Virus record (IMG/VR): IMGVR_UViG_3300007960_006782
Span: 1 to 50,848 of that record
Reading direction: 5' to 3' (one strand)
Source of the DNA: a virus
Length of the DNA stretch: 50,848 bases
Shown: positions 1-50,848 of the stretch, piece after piece
How positions within the stretch are numbered: position 1 is the first letter of the stretch
How the letters are laid out: each line of letters begins with the position of its first letter
The notes under the pieces: generated by a model
The model's database searches: none
What the model was told of the DNA's origin: nothing
Seen by the model: the letters and a program-made list of their open reading frames with translations, nothing else
Position numbers and translations under genes: made by a program

Positions 1-8
1 AGCCAACC

Positions 9-899
9 ATGAAAATAACTAAAACTAAACTAAAGCAAATCATAAAAGAAGAAGTTGTTAAGCTTCTTATTGAACAAGACGAATATGATGATTATGATGA
101 AGAAGAAGAAGAAGAAGAAGAAGAAGAACTTACTGAAGCACAAAAAATAATCAGATTTCTATCTTCACCTGATCCTGAATATGTAAATCTAGGTCTTGGA
201 ATTCTTGACGCCCTTGAAAATCCACAACCTGGAGTTTCACAACTCGAATATCAACGGCTCAAACTCGAATATCAACAACTCATCAATACAATTGCAAGTC
301 ATTTCACTTTCGACTCAAAAAGTAGTTTAATAACTATTCAAGGTTTTGAAGTCTCAAATGTAACATTTTGGATGATTTTAAACTATTTTGCTGAAAAATC
401 TTCTCGTGTTCAATATATGCTTGCTAAGATTGAGAGTCTTAATATTAAAGATAAATTTATGACAAACGTTGATTTTTTAAAGTTTTGCACGAACCTGACG
501 AGCCTCGAACTCTGGGGGTGCGAGTCGCTGCAGAACGTAGACGGACTGAAGGGCTGTACGAACCTGACGACCCTCAACCTCTGGGAGTGCGATTCGCTGC
601 AGAACGTAGACGGGTTGGAGGGCTGTACGAACCTGACGTACCTCTACCTCTACTGGTGCGAGTCGCTGCAGAACGTAGACGGGTTAAAGGAATGCACAAA
701 CCTGGAGACGCTCAAGCTCAACTGGTGCAAGTCGCTGCAGAACGTAGACGTACTGAAGGAATGCACGAACCTGACGACCCTCGACCTCCGCAGGTGCGCG
801 TCACTGCCATTAGGATTACAAGATTTGTTTAAATCTGATGAATACGACACAGCACACGAACAGTTTATGAAAGCTTTAAACGCATCCAAAGGAAACTAA
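9..899 (+). CDS. Tag-B leucine-rich-repeat protein, paralog 1
   Basis: This 296-residue protein starts with MKITKTKLKQIIKEEV and continues to LLIE-Q, an amphipathic helix ending in a possible prohead-protease site. A long Asp/Tyr/Glu run follows (about residues 24-40). The middle domain (about 42-155) contains MILNYFAEKS and is shared with the genes at 8761 and 11653. About five 23-residue LRRs of the pattern CTNLTxLxLxxCxSLQNVDGL follow, then a conserved tail ending NASKGN. The start overlaps an upstream stop as ATGA, so an upstream gene is cut off by the window edge. It is the only LRR paralog here ending in GN then TAA; a promoter follows. It is probably a protein-binding virion-internal protein; the ligand is unknown. 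Confidence 0.85.
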   Translation: MKITKTKLKQIIKEEVVKLLIEQDEYDDYDEEEEEEEEEELTEAQKIIRFLSSPDPEYVNLGLGILDALENPQPGVSQLEYQRLKLEYQQLINTIASHFTFDSKSSLITIQGFEVSNVTFWMILNYFAEKSSRVQYMLAKIESLNIKDKFMTNVDFLKFCTNLTSLELWGCESLQNVDGLKGCTNLTTLNLWECDSLQNVDGLEGCTNLTYLYLYWCESLQNVDGLKECTNLETLKLNWCKSLQNVDVLKECTNLTTLDLRRCASLPLGLQDLFKSDEYDTAHEQFMKALNASKGN

Positions 900-935
900 G
901 GCTCAATTCAAGAACTTATAGAAAAGTAAATTTTA

Positions 936-964
936 TTGACACAGCGATATAATAAAGTTATATT
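936..964 (+). promoter_or_regulatory. sigma70-like promoter
   Basis: TTGACA at 936-941 and TATATT at 959-964 are separated by exactly 17 bp, in the 84-nt gap after the first LRR gene. The Shine-Dalgarno AAAGGAG (971-977) and the GTG start at 984 follow directly. This is a near-consensus host-type promoter, probably for the genes from 984 on. Confidence 0.7.
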
Positions 965-983
965 ATTTTAAAAGGAGCATGAT

Positions 984-1748
984 GTGAAAAAAATAATAAC
1001 AGAATGGAAAAAGTTTTTATTAAATGAAGAATCTCAATTTAGAGACATTATTAGAATTATAACAGGGCAAAGACCAACCATACAATCTGTCGGTATCATG
1101 ACCTCAGAAAACCCAAATGCCGAAGAATTATCAAAACAAGAGAACGACGCACTTCTAAGGCAGTTTGAAGACAAGCTAAAAAGTATGAAGATTGGCTACA
1201 GGCGAATCCGTGGTAAATTTGGAAATGAAGAAAGATCTTTTATTATTCCAAATGTTGCTCGTGATGAGATTTTACAATTTGGCAAAGAATTCGGACAAGA
1301 AGCTGTTATTTGGGGTTCTATGCAAGACGGTAAAATGATATACGAATATATTCTTTGTGATACCGGCGAAACAATACAGAGAAGAGATGTTGTTTTAACT
1401 GGCGATAAAGCTGATTTTAGATCTGATTATTATTCACAAGAGCCTGGGGGTTCCAGAATGTATACTATGGCTTATCCAAAAGGTGGTCCCAGCGCTGGAC
1501 CTCCGGTTCAAAGGTTGTCTCGTAAATTTGTTATTCCTTTCTTTGACTCAGAATATCCATTTGAACCTGATAATTCTGAAGAAACTGAAGAAACTGAAGA
1601 ATTAGATGAGGTTGAACACGCAGATCTTATCAAAGAAATGAACGAAAGAGTATCTAAAATCTTAAAGAAAAACATAACCAAAAAATCACGTTGGCACCAT
1701 CGTAATGTTATTAATGAAAGACTAAAAAAAGCTCTTTCAAAAAGATAA
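984..1748 (+). CDS. Tag-A protein with DUF3293-like domain
   Basis: The 254-residue product starts at GTG (984), seven bases after AAAGGAG. The overlapping ATG at 982 is followed at once by TGA. The N-terminus MKKIITEWKKFLLNE-ES is a tag-A sequence with an LNE site. The central part (about 35-115) has an early MTSENPNAEEL segment, a later ERSFIIPN segment, then FGQEAVIWG. This pattern recalls the DUF3293 family (T-x-x-NP, E-x-SF, Q-A-V). An acidic linker (about 200-215) leads to a basic C-terminus with NVINERLKKALSKR. Biochemical function is unknown. The tag suggests packaging in the head; the DUF3293 link is by pattern only. Confidence 0.75.
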   Translation: MKKIITEWKKFLLNEESQFRDIIRIITGQRPTIQSVGIMTSENPNAEELSKQENDALLRQFEDKLKSMKIGYRRIRGKFGNEERSFIIPNVARDEILQFGKEFGQEAVIWGSMQDGKMIYEYILCDTGETIQRRDVVLTGDKADFRSDYYSQEPGGSRMYTMAYPKGGPSAGPPVQRLSRKFVIPFFDSEYPFEPDNSEETEETEELDEVEHADLIKEMNERVSKILKKNITKKSRWHHRNVINERLKKALSKR

Positions 1749-1779
1749 GATACTATCTACTGTAAAAAGGGATAAATTT

Positions 1780-3705
1780 ATGCCTAAACCTGAAATTGTA
1801 AAACCTGAAATTGTAGAAGAAATAAAAAGAAATCTACAACATTTATACCAACAAGAATTATTAAAAGACATACCAGAAACTACCGCAGAAATTCGAGCAA
1901 TAGTTAGAGAGCTATTCAGGCGTATTCCCGCTTTTCTTTCTAAAACCCTGAAATATGATGTTGCATTCTTTGCGGAAGAAGCTTTGTCAGACGAGTTACA
2001 TACAGTTGTGTCTTTTGAATTCGGAGTCCCACCTTATACTCGTTTTGATTACCCAGAAGCTACAGGTTCCAACCGGCGCTTTCTTGAGAACATCAAACTT
2101 ACTTTAAGAATGGGCGAAAAAGCCGCCTTTGAAGAAACAGGTGTGATGGATCTTCAGTATAGTGAGCATCCAATTGAAAATTTGGTTTTTCTTTATACAA
2201 TCAAAGACAAAGATGAGCAGGATCTTGTAATAACACAGCTATCGGACAATTTTAGTATGGAACTTCTTCTTATTTGTATGCGTCTTGAAGATCATGATGA
2301 AATTGTAAAACCTGAATTTAAAGATGAATATCACATTTTAATAAAAGAATACATGCGAACACCAAATTATGGTGCGCAATTTTCTTACAATATTGTGCAA
2401 GGTATTACTGAGCCCTCTCAAGAAGAGTTAACTAATTTTATAGAGGAATTTTTTATATTTTTATCAGAAAAAGACTTTTTTAAACCAGGGGTGACTGTTT
2501 CCCAATTGAAAGAAGTCGCAAGAACAAACGATCGAATTACTCGTATGGAAGCAGAATTGCGATATTTTATCGACAACCACGAATTATACGAACATAGAAA
2601 GTTAATAAAAGAATCTTATACTGGAAATAGTATTGAAGAACTACTTCCACAAATTATAGGAGAATTTATAAAATTATCATACGAAGAGGCTGGCTCAAGT
2701 ATAAGTTCGGTATCAGGAGAAAACTTGTACGATCAAATAAGCCAATTAGTTGAATTTGCTAAACAAAATAGCGACCCACAAGCGTTCTTATCTCATTTAG
2801 AGCAAACAATTAACGACGTTTTTGCCCCCTTAGAAGAATCAGGGAACATCACAGCAGATGAAATAGAAGCTGCGGAGTTCATGCTCGGTGCAGTTTTCGA
2901 AGTCCAAGAATTTTTAAATTCCCCTTCAGAAGACATTAGTAGCAATCCTATTGCTGAGGAATTATACAAGGTTATAATCGCTATTAAACATGGTGGTAAT
3001 TTAGAAAACTTCATGATTGATCTAACTCGTATAAGAATACAATCTTGGTTAGAATATATTTTACAAATGTACATCGAGAAGCTGATGCAAAAAGCCTTGG
3101 AAGAAGAACACTACGAGAACGCACGCCATTGGATAATAAAATACAATGGCAGAGAAAGAGCTTATATTCCAGATGTAATGGCTAAAATGATAACTAATCA
3201 ATATTTAAATTCAAAACCTGACATGATTTTTAAAATGGTTACAGATTTTGACTTTGATTTAACCGCAGAAGATTTAGTTACAGATTTTGTCAACTATATC
3301 AGTGTCCAAGAATATATGAGAAGAGAAATATTTGAATCTGTACCCGACTTAAAGCAAAAAATTATAAAACAAAGTTTAAGAAATGAATCATTTCAAGAGA
3401 CGCTTGATGAAATTGAAGAGCAAAATTATATTACTCGCTTACAAAGACTAGCCACAGAAAATAAACAAATCAACGAAGAACTAACAAGAAGTGACAAATC
3501 TGATATTAAAGATTTAATAGCAAAAGAACTTGATAAAGTTCTTAAAAAAGAAATTGAAAAAATTCTTAAAGATGAGTTGTCTAAATCTTTATCTTCCAAA
3601 GAAACTAAAGAAGAAATTGGTGACATTACTAAAAAAGTAATGAAAAAACTATATAAAGATCTATCTTATCACCATCCATATATTATTGATAGGATCAAAG
3701 TTTAG
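1780..3705 (+). CDS. Large acidic helical protein of unknown function
   Basis: I do not recognise this 641-residue protein. It starts after AAAAAGGGA and opens with a short direct repeat (KPEIVKPEIVEEIK). It is rich in Glu, Leu, Ile and Lys and looks almost entirely alpha-helical, with no visible signal peptide or membrane segment. Residues about 540-625 form a charged helical or coiled-coil stretch (KELDKVLKKEIEKILKDEL), and the end is KKLYKDLSYHHPYIIDRIKV. It lacks the clear N-terminal tags of its neighbours. Its place between tagged genes and its size suggest a virion or head-internal protein, but nothing in the sequence proves that. Confidence 0.75.
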   Translation: MPKPEIVKPEIVEEIKRNLQHLYQQELLKDIPETTAEIRAIVRELFRRIPAFLSKTLKYDVAFFAEEALSDELHTVVSFEFGVPPYTRFDYPEATGSNRRFLENIKLTLRMGEKAAFEETGVMDLQYSEHPIENLVFLYTIKDKDEQDLVITQLSDNFSMELLLICMRLEDHDEIVKPEFKDEYHILIKEYMRTPNYGAQFSYNIVQGITEPSQEELTNFIEEFFIFLSEKDFFKPGVTVSQLKEVARTNDRITRMEAELRYFIDNHELYEHRKLIKESYTGNSIEELLPQIIGEFIKLSYEEAGSSISSVSGENLYDQISQLVEFAKQNSDPQAFLSHLEQTINDVFAPLEESGNITADEIEAAEFMLGAVFEVQEFLNSPSEDISSNPIAEELYKVIIAIKHGGNLENFMIDLTRIRIQSWLEYILQMYIEKLMQKALEEEHYENARHWIIKYNGRERAYIPDVMAKMITNQYLNSKPDMIFKMVTDFDFDLTAEDLVTDFVNYISVQEYMRREIFESVPDLKQKIIKQSLRNESFQETLDEIEEQNYITRLQRLATENKQINEELTRSDKSDIKDLIAKELDKVLKKEIEKILKDELSKSLSSKETKEEIGDITKKVMKKLYKDLSYHHPYIIDRIKV

Positions 3706-3725
3706 CCAAGACAGGAAAATAGAAA

Positions 3726-3956
3726 ATGAGAACATTTATAGCAACATTTATAACAATGAGTATTTTATTTTACTTTTTCAACTTATTGTTAATCAACAAC
3801 CACGAAAGAACAGAATATCAAAAACTAATTCCTTCTACTGTTGTTGGAGATAATCAACCGCTTCCTTTAAAACTGCCAGCCCAAGAACAAACAGATTTTA
3901 TTTCCATTGAAAAATATTACAATTCTATTTCTACTAATCAATGGTTATTATTGTAA
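3726..3956 (+). CDS. Small single-pass membrane protein
   Basis: The 76-residue product has a hydrophobic N-terminus (about residues 4-24, FIATFITMSILFYFFNLLL) and then a polar, proline-containing tail. This fits one transmembrane segment with the tail outside, or a lipoprotein-like or signal anchor without a lipobox. ACAGGAAA lies upstream of the ATG. The end overlaps the next gene in another frame, so a frameshifted two-part gene is possible. Function unknown. Confidence 0.55.
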   Translation: MRTFIATFITMSILFYFFNLLLINNHERTEYQKLIPSTVVGDNQPLPLKLPAQEQTDFISIEKYYNSISTNQWLLL

Positions 3957-4269
3957 AAAATTGGAAAGAGAAGCGCTAGAAAAAGAAGCAAAAAAAATAA
4001 AGCTGTCAAACGGAGATATTATTATTGATATAATCGGAGGTAATATTGGTCTTCTTTTGTCATGCGAACATAAAGAAAGCATGAAATTTGAAGATCATGT
4101 TTTTTGGGAGATTATCTGGTATGGTCCCTTAGAAAAACGAACAAATTTTGCTTTTTATCGATTTATTGAAGAAAAACACTTGCAGACTTCGATCATTCTT
4201 GGTATATTAAAATGGCAATCAATCGAAGGAGTGCAAAATGAGTACATGGAACGTATACAAGATTTTTAA
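3907..4269 (+). CDS. Conserved-type phage hypothetical protein, start uncertain
   Basis: The open frame gives up to 120 residues from TTG at 3907. A second in-frame TTG at 3961 would give a protein starting EREALEKEAKKIKLSNGD. Neither TTG has a clear Shine-Dalgarno site, so translation may be coupled to the upstream gene, or the two frames may be one gene joined by a frameshift. The core has beta-type segments (GDIIIDIIGGNIGLLLSCE) and then FWEIIWYGP and an EEKHLQTSIILG segment, which look like a small globular domain. Function unknown. Confidence 0.5.
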   Translation: MKNITILFLLINGYYCKKLEREALEKEAKKIKLSNGDIIIDIIGGNIGLLLSCEHKESMKFEDHVFWEIIWYGPLEKRTNFAFYRFIEEKHLQTSIILGILKWQSIEGVQNEYMERIQDF

Positions 4270-4708
4270 GTCTGGGCAGCGCGCAAAGTCACCAATGACT
4301 TCTTTTGAGATCGAAGATGATAATAACGCAGAAACTTTTTTTAAGCTTAACGTTTATCAAGAGTTTACTACAAAACAGCGTCGTTCAAAATATACCATTA
4401 TCCGCGCAGATCTTCCGCAAGAAAGAGAAGAAATTAAAGAAAATAAGCAGGATACACCGCAGCAAGACCCTGTTTACCTTAAGAAGTGCAACCAGATTCT
4501 TCAAATGCATGCTTCGCCTATGAATATTAAAGCATCTAAAATGTCTTCCGTGTCTTCTGCTCTTGTATTTTGTTCTGAGAGTAGCTGGAAGTGGCAATGG
4601 GCTGCGGTAGAGGGGGCAACTCTAAGGTATCTATCTGGATTTTCCCCTCTTTTTGATACACATTCTCAGGCAAATGCTTGGATGGAAACGCAAATAAGAG
4701 CCCTGTAA
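4238..4708 (+). CDS. Hypothetical protein
   Basis: This 156-residue product starts at ATG after GAAGGAG (4225-4231) and overlaps the previous gene by 32 nt. It opens MSTWNVYKIFKSGQRAKSP and has a Gln/Asp/Glu-rich centre. The C-terminal half is less charged, with a Trp-rich segment (SSWKWQWAAVEG) and a helical end. There is no signal peptide, membrane helix or motif I recognise. Function unknown. Confidence 0.6.
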   Translation: MSTWNVYKIFKSGQRAKSPMTSFEIEDDNNAETFFKLNVYQEFTTKQRRSKYTIIRADLPQEREEIKENKQDTPQQDPVYLKKCNQILQMHASPMNIKASKMSSVSSALVFCSESSWKWQWAAVEGATLRYLSGFSPLFDTHSQANAWMETQIRAL

Positions 4709-4712
4709 TCTA

Positions 4713-4735
4713 TTTATTGTGGGAGAAACAATAAA
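4713..4735 (+). promoter_or_regulatory. RBS-in-loop hairpin before the serine protease gene
   Basis: TTTATTGT (4713-4720) and ACAATAAA (4728-4735) are perfect inverse complements. They enclose the 7-nt loop GGGAGAA, which contains the Shine-Dalgarno GGGAG. The last stem base is the A of the ATG at 4735. The structure would display the ribosome site in the loop while partly pairing the start codon. It is short and A/U-rich, so stability is modest. Confidence 0.5.
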
Positions 4736-5478
4736 TGAAAAAATTACTTTTTGCTTTTTGCTTGCTTTTTGGAACTCAGGCTCACTCTGAGCCCCTTCAG
4801 TTGCCATTTTCTGACGAAAATCTAATTGAAGGGGTCTTTCCTGTATCAGAAATTTCGTCTAAAGTTGAAATGCAAGTGCGAAATGCTGCGGTTAGAGTCT
4901 TAAGTATTGGGCAAGGTCACGGATCTGGTTCCCTGATCAGGTATAAAGGCTCAAATTTTATTTTAACAGCAAAGCATGTAACTGGAAATGAGATCGGAAA
5001 ACTATTTTTGATCACTCATGGTAATGAAGCTATGCCTGGGGTGCTTATTTATGCAGATCCAGTTTATGATATCGCTATTGTTTATCCTGTTGCTGACTTG
5101 CAAAATGCAAAACCGATTAGATATTCTCCACGCAAAAAGCAAATGAACGTAGGAGAGGAAATAACTTACTCTGGTTTTCCCTCAACTCACGAAATTATGA
5201 CCTTTAGAGGTCGTGTTGCTGGCTATGAAACGACGGGGGATACCGGAATTCAGATAATTATGCATAGTTACGGCTGGTTTGGATCGTCTGGATCTGTCGT
5301 CTATGACGATAATGGCGACTTAGTTGGTATTCTTTGGGGTGTCGATGTCGAATGGCAACCAAATTTACAGGTCGTTGGGGACATTATTTGGGTTCAACCA
5401 ATACAAGTTCTTGATTTAGACAACGCTTTGGTTGATTTTTGCCAAATGACAGATTTAAAAATGAGAGTTTGCAGATAA
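4735..5478 (+). CDS. Secreted trypsin-like serine protease
   Basis: The 247-residue protein begins with a typical signal peptide (MKKLLFAFCLLFGTQAHS, cut near residue 18). A chymotrypsin/trypsin-fold domain follows with a visible triad: His81 in LTAKHV, Asp112 in VYDIAIV and Ser185 in GSSGSVV. It resembles stand-alone trypsin-like peptidases rather than DegP, since there is no room for a PDZ domain. It would act in the periplasm or outside an infected cell, perhaps on surface proteins. It carries no packaging tag, unlike many neighbours. It is not a T4 gp21-type prohead protease. Substrate unknown. Confidence 0.85.
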   Translation: MKKLLFAFCLLFGTQAHSEPLQLPFSDENLIEGVFPVSEISSKVEMQVRNAAVRVLSIGQGHGSGSLIRYKGSNFILTAKHVTGNEIGKLFLITHGNEAMPGVLIYADPVYDIAIVYPVADLQNAKPIRYSPRKKQMNVGEEITYSGFPSTHEIMTFRGRVAGYETTGDTGIQIIMHSYGWFGSSGSVVYDDNGDLVGILWGVDVEWQPNLQVVGDIIWVQPIQVLDLDNALVDFCQMTDLKMRVCR

Positions 5479-5479
5479 A

Positions 5480-5962
5480 ATGTTGTCTGAAATGATAAAA
5501 ATCATGATCAAAATGAAAAAAGGTCGTGATGATGTTGTTAGCTTGGTTTGTTTAGACAAAAATGACAAGATTTTGATCATAAAACGAACTAATACGGCAC
5601 CAATAATGAAAAATTATTGGGATTTGCCAGGAGGTCACGTAGATTTAGACGATTCTTCTTTTGAGGAAGCCGTTGTTCGTGAGTTAAAAGAAGAAACAAA
5701 CTTAAAATGCGATCAAAATAACGTAACATACGCTTCAAAAGAAGAATTTAAAGATTATATTCGTTATTATTACTTTACTCGCGATTGGTCAGGTCAAATA
5801 AAATTCAAGAAAAATCCAGAATCTGGTTTTGTTGAGCATAACGATTCAAAATGGGCTTCAATAGAACAATTAAAGAGTGATAAAAGTCTTTCCCAAACAA
5901 CTTTTAATGTCTATTTATTAGAAAAAGAACTTGAGAGACTTAAAAATGAAAAAAATTTATGA
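5480..5962 (+). CDS. Nudix hydrolase
   Basis: The 160-residue protein has a Nudix box beginning GGHVDLDDSSFEEAVVREL and ending KEET. The core R-E-L-K-E-E is intact, but there is one residue more than the usual spacing between GG and RE. The typical first Glu is replaced by the DDSS stretch. The family hydrolyses nucleoside diphosphates linked to another group, such as oxidised nucleotides, NAD(H), ADP-ribose or RNA caps. With ADP-ribosyltransferase-like neighbours, an NAD or ADP-ribose substrate is attractive but unproven. It begins 2 nt after the protease stop and ends inside the next gene (17-nt overlap). Confidence 0.85.
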   Translation: MLSEMIKIMIKMKKGRDDVVSLVCLDKNDKILIIKRTNTAPIMKNYWDLPGGHVDLDDSSFEEAVVRELKEETNLKCDQNNVTYASKEEFKDYIRYYYFTRDWSGQIKFKKNPESGFVEHNDSKWASIEQLKSDKSLSQTTFNVYLLEKELERLKNEKNL

Positions 5963-6500
5963 TTCTTGGAGAATTTTCTTAAAAGAAGGCGTTGAAGAGC
6001 CGTTCTCAAATTTTGGAGAACGGCTTGGTAATATAGATATGGTCGGATCCCCGATTTATCACGTTACAAAAGTGCGTGCTGACACTTTAAAATCTTATAA
6101 TAAGCCTAAAGATAAAGATAAATTCTATCGAAATGAAAAAGGCGAGATAGAATATCGTATTTATTTTTTTAAAGACTTTAACGAAGCACTTGGTCAAGCA
6201 TTTTCGCGGTCTGGACAAATTGATGCGATCATAGGGGGTATATCTTCTGGCGATCCACAAGAGTACGATCTACTAATAGTGTCTGTAAGTGATATGCAAA
6301 TACCACCAGGGATTGTTTTTTATTCAGATCCAGAAATTCCTGGTAGTTCTGCTATGTATGGTGCTCGCAGAGATGGAAAAGAGTGGAAAATAGCTTTAAA
6401 ACCAGAAAATATCAAGACGGCAACAGAAGCTTTTGAAGATTCTGCTGATTATGATGAATATTTACAAGAAAATATTGAACATAAAGCCCAATCCAGATGA
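5946..6500 (+). CDS. Tag-A protein, possible ADP-ribosyltransferase-like, likely frameshifted 3' end
   Basis: I chose the ATG at 5946 because the product then starts with tag A (MKKIYDSWRIFLKE-GV, LKE site), about 5 nt after GAGAGACTT. PIYHVT at about 37-42 and a later IYFFKDFNEALGQAF segment resemble the YH and Y-phi-F elements of ADP-ribosyltransferase-like folds; this is weak evidence. The frame stops at 6500. A +1 shift near 6483 would continue as HKPNPDDVEALVDLILGLL to TAG at 6538-6540, two bases before the next gene. That looks like the original C-terminus. Confidence 0.7.
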   Translation: MKKIYDSWRIFLKEGVEEPFSNFGERLGNIDMVGSPIYHVTKVRADTLKSYNKPKDKDKFYRNEKGEIEYRIYFFKDFNEALGQAFSRSGQIDAIIGGISSGDPQEYDLLIVSVSDMQIPPGIVFYSDPEIPGSSAMYGARRDGKEWKIALKPENIKTATEAFEDSADYDEYLQENIEHKAQSR

Positions 6501-6542
6501 TGTAGAAGCTTTGGTTGATTTAATTTTAGGATTATTATAGAA

Positions 6543-7598
6543 ATGCAAAAGTTATTTGAAAATTGGAGGAGATTTTTGATTACAGAAGGTGGAAATGTTT
6601 TTCAGGACCAATCTGTAGGTCCAATTCCTCTTGGTTATATTCAGCCAACACTTGAAAAGTATTATGAAGAGCTATCAAGGCTGTTTCCGCAGCATTCTAG
6701 TTTATTTCAAACTTTTGAGCCCCTTGGATCAGTCGGCAAAAAAGCAAAATCAGGCGATATTGACCTTGCTGTTGATGTTTCTGATCTTTTTCCAGATAAA
6801 AAGGTTACTGATGAGGCTCTACAAAGCTGGAATTTAAACCCAGACGACTGGAAAGCAACTTATCAAAGATTTGTTAAGCGTGCAAGAACAGCAACGCCAG
6901 AACAAGTTGAGTTAAGAGCATTTTTATACGAACTTGCCAAATATATTGGCGAGAACTCTACTTTAATCATTAGTGATTTAAAAAAAGTGCGTCCTGGCAA
7001 CATGTTCACTCTTTTTCCTCAACATAATGAAGCTGGAGAGCAACAAGATATCGGTGTTCAAATGGATTGGATGCTTGGAAACAAAAATTGGCTTACTTTT
7101 TCTTATTTTTCTGATTTTCCCTCTGAAACACAACCAATGTTAAAAGGCTTACATAGAACACAGCTTGTTTTGTCTATGTTTGGAGCCAAAAACTATTCGT
7201 TTAACCACGTAGAGGGCGTATTTGATAAAAGCACAGGTCAAAAGGTCGCTCACAGCCCTTCAGAGGCTCTACAGCTGCTTCAAAAAATTTATGGGGCTCC
7301 TATTTCGCGTGAAGATTTGCTCAACTTCAACAGCCTTTATGATTGGATAGAAGCTAATACTTCCGAACAAGAAAAAGCAAATATTTATGATATGTATCTT
7401 CGCATTCTTGATTCAACAAACGGAAATAAAGAAATTAATCCTACAACTGGTGCTAGCGAAAGATGCGGATATATTCCTCAAGAGTTAGAGTCTTATTGGC
7501 TTCAAAATTGGCAAAGACTTGGATTAAAAGGCAGGTATCTGTGTAAAACAATAAATAATGATCTAAGAAATGCTATTATGCAAGGAAACCAACCATGA
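6543..7598 (+). CDS. Tag-A Pol-beta-type nucleotidyltransferase
   Basis: The 351-residue protein starts MQKLFENWRRFLITE-GG, the clearest tag A in the window with an ITE site. The nucleotidyltransferase signature follows: GS at 62-63, then GDIDLAV with Asp72 and Asp74, and a likely third acid in QMDWM (Asp175). These are the metal-binding residues of the Pol-beta/minimal nucleotidyltransferase superfamily, which moves NMP groups onto nucleic acid, protein or small molecules. The rest is helical and unassigned. The last residues GNQP look grafted by the junction with the following LRR gene (ATGA overlap). A head-packaged nucleotidyl-transferring enzyme would parallel T4 Alt in logic; the target is unknown. 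Confidence 0.8.
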   Translation: MQKLFENWRRFLITEGGNVFQDQSVGPIPLGYIQPTLEKYYEELSRLFPQHSSLFQTFEPLGSVGKKAKSGDIDLAVDVSDLFPDKKVTDEALQSWNLNPDDWKATYQRFVKRARTATPEQVELRAFLYELAKYIGENSTLIISDLKKVRPGNMFTLFPQHNEAGEQQDIGVQMDWMLGNKNWLTFSYFSDFPSETQPMLKGLHRTQLVLSMFGAKNYSFNHVEGVFDKSTGQKVAHSPSEALQLLQKIYGAPISREDLLNFNSLYDWIEANTSEQEKANIYDMYLRILDSTNGNKEINPTTGASERCGYIPQELESYWLQNWQRLGLKGRYLCKTINNDLRNAIMQGNQP

Positions 7599-8764
7599 AA
7601 ATCACTAAAACTAAGTTAAAGCAAATAATCAAAGAAGAAGTTGTTAAGCTTCTTATTGAACAAGACGAATATGATGATTATGATGATTATGATGATGAGG
7701 AAGAACTTACTTACGCACAAAAAATAATAAGATTTCTATCTTCAAATGATCCTGACACTTTTGCACAAGGAGTAGAGATTTATTCATTGGTCAAAGACGA
7801 AATTGAAGTTAACGCTCCAACAGAAAATGATGAGATTATAGCAAAGCTACAAGTAATTGATCAGTTTGCATTGTCAGATATACAAAACGTGGACTTCTTG
7901 TCAGGTTTAAAAGAGATAAATATTACAGAGCAAATAGACCTTAGCTCTTGCAAGTCACTGCAGAACATAGACGGGCTGAAGGGCTGTGCGAGTCTGGCGA
8001 TCCTGCGCCTCTACGAGTGCGATTCGCTGGAGAACGTAAACGGGTTGGCGGGCTGTACGAACCTGACGGAACTCGACCTCTACTGGTGTGAGAAGCTGCA
8101 GAACGTAGACGGGCTCCAGGGGCTTACGAACCTGACGACCCTCTACCTCGGCGGAGGCACGTTCACGGCGCTGCAGTCTCTTGGGGCGCTCGGTGTCTTG
8201 AAGTCCCTACCGAACCTGACGAAACTCGACCTCAACAGGTGCACGTCGCTGGAGAACGTAGATGTGCTGGAGGGCTGCACGAATCTGACGACCCTCGACC
8301 TCAGCTGGTGCAGGTCGCTGCAGAACGTAGACGGGTTAAAGGAATGCACGAACCTGACGACCCTCACCCTCTACGAGTGCAAGTCGCTGGAGAACGTAGA
8401 CGGGCTAAAGGAATGCACGAACCTGACGAGCCTCGACCTCCGCTATTGCAGTTCGCTGGAAAACGTAGACGGGCTGAAGGGCTGCACGAACCTGACGACC
8501 CTCGACCTCCGCTTCTGCGAGTCTCTGCAGAACGTAGACGGTCTGGAGGGCTGCACGAACCTGACGAGCCTCGACCTCCGCTATTGCAGGTCACTGCAGA
8601 ACGTAGACGGGCTGAAGGGCTGCACGAACCTGAAAAGCCTCGACCTCTACAGGTGCAGGTCGCTGCCATTAGGATTACAAAAATTGTTTGAATCTGATAA
8701 CAGTAGCACAGCGCATGAGAAGTTTATGAAAGCTTTGAACGCATCCAAAGGAAACCAACCATGA
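7595..8764 (+). CDS. Tag-B leucine-rich-repeat protein, paralog 2
   Basis: This is the longest LRR paralog at 389 residues, overlapping its upstream gene as ATGA. Tag B (LLIE-Q site) is followed by a short EYDDYDDYDDEEE run. Its middle domain (FAQGVEIYSLVKDEIE, then VIDQFALSDIQNVDFL) is shared with the genes at 9810, 10706 and 13496 but not with paralogs 1, 3 and 6. About ten 23-residue LRRs follow, with one irregular longer unit (GTFTALQSLGALGVLKSLPN) that breaks the register. The C-terminus is SLPLGLQ, then HEKFMKALNASKGNQP. The repeats use mostly G/C-ending codons, unlike both flanks. Confidence 0.85.
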   Translation: MKITKTKLKQIIKEEVVKLLIEQDEYDDYDDYDDEEELTYAQKIIRFLSSNDPDTFAQGVEIYSLVKDEIEVNAPTENDEIIAKLQVIDQFALSDIQNVDFLSGLKEINITEQIDLSSCKSLQNIDGLKGCASLAILRLYECDSLENVNGLAGCTNLTELDLYWCEKLQNVDGLQGLTNLTTLYLGGGTFTALQSLGALGVLKSLPNLTKLDLNRCTSLENVDVLEGCTNLTTLDLSWCRSLQNVDGLKECTNLTTLTLYECKSLENVDGLKECTNLTSLDLRYCSSLENVDGLKGCTNLTTLDLRFCESLQNVDGLEGCTNLTSLDLRYCRSLQNVDGLKGCTNLKSLDLYRCRSLPLGLQKLFESDNSSTAHEKFMKALNASKGNQP

Positions 8765-9813
8765 AAATCACTAAAACTAAGTTAAAGCAAATAATCAAAG
8801 AAGAAGTTGTTAAGCTTCTTGTTGAGCAAGACGAATATGATGATTATTATGATGATGATTATGAAGAAGAAGAAGAAGAACTTACACCGGCACAAAAAAT
8901 AATCAAGCTTCTATCTTCAGATGATTCTGCTAATGTAGAACAAGGTCTTACAATTCTTGACGCTCTTGAAGATCAACAACTCATCGATACAATTGCAAGT
9001 TATATCGATTTTAGATCAGGCGGCAGAATAACTATTCGAAGATTTAAGATCCCAAATGAAACCCTTGAGATGATTTTAAACTATTTTGCTGAAAAATCTG
9101 ATCATTTTAAAGATATGCTTGCTCAGATTGAGAATCTGGTGTTCTATCTTAATGATTTTATCACAAACGTTGATTTTTTAAGGTTTTGCACGAACCTGAC
9201 GCGCCTCAACCTCGGCTGGTGCGAGTCGCTGCAGAACGTAAATGGGCTGAAGGGCTGCACGAACCTGACGACCCTCAACCTCTACGAGTGCACGTCGCTG
9301 CAGAACGTAGACGGGCTGGAGGGCTGCACGAACCTGACGACCCTCGACCTCAGCGGGTGCACGTCGCTGCAGAACGTAGATTCACTCCAGGGGCTTATGA
9401 ACCTGGCGACCCTCTACCTCAGAGGGTGCAAGTCACTGCAGAACATAAATGGGCTCCAGGGGCTTACGAACCTGACGACCCTCGACCTCCAAGGGTGCAA
9501 GTCGCTGCAGAACGTGGATGGGCTCCAGGGGCTTACGAACCTGACGACCCTCTACCTCAACATGTGCTCGTCGCTGCAGAACGTAGACGGGCTCCAAGGG
9601 CTTACGAACCTGACGACCCTGAACCTCGCCGGTTGCGAGTCGCTGCAGAACGTAGATGCACTCCAGGGGCTTACAAAGCTCACGATTCTCGAACTCAGCT
9701 GGTGTTCGTCGCTGCCACCAGAATTGCAAGAATATTTTGCAACTGATAGCAGTGGCACAGCACACGAGAAGTTTATGGAAGCCCTAAAAGCATCTAAAAG
9801 GAACTCATTATGA
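8761..9813 (+). CDS. Tag-B leucine-rich-repeat protein, paralog 3
   Basis: The 350-residue protein has tag B with an LLVE-Q site and an EYDDYYDDDYEEEEEE run. Its middle domain is of the paralog-1 type (GLTILDALEDQQLIDTIAS, then MILNYFAEKSDH and ITNVDFLRF). About eight LRRs follow. From the third onward most units carry LQGLTNL instead of KGCTNL, so two repeat subtypes are arranged in blocks. The tail is HEKFMEALKASKRNSL, which departs from the usual NASKGNQP. The junction to the next gene is still an ATGA overlap with AAAAGGAAC as ribosome site. Confidence 0.85.
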   Translation: MKITKTKLKQIIKEEVVKLLVEQDEYDDYYDDDYEEEEEELTPAQKIIKLLSSDDSANVEQGLTILDALEDQQLIDTIASYIDFRSGGRITIRRFKIPNETLEMILNYFAEKSDHFKDMLAQIENLVFYLNDFITNVDFLRFCTNLTRLNLGWCESLQNVNGLKGCTNLTTLNLYECTSLQNVDGLEGCTNLTTLDLSGCTSLQNVDSLQGLMNLATLYLRGCKSLQNINGLQGLTNLTTLDLQGCKSLQNVDGLQGLTNLTTLYLNMCSSLQNVDGLQGLTNLTTLNLAGCESLQNVDALQGLTKLTILELSWCSSLPPELQEYFATDSSGTAHEKFMEALKASKRNSL

Positions 9814-10709
9814 AAATAACCAAATCAACTTTAAAGCAAATAATCAAAGAAGAAGTTGTTAAGCTTCTTGTTGAGCAAGACGAATATGATTATGATGATT
9901 ATGATTACGAAGAAGAAGAACTTACGCCGGCACAAAAAATAATCAGATTTCTATCTTCAAAAGATCCTGACACTTTTGCACAAGGAGTAGAGATTTATTC
10001 TTTGGTCAAAGACGATATTGAAGCTAACGCTCAAACAGAAAATAGCCAAATCTTAGAAAAGCTAAGAGTGATTGATCAGTTTGCAGGGTCAGATATACCA
10101 GACGTTGGTTCCTTGTCAGTCTTAAGTGATCTAAACGTCACAGAAGAAATAGACCTCAGCGGGTGCGAGTCGCTGAAGAACGTAGACGGGTTCCAGAACG
10201 TAGACGAGCCCCAAAGGCTCACGAACCTGACGGAACTCGACCTCAGCTGGTGCAAGTCGCTGCAGAACGTAGACGGGCTCCAGGGGCTTATGAATCTGGA
10301 TTGGCTCCACCTCAGCGGGTGCGAGTCGCTGCAGAACGTAGACGGGCTAAAAGAATGCACGAACCTGACGGAACTCGACCTCAGCTGGTGCACGTCGCTA
10401 CAGAACATAGACGGGCTGGAGGGCTGTACGAATCTGGCGTCCCTCTACCTCAACAGATGCGAGTCGCTGCAGAACGTAGGCGGGCTCCAGGGGCTTACGA
10501 ACCTGAAAAGCCTCGACCTTAGCGGGTGCACGTCGCTGCAGAACGTAGACGCGCTGAAGGGCTGCACGAATCTGACGAGCCTCTTCCTCAACGGGTGCGA
10601 GTCGCTGCCGCGAGCACTGCAAAGATCTTTTCATTCTTTTGAGCACATCGGCACAGCATACGAACAGTTTATGAAAGCTTTAAATGCATCCAAAGGAAAC
10701 CAACCATGA
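9810..10709 (+). CDS. Tag-B leucine-rich-repeat protein, paralog 4
   Basis: The 299-residue protein starts MKITKSTLKQIIKEEV and has an LLVE-Q site and a short YDYDDYDYEEEE run. Its middle domain is of the paralog-2 type (FAQGVEIYSLVKDDIEANA, ILEKLRVIDQFA). About six to seven LRRs follow. The first contains an 8-residue internal duplication (KNVDGFQNVDEPQR), which suggests unequal recombination. The tail is HSFEHIGTAYEQFMKALNAS and then KGNQP. Start and stop both form ATGA overlaps with the adjacent LRR genes. Confidence 0.85.
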   Translation: MKITKSTLKQIIKEEVVKLLVEQDEYDYDDYDYEEEELTPAQKIIRFLSSKDPDTFAQGVEIYSLVKDDIEANAQTENSQILEKLRVIDQFAGSDIPDVGSLSVLSDLNVTEEIDLSGCESLKNVDGFQNVDEPQRLTNLTELDLSWCKSLQNVDGLQGLMNLDWLHLSGCESLQNVDGLKECTNLTELDLSWCTSLQNIDGLEGCTNLASLYLNRCESLQNVGGLQGLTNLKSLDLSGCTSLQNVDALKGCTNLTSLFLNGCESLPRALQRSFHSFEHIGTAYEQFMKALNASKGNQP

Positions 10710-11656
10710 AAATCACTAAAGCAACTTTAAAGCAAATCATCAAAGAAGAAGTAGTTAAGCTTCTTATTGAACAAGACGAATATGATGATTATGATTACGA
10801 AGAAGAGGAAGAAGAACTTACTTACGCACAAAAAATAATCAGACTTCTATCTTCACCTGATCCTGGCACTTTTGCACAAGGATTAGAGGTTTATTTACTT
10901 TTCAAAGACGATATTGAAGCCAGCGATCCAGCAGGAAATAATCAGATCTTAGAAAAATTAAGAGTGATTGATCAGTTTGCAAGGTCGCCAGACATACAAA
11001 ACGTTAATTTCTTGTCGGGCTTAAGTGTTCTAAACGTTACAGAAAAAATCATCCTCGAAGGGTGCAAATCACTGCAGAACGTGGACGGACTCCAGGGGCT
11101 TACGAACCTGTGGAGGCTCGACCTCGGCTTCTGCAACTCGCTGGAGAACGTAGACGGGCTGGAGGGGCTTACGAACCTGACGTGGCTCGACCTCAGTGAA
11201 TGTAAGTCGCTGGAGAACGTAGACGCGCTGAAGGGCTGCTCGAACCTGACGACCCTCTATCTCAACGGGTGCGATAAGCTGCAGAACGTAGATGGGCTGG
11301 GGGGCTGTGCGAGTCTGACGACCCTCGACCTCCAAGGGTGCAAGTCGCTGCAGAACGTAGACGGGCTAAAGGAATGCACGAACCTGACGCACCTCACCCT
11401 CGAAGGGTGCGAGTCGCTGGAGAACGTAGACGGGTTAAAGGAATGCACGAACCTGACGGAACTCGACCTCTACAGGTGCGAGTCGTTGCAGAACGTAGAC
11501 GGTCTGGAGGACTGCACGAATCTGATAAGCCTCAGCCTCGAAGGGTGCAAGTCGCTGCCAATAAAATTGCAAAAATATTTTGGAACTGATAGCAGCGGCA
11601 CAGCATACGAACAGTTTATGAAAGCTTTAAATGCATCTAAAGGAAACCAACCATGA
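10706..11656 (+). CDS. Tag-B leucine-rich-repeat protein, paralog 5
   Basis: The 316-residue protein starts MKITKATLKQIIKEEV with an LLIE-Q site and an acidic EYDDYDYEEEEEE run. The middle domain is paralog-2 type (FAQGLEVYLLFKDDIEASD). About seven to eight LRRs mix the GLTNL, GCTNL and ECTNL subtypes. The first repeat is entered through ILEGCKSLQNVDGLQG, where the AT-rich to GC-rich switch occurs. The end is KLQKYFGTDSSGTAYEQF, then MKALNASKGNQP and ATGA. Confidence 0.85.
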   Translation: MKITKATLKQIIKEEVVKLLIEQDEYDDYDYEEEEEELTYAQKIIRLLSSPDPGTFAQGLEVYLLFKDDIEASDPAGNNQILEKLRVIDQFARSPDIQNVNFLSGLSVLNVTEKIILEGCKSLQNVDGLQGLTNLWRLDLGFCNSLENVDGLEGLTNLTWLDLSECKSLENVDALKGCSNLTTLYLNGCDKLQNVDGLGGCASLTTLDLQGCKSLQNVDGLKECTNLTHLTLEGCESLENVDGLKECTNLTELDLYRCESLQNVDGLEDCTNLISLSLEGCKSLPIKLQKYFGTDSSGTAYEQFMKALNASKGNQP

Positions 11657-12585
11657 AAATCACCAAAACTAAACTAAAGCAAATAATCAAAGAAGAAGTT
11701 GTTAAGCTTCTTGTTGAACAAGACGAATATGATGATTATGATGATTATGATTACGAAGAAGAAGAACTTACTTACGCACAAAAAATAATCAAGCTTCTAA
11801 TTTCAGATGATTCTGCTAATGTACAGCAAGGTCTTTCAATTCTTGACGCCCTTGAAGATCCACAACCTGGATTTTCACAACTCGAATATCAACAACTCAT
11901 CGATACAATTGCAAGTCATTTCGTTTTCGACTCAAAAAGTAATTCAATAACTACACAAGGATTTGATCTTCCGCAAGAAATTGTTCCGCAACAACTTGGG
12001 ATGATTTTAAACTATTTTGCTGAAAAATCTGATCGTGTTAAAAATATGCTTGATCAGATTGAGAGACTTAATATTGCAAATGATTTTATCACAAACGTTG
12101 ATTTTTTAAGGTTTTGCAAGAACCTGACGAGCCTCAAACTCAACGGGTGCACGTCGCTGGAGAACGTAGACGGGCTCCAAGGACTCACGAACCTGACGGA
12201 CCTCAACCTCTACAAATGCGAGTTGCTGCAGAACGTAGACGGGCTGGCGGGCTGTACGAACTTGAATTGGCTCAACCTCAACAGGTGCAAGTCGCTGCAG
12301 AACGTGGACGGGCTAAAGGAATGCACGAACCTGATGTACCTCTACCTCAGCTTCTGCGAGTCGCTGGAGAACGTAGACGGGCTAAAGGAATGCACGAACC
12401 TGATGTACCTCAACCTCGGCTTCTGCAATTCGCTGCAGAACGTAGACGGTCTGGAGGGCTGCACGAACCTGACGAGCCTCTCCCTCATAGAGTGCTCATC
12501 GCTACCACCAGAATTACAAGAAAGGTTTGAATCTGATAGCAGTGGCACAGCATACGAGCAGTTTATGGAAGTTTTAAAAGGATAA
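11653..12585 (+). CDS. Tag-B leucine-rich-repeat protein, paralog 6
   Basis: The 310-residue protein carries tag B (LLVE-Q) and the paralog-1 type middle domain (SILDALEDPQPGFSQLEYQQ, MILNYFAEKSDRVKNMLDQI). About six LRRs follow. Two consecutive units are almost identical (ECTNLMYLYLSFC and ECTNLMYLNLGFC), which points to recent duplication of a unit. The protein ends EQFMEVLKG without the NASKGNQP tail, and a 56-nt gap follows, so this closes the contiguous block of five LRR genes. Confidence 0.85.
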   Translation: MKITKTKLKQIIKEEVVKLLVEQDEYDDYDDYDYEEEELTYAQKIIKLLISDDSANVQQGLSILDALEDPQPGFSQLEYQQLIDTIASHFVFDSKSNSITTQGFDLPQEIVPQQLGMILNYFAEKSDRVKNMLDQIERLNIANDFITNVDFLRFCKNLTSLKLNGCTSLENVDGLQGLTNLTDLNLYKCELLQNVDGLAGCTNLNWLNLNRCKSLQNVDGLKECTNLMYLYLSFCESLENVDGLKECTNLMYLNLGFCNSLQNVDGLEGCTNLTSLSLIECSSLPPELQERFESDSSGTAYEQFMEVLKG

Positions 12586-12641
12586 TATTTTTTTGTATTG
12601 TCCTTTGACTGCTAACTATTTAAAGCAAGGATACCAAAACT

Positions 12642-13499
12642 ATGCAAGATTTATATGGTGATATTAACGAAGAAGAAATTACTCGTTCTAACGAGGAAAG
12701 AAAACAAAGGCAAAGAGAAGCTATTAAAAAAATGCTTCGACTTGGCATGATCTCAAAAGAAGAAGCATCTCAACTTTATAAAAAAGCAGGAGGCACCGCC
12801 ACTCTTGAGGAAGAAGAAATAAACGAGAAAAAGAAAAAGCAACAAAAGGGCAAGAAACGTGCTCGCAAGGTAGCTGATAGAAAAAAGAAAAAGAATTCTT
12901 CAGGAAAGAAAGATGCTTGTTATCATAAAGTTAAATCTCGTTATAAAGTTTGGCCATCTGCATACGCTTCAGGGGCACTTGTTAAATGTCGCAAAGTAGG
13001 TGCTAAAAATTGGGGCAATTCCAAAAAAGAATCTATTGATTTTGAGCATCTCGATCAAATAATTGATGAAGAAATAAATAAAGTTTTTGAAAGCAAAGAA
13101 ATGTCCGACCAAGATATTAAGAAAATAAAAGAAATTATTGGTCAACTTGAAGATTCTGTTAAAAAGCATGGCTCTCAGGCAGATTTTCTTAGTTCTCTTA
13201 TTGACGAAGAAATACAAAAAGAGCTAAATGAAAAAAAAAGAAAACTAACTAAGAAGCCATCATCTGAAACTTCTCTTCGCGATTGGTTTGGTCGTAAAGG
13301 AGCACCTGGAAAGAAAGGTGGCTGGGTTGATTGCAACACTTGCAGAAAGGACGAAAAGACAGGCAAAAAGAAGTGCTCTCCATGCGGTAGGTCTGGAGAT
13401 GAAAAAAGATCTAAATATCCTTCTTGCAGACCAACACCATCAGCTTGTGGAGAGCGTGGAAATTGGGGCAAGAAATCAAAATCAGGTAAAAAAGGATGA
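12642..13499 (+). CDS. Basic Cys-rich protein, DUF5872-like C-terminus
   Basis: The 285-residue protein is very Lys-rich. It has two recognisable modules known from marine T4-like phages. Around residues 88-125, DACYHKVKSRYKVWPSAY leads to ALVKCRKVGAKNWGNSKK. At the C-terminus (about 213-285), LRDWFGRKGAPGKKGGWVDC is followed by CNTC, CSPC and YPSCRPTPSAC, which looks like DUF5872 and may bind zinc. Residues about 150-190 contain a helical LDQIIDEEINKVFES segment. The charge suggests DNA contact inside the head. The N-terminus has an INE-E site but no clear tag. It sits between two LRR genes and ends ATGA into the next. Confidence 0.75.
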   Translation: MQDLYGDINEEEITRSNEERKQRQREAIKKMLRLGMISKEEASQLYKKAGGTATLEEEEINEKKKKQQKGKKRARKVADRKKKKNSSGKKDACYHKVKSRYKVWPSAYASGALVKCRKVGAKNWGNSKKESIDFEHLDQIIDEEINKVFESKEMSDQDIKKIKEIIGQLEDSVKKHGSQADFLSSLIDEEIQKELNEKKRKLTKKPSSETSLRDWFGRKGAPGKKGGWVDCNTCRKDEKTGKKKCSPCGRSGDEKRSKYPSCRPTPSACGERGNWGKKSKSGKKG

Positions 13500-14521
13500 A
13501 AATAACTAAATCAAAATTGAATCAGATCATCAAAGAAGAAGTTGTTAAGCTTCTTATTGAAGAAGACGAATATGATGATGATTATGATTATGAAGAAGAG
13601 GAAGAACTTACGCCGGCACAAAAAATAATAAGACTTCTATCTTCAAATGATCCTTGGGAGTTTGCACAAGGAGTAGAGGTTTATTTACTGTACAAAGACG
13701 TAATTAAAGCCAGCGATCCAGCAGGAAATAGCGAAATCTTAAAAAAGCTAGAAGTAATTGATCAGTTTGCAGAGTCAGATATAGAAGAAGAAAATGTTAA
13801 TTTCTTGTCAGGCTTACGTGAACTAAACGTTACAACAAAAATAGACCTCAGCTATTGCAATTCGCTGCGTAATGTGGACGGACTCCAGGGGCTTACGAGC
13901 CTGACGAGCCTCGACATCAACCATTGCTATTCGCTGGAGAACGTAGACGGGCTAAAGGGCTGCACGAGCCTGACGAGCCTCGACCTCGGATGGTGCTCGT
14001 CGCTGCAGAACGTAAATGGGCTCCAGGGGCTTACGAACCTGACGGACCTCAACCTCGAAAGGTGCTCGTCGCTGCAGAACGTAGACGGGCTCCAGGGGCT
14101 TACGAACTTGACGAGCCTCTTCCTCACCGGGAACAAGTCGCTTCAGAACGTAGATGCACTCCAGGGGTTTACGAACCTGACGAGTCTCGACCTCAGCAAT
14201 TGCAAGTCGCTTCAGAACGTAGACGGGCTCCAGGGGCTTACGAACCTGACGGACCTCGACCTCAGCCGGTGTAGGTCACTGCAGAACGTAGACGGTCTGG
14301 CGGGCTGTACGAATCTGACGACCCTCGACGCTTACTGGTGCACGTCGCTGGAGAACGTAGACGGTCTGGCGGGCTGTACGAACCTGACGAGCCTTGATCT
14401 CACCTTCTGTGAGTCGCTGCCACGAGTACTACGAAGATTGTTTCAATCTTCTGAATACTACGGCACAGCATACGAACATTTTATGGAAGTTTTAAACGTA
14501 TCCAAAGGAAACCAACCATGA
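13496..14521 (+). CDS. Tag-B leucine-rich-repeat protein, paralog 7
   Basis: The 341-residue protein starts MKITKSKLNQIIKEEV with LLIE-ED, and its middle domain is paralog-2 type (FAQGVEVYLLYKDVIKASD). About eight to nine LRRs follow, mostly of the LQGLTNL subtype, with one unit lacking the usual Cys (LFLTGNKSLQNVDALQG). The tail EYYGTAYEHFMEVLNVSKG ends in NQP and ATGA. It is separated from the main LRR block by the DUF5872-like gene, so cassettes have been inserted or shuffled between them. Confidence 0.85.
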   Translation: MKITKSKLNQIIKEEVVKLLIEEDEYDDDYDYEEEEELTPAQKIIRLLSSNDPWEFAQGVEVYLLYKDVIKASDPAGNSEILKKLEVIDQFAESDIEEENVNFLSGLRELNVTTKIDLSYCNSLRNVDGLQGLTSLTSLDINHCYSLENVDGLKGCTSLTSLDLGWCSSLQNVNGLQGLTNLTDLNLERCSSLQNVDGLQGLTNLTSLFLTGNKSLQNVDALQGFTNLTSLDLSNCKSLQNVDGLQGLTNLTDLDLSRCRSLQNVDGLAGCTNLTTLDAYWCTSLENVDGLAGCTNLTSLDLTFCESLPRVLRRLFQSSEYYGTAYEHFMEVLNVSKGNQP

Positions 14522-15099
14522 AAATAACAGAAGCTAAATTAAAGCAAATAATTAAAGAAGAAACCGAAGCTATTGAAATGGTAGACTACCATCTTGAAAA
14601 TAAGATTCCTTTTTCAAGAAATATTTATCGTATTGGGTCTGATAACTATTTTCGTGTTATTCACGAAGCAAGAAAGATGTACGAGAATAAAGAAATTAAT
14701 CCTCAGTTAATTGATCTTCATACCCTCAAGCATACCGATTTAGGTGAGTGGGCGATATTTGAAGGTGAAAGAGTCCCGCTTGATTTTCCAATGTACGATG
14801 AAGTTTTAGAAGAAGAGTCCAAGAAAAAAGACCCGCCACTAAACAAGCCAACCAAAAATACTGGTTCAGGAAAGAAATATAAAGTTTATGTTCGCGATCC
14901 AAAAACAGGTAATGTCAAGAAAGTTACTTATGGTGACGCAAAAGGTGGTCTAAAAGGCAACTGGAACGACCCAGAAGCTCGTAAAAGTTTTGCTGCAAGG
15001 CACAAGTGCGATCAGAAAAAAGATAAAACAAAACCCGGTTATTGGGCTTGCAGGGCTCATAAAGACTTTGGTACAAATGTCCCCGGTAGATTCTGGTAA
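14518..15099 (+). CDS. Tag-B protein with basic Cys/Trp C-terminal domain
   Basis: The 193-residue protein starts MKITEAKLKQIIKEETEA, a diverged tag B. The middle (about 20-100) is unrecognised. The C-terminal 75 residues contain a beta-rich KYKVYVRDPKTGNVKKVTYG, then ARKSFAARHKCDQKK and GYWACRAHKDFG. This basic Cys/Trp domain is common in T4-like marine phage proteins, whose function I do not know. The tag shared with the preceding LRR gene and the ATGA overlap show that tag B is not limited to LRR proteins. Confidence 0.75.
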   Translation: MKITEAKLKQIIKEETEAIEMVDYHLENKIPFSRNIYRIGSDNYFRVIHEARKMYENKEINPQLIDLHTLKHTDLGEWAIFEGERVPLDFPMYDEVLEEESKKKDPPLNKPTKNTGSGKKYKVYVRDPKTGNVKKVTYGDAKGGLKGNWNDPEARKSFAARHKCDQKKDKTKPGYWACRAHKDFGTNVPGRFW

Positions 15100-15110
15100 G
15101 GTATGACACA

Positions 15111-16247
15111 ATGAAGCTTCTATTTGAAAATTGGCGACAGTTTATCTCTGAAGAGATTATACCATTTGAAAATAAAGCTATTGTTTATCATGCTTTCGGT
15201 AAAGGCTCTAGAGGAAATGAAAGTCTTCAAAAAAACGAAATTTTAAATAGAATAGAAACGTTAAGAGAAAAAGGGTTTATTCCAGGCGAGGGCGACCTTT
15301 ATGGTCGTGGTATTTATACCGTTAGAAATTCAAATGATCTCTTATATGAATATGGTGATTTTGTTTTTAAATTTGAAGTTAAAAATTTAAATAAATATGC
15401 GATTTTTGATTATAAAGAGGCAAAAAAAGTATATGGAAGAAATCATAATTTAAAACAGCAATTAGAACAAAATGATTTATTTATAGACGAAGAGTTAGAA
15501 ATGATTTGTAACGAAACAAGTTTGCTCAACAGAACAGATAAGCCATTCACAAGCGAACAAGCTCTTGCATTTTCAACATATTTAGAAAACAATGCAAGTG
15601 AAAAACAAAAAATACATGGATTAGTTTTCACAGGCAGGAAAGACGGCTCTGTCTTAGTCGGGTATAAAAATTCAGATTTTATTCTTGTTGGATTTGGAGA
15701 AACTTTATCAATTAAAAGCACCAATTTTAATAATTTTCTAGAAGACTCGCAAAAATTTACAGAAGATATGAAAAGTATCTATACAATACAGAATGACAAA
15801 ATAAATTCAGATTCTTTTTTCCGCCAAATTAGGAATGCATTTTATACAAAAATTAAATCAGTTGAAAATTACATCAACAATAAAGAAAATATAAAAAGAG
15901 AGATTATCTCTGAAATTTTAATGCCAATTTATATTATACAGAGACAATATTACATTCAAAGAATGAGAGAGTCTTTAGCACCAAAAGTATTTGAATATTA
16001 TAAAAAATTGATTGATGTTGATTCTGATGAAGATATAGAAGAAAATGAGGATTACGATATAGCCATCTTAGAAGCCGAAGAGGCGTTAGAGCAAGAAATG
16101 AAACAAATAGTTGAAACTGAGATTTCAAGATTTGTGACATATTTAGATTTCATTTTTAGAAAATTTAAACTAACTGATGAGCCCGCAGAGATAAACATTG
16201 TAGATTTAGAAAGACCATTTAACATGAGTGGAAAACAAAATGTCTGA
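15111..16247 (+). CDS. Tag-A protein, ADP-ribosyltransferase-like
   Basis: The 378-residue protein starts MKLLFENWRQFISE-EI, a strong tag A with an ISE site. Residues about 23-100 look like an ADP-ribosyltransferase-type fold: IVYHAF (His27), DLYGRGIYTVRNSND (62-76) and GDFVFKFEVKNLNKYAIFD. The H and GxGIYT elements recall the H-Y half of PARP-like NAD-binding sites; I cannot fix the catalytic third residue. The remaining 270 residues are helical and charged, with a very acidic stretch near 305-330. T4 Alt is a head-packaged ADP-ribosyltransferase, so this could be a functional analogue. The fold call is moderate. Confidence 0.65.
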   Translation: MKLLFENWRQFISEEIIPFENKAIVYHAFGKGSRGNESLQKNEILNRIETLREKGFIPGEGDLYGRGIYTVRNSNDLLYEYGDFVFKFEVKNLNKYAIFDYKEAKKVYGRNHNLKQQLEQNDLFIDEELEMICNETSLLNRTDKPFTSEQALAFSTYLENNASEKQKIHGLVFTGRKDGSVLVGYKNSDFILVGFGETLSIKSTNFNNFLEDSQKFTEDMKSIYTIQNDKINSDSFFRQIRNAFYTKIKSVENYINNKENIKREIISEILMPIYIIQRQYYIQRMRESLAPKVFEYYKKLIDVDSDEDIEENEDYDIAILEAEEALEQEMKQIVETEISRFVTYLDFIFRKFKLTDEPAEINIVDLERPFNMSGKQNV

Positions 16248-16521
16248 TTATCCATTTACAGAACAAAAAGTTGGTAATCAACTATTTTTACGAGAATTTA
16301 AAGAAACTACAAACTCTGAAGAGCTAATTTGGCACCAAGATCGTGAAAATAGAAAAATAAAAGTTTTAGAATCAAACAATTGGTTTTTACAGATGGATAA
16401 CGAACTACCTGTTTTATTAAAAGAAGGCACTACTTATAACATACCAGCTTATGTTTACCATCGAGTAATCAAAGGTAACGGCGCTTTGCGTTTATTAATA
16501 CATAAAGGTGAGCAAATTTAA
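16240..16521 (+). CDS. Small cupin-like phage protein
   Basis: I take ATG at 16240 (93 residues) rather than the upstream GTG at 16228. It overlaps the previous gene by 8 nt. Key segments are ELIWHQDRENRKIKVLES, a NNWFLQMDNELPVLL stretch, then YNIPAYVYHRVIKG and LRLLIHKG. These give His residues on short beta strands, as in a small cupin-like barrel seen in many marine T4-like phages. Metal binding is possible; function is unknown. Confidence 0.65.
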   Translation: MSDYPFTEQKVGNQLFLREFKETTNSEELIWHQDRENRKIKVLESNNWFLQMDNELPVLLKEGTTYNIPAYVYHRVIKGNGALRLLIHKGEQI

Positions 16522-17520
16522 ATGGCTTATAATATCAACAGCAATAGTTTTGTAACAGGAACAAGTGTTTTAACTCCATACTCTGATGAGGCTTACAGCA
16601 TAGGAGAAGAAAACTTAAGAATTGAAACTCTTTATTCTCATTATGCAAATGCAGCAGTTACTTTTACTGCGATAAATGCAGAGGGAGATTCAATAACAAA
16701 AGGTCAAGTTGTTTTTGTTACTGGTGCTTCTGGACAAACGCCTACTGTTGCTCTTGCTGCATGTGATGATCCAAATAAAATGCCAGCTTTTGGTGTTGCA
16801 GCTTCTAACGCAAATAATGGAGCAGAAGTTCAAATCATTACTCTTGGTAGTTTAAAAAATGTAAACACAGCAGGCTATAGCCTTGGTGACACACTTTACG
16901 TTCAAACAGGCTCTGGTGGAACATCTGGTAGCTTTACAAAATTAGCTCCAACTGGTTCATTTAATTTATTGCAGAACATTGGGCAAGTTATGCGCGTCGA
17001 TGCTTCTGCTGGGCAAATTAAAGTTGGCGGCGCTGGTCGTACCAACGCAACACCAAACCTAGACAAAGGTTTTCTTTTTGTTGGAAACGATCAAGATGTT
17101 TCTGTAGCAGACGATACTATTTTTGTGTCCTCTTCAGCAAATTTAGTTGGTATTAATACAGTTGATCCAACGGATACTCTTGATGTTGATGGAGGCTTAA
17201 GAACACGGGCTGGTCTACGTAGAGCAGTTATAGTGCATAGCGCTTCTTTTACAGCACAAACATCAGATCATTATTATTTAATTTCTGGTTCAAGCACTCA
17301 TGTTACAGCAAGCTTGCCTTCTTTAGCTGATGCTGGTGGAGGAAGAATCTTTGTATTTAAAGATGCCGATGGAAACTCTGCAACAAATAATATTGTTATA
17401 CAGCCGTCTGGTTCTGAAACAATTGACTCAGGAACTGAAGCTAAAATTCAAAGCGCTTGGAGCGCAGTTACCATTATTGCTGGCGGTGCTTTAGGTTGGC
17501 TTATTGTAGGTGATAGATAA
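16522..17520 (+). CDS. Phage fibre or tail structural protein
   Basis: The 332-residue protein is rich in Gly, Ala, Ser and Thr with almost no charge clusters, as in phage fibres. It has beta-repeat style segments (AEGDSITKGQVVFVTGASG), then a LVGINTVDPTDTLDVDGGLR stretch typical of fibre shafts. It ends with NNIVIQPSGSETIDSGTEAK, then TIIAGGALGWLIVGDR, a terminal module common in marine phage fibre proteins. It starts directly after the preceding stop and overlaps the next gene by one base (TAATG), so the two probably form one fibre assembly. Confidence 0.75.
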   Translation: MAYNINSNSFVTGTSVLTPYSDEAYSIGEENLRIETLYSHYANAAVTFTAINAEGDSITKGQVVFVTGASGQTPTVALAACDDPNKMPAFGVAASNANNGAEVQIITLGSLKNVNTAGYSLGDTLYVQTGSGGTSGSFTKLAPTGSFNLLQNIGQVMRVDASAGQIKVGGAGRTNATPNLDKGFLFVGNDQDVSVADDTIFVSSSANLVGINTVDPTDTLDVDGGLRTRAGLRRAVIVHSASFTAQTSDHYYLISGSSTHVTASLPSLADAGGGRIFVFKDADGNSATNNIVIQPSGSETIDSGTEAKIQSAWSAVTIIAGGALGWLIVGDR

Positions 17521-18293
17521 TGGCTGACTGGACTTTAACGAATGGCGTTTGGACACTAACTCCTGCTGCTGGTGGTTCTGAATATGATAAGACCCTAACA
17601 ATAATAGATTTAACAGATGGTTCATGGACGCTTTATGATCCAGACAGTCTTGTTAATACAATTACTTTTTCTGGTGCTTGGCATACACTAACATGGAACG
17701 CACTGCCTGTTGGCTCTGGTGACTATAACTGGTTTTACGGTACTACTGTTAGAGCACCACGTTGGTACAAGAACTTGGAAATTGATGGCACACAGGTCAC
17801 GTCATTGGACCTACTTGTGTCGACCTATCGCATGGAAGTACCTCCCCTGGGCTCCCCTGACGTATGCCCGTTCAGATGGAAAGGTGTTTTCGGTGCAGCC
17901 CTTGATGCTGCATCAACGGACACCGGCTTGATGTGTGGGACTGGCGGTACGATGGGGCGTTTTTCGACAGTGACCAATCCCCTTTATGGTGTATTTACAC
18001 GACACACAGAATCTTCAAACGGTCCGAATAACGGGATCTATGGCGTTTGTACTACGATACGCGGTGGCGACGGGCTTGGTGGTGGTGAATTTATGATTTT
18101 CGACAACACCGACGCGAACCTCCAAGCCGCCGCTCGCTCTGCTGGCGTTTACACTACAGGTCTTCCTGTCCCTACAGACGTGCAGTTAATGGTTGGTTTA
18201 GGCATTGGGGCGAACAATGTGACAATCACCGCAGGCGATCAAACTAAATTTAAGTTGAGCCATGTCTCAACAACTATTGCAGCAGGAGCTTAA
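17520..18293 (+). CDS. Putative distal fibre or receptor-binding protein
   Basis: The 257-residue protein has Trp/Gly/Thr-rich beta segments (MADWTLTNGVWTLTPAAGG, TIIDLTDGSWTLYD). A C-terminal two-thirds rich in Gly, Cys and Asn follows, with CPFRWKGVFGAALDA, LMCGTGGTMGRF and IRGGDGLGGGEF. The gene is clearly more GC-rich than both neighbours, mainly from about 17740 on. This suggests that a tip domain was acquired from elsewhere. Position after the shaft gene supports a receptor-binding role; there is no recognisable carbohydrate-binding domain. Confidence 0.6.
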   Translation: MADWTLTNGVWTLTPAAGGSEYDKTLTIIDLTDGSWTLYDPDSLVNTITFSGAWHTLTWNALPVGSGDYNWFYGTTVRAPRWYKNLEIDGTQVTSLDLLVSTYRMEVPPLGSPDVCPFRWKGVFGAALDAASTDTGLMCGTGGTMGRFSTVTNPLYGVFTRHTESSNGPNNGIYGVCTTIRGGDGLGGGEFMIFDNTDANLQAAARSAGVYTTGLPVPTDVQLMVGLGIGANNVTITAGDQTKFKLSHVSTTIAAGA

Positions 18294-18295
18294 AA

Positions 18296-18532
18296 ATGCA
18301 CATGAACGCAGATTATTCTCAAGTTGTAGAAGGAACCATTTCTACTGAAGACACGGACGGAAGTAGCATTTCAGAAGAATGTATTATTATTCCGGTTCTT
18401 GTTCCTCTTTCAGAAGTGGGGGACTGGCTGGCAGCTTACGATCCAACTTCTTCAACTTCGCCTTCAGCGGCTGATAGTCGCAAGATTGCTCGTGTTGTAC
18501 TTGATGCTTTAAAAAAGTATAAAGAAAGTTAA
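18296..18532 (+). CDS. Small fibre-associated hypothetical protein
   Basis: The 78-residue product begins MHMNADYSQVVEGT, has a low-complexity STSPSAADSRK hinge, and ends in a helix (KIARVVLDALKKYKES). It starts 2 nt after the fibre gene stop. Small proteins of this shape often follow fibre genes in marine phages and may be assembly factors or minor tail parts, but I have no motif to show it. Confidence 0.55.
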   Translation: MHMNADYSQVVEGTISTEDTDGSSISEECIIIPVLVPLSEVGDWLAAYDPTSSTSPSAADSRKIARVVLDALKKYKES

Positions 18533-18552
18533 TTTAAGCTTCTATTTATTGT

Positions 18553-18846
18553 ATGAAGTTAGAAGATACAGTTATAACAAAAAAACTTCAAAGAGTTTTA
18601 AATCAGTTAGCTGGAATACCAGATAAAAATAAAGAACTTCTTCCAGAAATGATAATAAGAGGTTCAAGCGGTTACATAATGTGTTATGATATAACTTCTC
18701 GTAGCTTTATTAAGGTTGCGAGAGGCACTACTTGTTTTATGATAGACGAAACTTTAGATTCAAGAAATAGAGTTATGGTTTATGTTTCTTCAAACAACGT
18801 AGTCATGATAGACAGAAAAGAAATATTTTATGTGGGCTACAACTAA
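18553..18846 (+). CDS. Small hypothetical protein, probably beta-rich
   Basis: The 97-residue product has a helical N-terminus (LQRVLNQLAGIPDKNKELLP). Alternating short strands follow (GYIMCYDITSRSFIKVARG, DSRNRVMVYVSSNNVVMID). It has no signal peptide or known motif. It overlaps the next small gene by one base. Confidence 0.55.
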   Translation: MKLEDTVITKKLQRVLNQLAGIPDKNKELLPEMIIRGSSGYIMCYDITSRSFIKVARGTTCFMIDETLDSRNRVMVYVSSNNVVMIDRKEIFYVGYN

Positions 18847-18983
18847 TGTTATTTGAATTTGGTGTGTTCTGGAGGGTTATAATTTTTCTTGTTGTTACTT
18901 GGATTTGTTATGCTCTTTGGGGTTTTGAATTTGTTGCTTTAACTTTATTGGCTTTAATAGCATCAATTTTAAAAGAAAGGTAA
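18846..18983 (+). CDS. Tiny membrane protein (45 aa)
   Basis: An ATG overlapping the previous stop (TAATG) opens a 45-codon frame ending TAA at 18981-18983. The product is almost wholly hydrophobic (WRVIIFLVVTWICYALWG, then LTLLALIASIL) and ends KER. It could form one long or two short membrane helices. AGGT and the next start follow closely. It fits the tight gene spacing and fills an otherwise empty 143-nt gap. Confidence 0.5.
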   Translation: MLFEFGVFWRVIIFLVVTWICYALWGFEFVALTLLALIASILKER

Positions 18984-18989
18984 ATATTA

Positions 18990-19271
18990 ATGGAACCAAG
19001 CGATAGTCCATTCGGCAAGCTAATCTCTGATGATTTTTGTATTGGCGATATTGTAGAGTGGTCTAAGTGGTGTCCTATCGACAAAAGTTGGAAATTAAAC
19101 TATGGTTTAATAACAAATATTAGCAATAAAATCAAATCTAATAGACTTGTTTCTGTTTGTACTGTTATTCCGATGAAAGAGCCCGTTAGAGGCGAGATAG
19201 AACTATTTACTTTTAATCTGCGAATAATCTCAAAAGCGTCGGAGAGCAAACAAAATGAAATCAGTAATTGA
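18990..19271 (+). CDS. Small beta-rich phage hypothetical protein
   Basis: The 93-residue product follows GAAAGG and starts MEPSDSPFGKLISDDF. The segments FCIGDIVEWSKW, YGLITNISNKIKSNRLVSVC and GEIELFTFNLRIISKA suggest a compact beta barrel of a type seen in T4-like marine phages. Function is unknown. It overlaps the VOC gene by 17 nt. Confidence 0.6.
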   Translation: MEPSDSPFGKLISDDFCIGDIVEWSKWCPIDKSWKLNYGLITNISNKIKSNRLVSVCTVIPMKEPVRGEIELFTFNLRIISKASESKQNEISN

Positions 19272-19593
19272 TCACATAGCCTTATTAGTTGATGATTTGC
19301 AAGTCGCGGAAGAATGGTATGTAAGCCATTTAAAGGGCGAAGTAACTTTTCGAGATCAAAAATACATAAGATTAAAAGTAGAAAACACAAATATTGCTCT
19401 TATTGATAAAAAATGGTATCCATATGCACATATTGGAATACTTATAGATAGTAAAAAAGACTTCCCAGAAAACGCAGAAATTGTAGAACATCGTGATGGA
19501 ACTACAGGTGCTTATGTAAAAGACCCATTTAACAACTATTTAGAATATATTTGGTATTCAGATAAACAAAAAAAGGTATTTTTAGATGATTGA
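19255..19593 (+). CDS. VOC (glyoxalase/dioxygenase) superfamily protein
   Basis: The 112-residue protein has the two beta-alpha-beta-beta-beta halves of a single VOC domain. It opens IDHIALLVDDLQVAEEWYV, has IALIDKKWYPYAHIGILID in the middle, and ends AYVKDPFNNYLEYIWYSD. Likely metal ligands are His7 (IDHIAL), the mid-domain His (AHIGI) and a Glu near the end (NYLEY). The family includes glyoxalase I, fosfomycin-resistance and ring-cleavage enzymes, so the reaction cannot be stated. It overlaps the following gene by 8 nt. Confidence 0.75.
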   Translation: MKSVIDHIALLVDDLQVAEEWYVSHLKGEVTFRDQKYIRLKVENTNIALIDKKWYPYAHIGILIDSKKDFPENAEIVEHRDGTTGAYVKDPFNNYLEYIWYSDKQKKVFLDD

Positions 19594-20281
19594 TGTTCTT
19601 AAGCCAATGATAAAGCAATTTATGCCATTTGCAAAAGAGCGTATGGGATTTGAATCTCCTCCAAGATTATTCTTGAAAAGAGATCAAACAAACGCTCAAA
19701 ACCCTCTTGGCAAAACAGCGTATTACGATCCAGAACAAAAAAGCGTGACTCTTTACATTACTGGAAGACATCCTAAAGATGTTATGCGTTCACTTTCTCA
19801 TGAATTGGTTCATCATACTCAAAATTGTAATGGCAAATTTGATCAAGTAGGTCAGATGGGCGACGGATACGCACAAAACGATGAACATTTAAGAGAAATG
19901 GAAAGAGAAGCTTACGAACAAGGAAATTTATGTTTTCGCGATTGGGAAGACAGCATTAAGCATACTATTTATTTTGAACATTTGCAAAAAGGAGCAAACA
20001 ATATGTCTAACAAAAAATGGAAAAACAAAGAACTTAACAGCCTTTTAGCTGAAAGCTGGGGCTTTAATATGAATTTTGATAACTTAAACGAAGAAGCAAA
20101 GCCTGATTATCTTGATCTTGATAAAGACGGTGATAAAGAAGAGCCGATGAAACAAGCAGCAGAACAAGCAGAAGAAGGTGACAAAGAAAAAGACCAATTT
20201 GGTGCTCCTCCGAGTCTTAGTGAAGCAAAACTTCGTCGCGCTGTTCGTGAAGCTTTAAAAAAGTCAATCGTTAAAAGATAA
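19586..20281 (+). CDS. Zinc metallopeptidase-like protein with Asp-loop and tag-like tail
   Basis: The 231-residue protein has HELVH at residues 72-76 (HExxH zinc motif), followed about 30 residues later by an EREAYEQG segment that could supply the third Glu ligand. After about residue 140 it changes to a tail with LNSLLAESWG, a YLDLDKDGDKEEPMK loop like a DxDxDG calcium-binding site, and LSEAKLRRAVREALKKS. The last stretch resembles tag B placed at the C-terminus. An internal ATG at 20003 (after AAAGGAG) could start a separate small protein from this tail. Substrate unknown. Confidence 0.7.
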   Translation: MIDVLKPMIKQFMPFAKERMGFESPPRLFLKRDQTNAQNPLGKTAYYDPEQKSVTLYITGRHPKDVMRSLSHELVHHTQNCNGKFDQVGQMGDGYAQNDEHLREMEREAYEQGNLCFRDWEDSIKHTIYFEHLQKGANNMSNKKWKNKELNSLLAESWGFNMNFDNLNEEAKPDYLDLDKDGDKEEPMKQAAEQAEEGDKEKDQFGAPPSLSEAKLRRAVREALKKSIVKR

Positions 20282-20285
20282 GGCT

Positions 20286-20552
20286 ATGTCGGTGGAAAAA
20301 AGCTGGAAAGATTTTTTAAACAATCAAAATGTTGAAAAAGACATTTTTGATTATATTGGTTCTCTTCAAGAGTTCGTTGGACAAATGCGTCCTAAAACTT
20401 TTGGAGAGAAACAACAAATTGAAACAGCAAAAGAATATTTAAAAGAAGTTAGAAAATTAGCCAAAAGATTAGAAACCAAAAATGATTTATTGGAAGCAAA
20501 AATAAACATATTAGAGCACAATCTATCAGATGGAGAAATTTTAGATGGCTAA
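20286..20552 (+). CDS. Small coiled-coil protein
   Basis: The 88-residue product starts MSVEKSWKDFLNNQNVEKD, a weak echo of tag A without the cleavage Glu. It then forms a long charged helix (about 35-85, KEYLKEVRKLAKRLETKNDL). It may be a small scaffold, tail-chaperone or spacer protein. Its end overlaps the next gene by 8 nt. Function unknown. Confidence 0.55.
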   Translation: MSVEKSWKDFLNNQNVEKDIFDYIGSLQEFVGQMRPKTFGEKQQIETAKEYLKEVRKLAKRLETKNDLLEAKINILEHNLSDGEILDG

Positions 20553-21336
20553 GATTGCAATTGTTCCTGGTTCTTTTAAGCCTCCGCACAGGGGGCATCT
20601 TGCTATGGTAGAGCAGTATTCACAAAATAACGATAAAGTTATTATATTAATTTCAAATCCGTTAAAAAATCAACGCGCTCTTGAAGATGGCACTGTTATT
20701 ACTGCTCAAAACGCAATAGACATGTGGGACGAACTAACTTCAGGACTTTCAAATGTGGAAATACAAGTTTCACCATCAGCTTCTCCCGTTGGTGCATCTT
20801 ATAATTATATTGGACCTGAAGGTGATTTGCAAGAAGGCGACTTTATTACCCTTGGAGCAAGCAACAAAGGAACTGATGTTCAGCGTTGGAAAGATGCCGA
20901 TAGATATGTGAAAAAAGGCGTAATGCTTCTTAATCCACAAACAACAGCAGTACAGCCAGAAGTTCATAGCCCAGAATACATACAATCAGTAATGAGTTCT
21001 GATTTTAAGGAATCCATGCCAAGTATTATTACAAATAAAGACTTTAGTTTATTTCATGCATCAGATATGCGCTATCTTTTAGGTAAAGCTTCGACCTCCC
21101 CAGAGGCTGTAGAACTCCTTCGAGATTTTGTTTTAGATGACGCTATGGCAAAAAAATTTCTGGACATTCTAGGTATTGTACCGGCGTCCTCAGAGCCAAT
21201 TGAAGAGATTTCAGCTATGGGTGCTGGAGCAGTTGCTGGGTATTCTAAACCATTTGTTGGAAAGAGAGACGAAGACTGCGGCTGCATAAGCGAACAAATT
21301 TATAACATTTTCCTTAAAAGAGGCATTTTAAAATGA
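20545..21336 (+). CDS. Cytidylyltransferase-like (HxGH) nucleotidyltransferase
   Basis: The 263-residue protein opens IAIVPGSFKPPHRGHLAMVE, giving the HRGH nucleotide-binding motif (His15-His18) of the cytidylyltransferase/NMNAT/PPAT superfamily. A KVIILISNPLKN strand follows. The second ISTxR-type motif is not obvious, so activity is uncertain. The C-terminal region (about 220-250) has EEISAMGAGAVAGYSKPF, a Gly/Ala stretch seen in marine phage proteins, and a DCGC element. Family members adenylate or cytidylate phosphate sugars, NMN or pantetheine phosphate. It lies just before the acidic gene with an ATGA overlap. Confidence 0.75.
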   Translation: MAKIAIVPGSFKPPHRGHLAMVEQYSQNNDKVIILISNPLKNQRALEDGTVITAQNAIDMWDELTSGLSNVEIQVSPSASPVGASYNYIGPEGDLQEGDFITLGASNKGTDVQRWKDADRYVKKGVMLLNPQTTAVQPEVHSPEYIQSVMSSDFKESMPSIITNKDFSLFHASDMRYLLGKASTSPEAVELLRDFVLDDAMAKKFLDILGIVPASSEPIEEISAMGAGAVAGYSKPFVGKRDEDCGCISEQIYNIFLKRGILK

Positions 21337-22106
21337 TTACAAAAGAAGAGAAACAACTGAGACAAGACATTAGAGAAATGATCAGAGTCACTAAAAGAAA
21401 AAGATTGCAAGAACAAAAAGCAATTGAAATAGAAGAGCAAAAACTACGTTCTATTATTCGCGATTTATTGATCTTGGAAGCTCAGGTTTCTGATACAAAT
21501 CCAACCCCAAATAAGTCTACTGGAATTAACATTCTGGAAGATCTATTAAAGAAGATTGTTCCTGTTTTAGAAGCAGATTACAAAATTATGACAACCGACC
21601 CAGAACAACGTAAGTCTTTCCGTGCTCACGTTATCCAAGCTATCATTAATACTTTAACTCCTGTTGAAATGAATACAAAAGCAGGCAACTCTGAAGAAGA
21701 TTTAGAAGAAGAGATTAGTATTGAAATTGAAGACGATGAAGCTAATCCAGAATCTGACAAGTTTATTGATATTCGCTCTGATGCTGAAAAAGCGGAAGAA
21801 GAAGAACCTGAAGATCCAAGAAAAGAATTTGGTATTGAAGGTCAGGACGAGACTGGAAGAAACATTGCTTATTCGTGTTTTAAAAAGATCGAAACAAACA
21901 TAATTGATGCTTATGAGTTGTTATCTAATGCTGAAGATCAAGAATTATTCTACGATTACTTGATTACAAATGTAAAGCTTTATTTTGATAAGTTTGAAAA
22001 AGAATTAGATCCAAGTATTGAAGAGCCTTCTAACCAAGCTTATGATATGGCTAAACAAGATCTGGAGCAACCTACAGAAGATGAGATTGATCTTGGTTTA
22101 GATTAA
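21333..22106 (+). CDS. Acidic helical protein, possible prohead core or internal protein
   Basis: The 257-residue protein opens with charged helices (KEEKQLRQDIREMIRVTKRK). Then comes KLRSIIRDLLILE-AQV at about 46-59, which resembles tag B ending in an ILE cleavage-type site. GINILEDLLKKIVPVLEADY and EQRKSFRAHVIQAIINTL follow, then a very acidic middle (about 118-160) and helical C-terminus. High acidity, helicity and a protease-type site are typical of phage scaffold or core proteins, but homology to T4 gp22 is not visible. Its stop is followed by a promoter. Confidence 0.6.
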   Translation: MITKEEKQLRQDIREMIRVTKRKRLQEQKAIEIEEQKLRSIIRDLLILEAQVSDTNPTPNKSTGINILEDLLKKIVPVLEADYKIMTTDPEQRKSFRAHVIQAIINTLTPVEMNTKAGNSEEDLEEEISIEIEDDEANPESDKFIDIRSDAEKAEEEEPEDPRKEFGIEGQDETGRNIAYSCFKKIETNIIDAYELLSNAEDQELFYDYLITNVKLYFDKFEKELDPSIEEPSNQAYDMAKQDLEQPTEDEIDLGLD

Positions 22107-22124
22107 AAATTACAAAAAAGTCCC

Positions 22125-22153
22125 TTGACAGATTATTGAAATCAAATTACATT
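22125..22153 (+). promoter_or_regulatory. sigma70-like promoter
   Basis: TTGACA (22125-22130) and TACATT (22148-22153) have a 17-bp spacer in the gap between 22106 and 22184. It is likely to drive the gene at 22184 and those after it. Confidence 0.6.
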
Positions 22154-22183
22154 ATTAAAGAATTGATCAGTAGTGATTAGCAA

Positions 22184-22531
22184 ATGATTAGCAAATTAAA
22201 GAATAAAAGTATAATTAATAAATTAACATATAATAATTTGATCAGCAATGATCTGTTAGTGTTAATTTCTAATTTAACTTTAGAAGATCTAATTGCTATA
22301 AAGTTAGAACTAGCATGTGCTAATTTAAAATACAGGTTATATGGACTTGACATTTGGAGAAGATCGGATTATATTGTGAAAGAAGCACTTTTAAAATTTG
22401 CTATTTCAACTTCTAAATCAAAAATAGATGCTGCAAGATTTTTAGGGTTGACTTATAGTGAGTTTTCAGCACAATATGATAAGTACGATATAGATAATTT
22501 CTTTATAGAAGAAGATACAGGAAACACTTAA
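22184..22531 (+). CDS. Small helical protein with Fis/HTH-like C-terminus
   Basis: The 115-residue protein is helical. Its C-terminal 50 residues (EALLKFAISTSKSKIDAARF, then LGLTYSEFSAQYDKY) look like a Fis-type helix-turn-helix: a helix, AARFLGL turn and recognition helix. It could be a DNA-binding regulator. The start lacks a strong Shine-Dalgarno site, but a promoter lies about 30 nt upstream, so initiation on a short leader is plausible. The HTH call is by eye. Confidence 0.55.
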   Translation: MISKLKNKSIINKLTYNNLISNDLLVLISNLTLEDLIAIKLELACANLKYRLYGLDIWRRSDYIVKEALLKFAISTSKSKIDAARFLGLTYSEFSAQYDKYDIDNFFIEEDTGNT

Positions 22532-22532
22532 A

Positions 22533-23102
22533 ATGAAAAAACTTTTTGAAAACTGGAACAAATATTTAACTGAAGAAATAATGGATGATGAGCAGCTTGC
22601 AAAGTTAGATAATGCTTATCCTTTAGATCTTCCTGACCAAGTTCAGCTTTATCATGTTTCTTCGACTCCAGATATTGAAGTTTTAGATCCTCAAATTGCT
22701 GCTGCTGGTAGAAAAACGTATAGTCAAGCTGAATATCGAGCTTGGGATCGTCCAAGAGTGTTTTATTTTACTCGTCTTGGGCAAGAAGATACTGGCATTG
22801 GAAGAATTCAAGGCTCTGCTTACACTGTTACAGTTAATAAACATGATTTGTATCCTGTTATGAAAGATCCTCTTGGATTATCCAGACGTGTTGATGAATA
22901 TAAAGAAATAAGAGAAAAAGAGTTTGGTACTCCAAGATATTACCCAACAAACGTTTTTGAAAGAGTGGCAACTTTAGGTGAAAGAGAATATGGCTTTAAA
23001 GGCTTTATTTATCCCCAAAGTAAAGATCCAAACCAAGTTATTGTTGCCATTTGGCAACCTTTACCAGCTACTCCACTTGATGTGGACTTTTACGGAGATT
23101 AA
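22533..23102 (+). CDS. Tag-A protein, possible ADP-ribosyltransferase-like
   Basis: The 189-residue protein starts MKKLFENWNKYLTE-EI, a strong tag A with an LTE site, 2 nt after the previous stop. QLYHVSSTPDIEVLDP at about 39-54 places a YH motif where the proteins at 5946 and 15111 have theirs. RVFYFTRLGQED follows, then AYTVTVNKHDLYPV and a GFKGFIYPQS segment. The pattern suggests a small NAD-using or ADP-ribosyltransferase-like domain, although catalytic residues are not certain. It lies 6 kb from the main tagged cluster. Confidence 0.65.
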   Translation: MKKLFENWNKYLTEEIMDDEQLAKLDNAYPLDLPDQVQLYHVSSTPDIEVLDPQIAAAGRKTYSQAEYRAWDRPRVFYFTRLGQEDTGIGRIQGSAYTVTVNKHDLYPVMKDPLGLSRRVDEYKEIREKEFGTPRYYPTNVFERVATLGEREYGFKGFIYPQSKDPNQVIVAIWQPLPATPLDVDFYGD

Positions 23103-23109
23103 AAAATAA

Positions 23110-23238
23110 ATGACTGCTAAAGTTTGTGATTTCTGCGATACCTGCATTTATAATTCAGGTTATGAAATTACTGAAGATGGAGAGATAATTTGTCTTTCTT
23201 GTTATGACGAGCGTGAAGAAGAATACGAAGAAGAATAA
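23110..23238 (+). CDS. Tiny zinc-ribbon-like protein (42 aa)
   Basis: ATG at 23110 opens 42 codons ending TAA at 23236-23238, which overlaps the HNH gene start by one base. The product MTAKVCDFCDTCIYNSGY has CDFC plus a third Cys, followed later by ICLSCYDE. Two CxxC pairs suggest one bound zinc. The C-terminus is acidic (DEREEEYEEE). It may be a small nucleic-acid or protein adaptor. Confidence 0.55.
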   Translation: MTAKVCDFCDTCIYNSGYEITEDGEIICLSCYDEREEEYEEE

Positions 23239-23732
23239 TGAAAACTTTAAAATTAGATTCTACTTTTCGACCAATCGAAGTTATAGATTCTTTAGAGGCT
23301 TTAGTTCTTTGTATTATTGGCAAAGCAAAGGCAATTGAAAATTACACACAAAAAATAAATTCAACAAGCCAAACTTTTGAGCTTCCAGCAGTTATTGTTT
23401 TAAATCGATTGGTAAAGTATAGGACAGCTATTGTATCTCCAACTAGAAAGCACATTCTTTGTAGAGATGATAATATTTGTCAATACTGCGGAAACAGATT
23501 TCCAGATAAAGAACTGACATTAGATCATGTTTTGCCTAAATCTCGTGGTGGCAATAACTCTTGGAACAATCTTGTTGCTGCTTGCAGAAAATGCAACCAA
23601 AAGAAAAGTAATAGAACGCCAAAAGAAAGTGGCATGGATTTGCTAAGAACTCCAGCACCACCAAGATATTCTTCTCTTAGATATGTTAGTAATTCTCAAA
23701 TAAATGATATCTGGAAGAATTATTTGTGGTAA
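23238..23732 (+). CDS. HNH endonuclease
   Basis: The 164-residue protein has the HNH signature with zinc Cys pairs: DDNICQYCGNRF, LTLDHVLPKSRGGNNSWNNL, then VAACRKCNQKKSNRTP. The catalytic His is in LDHVLPKS and the second His/Asn position is in NNSWNN. This form is common in phages as a DNA nickase, homing enzyme or packaging-associated nuclease. It overlaps the zinc-ribbon ORF. There is no evidence of an intron or intein, so a free-standing enzyme is most likely. Confidence 0.85.
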   Translation: MKTLKLDSTFRPIEVIDSLEALVLCIIGKAKAIENYTQKINSTSQTFELPAVIVLNRLVKYRTAIVSPTRKHILCRDDNICQYCGNRFPDKELTLDHVLPKSRGGNNSWNNLVAACRKCNQKKSNRTPKESGMDLLRTPAPPRYSSLRYVSNSQINDIWKNYLW

Positions 23733-23745
23733 AATAACTTTACAT

Positions 23746-23774
23746 TTGACGTGAATGGTGTAAAATGTTATTAA
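23746..23774 (+). promoter_or_regulatory. sigma70-like promoter
   Basis: TTGACG (23746-23751) and TATTAA (23769-23774) have a 17-bp spacer, just after the HNH stop. It precedes a small coding gene and the two tRNA genes, so it could drive all of them. Confidence 0.55.
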
Positions 23775-23818
23775 GAATAAAGCAAATTTGGTTTTCAATT
23801 TTTAAAAAAGGAGTGAAG

Positions 23819-24013
23819 ATGCCCGATACCGTAGATGTATTCGATAGAAATTATTTTGAGAGCAGACTTCAAGAGCAGAATAAAAGACTTGTTCACGCTC
23901 TTGGTAGAATCAGCGCTTTAAATGATGAAGTTAATATTCTTCGAAACGAACTCAAGCGCTTTAAAAGCGATGTTGCTTCCGATGTTCAGTATCTAACTGA
24001 AAAAGTCGGATAA
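23819..24013 (+). CDS. Small coiled-coil protein
   Basis: I use the ATG at 23819 because it follows AAAAAAGGAG and the predicted promoter. The frame is open upstream, but that reading would begin inside the -10 region. The 64-residue product (MPDTVDVFDRNYFESRLQEQ, then a helix with SALNDEVNILRNELKRFKSD) looks like a parallel coiled coil. Its stop lies 8 nt before tRNA-Ala. Function unknown. Confidence 0.6.
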   Translation: MPDTVDVFDRNYFESRLQEQNKRLVHALGRISALNDEVNILRNELKRFKSDVASDVQYLTEKVG

Positions 24014-24020
24014 GGATTAT

Positions 24021-24093
24021 GGGGGTATAGCTCAGTTGGGAGAGCATCTGCTTTGCACGCAGAAGGTCAAGAGTTCGAATCTCTTTATCTCCA
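24021..24093 (+). tRNA. tRNA-Ala (anticodon TGC)
   Basis: The 73-nt cloverleaf has acceptor strands GGGGGTA and TATCTCC with two G-U pairs. The anticodon stem TCTGC/GCAGA encloses loop TTTGCAC, giving anticodon TGC. The T arm is AAGAG-TTCGAAT-CTCTT. CCA is not encoded. It would read GCA and related Ala codons. Confidence 0.9.
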
Positions 24094-24104
24094 TTATCTT
24101 ATTT

Positions 24105-24177
24105 CTGGGTGTAGCGCAATTGGTAGCGCACCGCATTTGGGGTGCGGGGGTTGTAGGTTCAAGTCCTACCACTCAGA
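24105..24177 (+). tRNA. tRNA-Pro (anticodon TGG)
   Basis: The cloverleaf has acceptor CTGGGTG and CACTCAG with one G-U pair, D stem GCGC/GCGC, anticodon stem CCGCA/TGCGG with loop TTTGGGG (anticodon TGG), and T arm GTAGG-TTCAAGT-CCTAC. CCA is not encoded. It would read CCA and related Pro codons. It lies 11 nt after tRNA-Ala. Confidence 0.85.
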
Positions 24178-24187
24178 CTTTTAATTG

Positions 24188-24237
24188 CCCTTATTAGTGT
24201 TGAGAACTATTTATCTTTTGCCAATAAGGGGTTTTTT
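24188..24237 (+). terminator. Hairpin plus T-run after the tRNAs, overlapping the phoH ribosome site
   Basis: CCCTTATT (24188-24195) pairs with AATAAGGG (24223-24230), followed by G and six Ts (24232-24237). This looks like a terminator for the tRNA transcript. The 3' arm (AAGGGG) is also the only ribosome-site candidate for the ATG at 24238, so folding would hide it. The loop is long (27 nt), so the terminator call is moderate. Confidence 0.5.
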
Positions 24238-25575
24238 ATGGCTGTAAAGAAGAATTATTTATTAGATACAAGCGTTTGCCTAACAGACGCAGAAGCAATT
24301 TATAAATTTGAAAATCATGATTTATTTTTGCCTCTAAAAGTACTTGAAGAAATAGACAAGCACAAGAAAAGACAAGATTCAGTCGGTGTTAACGCAAGAA
24401 AGATTATTCGCTTTTTAGACGAACTAAGAGCGAAGGGTTGTCTTCAGAAAGGCGTCCGACTCGATAAAGGCAAAGGCATATTAAAAGTAATGTCTTATGA
24501 TGCTTTAGAGCATGCAAACTTTCCATCTGATTTAAACTTATCAGTTCCAGATCATCAGATCATTGCAACAGCCAAAGCAATTGAAAATACAAATCCAAAA
24601 AGAAAAGTAGTTGTAGTTTCTCGTGACATTAACATGCGAGTTATCTGTGACTCTATAGGTATCGTTGCAGAAGATTATGATTCTGAAAAAGCTGTAAAAT
24701 CCTCAGACGAGCTTTACCAAGGTTTTACTGAGATTCTTGTTGATGATGCTTTTATCGAACAGTTTTACGATGGAAATCATTTATTTATAAACAAAGAAGA
24801 AATTAATCAAAAGCTGTACCCAAACCAATATCTTTTGTTGATCTCTAACGCGAACCCAAAGAAAACATGCATAGCACGCTTTGTGGACCATCAGACGCCT
24901 TTGAAAAAAATATATCATGACAAGATACCTGATTGGAAAATTAACTCAAGAAACAAAGAGCAAGCCTTTGCAATTGATTTGCTAATGGATCCTGATGTTA
25001 GGTTGGTTTCTCTTGTTGGTAGAGCAGGCTCAGGTAAAACTTTATGTGCGATAGCAGCAGGGCTGCAACAAACAATAGGATTAAGAGGAAACAGTAATCA
25101 TTATTCTCGTCTTATTGTTTCTAGACCTGTTCAGCCTCTTGGCAAAGATATCGGCTTCCTTCCCGGTACGATGGAAGAAAAGATGCTTCCGTGGCTTATG
25201 CCTATTCAAGATAACTTAAAGTTTCTTATGGGCGATGGTACTTCAATGCAGATTTATGTTGATAAAGGCAAAATCGAAATTGAAGCACTAACTTACATTC
25301 GCGGAAGAAGTATATCAGATGCTTTTGTCGTAATTGATGAGGCACAGAACTTAACAAAACACGAAATTAAGACTATAATTACAAGAATAGGTGAGAATGC
25401 AAAAATCATTCTAACTGGTGACGTTGAACAGATTGACAATGCTTATGTAAACGAAACATCAAATGGGTTAGCTCATGCGGTTGAATCGTTTAAGAATTAT
25501 AAGATTGCTGGGCACGTTACTTTTAAGAAAGGCGAGCGTTCTGACCTTGCTACATTAGCGTCAAAGGTGTTATAA
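24238..25575 (+). CDS. phoH: PIN-PhoH family ATPase
   Basis: The 445-residue protein has an N-terminal PIN-type nuclease domain (about 5-145; LLDTSVCLTDAEAIYKF, VPDHQIIATAKAIE, VVVSRDINMRVICDSIGI). A C-terminal PhoH P-loop ATPase (about 235-445) follows with Walker A GRAGSGKT and Walker B AFVVIDEAQN, then LTGDVEQID. This two-domain arrangement is the PhoH2/PhoL-type seen in bacteria and many T4-like phages. It is linked to RNA unwinding and cleavage. The start is preceded by AAGGGG within the tRNA-terminator-like hairpin. It overlaps the next gene by one base. Confidence 0.9.
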   Translation: MAVKKNYLLDTSVCLTDAEAIYKFENHDLFLPLKVLEEIDKHKKRQDSVGVNARKIIRFLDELRAKGCLQKGVRLDKGKGILKVMSYDALEHANFPSDLNLSVPDHQIIATAKAIENTNPKRKVVVVSRDINMRVICDSIGIVAEDYDSEKAVKSSDELYQGFTEILVDDAFIEQFYDGNHLFINKEEINQKLYPNQYLLLISNANPKKTCIARFVDHQTPLKKIYHDKIPDWKINSRNKEQAFAIDLLMDPDVRLVSLVGRAGSGKTLCAIAAGLQQTIGLRGNSNHYSRLIVSRPVQPLGKDIGFLPGTMEEKMLPWLMPIQDNLKFLMGDGTSMQIYVDKGKIEIEALTYIRGRSISDAFVVIDEAQNLTKHEIKTIITRIGENAKIILTGDVEQIDNAYVNETSNGLAHAVESFKNYKIAGHVTFKKGERSDLATLASKVL

Positions 25576-25853
25576 TGAATGAGAAAGTATTGACAGAAGA
25601 AGAAGTTCATACAAACCCAGATTTAGGGCTGGTTGTCCAGCCTGATTCTGATTTGAAAAAATATTTGGTTGAGTATGCTGGGACGAAATTTAATTCTGAA
25701 GAAGTTTCTGTGAATATGATTGTCGAGGTTATTGCTTCTGAGTTTCCAGAATTTCTTTATGCAGTAGCCGAAGAAAATTTCTTAAGAGGATACCAAGAGG
25801 GTTTAGAAGATGCTCAATTACTTGAAAGAGTCCTATCAGCGGAATCTGAATAG
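25575..25853 (+). CDS. Small conserved-type phage protein
   Basis: The 92-residue acidic protein contains SDLKKYLVEYAGTKFNSEEV, then NMIVEVIASEFPEFLYAVAE and a NFLRGYQEGLEDAQ helix. It has no known motif but looks like small helical proteins that recur near phoH in marine T4-like phages. It starts by TAATG overlap and shares its 3' end with the next gene. Confidence 0.6.
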   Translation: MNEKVLTEEEVHTNPDLGLVVQPDSDLKKYLVEYAGTKFNSEEVSVNMIVEVIASEFPEFLYAVAEENFLRGYQEGLEDAQLLERVLSAESE

Positions 25854-26496
25854 CGTGAACGATTTTTATACTTCAAACGGTCTACACGTTTACGTTAAAG
25901 ATCCTGTTTCAAACGGAGTTAACCCCGAAGTAGTAATTTCAAAATTAGAAAGTGTTTTGCCGCCACATTTATTTTCTGAAGTTGAAATGGTTGCAATCGG
26001 ACACTTCAAAGAGTTTGAAGAAAGAAAAATAAATGCATTCTATAGTGATGGTTGCCTTTACATTTCAAATGAACAAGATAATGAGGCAGATCTTATTGAT
26101 GATTTAATTCATGAAATGTCACATTCTTTAGAAGAATCTTATGGATATGAAATATACGGAGACAAACAACTTGAAGAAGAGTTCTTGCAAAAAAGAATTC
26201 GTCTTTATGATGAGCTTTGGGCTCATGGTTACAAAACACCAAAAAGTTTCTTTTTAGATCCAGAATATGATGCTGAGTTTGATGATTACCTATTAAACAA
26301 AGTTGGCTATAATAAATTATCAATGGTCGCTCTTGGTATTTTTATTAGTGCTTATGCTGCTACTTCATTAAGAGAATATTTTGCAACAGGATTTACTTAT
26401 TATTATTTAAACGAAGACCTCGTTTGGTTGAAAATGACTTGCCCTATTCTATACTCTAAGATAGATAAAATAAATAAAATGAAAGATCAAACTTGA
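25810..26496 (+). CDS. Zinc metallopeptidase-like protein
   Basis: The 228-residue protein has HEMSH at 101-105 (HExxH) in LIDDLIHEMSHSLEE. About 85 residues later TSLREYFATGF may give a gluzincin-type third Glu. The start at 25810 overlaps the previous gene by 44 nt with AAGAGGG upstream; an in-frame GTG at 25855 is an alternative. The fold resembles phage and anthrax-lethal-factor-type metallopeptidases. The substrate is unknown. It is unrelated at sequence level to the metallopeptidase at 19586. Confidence 0.7.
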   Translation: MLNYLKESYQRNLNSVNDFYTSNGLHVYVKDPVSNGVNPEVVISKLESVLPPHLFSEVEMVAIGHFKEFEERKINAFYSDGCLYISNEQDNEADLIDDLIHEMSHSLEESYGYEIYGDKQLEEEFLQKRIRLYDELWAHGYKTPKSFFLDPEYDAEFDDYLLNKVGYNKLSMVALGIFISAYAATSLREYFATGFTYYYLNEDLVWLKMTCPILYSKIDKINKMKDQT

Positions 26497-26519
26497 CGAT
26501 CTGATCTCCAAAGGTTATA
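26491..26519 (+). promoter_or_regulatory. sigma70-like promoter
   Basis: TTGACG (26491-26496) and TATATT (26514-26519) have a 17-bp spacer. The Shine-Dalgarno AAGGAG (26531-26536) and ATG at 26542 follow, so it directs the nuclease gene and perhaps the glycan cluster behind it. Confidence 0.65.
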
Positions 26520-26541
26520 TTATTATGACAAAGGAGAAAAG

Positions 26542-27300
26542 ATGGCACATATTTCTTATTCTAGCTTGAAGGATTGGGTTTTTTGTGCTTTTTACCACAA
26601 GCTTACTCGTATTGACAAGATCGACGGCTTTACTGGTAATGAGTTTACGGCTTTTGGAACTACAATCCACAGCGCTTGTGAAAAAATTCTACTAAACGAG
26701 GATATTGACGAGTCTTATTTTATTCAAGAGTTTTCTAAGAACATTGAAAGTCTATCTGATGTTGAAATTAGAGAAGACCTTGTAAATGATATGCGTACTC
26801 AAGGTAATCAGATTATCCCTGAGATTAAAGATGCGCTTGATGATTATTTCGGTGAATACGAGGTTGTTGCTATTGAGCAAGAGCTTGGTGAGCCGATTGA
26901 TAATCACGAAGATTATCAGTTCAACGGATATATTGATGCTATTGTCAAGACACCTGACGGCAAGTACCACATCTTTGATTGGAAGACTTGTTCATGGGGC
27001 TGGGACGCTCAAAAGCGGTCTGATGCTATCACAACTTATCAGCTAACCCTATACAAGTATTTCTATTCTGTTAAAATGAATATTGACCCTAAAAAGATTG
27101 AAACTCACTTTGCACTACTTAAGCGTACTGCCAAGAAGGATCGAGTTGAATTTTTTAGAGTCACTAGTGGTCCAAGAAAAACTCAAAATGCCCTTAAACT
27201 TTTAGAAAAGGCATTGTATAATATTAAAAGTCAGCGATACATTAAAAATCGCTTGTCTTGTAAAAAATGTGTATTTCGGCACTCGGAGCAGTGCCCATGA
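26542..27300 (+). CDS. PD-(D/E)XK nuclease, RecB/Cas4-like, likely Fe-S
   Basis: The 252-residue protein has SYSSLKDWVFCAFYHKL at the start and AFGTTIHSACEKIL. The nuclease core is FNGYIDAIV, followed by YHIFDWKTCSW (D, then D-x-K), then a QLTLYKYF helix. One Cys near residue 13 and three in SCKKCVFRHSEQC at the C-terminus match the four-Cys iron-sulfur arrangement of Cas4/AddB-type exonucleases. Many phages carry such an enzyme for recombination or DNA degradation. No CRISPR array or cas gene is nearby, so a phage repair role is most likely. Confidence 0.85.
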   Translation: MAHISYSSLKDWVFCAFYHKLTRIDKIDGFTGNEFTAFGTTIHSACEKILLNEDIDESYFIQEFSKNIESLSDVEIREDLVNDMRTQGNQIIPEIKDALDDYFGEYEVVAIEQELGEPIDNHEDYQFNGYIDAIVKTPDGKYHIFDWKTCSWGWDAQKRSDAITTYQLTLYKYFYSVKMNIDPKKIETHFALLKRTAKKDRVEFFRVTSGPRKTQNALKLLEKALYNIKSQRYIKNRLSCKKCVFRHSEQCP

Positions 27301-27307
27301 GGTATAA

Positions 27308-28594
27308 ATGCAAAAGAAAAAGATTTTGGTCTTATCGGACCATCCACTAACACCGTCTGGTGTTGGTACGCAAACAAAATATATGATTGAAGCCCTGCTC
27401 AAGACTGGACGATATTCTTTCGTTTGCTTGGGCGGGGCTATGAAGCATCAGAGCTATCAGCCGCAGAAAGTCGAACCTTATGGTGATGATTGGCGAATCT
27501 TTCCAGTTGATGGTTATGGTAATCACGAGATTATTCGGTCAATTCTGCAGAAAGAGCGCCCCGATGTTCTTTGGTTTATGACTGATCCTCGTTTTTATAC
27601 TTGGCTTTGGGAAATTGAAAATGAGATTAGGGCTTGTGTTCCTATGGTTTATTATCATGTATGGGATAACTTTCCTGCTCCTCACTACAACGCTGAGTTT
27701 TATAACTCAACCGATGAGGTTGTTTGCATCTCAAAAGTGACCCATGACATTGTTAAGGAAGTTTCACCAGATGTAAGCTCGCGTTATCTTCCACATGCTG
27801 TAAATTCCAATGTTTTTTATAAGTATAAAACTGATGAACTAAAGCAACAAGTAAAAGATACAAGAACCAAACTAACTGTTGAATCAAGTAGAAAGTTCAA
27901 AAATAAAGAAAAAACTATTTTCTTTTGGAATAACAGAAATGCCCGTCGTAAACAAAGCGGTACACTTATCTGGTGGTTTAAAAGCTTTCTAGATTATGTT
28001 GGTCATGATAAAGCGATGTTACTAATGCACACTGATCCTCGTGACCCACATGGTCAAGATCTGCCACACATTATTGAGCATCTTGGTCTTGATGATGGTC
28101 AGGTTCTTATTTCAACAAATAAGGTAGCACCAGAAGACCTTGCGAATATTTATAATGCAGCCGATTTTACGATTAATATTTCAGATGCAGAAGGCTTTGG
28201 GTTATCTACGCTTGAATCGCTGTCTTGTGGAACTCCAATTATTGTTAACATGACTGGTGGATTGCAAGAGCAAGTTACAAATGGTAAAGATTGGTTTGGT
28301 ATCGGCATAGAGCCTGCATCTAAGTCTATTATTGGTTCTTTAAGCGTTCCTTATATTTACGAGGATAGAATCGCCAAACAAGACTTTATCAATGCTTTAA
28401 GCGAAGCTATGTATACAAGCGAGCGCGCTTATAAGAAAATGTCTATTTCTGGTCAGATGCATGTTCGTGAAAATTACAACTTTGATAACTATGAAAGCGA
28501 ATGGGTACGGATAATGGATGAAATAATCGAGAAGCATGGTTCTTGGGAAAATAGAAAGAACTATCAAACTTGGCACTTACTGGAGGTAGCGTGA
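27308..28594 (+). CDS. GT4-type glycosyltransferase
   Basis: The 428-residue GT-B protein opens KILVLSDHPLTPSGVGTQTK, with a typical N-terminal GT4 glycine loop. Near residues 295-315 it has DAEGFGLSTLESLSCGTPII, the E-x7-E type nucleotide-sugar motif. It starts 7 nt after the nuclease stop and ends by GTGA overlap into a second GT4 gene. It would transfer a sugar from a nucleotide donor to a glycan, lipid or protein. A DNA-glucosylating role as in T4 cannot be excluded, but the neighbours favour surface glycan. Confidence 0.85.
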   Translation: MQKKKILVLSDHPLTPSGVGTQTKYMIEALLKTGRYSFVCLGGAMKHQSYQPQKVEPYGDDWRIFPVDGYGNHEIIRSILQKERPDVLWFMTDPRFYTWLWEIENEIRACVPMVYYHVWDNFPAPHYNAEFYNSTDEVVCISKVTHDIVKEVSPDVSSRYLPHAVNSNVFYKYKTDELKQQVKDTRTKLTVESSRKFKNKEKTIFFWNNRNARRKQSGTLIWWFKSFLDYVGHDKAMLLMHTDPRDPHGQDLPHIIEHLGLDDGQVLISTNKVAPEDLANIYNAADFTINISDAEGFGLSTLESLSCGTPIIVNMTGGLQEQVTNGKDWFGIGIEPASKSIIGSLSVPYIYEDRIAKQDFINALSEAMYTSERAYKKMSISGQMHVRENYNFDNYESEWVRIMDEIIEKHGSWENRKNYQTWHLLEVA

Positions 28595-29853
28595 GAAAAA
28601 AGGTTTTACTAAAAGGACCACTACTAACTCGTTCTGGCTATGGAGAGCAAGCAAGATTTGCGCTACGCTCTCTTCGCTCAAGAGAGGACTTATTTGAAGT
28701 TTTCATTCAGCCTCTTCAATGGGGTGCCACGTCTTGGCTGACTGACATGGATGAAGAGCGAGTATGGATCGATATGACGATTGAAAAGACCATTGCTTAT
28801 ATTCAAAGCGGTGGCACTTTTGATATGTCAGTTCAAGTTACGATTCCAAACGAATGGGAAAAACTGGCTCCTATCAATATTGGCTACACGGCTGGAATTG
28901 AAACAACTAAAGTGGCTCCCGTCTGGCTTCAAAAAGGAAATGAGGTTGTAGATAAAATTATTGTTGTCTCTAACCATTCTAAAAATATCTTTGAAGACAC
29001 TGTGGCTATTGCAACCAACGGTCAGCAAGAATTTCAGTACAGACTTCAAACTCCAGTTGAGGCTGTGAATTATCCAGTTAAAGTTTTTGAAAACCTTCCA
29101 GATTTAAATCTAAATCTTTCCACCAGCTTTAATTTTCTATCTGTTGCTCAGTTTGGACCTCGCAAAAACCTTCCAAATACTCTTAAGTGGTTTGTTGAGG
29201 AATTCGCAGATAACGAAGACGTTGGCTTAATTCTTAAGACCAACATTGTTAAAAATAGCTTAATGGATAGAAACAAGATTCTTAAAGATCTTAAATCGTT
29301 TTTAGCAAACCTTCCAGAACACAAATGCAAAGTTTATCTTCTTCATGGCGATATGACCGATAAAGAAATGCATGCGCTTTATAAAGATTCTTCTGTAGAT
29401 GCTTTCCTTGCTTTACCTCATGGTGAGGGTTTTGGTCTTCCAATCTTTGAAGCAGCCTATTCTGGGCTTCCTGTGGTCGCTACAGGCTGGTCAGGGCAGT
29501 TAGATTTTTTGGTTGATGAGCAAGGTAAGCAACATTTTTATAACGTCGCATTTGACTTACAGCCAATTCAGCAGGAGGTTGTTTGGGAGAATGTTTTGAT
29601 CAAAGACTCTATGTGGGCTTATCCGCGTGAGCAGTCTGCAAAGCAACAAATGAGACTTTGTTATGAACAAATGACTAACGAAGAGACTCGTGGTACACAA
29701 ATGATTGCTTTGGAGCAAAATGTAAAGCGCCTACACGAGACTTTCTCTGCCGAAAAGATGTATGAGAGGTTTATTATTTTATTTTATAATAATCAAGAAA
29801 ATGTCAATGATTGGTTTAATGAAATATCGGATATTATAAAAGAATATGAATAG
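28591..29853 (+). CDS. GT4-type glycosyltransferase
   Basis: I chose GTG at 28591 because GGAGG lies 4 nt upstream and the start overlaps the previous stop as GTGA. The product (420 residues) begins RKKVLLKGPLLTRSGYGEQA. Around residue 275 it has LPHGEGFGLPIFEAAYSGLP, a GT4 nucleotide-sugar motif. FLSVAQFGPRKNLPNTLKWF marks the start of the C-terminal domain. It is a diverged paralog of the gene before it. The donor and acceptor are unknown. Confidence 0.8.
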   Translation: MRKKVLLKGPLLTRSGYGEQARFALRSLRSREDLFEVFIQPLQWGATSWLTDMDEERVWIDMTIEKTIAYIQSGGTFDMSVQVTIPNEWEKLAPINIGYTAGIETTKVAPVWLQKGNEVVDKIIVVSNHSKNIFEDTVAIATNGQQEFQYRLQTPVEAVNYPVKVFENLPDLNLNLSTSFNFLSVAQFGPRKNLPNTLKWFVEEFADNEDVGLILKTNIVKNSLMDRNKILKDLKSFLANLPEHKCKVYLLHGDMTDKEMHALYKDSSVDAFLALPHGEGFGLPIFEAAYSGLPVVATGWSGQLDFLVDEQGKQHFYNVAFDLQPIQQEVVWENVLIKDSMWAYPREQSAKQQMRLCYEQMTNEETRGTQMIALEQNVKRLHETFSAEKMYERFIILFYNNQENVNDWFNEISDIIKEYE

Positions 29854-31477
29854 AAAAATAATTTATATAGCTGATTTTTTCGTAAACCACATTGTTGGTG
29901 GTGGCGAATTAAACGACCATGAATTAATTAAACTTCTAAGACATAGTGGTAGGAAAGTTGAATGTTTTCAATCTCATTTGGTTACTAAGAAAATAATTCA
30001 AAACAATCTGGATTGTTTTTATATAATATCTAATTTTTGTAATCTTTCATATGATGTTAGAGAAAAAATTACCTATGAGTGCGAATACATAATATACGAA
30101 CATGATCATAAATATTTAAATACAAGAAATCCAATATTTTTTAAAGACTTCAAAGCTTCAAATGATAATTTTAGAAATTATTTCTTTTACAAAAATGCTA
30201 AAAAAGTCTTTTGCCAAACAAATTATCACAAAAATATAATCACAAAAAATCTTGAGTTAGACAATGTTTTATCCGTAAATGGAAATTTGTGGTCTTTGGA
30301 AGTATTAACTAAATTGAAAGCTTTATCTCAAAACCAAAAAAAAGATAGAGTTTCTATTTTGAAAAGTCAAATACCCCATAAAAACACAGTAGGTGCTATT
30401 GATTATTGTAATAAAAATAATTTAGAATATGATTTAATAGAAGACTCAAATTATATCAATTTTTTACATAAACTTAGTAATAACAAAAAATTGATTTTTT
30501 TCCCTAAATCACCGGAAACATTATCTAGAATTGTGTGTGAAGCTAGAATGATGGGAGTCGGTGTTATTTTAAATCAAATGGTTGGTGCTAGTCATGAACC
30601 GTGGTTTAAGCTAAAAGGCGAAAAATTAATAGATTATATGAACGATAGAAGAGATTATATATTAAATTTAGTATTAGAGGAAATAGATAAACCTAGAATC
30701 ACAAAAACTGATAAAAAGATTAGCATTATAACAACATTTCATAAAGCAGAAGAATACATAGAAGATTATTTAGATAACATAACCAAACAAACAATTTTCG
30801 ATCAGTGTGAACTAATTCTAGTTGATTCTGCTTCACCCGGCAGAGAAAAAGAAATAGTTAAAAAATACATGAAAAAATTTAATAATATACATTATTATCA
30901 ATATAGTAAAAATTTTAAGCCCACAATTGGACACAATATAGCAATCATGAAGAGTAATTGCCCTTTTGTTGTTTGGGCTATGATAGATGATAGAAAAAGT
31001 ATTGATGGTATAGAAATTCTATATAATAGATTAACATCCAGTGATAAAATAGAGTTGGTGTATGGGGATTGCTTAGTTACGGACAAAAAAAACGAAACAG
31101 TAGAAAACACCAAATCAACAAAATTATCTGAACATTCCATTTTACCATTTTCAAAAGAAAATATGATAAAATGTTTACCGGGGCCAATGCCAATGTGGAG
31201 GAAAAGACTTCATGAAAAAGTTGGTTTTTTTGATGAAGTAAATCTAGATTTTTCAGATGATTGGGATTTATGGCTTCGTGCTGTTAACGAGAACTGCATA
31301 TTCTCTAAAGTTGAACAAGTTGTTGGTTTATATATGGAAGGCGGCAGATCGCAATCGCAAAATAATCTGGAGCAACGTAAAGAAGAAGCGCAGATATTTT
31401 TTAAAAATGGTCATATTTTTGGAAAAAACTATGAACTTTATAAAAACTATTTTTCACAATTTTTAAATACAAAATAA
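29846..31477 (+). CDS. Two-domain glycosyltransferase: GT-B-like plus GT2
   Basis: The 543-residue protein begins with a GT-B-like half (IADFFVNHIVGGGELNDHEL; later FFPKSPETLSRIVCEARMMG, a weak GT4 motif). A GT2-type GT-A domain starts near residue 289: SIITTFHKAEEYIEDYLDNI, LVDSASPGRE, WAMIDDRKS (DxD-like) and FSDDWDLWLRAV. Such fusions make two linkages or pair a scaffold with one active domain. It is more AT-rich than the two GT4 genes before it and overlaps the second by 8 nt. It is followed by a gap with its own promoter, so it ends that transcription block. Confidence 0.8.
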   Translation: MNRKIIYIADFFVNHIVGGGELNDHELIKLLRHSGRKVECFQSHLVTKKIIQNNLDCFYIISNFCNLSYDVREKITYECEYIIYEHDHKYLNTRNPIFFKDFKASNDNFRNYFFYKNAKKVFCQTNYHKNIITKNLELDNVLSVNGNLWSLEVLTKLKALSQNQKKDRVSILKSQIPHKNTVGAIDYCNKNNLEYDLIEDSNYINFLHKLSNNKKLIFFPKSPETLSRIVCEARMMGVGVILNQMVGASHEPWFKLKGEKLIDYMNDRRDYILNLVLEEIDKPRITKTDKKISIITTFHKAEEYIEDYLDNITKQTIFDQCELILVDSASPGREKEIVKKYMKKFNNIHYYQYSKNFKPTIGHNIAIMKSNCPFVVWAMIDDRKSIDGIEILYNRLTSSDKIELVYGDCLVTDKKNETVENTKSTKLSEHSILPFSKENMIKCLPGPMPMWRKRLHEKVGFFDEVNLDFSDDWDLWLRAVNENCIFSKVEQVVGLYMEGGRSQSQNNLEQRKEEAQIFFKNGHIFGKNYELYKNYFSQFLNTK

Positions 31478-31506
31478 ATGTGATAACAAGAATAATGATT
31501 ATTATA

Positions 31507-31535
31507 TTGAAATGCAGTTTAATATGCGCTATAAT
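31507..31535 (+). promoter_or_regulatory. sigma70-like promoter
   Basis: TTGAAA (31507-31512) and a perfect TATAAT (31530-31535) have a 17-bp spacer in the 89-nt gap after the fused glycosyltransferase. A Shine-Dalgarno AAAAAAGGAAC follows, with the next ATG at 31567. It probably drives the sugar-synthesis operon that follows. Confidence 0.7.
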
Positions 31536-31566
31536 ATGTTTATTCTATTAAAAAAGGAACACCCAA

Positions 31567-31992
31567 ATGACAAATAGGAAATATCTCCCAACACTGTCGG
31601 AACTAGTTGACAGACTTAGTATCGCACAGTTAAAAGAAGTCTTTATTTCAGAGCATAAAGATGAATACGCACAAGAAATTTCAGATATCTTGTATGATAT
31701 CCAGATGATTTTAGAAGAAAAACAATCTTCAGAAGGACATATGGTAGTTGATGCCAAAACGATTAGAGCTATCGTAGTACTTTCACAAATGAATTTACAC
31801 ATTTGGCATAACGAGTCGAATTACCGTAAAGGTATTAAAGACGGCAACAATCTAGAGTTGACGCACGGATTAAATGGAATTCGAAATACTGCTAAAAATA
31901 AAATTCAAGAAATTGTAGGTGGCAGGAAAGATTATAAAATCGATTGTCTGGCAGCAGAATTCAAAGATTGGGAGATTAGTTGGAATGAATAA
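31567..31992 (+). CDS. Conserved-type phage protein of unknown function
   Basis: The 141-residue protein is helical and distinctive: KYLPTLSELVDRLSIAQLKE, EHKDEYAQEISDILYDI, MNLHIWHNESNYRKG, LTHGLNGIRNTAKNKIQE and DYKIDCLAAEFKDWEISW. I recognise this as a type found in T4-like marine phages, without known function. It is the first gene after the 31507 promoter and overlaps the next by 8 nt. Confidence 0.7.
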   Translation: MTNRKYLPTLSELVDRLSIAQLKEVFISEHKDEYAQEISDILYDIQMILEEKQSSEGHMVVDAKTIRAIVVLSQMNLHIWHNESNYRKGIKDGNNLELTHGLNGIRNTAKNKIQEIVGGRKDYKIDCLAAEFKDWEISWNE

Positions 31993-32287
31993 AGATATGA
32001 GTCTTAGTGAATATTATGAATATTATCTAACCTTACATCAAAATAGATGGACCAGAAGAACACACATACTAGGACAGATTGCAACAATAATATTTATTGC
32101 TATGGTTGTATACCTTAAACTTTGGTTATTGTTGTTTTTAGCACCTTTTGTAGTATACCCTTTTGCTTGGTCTGGGCATTACTTTTTTGAAAAAAATAAA
32201 CCAGCCGCGTTTAGTCACCCCATAAAAGCAAAATTGTGTGATTGGATTATGTTTAAAGACATTTTAATTGGAAGATTGGAGTTTTAA
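31985..32287 (+). CDS. Mpo1/DUF962-like membrane protein
   Basis: I use the ATG at 31985 (100 residues). The pattern LSEYYEYYLTLHQNRWTRRT, HILGQIATIIF, a second hydrophobic helix, then FAWSGHYFFEKNKPAAFSHP and CDWIMF matches the DUF962/Mpo1 family, including the conserved H, GH and NKPA-FxHP elements. Yeast Mpo1 is an iron dioxygenase that oxidises 2-hydroxy fatty acids; bacterial members are membrane proteins. Two transmembrane helices are clear. In a phage it might modify lipid A or membrane lipids. Family call fairly secure, role unknown. Confidence 0.7.
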   Translation: MNKDMSLSEYYEYYLTLHQNRWTRRTHILGQIATIIFIAMVVYLKLWLLLFLAPFVVYPFAWSGHYFFEKNKPAAFSHPIKAKLCDWIMFKDILIGRLEF

Positions 32288-33222
32288 TGAGTAAAAAAAT
32301 ATTGATTACAGGTGGCGCTGGATATATCGGTAGCGAATTGACGGGACATTTACTAAGAGACGGTCATCAAGTTACTTGTATAGATAATCTTATGTATGAT
32401 GCTACGTCTCTGTTAAGATATACAGTTGATTCAAATTTTAATTTTGAAAAAGGGGATGTAAGAAATATAAATTTTTTACGAAAGCATATGGCACAAGCAG
32501 ATGTTATTATACCCTTGGCAGCTTTAGTCGGCTTCCCGTTGTGCGAAAAAGACAAACGAGGAGCAAGAGAAATAAATTATGAGGTAAATCAATGGATTGC
32601 CGATAACAAATCAAAAGATCAAATGGTGATTTATCCTTGCACTAATTCTGGTTATGGAACCTCCAAAGATGGCTCCATGTGTACAGAAGAATCTCCTCTT
32701 AATCCAGTTTCTCTATATGGAACAACAAAAGTTCAGGCAGAAAAGGCTTATCGAGAAATAGAAAATCATGTCACTTTTAGATTTGCAACTGTATTCGGAC
32801 CCGGTTCTAGAATGAGAACAGATCTATTGGTAAATAATTTTGTTCTTAAGGCACTGAGAGAAGGCGTATTAGTTTTATACGAATGTGAATTTATGAGAAA
32901 TTATTTGCACTTACAAGATGCATGTAGATCTTTTAAATTTGTAATTGATAATTGGGATAATTGTAAAAATGAGACATATAATGTGGGTCACGATGGAATA
33001 AATATGAATAAGCTACAGCTAGCTAAAAAAATTCAAGAGCACATACCTTTACAAATTATAAAAGCGGAAATAAATACTGATCCAGATGTTCGTGATTATG
33101 AAGTTAGTAGTCAGAAGATTTATAATAAAGGATTTGACTGCAAATATGATTTGGATGATGGTATTATACAATTGATAAAAGCTTATTCTATTATAGAATC
33201 ACCGTGGTATGCGAATTATTAA
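32287..33222 (+). CDS. NAD-dependent sugar epimerase/dehydratase (extended SDR)
   Basis: The 311-residue protein begins ILITGGAGYIGSELTGHLLR, an NAD-binding GxxGxxG Rossmann loop. It has VIIPLAALVGFPLCE and the catalytic SLYGTTKVQAEKA (Y-x3-K). Extended SDRs of this type interconvert nucleotide sugars (4-epimerase, 4,6-dehydratase or GDP-fucose-type). The substrate cannot be read from sequence. It starts by TAATG overlap and ends shortly before the radical SAM gene. Confidence 0.85.
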   Translation: MSKKILITGGAGYIGSELTGHLLRDGHQVTCIDNLMYDATSLLRYTVDSNFNFEKGDVRNINFLRKHMAQADVIIPLAALVGFPLCEKDKRGAREINYEVNQWIADNKSKDQMVIYPCTNSGYGTSKDGSMCTEESPLNPVSLYGTTKVQAEKAYREIENHVTFRFATVFGPGSRMRTDLLVNNFVLKALREGVLVLYECEFMRNYLHLQDACRSFKFVIDNWDNCKNETYNVGHDGINMNKLQLAKKIQEHIPLQIIKAEINTDPDVRDYEVSSQKIYNKGFDCKYDLDDGIIQLIKAYSIIESPWYANY

Positions 33223-33233
33223 GGAATAAAAAA

Positions 33234-34748
33234 ATGAATAAATTGGACATTCTATTTGTGCATCCGAATGCTTCAAAACAAATTTATCAGAGTCTGAGTA
33301 AAAAATACTCAGCTATAGAGCCACCAATATGGGCTGCTTTGTTGGCAAATCATGTCCGCTCGAAAGGATATGAAAATGTAGCCATATTAGATTGTGAGGC
33401 TGAGCAGCTAAGTCCAGTCGAAAGTTATTTAAAAATAGAAGATTTTGATCCAAAGTTAGTAGTGTTTGTTGTCTATGGACAGCAGCCATCAGCATCGGCT
33501 CAGAATATGCTAGGTGTCCACAATTGCTTAGAAATATTAAAACAAAACAATCCAGAAAGAAAAGTACTAATAACAGGACTTTATCCGTCTGCTGTTTCTA
33601 GAAAAACAATGCAAGACGAAAAAACTGATTTTGTTTGTCAGGGAGAAGGACCCAGAACATTAACAGCATTAATGGAAGTTGATAATTTATCGGATCCTTA
33701 TCAGCTAAGTAAGGTTCCCGGTTTATGGTATAGGGATGGAGATAAAATTTGTTTTACTAAACCTGCCCCATTAATAACACAAGAAGAGATGCAAACAGAA
33801 CTTCCGGGTATGGCTTGGGATTTGTTGCCAATGGAAAAATATAGAACTTCAAATTGGCATGGGATGTCTAACAAAAATCAAACAATGCCTTTTGCCTCTC
33901 TTTATACTAGTTTGGGTTGTCCATTTAGATGTAGTTTTTGTTGCATTAACGCCCCGTTTGGAAATAATAATGTTGAGAACTGGAATTATGAAAGAAACAA
34001 ATTTAGATTTTGGAATCCAGAATATGCTATAAATGAATTTGATAAGATACATCAAATGGGGATTAGAAATATCAAAATTGCTGACGAAATGTTTGTTTTA
34101 AATCAAGATCATTTTTTAAAATTGTGTAATCTAATAATAGACAGAAAATATGATTTTAATATTTGGGCATATGCTAGAATTGATACAGTTAAAAAATCTT
34201 ACCTAGACACTCTAAAGAAAGCTGGTATAGAATGGTTAGCTCTTGGTATCGAGTCTGGTAACGGTGTAGTTAGAAAAGATGTTGTTAAAGGAAAGTTTAC
34301 AGATGTAAAGATTTCTGATTTAGTTAAAGAAATACAAGATTCTGGAATTAATGTAATAGGGAATTTTATTTTTGGTCTACCGGAAGATGATCACAGCACA
34401 ATGAGAGAAACTTTAGAACTAGCAAAAGACTTAAATTGTGAATTTGCCAATTTTTATTGTTCTATGGCATACCCCGGTTCACGACTATATTTGGATGCTA
34501 TCAAAAATAATTTACCCTTACCAGAAACTTATAGTGGATATTCACAGCATTCCTATGATATACTTCCTTTAAGTACAAAATATATTACTTCTTCAGAAGT
34601 AGTAAAATTTAGAGATAATGCTTTTAACGAGTATTATCAAAATCCAAAATACCTAAGTTACATTAAGCAAAAATTCGGTCAAGAAACCCACGATGGAATT
34701 GTGAAAATGTGCGAACATAAATTAAAGAGGAAAATATTAGGTGATTAA
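33234..34748 (+). CDS. B12-binding-type radical SAM enzyme
   Basis: ATG 33234 follows AAGGAAT; an upstream in-frame ATG at 33204 overlaps the previous gene and lacks a site. The 504-residue product has an N-terminal B12-binding-like Rossmann domain (about 4-150; PPIWAALLANHVRSKGYENV, ITGLYPSAVSRKT, DFVCQGEGPRTL). A radical SAM core follows with C229-x3-C233-x2-C236 in GCPFRCSFCC and WLALGIESGNGVVRKDVVKG. The lower B12 ligand DxHxxG is not seen, so cobalamin use is uncertain. The class does methylations and rearrangements on unreactive carbons; here it may act on a sugar or lipid. Confidence 0.85.
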   Translation: MNKLDILFVHPNASKQIYQSLSKKYSAIEPPIWAALLANHVRSKGYENVAILDCEAEQLSPVESYLKIEDFDPKLVVFVVYGQQPSASAQNMLGVHNCLEILKQNNPERKVLITGLYPSAVSRKTMQDEKTDFVCQGEGPRTLTALMEVDNLSDPYQLSKVPGLWYRDGDKICFTKPAPLITQEEMQTELPGMAWDLLPMEKYRTSNWHGMSNKNQTMPFASLYTSLGCPFRCSFCCINAPFGNNNVENWNYERNKFRFWNPEYAINEFDKIHQMGIRNIKIADEMFVLNQDHFLKLCNLIIDRKYDFNIWAYARIDTVKKSYLDTLKKAGIEWLALGIESGNGVVRKDVVKGKFTDVKISDLVKEIQDSGINVIGNFIFGLPEDDHSTMRETLELAKDLNCEFANFYCSMAYPGSRLYLDAIKNNLPLPETYSGYSQHSYDILPLSTKYITSSEVVKFRDNAFNEYYQNPKYLSYIKQKFGQETHDGIVKMCEHKLKRKILGD

Positions 34749-35360
34749 ATGTTAACAAAAGAAGAATTGATAGAATTCGAAAATGATATAGCAGATTGTT
34801 TTAATTCAGCCATGATTAAAGCTCCTGTTCATTTATATAATGGTAATGAAGAACAAATAATTGATGTTTTTAAAAAACATAAAATAGGAAAAGAAGATTG
34901 GGTTTTATGTTCTTGGAGAAGCCATTATCAGTGTCTTTTAAAAGGTGTTCCACCAAAACAATTGAAGGAAGCGATCTTAGAAGGGAGATCGATATCTTTA
35001 AGTTTTAAAGAACACAAAATTCTTTGTTCTGGAATTGTAACTGGACAATTGTCTGTTTCATTAGGCATAGCCATTGATATTAAACGTCGAGGCGGAAAAA
35101 ATAAAGTATATTGTTTTATGGGAGAAATGACTTCCGAGACTGGCGCTGCCCATGAGTGTATAAAATATGCTCGTAATCACAAATTGCCGATACACTTTAT
35201 AATTGAAGATAATGGAAAATCAGTTTGCACCGACACAAGAGCAACATGGAATATGGAAAAGCTAACTTATGAAGGTATTAATGACGATTATGTTACTTAT
35301 TATAAATATAAATTAGACAAATATCCTCATGCTGGTGCTGGAATCAGAGTTCAATTTTAA
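34749..35360 (+). CDS. TPP-dependent E1-alpha/transketolase N-half-like protein
   Basis: The 203-residue protein matches the TPP-binding half of 2-oxoacid dehydrogenase E1-alpha and transketolase. KEDWVLCSWRSHYQCLLKG is an E1-alpha-type segment. The TPP motif is GEM (125-127) followed 27 residues later by N155 in IIEDNGKSV, with Glu replacing the usual Asp of GDG. It starts at the base after the radical SAM stop and is followed by its partner half. In O-antigen loci such pairs are linked to two-carbon additions on sugars. That use is inference here. Confidence 0.8.
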   Translation: MLTKEELIEFENDIADCFNSAMIKAPVHLYNGNEEQIIDVFKKHKIGKEDWVLCSWRSHYQCLLKGVPPKQLKEAILEGRSISLSFKEHKILCSGIVTGQLSVSLGIAIDIKRRGGKNKVYCFMGEMTSETGAAHECIKYARNHKLPIHFIIEDNGKSVCTDTRATWNMEKLTYEGINDDYVTYYKYKLDKYPHAGAGIRVQF

Positions 35361-35372
35361 GGAGAAAACAAT

Positions 35373-35912
35373 ATGGGAAAATATTTTGATGAATTAAGCC
35401 GTGCTATGTCTTATTTGGGAGAACAAAATAATACTTTATTTTTGGGTCAAGCGGTTGAATATAAAGGAACGGCAATGACAAATACTTTGAAAGAAGTTCC
35501 AAGAAATAAATTGTTGGAAATGCCTGTTAATGAAGAAATGCAAATGGGAATCACAAATGGCTTAAGCATAGCTGGAACTGTTCCGATTAGTATATACCCG
35601 CGTTGGAATTTTCTTCTTTTAGCAGTAAATCAATTGGTTAATCATTTGGACAAATACTCAATTTATACACACGGAGAATATGCTCCAAAAGCAATTATTC
35701 GGGTTGGCATTGGGTCTGAAAATCCTTTAAATCCGCAAATACAACACACTGGAGACTTTACCGATGCATTTAGAAATATGTTGACAACAGTAGAAGTTAT
35801 AAGACTAGATGAGCCAGAAGATATTTTTCCAGCATATCATAAAGCATATCACAGGACAGATGGAAAAAGTACCATTTTAGTTGAGTGGGGTGATTATTAT
35901 AATGAAAAGTAA
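35373..35912 (+). CDS. TPP-dependent E1-beta/transketolase Pyr-domain-like protein
   Basis: The 179-residue protein matches the pyrimidine-binding domain of E1-beta and transketolase. It has MSYLGEQNNTLFLGQAVEYK, then LLEMPVNEEMQMGITNGLS with the likely cofactor-activating Glu54, and IIRVGIGSENPLNPQIQHTG. Full E1-beta is about 325 residues, so the C-terminal domain that usually docks the E2 subunit is missing. That argues against a pyruvate-dehydrogenase role and for a stand-alone two-gene carboligase or transketolase. It is preceded by AAGGAGAAA and overlaps the next gene by 11 nt. Confidence 0.8.
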   Translation: MGKYFDELSRAMSYLGEQNNTLFLGQAVEYKGTAMTNTLKEVPRNKLLEMPVNEEMQMGITNGLSIAGTVPISIYPRWNFLLLAVNQLVNHLDKYSIYTHGEYAPKAIIRVGIGSENPLNPQIQHTGDFTDAFRNMLTTVEVIRLDEPEDIFPAYHKAYHRTDGKSTILVEWGDYYNEK

Positions 35913-36672
35913 AAAAGATATTTCTTTTTTGATACCAACCAACAGGTCACACGAAAAATATTTAGATAAAACAATATTAACTATTAATCGTATGGACAGC
36001 TTGGGTTTTGATTATGAAATTTTAGTTTCTTCTACCAATTCTGGTATTGATAGTAAAAATATTAAATATTTTAAAGATACTGACAACGAAGGATCAATAC
36101 GCCCAATTAATTTTCTTGCTTCTCAGGCAAATGGAGATTATCTTTGTGTTTTGGTAGATGATTATTTGCCGTCAAAAAATTTGTTTTCTGTTATTAATTT
36201 CTTACAATCTCCTTTATATTATGATAGAATATATAAAGTTACTAGCTTATCAGTTACGGTTAAAAATAACGGGCATTACTATAAATTACCAGCCGAATTA
36301 GTTCCGCCAAGTGTAATACACCCAATAACCAAAGCCGAAAGAAAACATAATAGAAATTATATTATGAAATTCCCAACAATGGACAGAAAAACTTATGAGT
36401 TGTTTGGAGAAAAAATATTTCATCCTCATTTCCTACACCATGTAGCAGACAACTATATGTCAATTTATCTTGGTCACATGGGGGAACCAACAATAGAATG
36501 CAGAGAAATTACTTTGTGGGATTGGGCTGGGAGAAACGCTAAAACAACTTATGATGTTTACGATATGATTGTTCTATACAATCTGGTTGGTAATTTGAAT
36601 AACAACTACTATGACAAAAACAGTGTTTTTGATAATCTAGAAGATATGAAGAAATTTTATTTAGAAATTTGA
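35902..36672 (+). CDS. GT2-like glycosyltransferase
   Basis: I use ATG 35902 (256 residues), as the reading then begins ISFLIPTNRSHEKYLDKTIL, a standard GT-A start. It has FDYEILVSST, YLCVLVDDYLPS with the DxD-type site, and REITLWDWAGRN near the end. The family transfers sugars by inversion from nucleotide donors. The upstream TTG at 35881 lies inside the E1-beta gene and is less likely. Specificity unknown. Confidence 0.75.
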   Translation: MKSKKDISFLIPTNRSHEKYLDKTILTINRMDSLGFDYEILVSSTNSGIDSKNIKYFKDTDNEGSIRPINFLASQANGDYLCVLVDDYLPSKNLFSVINFLQSPLYYDRIYKVTSLSVTVKNNGHYYKLPAELVPPSVIHPITKAERKHNRNYIMKFPTMDRKTYELFGEKIFHPHFLHHVADNYMSIYLGHMGEPTIECREITLWDWAGRNAKTTYDVYDMIVLYNLVGNLNNNYYDKNSVFDNLEDMKKFYLEI

Positions 36673-36682
36673 GAGGTATTTT

Positions 36683-37471
36683 GTGTTAACATTGATATTG
36701 ACTTCAAGAGTAAAAGGTAATAAAGATAGCAATATAGATCAACTACTGACAAGTTTACAGCAATGTGGAGGAAATGCGGAAAATTGTGAGGTTTTGATAA
36801 AATATGATTCTGATGATGATTTACGCCCTCCTCAAGAATATTTTAATAAATTTCCTTTTAGTGTTAAAACTTTTGTTTGGTCAAGAGGCGAAGGTCGTCA
36901 TGGTTTTCATTTAGATCATTTTTATTTGTTTTCACAAAGAAACCAAAAATCAACATTTGTTCTACTTTGTGCTGATGATTTCACATTTATAAAAAAAGGT
37001 TTTATTGATGATATCTTATCAATAAAAGATGAATATTGTTTTGTTGGTCCCCGCCGTCCAAGAGTAGAGCTTTATAAAGGTCGCTGGAGAGAACCGCAAA
37101 TCATGGAAGTATGGAAACACAATGAAGGTGTTAGTTTGCCATGCTTTTCAGTAAGATGTATTGAAGTTTTACAAAATTACGGTTGGCAATGTAATGGAGA
37201 TAATTGGAAAACATTATTGCATATCTTAATGTATGAGTCTTACGGGATAGATTTGTGGAGAACAGTCCCCGATTTTTTCAGTCGGAATCCCACCGATGGA
37301 GCATCAGGATTTGGGGGATCTTATAACAATATGGAAATGGATGGTATGAAAAACCCTGAAAATTTGTACTATTATGATTTAGTCGCGCAACAAGCCAAAA
37401 ATCTATATTTAAATATAGTTGCAGATCGAATGATAAAAGCATATAATAATATGCAAAATAATAACAAATGA
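36683..37471 (+). CDS. GT-A-like glycosyltransferase
   Basis: The 262-residue protein starts at GTG after GAGAGG. It opens LTLILTSRVKGNKDSNIDQL, has VLIKYDSDDDLRPP, then STFVLLCADDFTFIKKGFID where DD is the metal and nucleotide site. FVGPRRPRVEL and a WKTLLHILMYESYGIDLWR segment follow. This is GT-A architecture but diverged from standard GT2. It is the fifth glycosyltransferase-type gene of the locus. A short 25-nt gap precedes the RmlC-like gene. Confidence 0.65.
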   Translation: MLTLILTSRVKGNKDSNIDQLLTSLQQCGGNAENCEVLIKYDSDDDLRPPQEYFNKFPFSVKTFVWSRGEGRHGFHLDHFYLFSQRNQKSTFVLLCADDFTFIKKGFIDDILSIKDEYCFVGPRRPRVELYKGRWREPQIMEVWKHNEGVSLPCFSVRCIEVLQNYGWQCNGDNWKTLLHILMYESYGIDLWRTVPDFFSRNPTDGASGFGGSYNNMEMDGMKNPENLYYYDLVAQQAKNLYLNIVADRMIKAYNNMQNNNK

Positions 37472-37496
37472 ACTGATTTGTGGAGTACAATATTGT

Positions 37497-38024
37497 ATGA
37501 AAATGTTGTTTGTAAAAGAAGAGCTTCCATTAAATGGAGTGTATAAAATATATTTAGAAAACTTCTCAGACAATAGAGGAAATATCACAAATTTATTTGA
37601 TGTAAACCAATTTCCAGATTTTAAAATTGATAAATTGACAAAATCAAAAAAAAATGTATTAAGGGGCTTGCACGGAGATTCAATAAATGATAAATTGATA
37701 TACTGCCTTAAAGGAAAAATATATTTAGCTATTGTAAATTATGATAAACAAAGTGAACAATATTTACAAAAATTTGAGATAGAGATGGACGAAGATAGCA
37801 ATTTTGCTGTTTTTATTCCTAAAAATTTCTTGAATGGACACTACTGTTTAACTGAAGATTGCTTGTTCTATTATAAATGGTCAGAAAACTATGTTTCTCC
37901 AGAAAACCAATTTTCTCTAAGATGGGACGAACCAATATTAGACATTAAATGGCCTTTAATAAAGGCATTGCCGGTTTTATCAGAACGAGACAAAAAATCT
38001 AAATTTTTAAAGGAGATTAAATGA
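37497..38024 (+). CDS. RmlC-like sugar 3,5-epimerase / cupin
   Basis: The 175-residue protein resembles dTDP-4-keto-6-deoxysugar 3,5-epimerases. It has FSDNRGNITNLFD (RmlC-type start), NVLRGLHGDSINDKLIYCLK with the LRGLH signature, then FIPKNFLNGHYCLTEDCLFY and YKWSENYVSPENQFSLRWDE. The His of LRGLH is present; the family's second catalytic Tyr seems to lie in the C-terminal part. It would epimerise a 4-keto sugar nucleotide. It ends by ATGA overlap into the ColD-like gene, so the two enzymes probably work in sequence. Confidence 0.8.
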   Translation: MKMLFVKEELPLNGVYKIYLENFSDNRGNITNLFDVNQFPDFKIDKLTKSKKNVLRGLHGDSINDKLIYCLKGKIYLAIVNYDKQSEQYLQKFEIEMDEDSNFAVFIPKNFLNGHYCLTEDCLFYYKWSENYVSPENQFSLRWDEPILDIKWPLIKALPVLSERDKKSKFLKEIK

Positions 38025-39184
38025 AAATAAGATATCCGTTGGCTAAAGAAACAATTAATGATGAAGATGTCGATGCGCTGTGCAATTGGCTAAAAAGTTA
38101 TCCTAGACTAACAAAAGGAGATTTGACTTTACAGGTAGAAAAAGATTGGGCTGAATATATCGGTACAAAATATTCAGTATTCAATAATTCTGGGTCTTCG
38201 GCTAATCTTTTAATGATAGCCACAGCAGTTCAATGTGGTCTAATACCAAATAAGAAAATAGTTGTTCCATCGGTTGGATGGGTTACAACGATTTCACCAG
38301 CTATTCAGCTAGGATTACACCCAATTATGTGTGGTGCGGACCCAAAAACTTTTGGTATTGATCTGGATCAGTTGGAGCAAATTTGTGAAACCGAAAGACC
38401 TGATGCTGTTATATTTGTACAAGTATTGGGTGTTCCTCATCATAAAGAAAGGTTGTTGAAACTGAAAGAAAAATATGGTTTTGTACTTCTAGAGGACGCT
38501 TGTGCAGCACTTGGGGCTAGATATAGTGATGGCACAATGGTTGGTACTATCGGTGATATGTCTTCTTTTTCATTTTATTTTGGACATCAGCTTTCCACAA
38601 TTGAAGGTGGTATGGTAAACGTCAATGATAAGAAACTTTATGATATGCTTTTAATGTTGCGTAGTCACGGTTGGGCTAAAGATCTGGATGAGGAAACTTA
38701 TAGTGACATGATGAAAGAAAGGAATATTGACGATTTTCATTCTCCTTTTACATTTTTTGTACCCGGATACAATTTAAGGTCAACAGACTTGCAGGCTTTT
38801 TTGGGAATTAGACAAATCAAAAAAGCAGAGTGGGCATCTAAAAACAGAAATAGAAATCATTTACTGTATGCTAAAAAGCTTCAAGGCTATGTTGAGTTTC
38901 AAGATTGGGGAGTTGAGTACCCGGTATCTATTTCTTTTGGTGCCTTAGCTAACAGTACGCAACATAGAAAAGAAATAGTAAGTCGTTTGGTTGAAAACGG
39001 TATCGAGACAAGAATTTTTAGTGCTGGAAATTTAGGAAGACATCCATTTTGGATTGATTTGTATAATGAATTCGCTGATTTTCAAAGCGATGCAATTCAT
39101 TCTAGAGGATTTTTTGTGCCTAATTACCCCGAATTGACCGAAGAAGAGATAGAATTTATTTGCAACGTTATAAAGGATATATAA
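38021..39184 (+). CDS. ColD-like PLP/PMP sugar 3-dehydratase
   Basis: The 387-residue protein belongs to the DegT/DnrJ/EryC1/StrS fold (YSVFNNSGSSANLL, LLEDACAALGARY with Asp159). At the position of the Schiff-base lysine it has His189, in SFYFGHQLSTIEGG. A His here is diagnostic of ColD and E1-type sugar 3-dehydratases, which remove a 3-hydroxyl with PMP and do not aminate. Length fits ColD. The likely substrate is a nucleotide 4-keto-6-deoxyhexose such as GDP-4-keto-6-deoxymannose; no matching 4,6-dehydratase is certain except perhaps the SDR. It would give a 3,6-dideoxy 4-keto sugar. Confidence 0.85.
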   Translation: MKIRYPLAKETINDEDVDALCNWLKSYPRLTKGDLTLQVEKDWAEYIGTKYSVFNNSGSSANLLMIATAVQCGLIPNKKIVVPSVGWVTTISPAIQLGLHPIMCGADPKTFGIDLDQLEQICETERPDAVIFVQVLGVPHHKERLLKLKEKYGFVLLEDACAALGARYSDGTMVGTIGDMSSFSFYFGHQLSTIEGGMVNVNDKKLYDMLLMLRSHGWAKDLDEETYSDMMKERNIDDFHSPFTFFVPGYNLRSTDLQAFLGIRQIKKAEWASKNRNRNHLLYAKKLQGYVEFQDWGVEYPVSISFGALANSTQHRKEIVSRLVENGIETRIFSAGNLGRHPFWIDLYNEFADFQSDAIHSRGFFVPNYPELTEEEIEFICNVIKDI

Positions 39185-39915
39185 TGACAGTTCTTGTTAT
39201 AGGAGAGAGTTGTTTAGATATATTTATGTACGGAGAATGTAAAAGGTTGTGTCCTGAAGCCCCCGTACCTGTTTTTAATCCTTTGTATAAAATTGAAAAT
39301 GGAGGAATGGCTTATAATGTTTATCAAAATCTACAATCTCTAGAAGTTGAATGCACTCTACACACAAACAATAATTTTAAAAATATTACAAAAACTAGAT
39401 TTATTGATGAAAAGACAAATCATATGTTTATGAGACTTGATAAAAATGATAATTCTTATGATAAATGTGATATTAAGAAAATAGATTTTTCTCAGTATGC
39501 GGTTATTCTAATTTCTGATTATAACAAAGGTTTTCTTACGGAAGAAGATATAAAGTTTATTGGAGAAAATCATGATTGTGTATTTTTAGATACAAAAAAG
39601 ATTTTAGGCTCGTGGTGTAAAAGCATAAATTATATTAAGATTAACCTTGATGAATATGAAAAAACAAAACACATATTAGATGAAGAAATATTAAACACCC
39701 TAATAGTAACAATGGGATCAGATGGGGCAAAGTATAATAATATGATTTATCCAGTACCAAAAGTAGAAATCAAAGACACATCGGGTGCTGGTGATACTTT
39801 TATTGCTGCTATGGTTGCCGAATATGTAAAATCTAAAAATATTCATAAATCTATAAAATTCGGTAATACATGTGCTACAATTGTGGTACAGAAAAAAGGC
39901 GTTACTATAGTATGA
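39184..39915 (+). CDS. PfkB-family sugar kinase, HldE N-domain-like
   Basis: ATG 39184 overlaps the previous stop by one base. The 243-residue product opens VLVIGESCLDIFMYGECKRL, then CPEAPVPVFNP, strongly like the HldE/RfaE D-heptose-7-phosphate kinase. It has the PfkB signature IKDTSGAGDTFIAAMVAEY with catalytic Asp. It is about 70 residues shorter than the HldE kinase domain, mostly in the middle lid region, so activity or specificity may differ. It is followed by ATGA into the matching nucleotidyltransferase. Confidence 0.8.
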   Translation: MTVLVIGESCLDIFMYGECKRLCPEAPVPVFNPLYKIENGGMAYNVYQNLQSLEVECTLHTNNNFKNITKTRFIDEKTNHMFMRLDKNDNSYDKCDIKKIDFSQYAVILISDYNKGFLTEEDIKFIGENHDCVFLDTKKILGSWCKSINYIKINLDEYEKTKHILDEEILNTLIVTMGSDGAKYNNMIYPVPKVEIKDTSGAGDTFIAAMVAEYVKSKNIHKSIKFGNTCATIVVQKKGVTIV

Positions 39916-40304
39916 AAGTTATATGGACAAACGGTTGTTTTGACGTTTTACATCGAGGACATATAGAATTATTTAAATATGCTAAGTCTCTTGGTGATTG
40001 GTTGGTGGTCGGAATTGATACTGACCAGAGAGTTAGAGCCGCTAAGGGAGAGTCGCGCCCTTTTAACACTATAGAAGATAGGGTTATGTTACTTGAATCA
40101 ATTAAGTACATTGACGAAATAAGAGTGTTTAACCACGATGATGAGCTTGATACACAGATTCTTTTAAGTCGTGCTGAAATAATGGTGGTAGGTTCCGATT
40201 ACAAAGATAAAAGAGTGATCGGCTCCAGACATGTGCAGGAAGTAAAATTTTTTGATAGAATAGAAGGATACTCAACAACAAATATATTGGTAGGTTTACA
40301 ATGA
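39912..40304 (+). CDS. HldE C-domain-like nucleotidyltransferase
   Basis: The 130-residue protein begins VIWTNGCFDVLHRGHIELFK with the HRGH motif (14-17), then VVGIDTDQRVRAAKGESRPF and EIMVVGSDYKDKRVIG. These match the ADP-heptose synthase half of HldE/RfaE and glycerol-3-phosphate cytidylyltransferase-like enzymes. With the kinase upstream it reconstitutes a split HldE. It could make an ADP- or CDP-linked heptose or related polyol donor. ATGA overlaps on both sides show translational coupling. Confidence 0.85.
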   Translation: MKVIWTNGCFDVLHRGHIELFKYAKSLGDWLVVGIDTDQRVRAAKGESRPFNTIEDRVMLLESIKYIDEIRVFNHDDELDTQILLSRAEIMVVGSDYKDKRVIGSRHVQEVKFFDRIEGYSTTNILVGLQ

Positions 40305-40621
40305 CATATGTTTTTGATATAGATGGTACAATTTGCACCAATACTAATGGAAAATATTCAAGAGCAGAGCCTCTACAAGACAGAATAGACACTGTAAATA
40401 AGTTATATGACCAAGGACATACCATTTATTTTTTAACAGCAAGAGGTATGGGCAGAAGCGGAAATTCTATTGCTTTTGCTTATGAGGCTTTTGAGGTTTT
40501 AACAAAATCACAACTAAAAGAATGGGGTGTTAAATATCATCGTTTGTTTTTAGGCAAACCATCTGGTGATTTTTATATTGATGACAAAGGAATGAAAGAT
40601 GAAGACTTCTTTGGAAATTAA
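40301..40621 (+). CDS. Small HAD-family phosphatase
   Basis: The 106-residue protein has the HAD motif FDIDGTICTN (Asp nucleophile and acid), TIYFLTARGMGR as motif II, and FYIDDKGMKDEDFF as motif IV. It lacks a cap domain, as in the small phosphatases of capsule and LPS loci. It might remove a phosphate from a sugar bisphosphate between the kinase and nucleotidyltransferase steps, as GmhB does. It is smaller than GmhB, so this is inference. It overlaps the cupin gene by 23 nt. Confidence 0.8.
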   Translation: MTYVFDIDGTICTNTNGKYSRAEPLQDRIDTVNKLYDQGHTIYFLTARGMGRSGNSIAFAYEAFEVLTKSQLKEWGVKYHRLFLGKPSGDFYIDDKGMKDEDFFGN

Positions 40622-40958
40622 ATTTGTCCCCAAAGGCTGGGGATTTGAAAAATGGATCGTTAACTGCGAAGAGTATTGCGGAAAGCTTCTCTATTTTGTC
40701 AAAGACAAAAAATGCTCTTGGCATTATCATGAACTAAAAGATGAAGTTTTTTATATCCAATCTGGAAAAATAAAAGTTCTTTTTTCAGACACAGATGATA
40801 TTGAAAAAGCACAGGAAATAATACTTGGATCGGGCGACAATTTCCATGTATATCGTGGGCTTAGACACCAAATGATAGCGTTAGAAGACACTGAATTGTT
40901 TGAGTTTTCAACTCAACATTTTGATTCAGATAGTTATAGAATTCAAAAAGGAGATTAA
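40599..40958 (+). CDS. Cupin-domain protein
   Basis: The 119-residue protein has a single cupin barrel: GWGFEKWIVNCEEYCGKLLY, KKCSWHYHELKDEVFYIQSG (HxH then E), and LGSGDNFHVYRGLRHQMIAL with the second His. The metal site (two His, Glu, later His) appears complete. Related cupins in LPS loci act as sugar isomerases or epimerases, including phosphomannose-isomerase type. It closes the overlapping gene chain that begins at 37497. Confidence 0.75.
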   Translation: MKTSLEIKFVPKGWGFEKWIVNCEEYCGKLLYFVKDKKCSWHYHELKDEVFYIQSGKIKVLFSDTDDIEKAQEIILGSGDNFHVYRGLRHQMIALEDTELFEFSTQHFDSDSYRIQKGD

Positions 40959-40959
40959 T

Positions 40960-41169
40960 ATGGAAAACATGAGATTATCAAACCAAGCGCTTGGTGCTAT
41001 TATGATGGCTTTGCAAGAGTCGCTACTACATCAGCTAGATATTGTGCCTATTTTAAAGGGCTTTGAGCTAAACCTTTCAGAAGAGGGGCTAGTTGTAATG
41101 AACCCTCCAACAGTTCGCATTACTGGTGAGCAGATTTCAGAAGATGATCTAAACAGCACAGTAAGCTAA
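40960..41169 (+). CDS. Small conserved-type phage protein
   Basis: ATG 40960 follows AAAAAGGAG (40945-40953). The 69-residue product begins MENMRLSNQALGAIMMALQE and continues LLHQLDIVPILKGFELNL, then LVVMNPPTVRI. I recognise the motif set (AIMMALQ, DIVP-L-G-EL, NPP-V) from T4-like and pelagic phages, where it is unassigned. It overlaps the next gene by one base. Confidence 0.65.
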   Translation: MENMRLSNQALGAIMMALQESLLHQLDIVPILKGFELNLSEEGLVVMNPPTVRITGEQISEDDLNSTVS

Positions 41170-41429
41170 TGCCGAGATATAAATACTCATGCCAAGATTG
41201 CGATTCAGAGAAAATGGTTTTTCATTTGTACTCTGAGTCGCCTATTGTTATTTGCGATGTTTGTGAGTCACAACTTGTGCGTGGCTTGACTTCCCCTTCA
41301 TTGAAAAAAGAAGTGATAGAATCAAATGCACAAGTTGGAAAACTAACAAAGCAATATATAGAAGATAACAGAAAGCTTCTAAAAGAAGAGCAACAGAAAG
41401 CAAGGAAACAAACTTATGAGCCGACTTGA
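41169..41429 (+). CDS. FmdB-like zinc-ribbon protein
   Basis: The 86-residue protein starts MPRYKYSCQDCDSEKMVFH and has CQDC and CDVC, giving one zinc ribbon like FmdB-type proteins. A helix (EVIESNAQVGKLTKQYIEDN) and a Lys/Gln-rich end follow. Such proteins are common just before late-gene regulators in T4-like marine phages. Their function is unknown; a transcription or assembly role is possible. Confidence 0.7.
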   Translation: MPRYKYSCQDCDSEKMVFHLYSESPIVICDVCESQLVRGLTSPSLKKEVIESNAQVGKLTKQYIEDNRKLLKEEQQKARKQTYEPT

Positions 41430-41760
41430 AATTATTTTATCAGCGATTTTGTTGGTTTCTCTTGTATTTAATGTTGGCATGCTTATTTATGCTCGTTCAG
41501 CGATTATAAGATTATTATCTATCTCTGAAGAGCTTGGCGATCTACAAAGCATGGTAGAATCGTTTGCGGCACACGTACAGTCAATTTACGAATTAGAAAT
41601 GTATTATGGCGATAATACTTTGAAGTTTTTATTAGATCATGCCTCGTCTTTTAGCGAGCAGTTAACAACTTTTGAATATATCTATTCTTTAACTGCCGAA
41701 GAAGAGCAAACGCAGTTAAAGGAAACAATAGATGAAGAACAGGCAACGCAGGTCGAGTAG
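41416..41760 (+). CDS. Single-pass membrane protein with helical tail
   Basis: The 114-residue protein has one N-terminal membrane segment (LEIILSAILLVSLVFNVGML) and a mostly helical cytoplasmic or periplasmic tail (SEELGDLQSMVESFAAHVQS). The acidic C-terminus (EEQTQLKETIDEEQATQVE) overlaps the sigma-factor gene by 29 nt. No known domain. Confidence 0.6.
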   Translation: MSRLEIILSAILLVSLVFNVGMLIYARSAIIRLLSISEELGDLQSMVESFAAHVQSIYELEMYYGDNTLKFLLDHASSFSEQLTTFEYIYSLTAEEEQTQLKETIDEEQATQVE

Positions 41761-42427
41761 AGAACCAAATCATTATTTTACTCAAGTTCATGAAGATGCA
41801 ATTATAGGGTATGTCAATAGTGATGATTTAAAAGAAAAGACATACCTTTATGAAAACTTTATACAACCTGCTTTTTCTGAAATGGTTGATAAAATAGTTT
41901 TTACTTACAAATTTACAACCTTACCAAACTGTGATGATTTGCGAGAAGAATGCAAAATATGGTTAGTTACAGTTCTCGATAAATATAGTCCAGAAAAAGC
42001 AAAGGCATTTTCTTATTTTTCTGTTGTTTCAAAAAACTGGTTTATTCATAAGGTAAAACAACAGAAAAAGAAAAATACAAGAGAGATTGATTTAGACAAC
42101 ATCTCTAAAAAATATGAAGAACAATATTTATCAACCCAAAATGCTTATGAAGTAAATCGTTTACAGAAAGAGTTCTGGCAATCTTTTTACGAGGAAATAA
42201 AAGATTGGAATACAGAGTCCATGAAAGAAAACGATTTAAAAGTTTATAAAGCTATTTTGATTCTCTTTGAGTCCAAAGAAGACATTGAAATTTTTAACAA
42301 GAAAGCTATTTACTTATATCTTCGCGAGATTACTGATTTAAACACTAAACAAATAGTTAATTCTTTAAAGAAGTTTAGAAAGCAGTATTCATCATTTAAA
42401 GAAGATTGGGAAAATGGTTTAATATGA
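41732..42427 (+). CDS. 55: T4 gp55-like sigma factor for late transcription
   Basis: The 231-residue protein has the gp55-type core. YLYENFIQPAFSEMVDKIVF and TYKFTTLPNCDDLREECKIW match the sigma region-2 helices. YSPEKAKAFSYFSVVSKNWF, then IHKVKQQKKKN, is the strand-opening part. T4 gp55 joins host RNA polymerase and recognises TATAAATA late promoters. It is somewhat longer than T4 gp55 (185 residues). The ATG overlaps the membrane-protein gene and its stop overlaps the next gene as ATGA. Confidence 0.85.
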   Translation: MKNRQRRSSREPNHYFTQVHEDAIIGYVNSDDLKEKTYLYENFIQPAFSEMVDKIVFTYKFTTLPNCDDLREECKIWLVTVLDKYSPEKAKAFSYFSVVSKNWFIHKVKQQKKKNTREIDLDNISKKYEEQYLSTQNAYEVNRLQKEFWQSFYEEIKDWNTESMKENDLKVYKAILILFESKEDIEIFNKKAIYLYLREITDLNTKQIVNSLKKFRKQYSSFKEDWENGLI

Positions 42428-42720
42428 GCAAAGATATTGATTCATTAATTAGCGAAGCATTAGACAACATACGAGATGATCGCAAGATAGCTCGTGAGTT
42501 TTTAAATGAGATCGCAAACCAAATCGCGGTTAATGCAGAAAATAATAAATATCTTTCACCTGTAGCTGCAAAACATATAGAAACCATGCAACGTTCAAAC
42601 GAGCAGTTAGTTAAAATTATCGGTTTACGTCAAAAAGCAAAAATTCAATCTTTTGAGCTTACAGACGACGATAAAAATGACATCTTTGATATGCTCCAAG
42701 ATAGTAATCAGGAGTCATAA
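42424..42720 (+). CDS. Small helical protein after the sigma factor
   Basis: The 98-residue protein is helical (MSKDIDSLISEALDNIRDDR, REFLNEIANQIAV, KHIETMQRSNEQLVKIIGLR) with an acidic end (ELTDDDKNDIFDMLQDSN). It is coupled to the gp55-like gene by an ATGA overlap. Position might suggest a gp33-like late co-activator, but I see no sequence link to gp33, so I leave it unassigned. Confidence 0.6.
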   Translation: MSKDIDSLISEALDNIRDDRKIAREFLNEIANQIAVNAENNKYLSPVAAKHIETMQRSNEQLVKIIGLRQKAKIQSFELTDDDKNDIFDMLQDSNQES

Positions 42721-42722
42721 TC

Positions 42723-43847
42723 ATGTCTCTTTCATTAAGGGAGCTAGCAGAGATTCTTTTTGTTAAAACACTTGACGATGGAACAAATGCGTTTAAAAAC
42801 GAAAACTCCTTTAAGATTAGGGTGATTAGTAAGCCAACAAGATTTTCTGGACCTCAAACTTCAAGTGGTGATACCGAGGAGAAGGAGACAGAAGATGGAA
42901 GAGCCGAAACTAAGTTTATTTTTATGGGAAGAATATTACAAAACAATATGGCTCATGAAAGTTACTTGCCTGACATTTGTGATCTTTCTGTCGCTTCTGA
43001 TCCTTACAAACAAAATGTTCTTGGTAGTTTGCATACAAGAATAATAGCTAGTACAAAAATCAGCCCTGACGTTGGCAATCTACAAATTGGTGATGAGATC
43101 GTGGGTGAATGTCGCGCATCTGATGTTGGAGATTTTGACTTACAAACAATAGAATTATCCAGAATATCAGAAATATTCCAAAAATCACCAGAGGGCGGCG
43201 CACCTTGTGAAAGTTTAAAAGATGCTTTTGACACATCTCCAGTTTTTTCTTTAGCAGAACTTAGGAATGGTGAAAATCCAGGTAATATAGAAAATACACA
43301 AAAGCTTTATGACTACTGGACAAGCCAGTACCCTAACGCAGCAAAATTGTTTCCTCCAGAGGGACATTGTGGCGGCATAGGCGGCTATGACATAGTGCTT
43401 TGTAAGACAGGCAAGATAGGAACAAAGAATGTAACTTTACACCCCGTTTTTTGGGATAAAGTAAAAGAAGTTTACGAGAACGTTAAAGCACAAGGGTTTG
43501 GTGAAAAATTCGACGCTGGAGGTGGACTTAGAAGCGTGGAGACGCAAATGTCACTAAGAATAACTAATTCTATAAAAGCAGGAAACGATTTTACCTATGA
43601 ACAACTTTTGACAATAAGTTCTGGCGATGGCAATTTTGAACCTCCTGCTGCTCCTATCCCAACTAAATCGCCAGAAGATGGTTCTCGACATTTATTTGGT
43701 CTTGCGATAGACTTTTCTGGCATTCTAGGTACTGATTCAGCTAAAAATTCAAAAACTTACAACTACATGCTGGATTTAGAGAAAAAGACAGATGGTTTTA
43801 AAAATTATAGGGAAGAACCCTGGCACTGGAGCATAGACGGTAGATAA
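42723..43847 (+). CDS. Virion-type protein with VanY/M15 peptidase domain
   Basis: The 374-residue protein has a beta-rich N-terminal part (FIFMGRILQNNMAHESYLPD, RIIASTKISPDVGNLQIGDE), which resembles an OB-fold region in baseplate proteins. From about residue 240 it has an M15-type D-Ala-D-Ala peptidase: GGLRSVETQMSLR, SRHLFGLAIDFS (His323, Asp330) and EPWHWS (Glu365, His368). This is the SxHxxGxAxD and ExWHW zinc signature of VanY-like enzymes. It probably opens peptidoglycan during tail penetration, analogous to the lysozyme part of T4 gp5. It follows the late-sigma genes and precedes structural genes. Confidence 0.8.
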   Translation: MSLSLRELAEILFVKTLDDGTNAFKNENSFKIRVISKPTRFSGPQTSSGDTEEKETEDGRAETKFIFMGRILQNNMAHESYLPDICDLSVASDPYKQNVLGSLHTRIIASTKISPDVGNLQIGDEIVGECRASDVGDFDLQTIELSRISEIFQKSPEGGAPCESLKDAFDTSPVFSLAELRNGENPGNIENTQKLYDYWTSQYPNAAKLFPPEGHCGGIGGYDIVLCKTGKIGTKNVTLHPVFWDKVKEVYENVKAQGFGEKFDAGGGLRSVETQMSLRITNSIKAGNDFTYEQLLTISSGDGNFEPPAAPIPTKSPEDGSRHLFGLAIDFSGILGTDSAKNSKTYNYMLDLEKKTDGFKNYREEPWHWSIDGR

Positions 43848-43850
43848 AAA

Positions 43851-44825
43851 ATGGCAAAAAAGAAATTATCAGATTTAGTCAAAGGCAATTCAGAAGATCC
43901 AACTCTAACCGCACAAGAGATTATTGATTCTGGAGCACAAATAAACTCAGTACCTACTGGAACTGGATTATTTAACACGCCTTTATACGGCACTCCTTTT
44001 ACTTACGATACTCCCGCTGGCGCTTCCCAACTTGAAAATAAAGGTGCTTATATTGTATTTGGTCAAGTTCCTCCTTCCGGTAAAACAAGCGGATATGGTG
44101 CCAAAGGTATTCCAGCTTCTTCAATCGATTTGGTTGTAGGTCGCCATTCTTCGACTTATGGTGGAAAAGGACCGAAAGAAGGTTCTGTTATTGATAATAA
44201 CTTTTCAGCAGATGCAGCAAGAATTTATATTTCAAGGCTCTGCGACATTGATCAGATCTTTGGATTAGAATCTTCGCCAACAAAAAAAGAAGGACGAGGA
44301 TTAATAGCGCGTTCTGGTATTGGCATTAAAGCAGATGGTGTGCGTATTATCGGGCGCGAAGGAGTCAAGATTACTACTGGCAAAATGCGTGGTGGCAAAC
44401 TTGGACCTAAAGGTGAAACAAATTCTCTTGGTGGTGTTTTAGAATCAAAAGCTCCAAAAATTGAATTGGTCGCAGGCAATAACTATAGCTTAAAATTCAA
44501 TAGCAAAGATGCATTTGACCAAGTTCAAGGCGTGGCTTTAGGAAAAAGAACAGAGCTTTGTATTTCAGAGTTAAACGACATTATAGGCGAACTTTGGAGT
44601 GCAGTATTTAATATGACATTAATACAAATAGGTGTTAATATTCCTCTTGGTGTTAGTCCTTTGCCGTGGCAGGCTCCTGCTGTTGCTTATGGAAACAGCC
44701 AGTATGCATCTAAAGTTTTAACTTCTTTGTACCAAACAAGAGTCAATTCAACACTTTGGAAAAATAGATATATTGGAGCTACCGCTGATCGCTACATCGT
44801 ATCTAAAAACGTTAAAACAAACTAA
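43851..44825 (+). CDS. Baseplate or tail structural protein
   Basis: The 324-residue protein is beta-rich, with a large Gly/Ser/Thr content (TGTGLFNTPLYGTPFTYDTP, VVGRHSSTYGGKGPKEGSV, GIGIKADGVRIIGREGVKIT). The last segment suggests a beta-helix or spike-like stretch. The C-terminus is helical. It follows the peptidase gene by 3 nt and precedes the giant structural ORF. Similar proteins occur in the baseplate region of large marine phages; I cannot name a T4 equivalent. Confidence 0.65.
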   Translation: MAKKKLSDLVKGNSEDPTLTAQEIIDSGAQINSVPTGTGLFNTPLYGTPFTYDTPAGASQLENKGAYIVFGQVPPSGKTSGYGAKGIPASSIDLVVGRHSSTYGGKGPKEGSVIDNNFSADAARIYISRLCDIDQIFGLESSPTKKEGRGLIARSGIGIKADGVRIIGREGVKITTGKMRGGKLGPKGETNSLGGVLESKAPKIELVAGNNYSLKFNSKDAFDQVQGVALGKRTELCISELNDIIGELWSAVFNMTLIQIGVNIPLGVSPLPWQAPAVAYGNSQYASKVLTSLYQTRVNSTLWKNRYIGATADRYIVSKNVKTN

Positions 44826-44849
44826 CTACTGTACACAAAGGTAAATTAT

Positions 44850-47800
44850 ATGGCTGAATCAAAGTTTTTACCATTCCAAGATGTTGATGGTGATGGGTTT
44901 AACGATTCTTGTAAAGAAGAAGTAAGAATAGAAGACGTTAAAGAATGTCCCACTTGCACTCCAGATCCAAATGCGATAATTCCTATTTGGTACAACTTGA
45001 CGGAATACGAGCCGTATTTTAATGGTCGAGAATGCCAATACCAAATTACTATTACTACAACAGAATCAAATACTGGCTATACAGATGGAATGTCAGATAG
45101 TGAAGCTCAAAGCGCTTTAAATAATATTTATGATGCTTATTCTGATCAAGCAATTGAGTTTCTTTTGTTGTCTTACAATAAAAACGACACAGAAGGAACT
45201 CGCTCTTTTATAAAAGAAAATCTTGAGTATACTGATTATTATCTTGATCCACGACAATTCTCTAAATTAAAATTACTTTACTCTGTCCCAATTGAAGTTC
45301 TGGACGCTATTGGAGAATCAGATTCAGAAGAAGAATCAGAAACAGAAGCTGGAGATATTGAATTTACCTATTCTGGTGATGAGATCGCCATTTTAGCACT
45401 TAAAATTCGTAAAGGTCTTAGTCTTTATAACCGCTATTATAAAGCATATCAGTTCACTCAAGAAGAAAGTCTTCGATTTTTAGACGATGATCGTGTTTTC
45501 AACTTAGGCAACTATGGTGATTTTGGGTTTGGCAACTCAAGCATGAAGTCTTTAATAGACGACCTTGGAGCTTTCTTTTCAAAATACAATTATTCAATCC
45601 CAGGCACAGATGGGCTATTCTTAAAGGGCAGAAACGTAGTTACAGAAGCTACATTTACTATTACTTTTGATCAAAATCTTAGTCGGTATGTTGTCAAGAA
45701 AATAGAGTTTTTTTATGAAGCGTGTGGTTCTAAGCCTATTGTTTGGGGACAGAAAAGGTGTAACGATTTAAACAGCAAGCAAGCGTGGAAAGATCAAACA
45801 GCAGTTTATTATTTCTCTCGCATGAAAGAGATGGAAACTGACTTAACAGCAAGAGAGCCCTTACCTTGGCTTGATTTTGTTATTAAACATACATTTCCAG
45901 AAGTCTATTCCGCTGGTGGCGATAACTTAACAGCTAATTTGTCTGCCGGAAGTTGTATTGCAAGTGCGCTTGCAGAAGAAGGAAAGCAACTCGGTCAAGA
46001 TATTTTAGATGATGTATTTGGTATTGGTGATGCTATTGCTTATAAGTTCCACGAATCGCTGTGTAAGTCTGTAAGCGAAGCAAAAAGAGAAAACAGGTTT
46101 ACAGCCGACCTAGATTTTTCGTTAGAAGTTAGAACCCTTGTGGCTGTTGGAAATCTTGACGAAGCTGAACAAAATATGAAAGCGATGGCTTTAGAGCAAG
46201 CTTACGCCGAGCTTGAACAAGGCAAACAACCATTTTTAAATTTATGTGACACGATTCTTATTGGAGGATCTAGTTCGTTAGACAAAATTAATTTTATTTC
46301 TTGTTTTGCTGGCGGTTCAACTGGCAGTAGTACCGATTTTGACATTAATCAATTGTGGGAGCTTGGGTTAGACGATATTAAATTATGTGGTCTTTATGAT
46401 GCGCTAATTGATGTTATTAATTGTTTGATGAGCGGTCTGACACTTGAAGAATCACTTTCTAAAATTACTGAATCTGCTCTACGTGGAATGTCAATAACCA
46501 ATTTTGGAGATTTATTTGTAGGCTTGCCCCCAGACAAACAAGCAGAACTAGACGCCCTTGTAAAGCAAAAGCTAGAAAGTGGCGATATTTTTAAAGAAGG
46601 CTCAACAAATCAAGAAATTTCTGATGCAATAGCTGCTGGAAATATTTCTGCTTTACCTCCGTGGGAAGATAATGATGCTGGTTCAGAAAGCTTAAATGAC
46701 ACGACGGGAGCAAATTCCAGTAACCAACAAACGCAACAAGAAAAAAGAACACTTGCTAGTCAGCTAGATCCGGCATCTGCGGCAAATAAATTGAGTTCTA
46801 GTATCGTATTGGAAGCTTATATCCAAGCAATGCTTGAGGTCTATGGAAACAACTTATTAGAATTAGTAGATGAATTAAATCGATTCCCAGGCGCACGTTT
46901 AATTTCAAATATTATTGCTTTGGTGGATTGTCCAGTGCCACCTCTTTTCGAGCCAAGCATAATTGATTTTATTAAAGAAATTGATTTACCTTTTTGTGAG
47001 AACATAGATGATCTAACATTTCCAAATTTTCAAAATCCATTTGTTTGGTTGCCTCTTAGATTTGATTTGACCGCATCCCTTTTCGCAGCTATTCGATGCA
47101 CAATTCAAGTTACAATAATGAAGATCTTAATTAAATTAATTGTTAAGATTTGCCAAACACTTGGAAACGCAACTTGTAATAGACTAGAATTAGCAGGGGA
47201 TATTTTGTCGAACAGCCCCCAGCTTTCAACTGGAAGACAAAATTTAGTAAACTTAATTAGAGAGTCTATTTGCGGAGAGAATGCAGCAAGCGAAGACGTT
47301 GATAATACAATTATAGATATGGTTGCTTCTCTCGGAGTTGGTTCTGCTGCTCTTGCAAATACAGAACAAACTTTGCAATTTGCTGAAGATGTTAGTTCAT
47401 CACTAACACAAGCAGAGTTAACGCAGTTAATCCTCGGGCAAGCAACAGACGAAACTCTTTCAATAATTGATTCTCTTATTGAATATGAGTATCCAGATTA
47501 TAGATCTACGATTCCAAACAGACAAGCAATTGGAAGTTTTTTTGGCAATATGGGCAAGCTTATGCCAGCCGATTTTAGAGATTCTTTAGGTCAATCTTTG
47601 GGCAACATTTTAGATGATAGTCCAGCAAACCCAAGCATCTGTTTGGATCCAGCTTTAGTGGAAAACTTTTGTGAAACAAGATTCTCAATATTAGAAGGCA
47701 GAGCATCACCAGAACAAATCTCTCAAATGTGCGATAACTCAAGAGGTCTTGAGGATTTAGGTGATTTTGCAAATGTTTTGGATTGTATTTCAAAGCCTGA

Positions 47801-50800
47801 TGGTATTGCTTGTTATTTACAGCAGCAAATGCCGCCGTTAGTTTCAGATCCTGGTTGTAATAACGGCATTATTCCTTACGAGTCCGAAGTTGCATCACAA
47901 TCAACAACGTTCGCGATTGGTGGAGATTTTGAACAGTTACAAGTTGATTATTCAAAAGACATGATTGGCAACGGTCCTGGTGAAGATAATTGGGGTTTAA
48001 TCAACATGATGTTGTCTGACACTATGGGCATTCCCCTTACCGCGCATACAAGAAGAGCAATTTTAAGACCAAATTACGTTGATGGGTACGGAACATTTTC
48101 ACCTACTGATGCTCAAATGGCTGCAATCTTTTTAACAAATCCGCTCCTTGGTCTTGCACTTACTCCGTTTATTGCTGATTTCCAAAGAGGAGCTTTCCCA
48201 ACAAAAGTTGCTGCGTATCTTCAAGAAGAAATGAATAACATAGGGAGTTCAATCACAACAAATATAAACAACGAAGTTTCAGAAGAAGAGCAATGGTCTT
48301 TATCACTGAAGGAACTTGGCATGGATGGTATATTTGGAAGTGTCGATCTTCTTGGTATACCTGACCTTGGATATAATGTAGATGTTCAGCCAATAGAATC
48401 TGATGGTAAAATAGAAGAAGTTCAGTTTACTTATTTACCAAGAAAAGCTGAACCTGATTTATCTTTTACTTATTATGATAATGCAAAAGGATTAAAAGCT
48501 ACTGATGAATCAGATTTTAGTTGGGGCTTCGAGCTTCAAAGCTTCTTTGGGGATTTAGCTTTAAATGAATCTGGATCTGTAGAAAACATCTTTAGCGATA
48601 ATGTACGCATTAGAATTTACGACTACAACAACCAAAATGCAAAAGTAAACGAAATTAATAGTGATTTTATTCCTCCAGTATTTGAAGGAGAAGGCGACGA
48701 AATAAGCTCAGATGCAGCAACTTCAACAGCCGAGAAGAAAGATCCTTCAATTATCACAGATTTAAAATACGAATTTATTGGCGTTGATAATACTTTAACG
48801 AGAATTGCTCCTAATGGCGATAGTATGGAGTTATATTTAAATGATAACTACCCAAGTTTTATAGGTCAGTTCGGCGGCGACAAGCCAGCAAGCCCGCCTC
48901 AATCAACTTTATTCAAAGAAATGCTGGAAATGAAAAACGATGATTCTATTACAATTTCAGATGTCAATAAACTACGTGCGCAAGTAATAAAACAATTCTC
49001 AAAAACTGTTTTTACTACAATCTCGGATTATGAAAGCGACCAAAGTGCTTGGAATTATGGTGCGCAGTTTGAGAACTTAACAGAAGAAGATACGGCATAT
49101 GGTATCAACCAAGACGGTGAATGGGTTCCGTATGCTGATACTGGATATTCAAATAGAGACATGATCTTGGGTATCAGCTATGATCAATACAAAAATGATA
49201 TTGCTGAAACGCCAGATAAAACTAGAATCTTTTATCTTGATCCTGCAAAGTACGGTGGAAATTATGTTAGTCCACCACTATACATCAAGCCACAAACGCC
49301 TGAAGGTTGGATGGGTGTGGTGGATGTATTCTTTCCTGAGTTAAGTGCGTGCAAGCCACAAATTGCAGATGTTGTTAATTTTGAATCTATTCAAGATATG
49401 ATAGACGAAATTTATCCCAACATCCCAGAAGATGAGCGATTAAAATACGACGAAGATTGCATAGTTGAGCTTCCGTATAACAGAGTTATGACTCGTGCTG
49501 CCAAAGCCAGTATGCAAGGGCTTATTATGGCAGCAACACGCATCTTTATTAGCGCGAGCATGATTAAGACTCTCCCAACATTTTCTCGTTTTGCTCCAAA
49601 GTTCCCGCAGATATTTAGCTCTGTTTATGCTTCTTTTATTGTTGAGAACATGGAAAAGTCATTTAGAGATGTTAAAAACCCTCCGTGGGAGATCTTCAAC
49701 CTTTTCAGCGACGATGAATTCTGGTATTCTTTCTTAGAGCAGTCAGTTCAGACTTATGCTTATCTTGTAGATATTGGAAAAATCGAAGCTCCACCTGAAG
49801 TTTTAGATGCGCTCTTTAGGTTAAACGACCTCCAAGAAGAGTACGAGTATCCCTACAAAGAAGAAAGAAAAGAAGCAGTTGAGATTGGTGAAATTAACCG
49901 CTTAACTAACCTTAAAAATTACAGACAAAAGAAAAATCTTGAAGCTGTTAGGGACACAGAAGAAGATGCAAAACTAATATTAACAGATTTCGTTGTCCAG
50001 CAATTAAATGAGATGGGCAAGAACTTTATGGTTAATTTAAAACGTATTAATCTTGAGCCAGACATCCTTGATTTAGATTATTATATTTTTGAAAAAATGT
50101 GTCAAGGTTCGACACTAACACTTAACGAATCATTAAATGTTGATGGGACTTACTCCGCGACTAATGGAGACTTGCCAACGATTCCTTACGAAGAAAACGA
50201 GGAAGTTGAGGAGCCTTATTACACAAACGGAGCACAACTAACTGTTTCAGAATCAAATGAAGGAACTAGAACAGTTGGACAAGAATATATTGGCTATTAT
50301 CATGTTCACATCGATTCAACGACTGGTCTTCCAATTTACATGGCTGGGGAATATCATGACGAAGAAGCATCACAAGATATATTAACTCCATTTGCGAATA
50401 TTGTAGAAGTTAAAGTTGGTGACGTTCCAGAGTACGGTAGCGGATTTAGTTACGATCAGGCACAGCCTTTCGCATTACAAAAATATATTTCAATCAATGG
50501 AGAGAGGTATAGCCCAACAGAAGCTTCATCAGAAATAACTTCAAATGAAAATCTTGATTTATTAATCTCCGAAGTTTATCCTGGCGACATGAGGTTAATA
50601 GAGGACGAAAGTGGAAATGCTGTTGGTATCAAAGGTAAGCTTGGAGTTAGATACGGTTTAGCTTTTGGGACGTATTATAATGGTATTTACAGAGAAATAA
50701 CTTCTGTTGAAATTGATGCACTTGATCTTCCGTTATCTGATTTCAAAAATCTAACTGGCGATAGTTTAAATTTACTTTGTTTAATAAACCATTTAAAGAA

Positions 50801-50848
50801 AGATAAAGATTATATTCTTGCTAGTCAGTATGTTTTTGGTTTCAATAA
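44850..50848 (+). CDS. Giant virion structural protein, cut by the window edge
   Basis: ATG 44850 opens a frame that I read to the last base without a stop, giving at least 1,999 residues; the 3' end is outside the window. It starts MAESKFLPFQDVDGDGFNDS, including a DxDxDG calcium-type loop near residues 11-19, then CPTCTPDP. The remainder mixes helical and beta stretches with acidic linkers (GESDSEEESETEAGD; NEEVEEPYYTNG). Helical blocks such as ASLFAAIRCTIQVTIMKILI could be membrane-active. I recognise no enzyme domain. Size and position fit a large baseplate, tail or head-fibre protein of a giant-class phage. Confidence 0.75.
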   Translation, partial: MAESKFLPFQDVDGDGFNDSCKEEVRIEDVKECPTCTPDPNAIIPIWYNLTEYEPYFNGRECQYQITITTTESNTGYTDGMSDSEAQSALNNIYDAYSDQAIEFLLLSYNKNDTEGTRSFIKENLEYTDYYLDPRQFSKLKLLYSVPIEVLDAIGESDSEEESETEAGDIEFTYSGDEIAILALKIRKGLSLYNRYYKAYQFTQEESLRFLDDDRVFNLGNYGDFGFGNSSMKSLIDDLGAFFSKYNYSIPGTDGLFLKGRNVVTEATFTITFDQNLSRYVVKKIEFFYEACGSKPIVWGQKRCNDLNSKQAWKDQTAVYYFSRMKEMETDLTAREPLPWLDFVIKHTFPEVYSAGGDNLTANLSAGSCIASALAEEGKQLGQDILDDVFGIGDAIAYKFHESLCKSVSEAKRENRFTADLDFSLEVRTLVAVGNLDEAEQNMKAMALEQAYAELEQGKQPFLNLCDTILIGGSSSLDKINFISCFAGGSTGSSTDFDINQLWELGLDDIKLCGLYDALIDVINCLMSGLTLEESLSKITESALRGMSITNFGDLFVGLPPDKQAELDALVKQKLESGDIFKEGSTNQEISDAIAAGNISALPPWEDNDAGSESLNDTTGANSSNQQTQQEKRTLASQLDPASAANKLSSSIVLEAYIQAMLEVYGNNLLELVDELNRFPGARLISNIIALVDCPVPPLFEPSIIDFIKEIDLPFCENIDDLTFPNFQNPFVWLPLRFDLTASLFAAIRCTIQVTIMKILIKLIVKICQTLGNATCNRLELAGDILSNSPQLSTGRQNLVNLIRESICGENAASEDVDNTIIDMVASLGVGSAALANTEQTLQFAEDVSSSLTQAELTQLILGQATDETLSIIDSLIEYEYPDYRSTIPNRQAIGSFFGNMGKLMPADFRDSLGQSLGNILDDSPANPSICLDPALVENFCETRFSILEGRASPEQISQMCDNSRGLEDLGDFANVLDCISKPDGIACYLQQQMPPLVSDPGCNNGIIPYESEVASQSTTFAIGGDFEQLQVDYSKDMIGNGPGEDNWGLINMMLSDTMGIPLTAHTRRAILRPNYVDGYGTFSPTDAQMAAIFLTNPLLGLALTPFIADFQRGAFPTKVAAYLQEEMNNIGSSITTNINNEVSEEEQWSLSLKELGMDGIFGSVDLLGIPDLGYNVDVQPIESDGKIEEVQFTYLPRKAEPDLSFTYYDNAKGLKATDESDFSWGFELQSFFGDLALNESGSVENIFSDNVRIRIYDYNNQNAKVNEINSDFIPPVFEGEGDEISSDAATSTAEKKDPSIITDLKYEFIGVDNTLTRIAPNGDSMELYLNDNYPSFIGQFGGDKPASPPQSTLFKEMLEMKNDDSITISDVNKLRAQVIKQFSKTVFTTISDYESDQSAWNYGAQFENLTEEDTAYGINQDGEWVPYADTGYSNRDMILGISYDQYKNDIAETPDKTRIFYLDPAKYGGNYVSPPLYIKPQTPEGWMGVVDVFFPELSACKPQIADVVNFESIQDMIDEIYPNIPEDERLKYDEDCIVELPYNRVMTRAAKASMQGLIMAATRIFISASMIKTLPTFSRFAPKFPQIFSSVYASFIVENMEKSFRDVKNPPWEIFNLFSDDEFWYSFLEQSVQTYAYLVDIGKIEAPPEVLDALFRLNDLQEEYEYPYKEERKEAVEIGEINRLTNLKNYRQKKNLEAVRDTEEDAKLILTDFVVQQLNEMGKNFMVNLKRINLEPDILDLDYYIFEKMCQGSTLTLNESLNVDGTYSATNGDLPTIPYEENEEVEEPYYTNGAQLTVSESNEGTRTVGQEYIGYYHVHIDSTTGLPIYMAGEYHDEEASQDILTPFANIVEVKVGDVPEYGSGFSYDQAQPFALQKYISINGERYSPTEASSEITSNENLDLLISEVYPGDMRLIEDESGNAVGIKGKLGVRYGLAFGTYYNGIYREITSVEIDALDLPLSDFKNLTGDSLNLLCLINHLKKDKDYILASQYVFGFN

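Follow-up and report, generated by a model that had tools for sequence, protein, structure and literature searches.

How did runs of GC-rich codons come to lie in the middle of AT-rich phage genes? The viral record analysed here (the window, 50,848 bases with an overall GC content of 36.3%) contains seven open frames of a common plan, in which an N-terminal tag and a helical cap are followed by an array of 23-residue LRRs and a short tail (Table 1). An earlier, sequence-only reading had described six of them and proposed that a GC-rich repeat module was imported into an AT-rich tagged frame and then spread; the seventh, at 9-899, lay outside the interval it covered. The LRR profile PF12799 is matched at 100.5 bits by 7595-8761 and at 50.7 bits by 9-896 (curated cut-off 27), and no reverse transcriptase, as expected close to the target of a diversity-generating retroelement, was among the Pfam matches of the 20 window proteins scanned.

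Table 1. Positions of the LRR paralogs, their GC-rich arrays and tagged features in the window
Feature	Position	Strand	Remarks
g1, LRR paralog, cap type B	9..899	+	
g1 GC-rich LRR array	486..800	+	change points, GC3 0.17/0.87/0.31
g2, LRR paralog, cap type A	7595..8764	+	PF12799 E 3.6e-29
N-terminal tag MKITKTKLKQIIKEEVVKLLIEQDEY	7595..7672	+	shared by the seven paralogs, with minor variation
g2 GC-rich LRR array	7949..8665	+	change-point fit
g3, LRR paralog, cap type B	8761..9813	+	AlphaFold2 model pLDDT 79
g3 GC-rich LRR array	9187..9651	+	lower-GC3 repeats continue to ~9715
g4, LRR paralog, cap type A	9810..10709	+	
g4 GC-rich LRR array	10152..10610	+	change-point fit
g5, LRR paralog, cap type A	10706..11656	+	
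g5 GC-rich LRR array	11048..11557	+	change-point fit
g6, LRR paralog, cap type B	11653..12585	+	
g6 GC-rich LRR array	12115..12495	+	change-point fit; 12161-12243 identical to L035:111-193
g7, LRR paralog, cap type A	13496..14521	+	
g7 GC-rich LRR array	13844..14419	+	change-point fit
Following gene, variant MKITEAKLKQIIKEE of the g1-g7 tag	14518..15099	+	no LRR, AT-rich
Neighbour with second tag type MKLLFENWRQFISEE	15111..16247	+	no LRR, AT-rich, no Pfam match

A composition step inside each LRR gene

We located the step using maximum-likelihood two-change-point fits on third codon positions and compared these with permuted data. In the seven paralogs GC3 rises from 0.17-0.26 to 0.79-0.88 in the array and falls again to 0.25-0.43, and the gain of 52-71 log-likelihood units is far beyond the permuted maximum of only 9-19, which confirms the sharp GC switch that had been read from the letters. 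Fixed structural limits give GC3 values of 0.23-0.30 for the N-terminal part, 0.79-0.84 for the array and 0.26-0.36 for the tail; overall GC in the arrays is 55.6-59.6%. The same reading had staked its claim on a comparison with other genes of the phage, and the GC-rich codon use is indeed absent there (GC3 0.18-0.41 in non-LRR window genes). The gene at 17520-18293 (48% GC, GC3 0.41) stands at the top of this range and is a possible second import.

The step is independent of LRR amino-acid content and is not intrinsic to LRRs. Identical residues take other codons in the array than in the flank, the fraction of G/C-ending codons being 0.88 versus 0.24 for Leu, 0.98 versus 0.17 for Thr, 0.86 versus 0.23 for Asp and 0.91 versus 0.18 for Gln; Val (GTA in 41 of 47 array codons) and Ile do not follow this pattern. 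Codon use in the flanks is that of other window genes. Among 21 control LRR genes drawn from Bacteroidota, Verrucomicrobiota and one Mollicutes plasmid, only three of them with AT-rich flanks, the GC3 step was 0.03 +/- 0.09 with a maximum of 0.30, compared with ~0.45-0.70 in the phage paralogs by the change-point fits. That the contrast might be a mere effect of LRR composition, given that GC is possible in the codons for the motif's Leu, Asn and Asp, is a proposal to which we assign a negligible probability, as it is refuted by the residue-matched codon use and by the step-free control genes.

The step is also seen in independent assemblies. Contig L035 has an array GC3 of 0.81 and a tail GC3 of 0.32, and L049/L059, which show the same step, are 99.98% identical to window positions 14189-28076. 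Contigs L035, L049 and L050, which belong to this virus or near relatives, all start inside an LRR array or its downstream tail; metagenomic contigs break in such arrays, so that the order of arrays at 7595-14189 rests on a single assembly.

The switch had been placed at one structural boundary shared by every paralog. The boundary is structural, but at the 5' side it occupies two positions, one per cap type. In cap type B genes (9-899, 8761 and 11653) the switch is placed precisely at ...F|C[TK]NLT; cap type A genes (7595, 9810, 10706 and 13496) have it at another point of the repeat, close to the first IxLxxC. The sequence TGCACGAACCTGACG marks the boundary only at 486 (in 9-899) and at 9187 (in 8761-9813). 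On the 3' side, six paralogs switch back at or close to C-x-SLP, and in 8761-9813 the fit places the change about one repeat earlier.

Descent, spread and variable surfaces of the repeat units

Several features of the codons bear on how the arrays arose. In a codon-by-position table of 48 regular units, four of them from contig L035, Leu is encoded by CTG at unit positions 1 and 13 and by CTC at 16 and 18, Ser mostly by TCG at 22-23 and AGC at 15, 17 and 19, and Val at position 4 by GTA in 41 of 45 cases. Unit position and Leu codon share 0.72 nats of mutual information, against at most 0.10 in permuted data. The consensus 69-bp unit has G or C at the third position of 22 of its 23 codons, and the AT-ending codons GTA and CTT predominate at some positions. 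These position-fixed synonymous codons point to descent of the units from one founder, as a general preference for G/C-ending codons would not fix GTA.

Cap proteins are 0.70 identical within a type and 0.42 between types A and B, a division that array units ignore (17.5 versus 16.9 differences per 69 bp) and that is followed neither by tags (0.91 within and 0.91 between cap types) nor by tails (0.63 and 0.59). Units of the same gene differ from one another at 16.4 positions and units of different genes at 17.2 (p 0.017), and no unit order common to the paralogs was seen. Because the units ignore the caps and no common order links them, arrays have crossed between cap types, whether by exchange or by renewed amplification, which upholds the proposed spread of the module among paralogs.

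The accompanying suggestion that recombination keeps the arrays homogeneous was not borne out. The array-unit scaffold has a dS of 0.26-0.41, and the values for the flanks span 0.17-0.44 (tags 0.44, cap A 0.35, cap B 0.17, tails 0.39); given this similarity, arrays are no more homogeneous than flanks and their silent sites show no visible constraint. Nor did gene conversion among the window arrays find support, since their longest common tracts (44-48 bp) are within the expectation from whole-unit shuffling. The sole clear recent tract found is one of 83 bp in the L035 array (111-193) that is identical to 12161-12243 in g6; this array also has a 26-bp tract in common with 14315-14340. Linkage between unit sites is gone by ~12 bp, which fits either shuffling or a star-like amplification burst followed by independent mutations. 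L035 carries a terminase-like gene as well as the LRR array, and another LRR locus in contigs of this virus or its near relatives lies upstream of a terminase-like gene.

At unit positions 15, 17, 19, 20 and 22 pN/pS is 1.8 (bootstrap 1.3-2.4) compared with 0.4 for the scaffold, values that describe divergence among units rather than a standard test of selection, as repeats are not orthologs. Bases 1 and 2 change at these positions and the third tends to stay, as C at 15, 17 and 19 and as G at 20 and 22. The AlphaFold2 model of 8761-9813 (array pLDDT mostly 74-96) has one strand per 23 residues, on positions 15-17, and Foldseek matches it to internalins, SDS22 and designed LRRs. Since the model strands cover positions 15-17, the variable positions correspond to the predicted concave sheet surface and the turn after it, the usual binding site of LRR proteins. 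By this model, concave-face residues are exchanged faster than silent sites, giving varied surfaces with a predicted role in binding.

Origin of the unit and competing histories

In a scan of one genome per species across 84,980 species, which was seeded with exact peptides from the query and so favours look-alikes, 23 loci were confirmed: 22 are titled as Verrucomicrobiota lineages (one of them Akkermansia) and one as Flagellimonas. Random draws, counting any match at E 0.001, gave 6 of 195 genomes for the phylum Verrucomicrobiota and 4 of 198 for Bacteroidota, and a class-level sample gave matches in 7 of 384. The top bacterial scores came from the genome of L017 (66 bits), in whose family 8 of 40 genomes match at 1e-8; some of these contain dozens of units. 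Several Verrucomicrobiota MAGs (L012-L034) have an expanded family of multi-copy genes, with LRR units numbering in the dozens and a common N-terminal hydrophobic segment.

The phage consensus unit is identical to that of the Verrucomicrobiota family at 51 of 69 bases (74%). The two share a Leu codon layout that ranks 4 among 720 arrangements (p ~0.006), and LRRs of other GC-rich genomes differ from it at positions 13 and 16. Taken together, the sequence comparisons suggest that the donor of the unit was most likely a bacterium of Verrucomicrobiota or a relative. The bacterial search that had been proposed for the module thus recovered relatives but not a near-identical donor: among the sampled bacterial genomes searched, nothing closer than ~75% DNA identity was found. 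With this best identity and four systematic codon differences between phage and Verrucomicrobiota (Gln CAG/CAA, Val GTA/GTG, Gly GGG/GGC, Thr ACG/ACC), the donor may be another lineage.

Among mobile elements, a protein search of 50,697 phage records and cap-only scans of viral sequences gave no match, and a plasmid search returned only distant internalin-like and Mollicutes LRRs. In a search for the same DNA among viruses, a 17-base core occurred in 21 contigs, more than once only in L059 and L062 (contigs of L049 and L035); the single matches in the remaining 19 were judged from their number to be chance.

The step, the controls, the codon layout and the relatives best support the reading first proposed, in which an AT-rich tagged frame took in a GC-rich module. 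The history that we consider probable as one whole is that a phage ancestor captured a GC-rich 69-bp LRR unit, or a short array, inside its own tagged AT-rich gene; that this unit multiplied in tandem; and that gene duplication and recombination placed arrays behind two N-terminal cap types. The GC-rich codons would then be a fossil of the founder, their GC3 slowly decaying from ~96% to ~84%, and drift toward the phage's own 25% would be only about one sixth complete, with no force required to hold GC. Meanwhile, faster exchange of concave-face residues than of silent sites would have produced a set of varied binding surfaces. A test of the direction of drift had little power, since just one or two silent sites end in A or T.

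Three other histories deserve weighing. Frequent recombination of tandem repeats could itself have driven GC upward through GC-biased gene conversion, and the shuffled arrays, the weak clustering of units by gene and the lack of a common order agree with this. We nevertheless think it quite unlikely: tags exchange too, being highly alike across caps and sharing identical tracts of 56-60 bp, and have stayed AT-rich; the step is sharp rather than graded; GTA is fixed at position 4; silent sites in the arrays are no more alike than those of the flanks; and the LRR arrays of other genomes are without a step. A composition contrast that outlived the divergence of the paralogs could instead reflect selection by the phage on silent sites, keeping G/C-ending array codons for translation, mRNA structure or recombination. 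This would be hard to reconcile with array silent divergence equal to that of the flanks, or with position-specific codons that include the AT-ending GTA and CTT and are unlike a general GC preference, and it too is improbable.

The arrays and the ends do lie in the same open frames, and whole genes might therefore have been imported, with the ends drifting to phage composition and the arrays lagging. However, other tagged phage genes have the same tags, and an LRR-free tagged protein on a 66.8-kb contig of the same virus (L167:3955-4482, minus strand) matches cap A weakly (E 0.0018). The similar silent divergence of array and ends leaves such a lag unexplained, and we regard import of whole genes as very unlikely. 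Capture of a founder unit by a resident tagged gene remains the history that we favor.

N-terminal tags and comparison with known systems

The first tag has the consensus MKITKxxLKQIIKEExxKLL[IV]E. Residues 20-22 of each of the seven paralogs are L-[IV]-E, a motif short enough to match easily by chance in one protein and found here in paralogs that are not independent. Two tags, MKITKxxLKQIIKEE and a second, MKLLFENWRxFxxE, open many unrelated proteins both here and in other phage contigs; by eye and without a profile match, these include kinase-, HAD phosphatase- and GNAT acetyltransferase-like proteins and pentapeptide-repeat proteins. Tag sites lie at window positions 5946, 6543, 14518, 15111 and 22533 and in L147-L155, L010, L011 and L009, a distribution like that of a modular targeting system. 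In a related phage, tagged pentapeptide-repeat proteins, another solenoid, occur near a terminase-like gene (L009:823-1516 and L009:10439). Between close strains, L050:76-627 differs from L035:412-645 by an extra tagged GNAT-like gene that follows the LRR tail and precedes the next tagged gene. Among 12 further tagged virus records, several of which are fragments, no LRR array was seen apart from that of L050.

Head proteins of T4 are cleaved by gp21 at sites following L/I-X-E, and the propeptides lost in this way serve to direct proteins to the capsid interior (PMC9026906). By analogy, the tag may be a capsid-targeting propeptide: the LRR proteins would be packaged, cut after L-[IV]-E and injected with the DNA, and could then bind or block host proteins. 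The occurrence of the tags on unrelated proteins, together with the T4 gp21 rule, favors packaged, injected binding proteins, to which we give about an even chance. In a literature consisting mostly of papers available without subscription, we found no description of these tags or of a composition step in phage LRRs.

Base composition here traces the borders of an intragenic domain, most likely a captured one, and does so with unusual clarity, seven times over and with tag, cap and tail as internal controls. With silent sites little decayed and the surface much changed, the locus is a natural experiment in which one borrowed repeat became a varied family of predicted binding proteins.

LRR proteins in dsDNA viruses and phages have been reported before (cited in PMC10945359); the case described there is a weak LRR match (10% hhpred probability) in a tail module, with neither a tagged paralog cluster nor a composition step. 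The phage repeats resemble LRR_4 (PF12799), internalin and SDS22-like LRRs in their 23-residue repeat, LxL strand and short opposite helix, and differ from PF12799-type bacterial LRRs in having a tag, their own helical cap and a GC-rich array in an AT-rich gene. In that Verrucomicrobiota family (Chthoniobacteraceae / Spartobacteria MAGs), the multi-copy LRR genes share the 23-residue unit LQNVDGLKGLTxLQxLDLxxC, with mostly 43-65% protein identity over the matched stretches, but have no composition step and a different N-terminus with a hydrophobic segment. The T4 internal head proteins IPI-IPIII and Alt, with their capsid targeting sequence, are alike at the level of the motif, in that a short common N-terminal tag with L/I-X-E stands on many unrelated proteins. 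No T4 internal protein is known to contain an LRR. Phage-injected LRR proteins would be candidates for counter-defence. It is even conceivable, though we think it unlikely, that they form a combinatorial repertoire of packaged binders, built on a foreign cassette whose concave residues have been diversified and reshuffled among tagged paralogs. Every virion would then deliver a panel of different LRR proteins directed at host defence or at other host proteins, in some respects a viral counterpart of the LRR receptors of jawless vertebrates.
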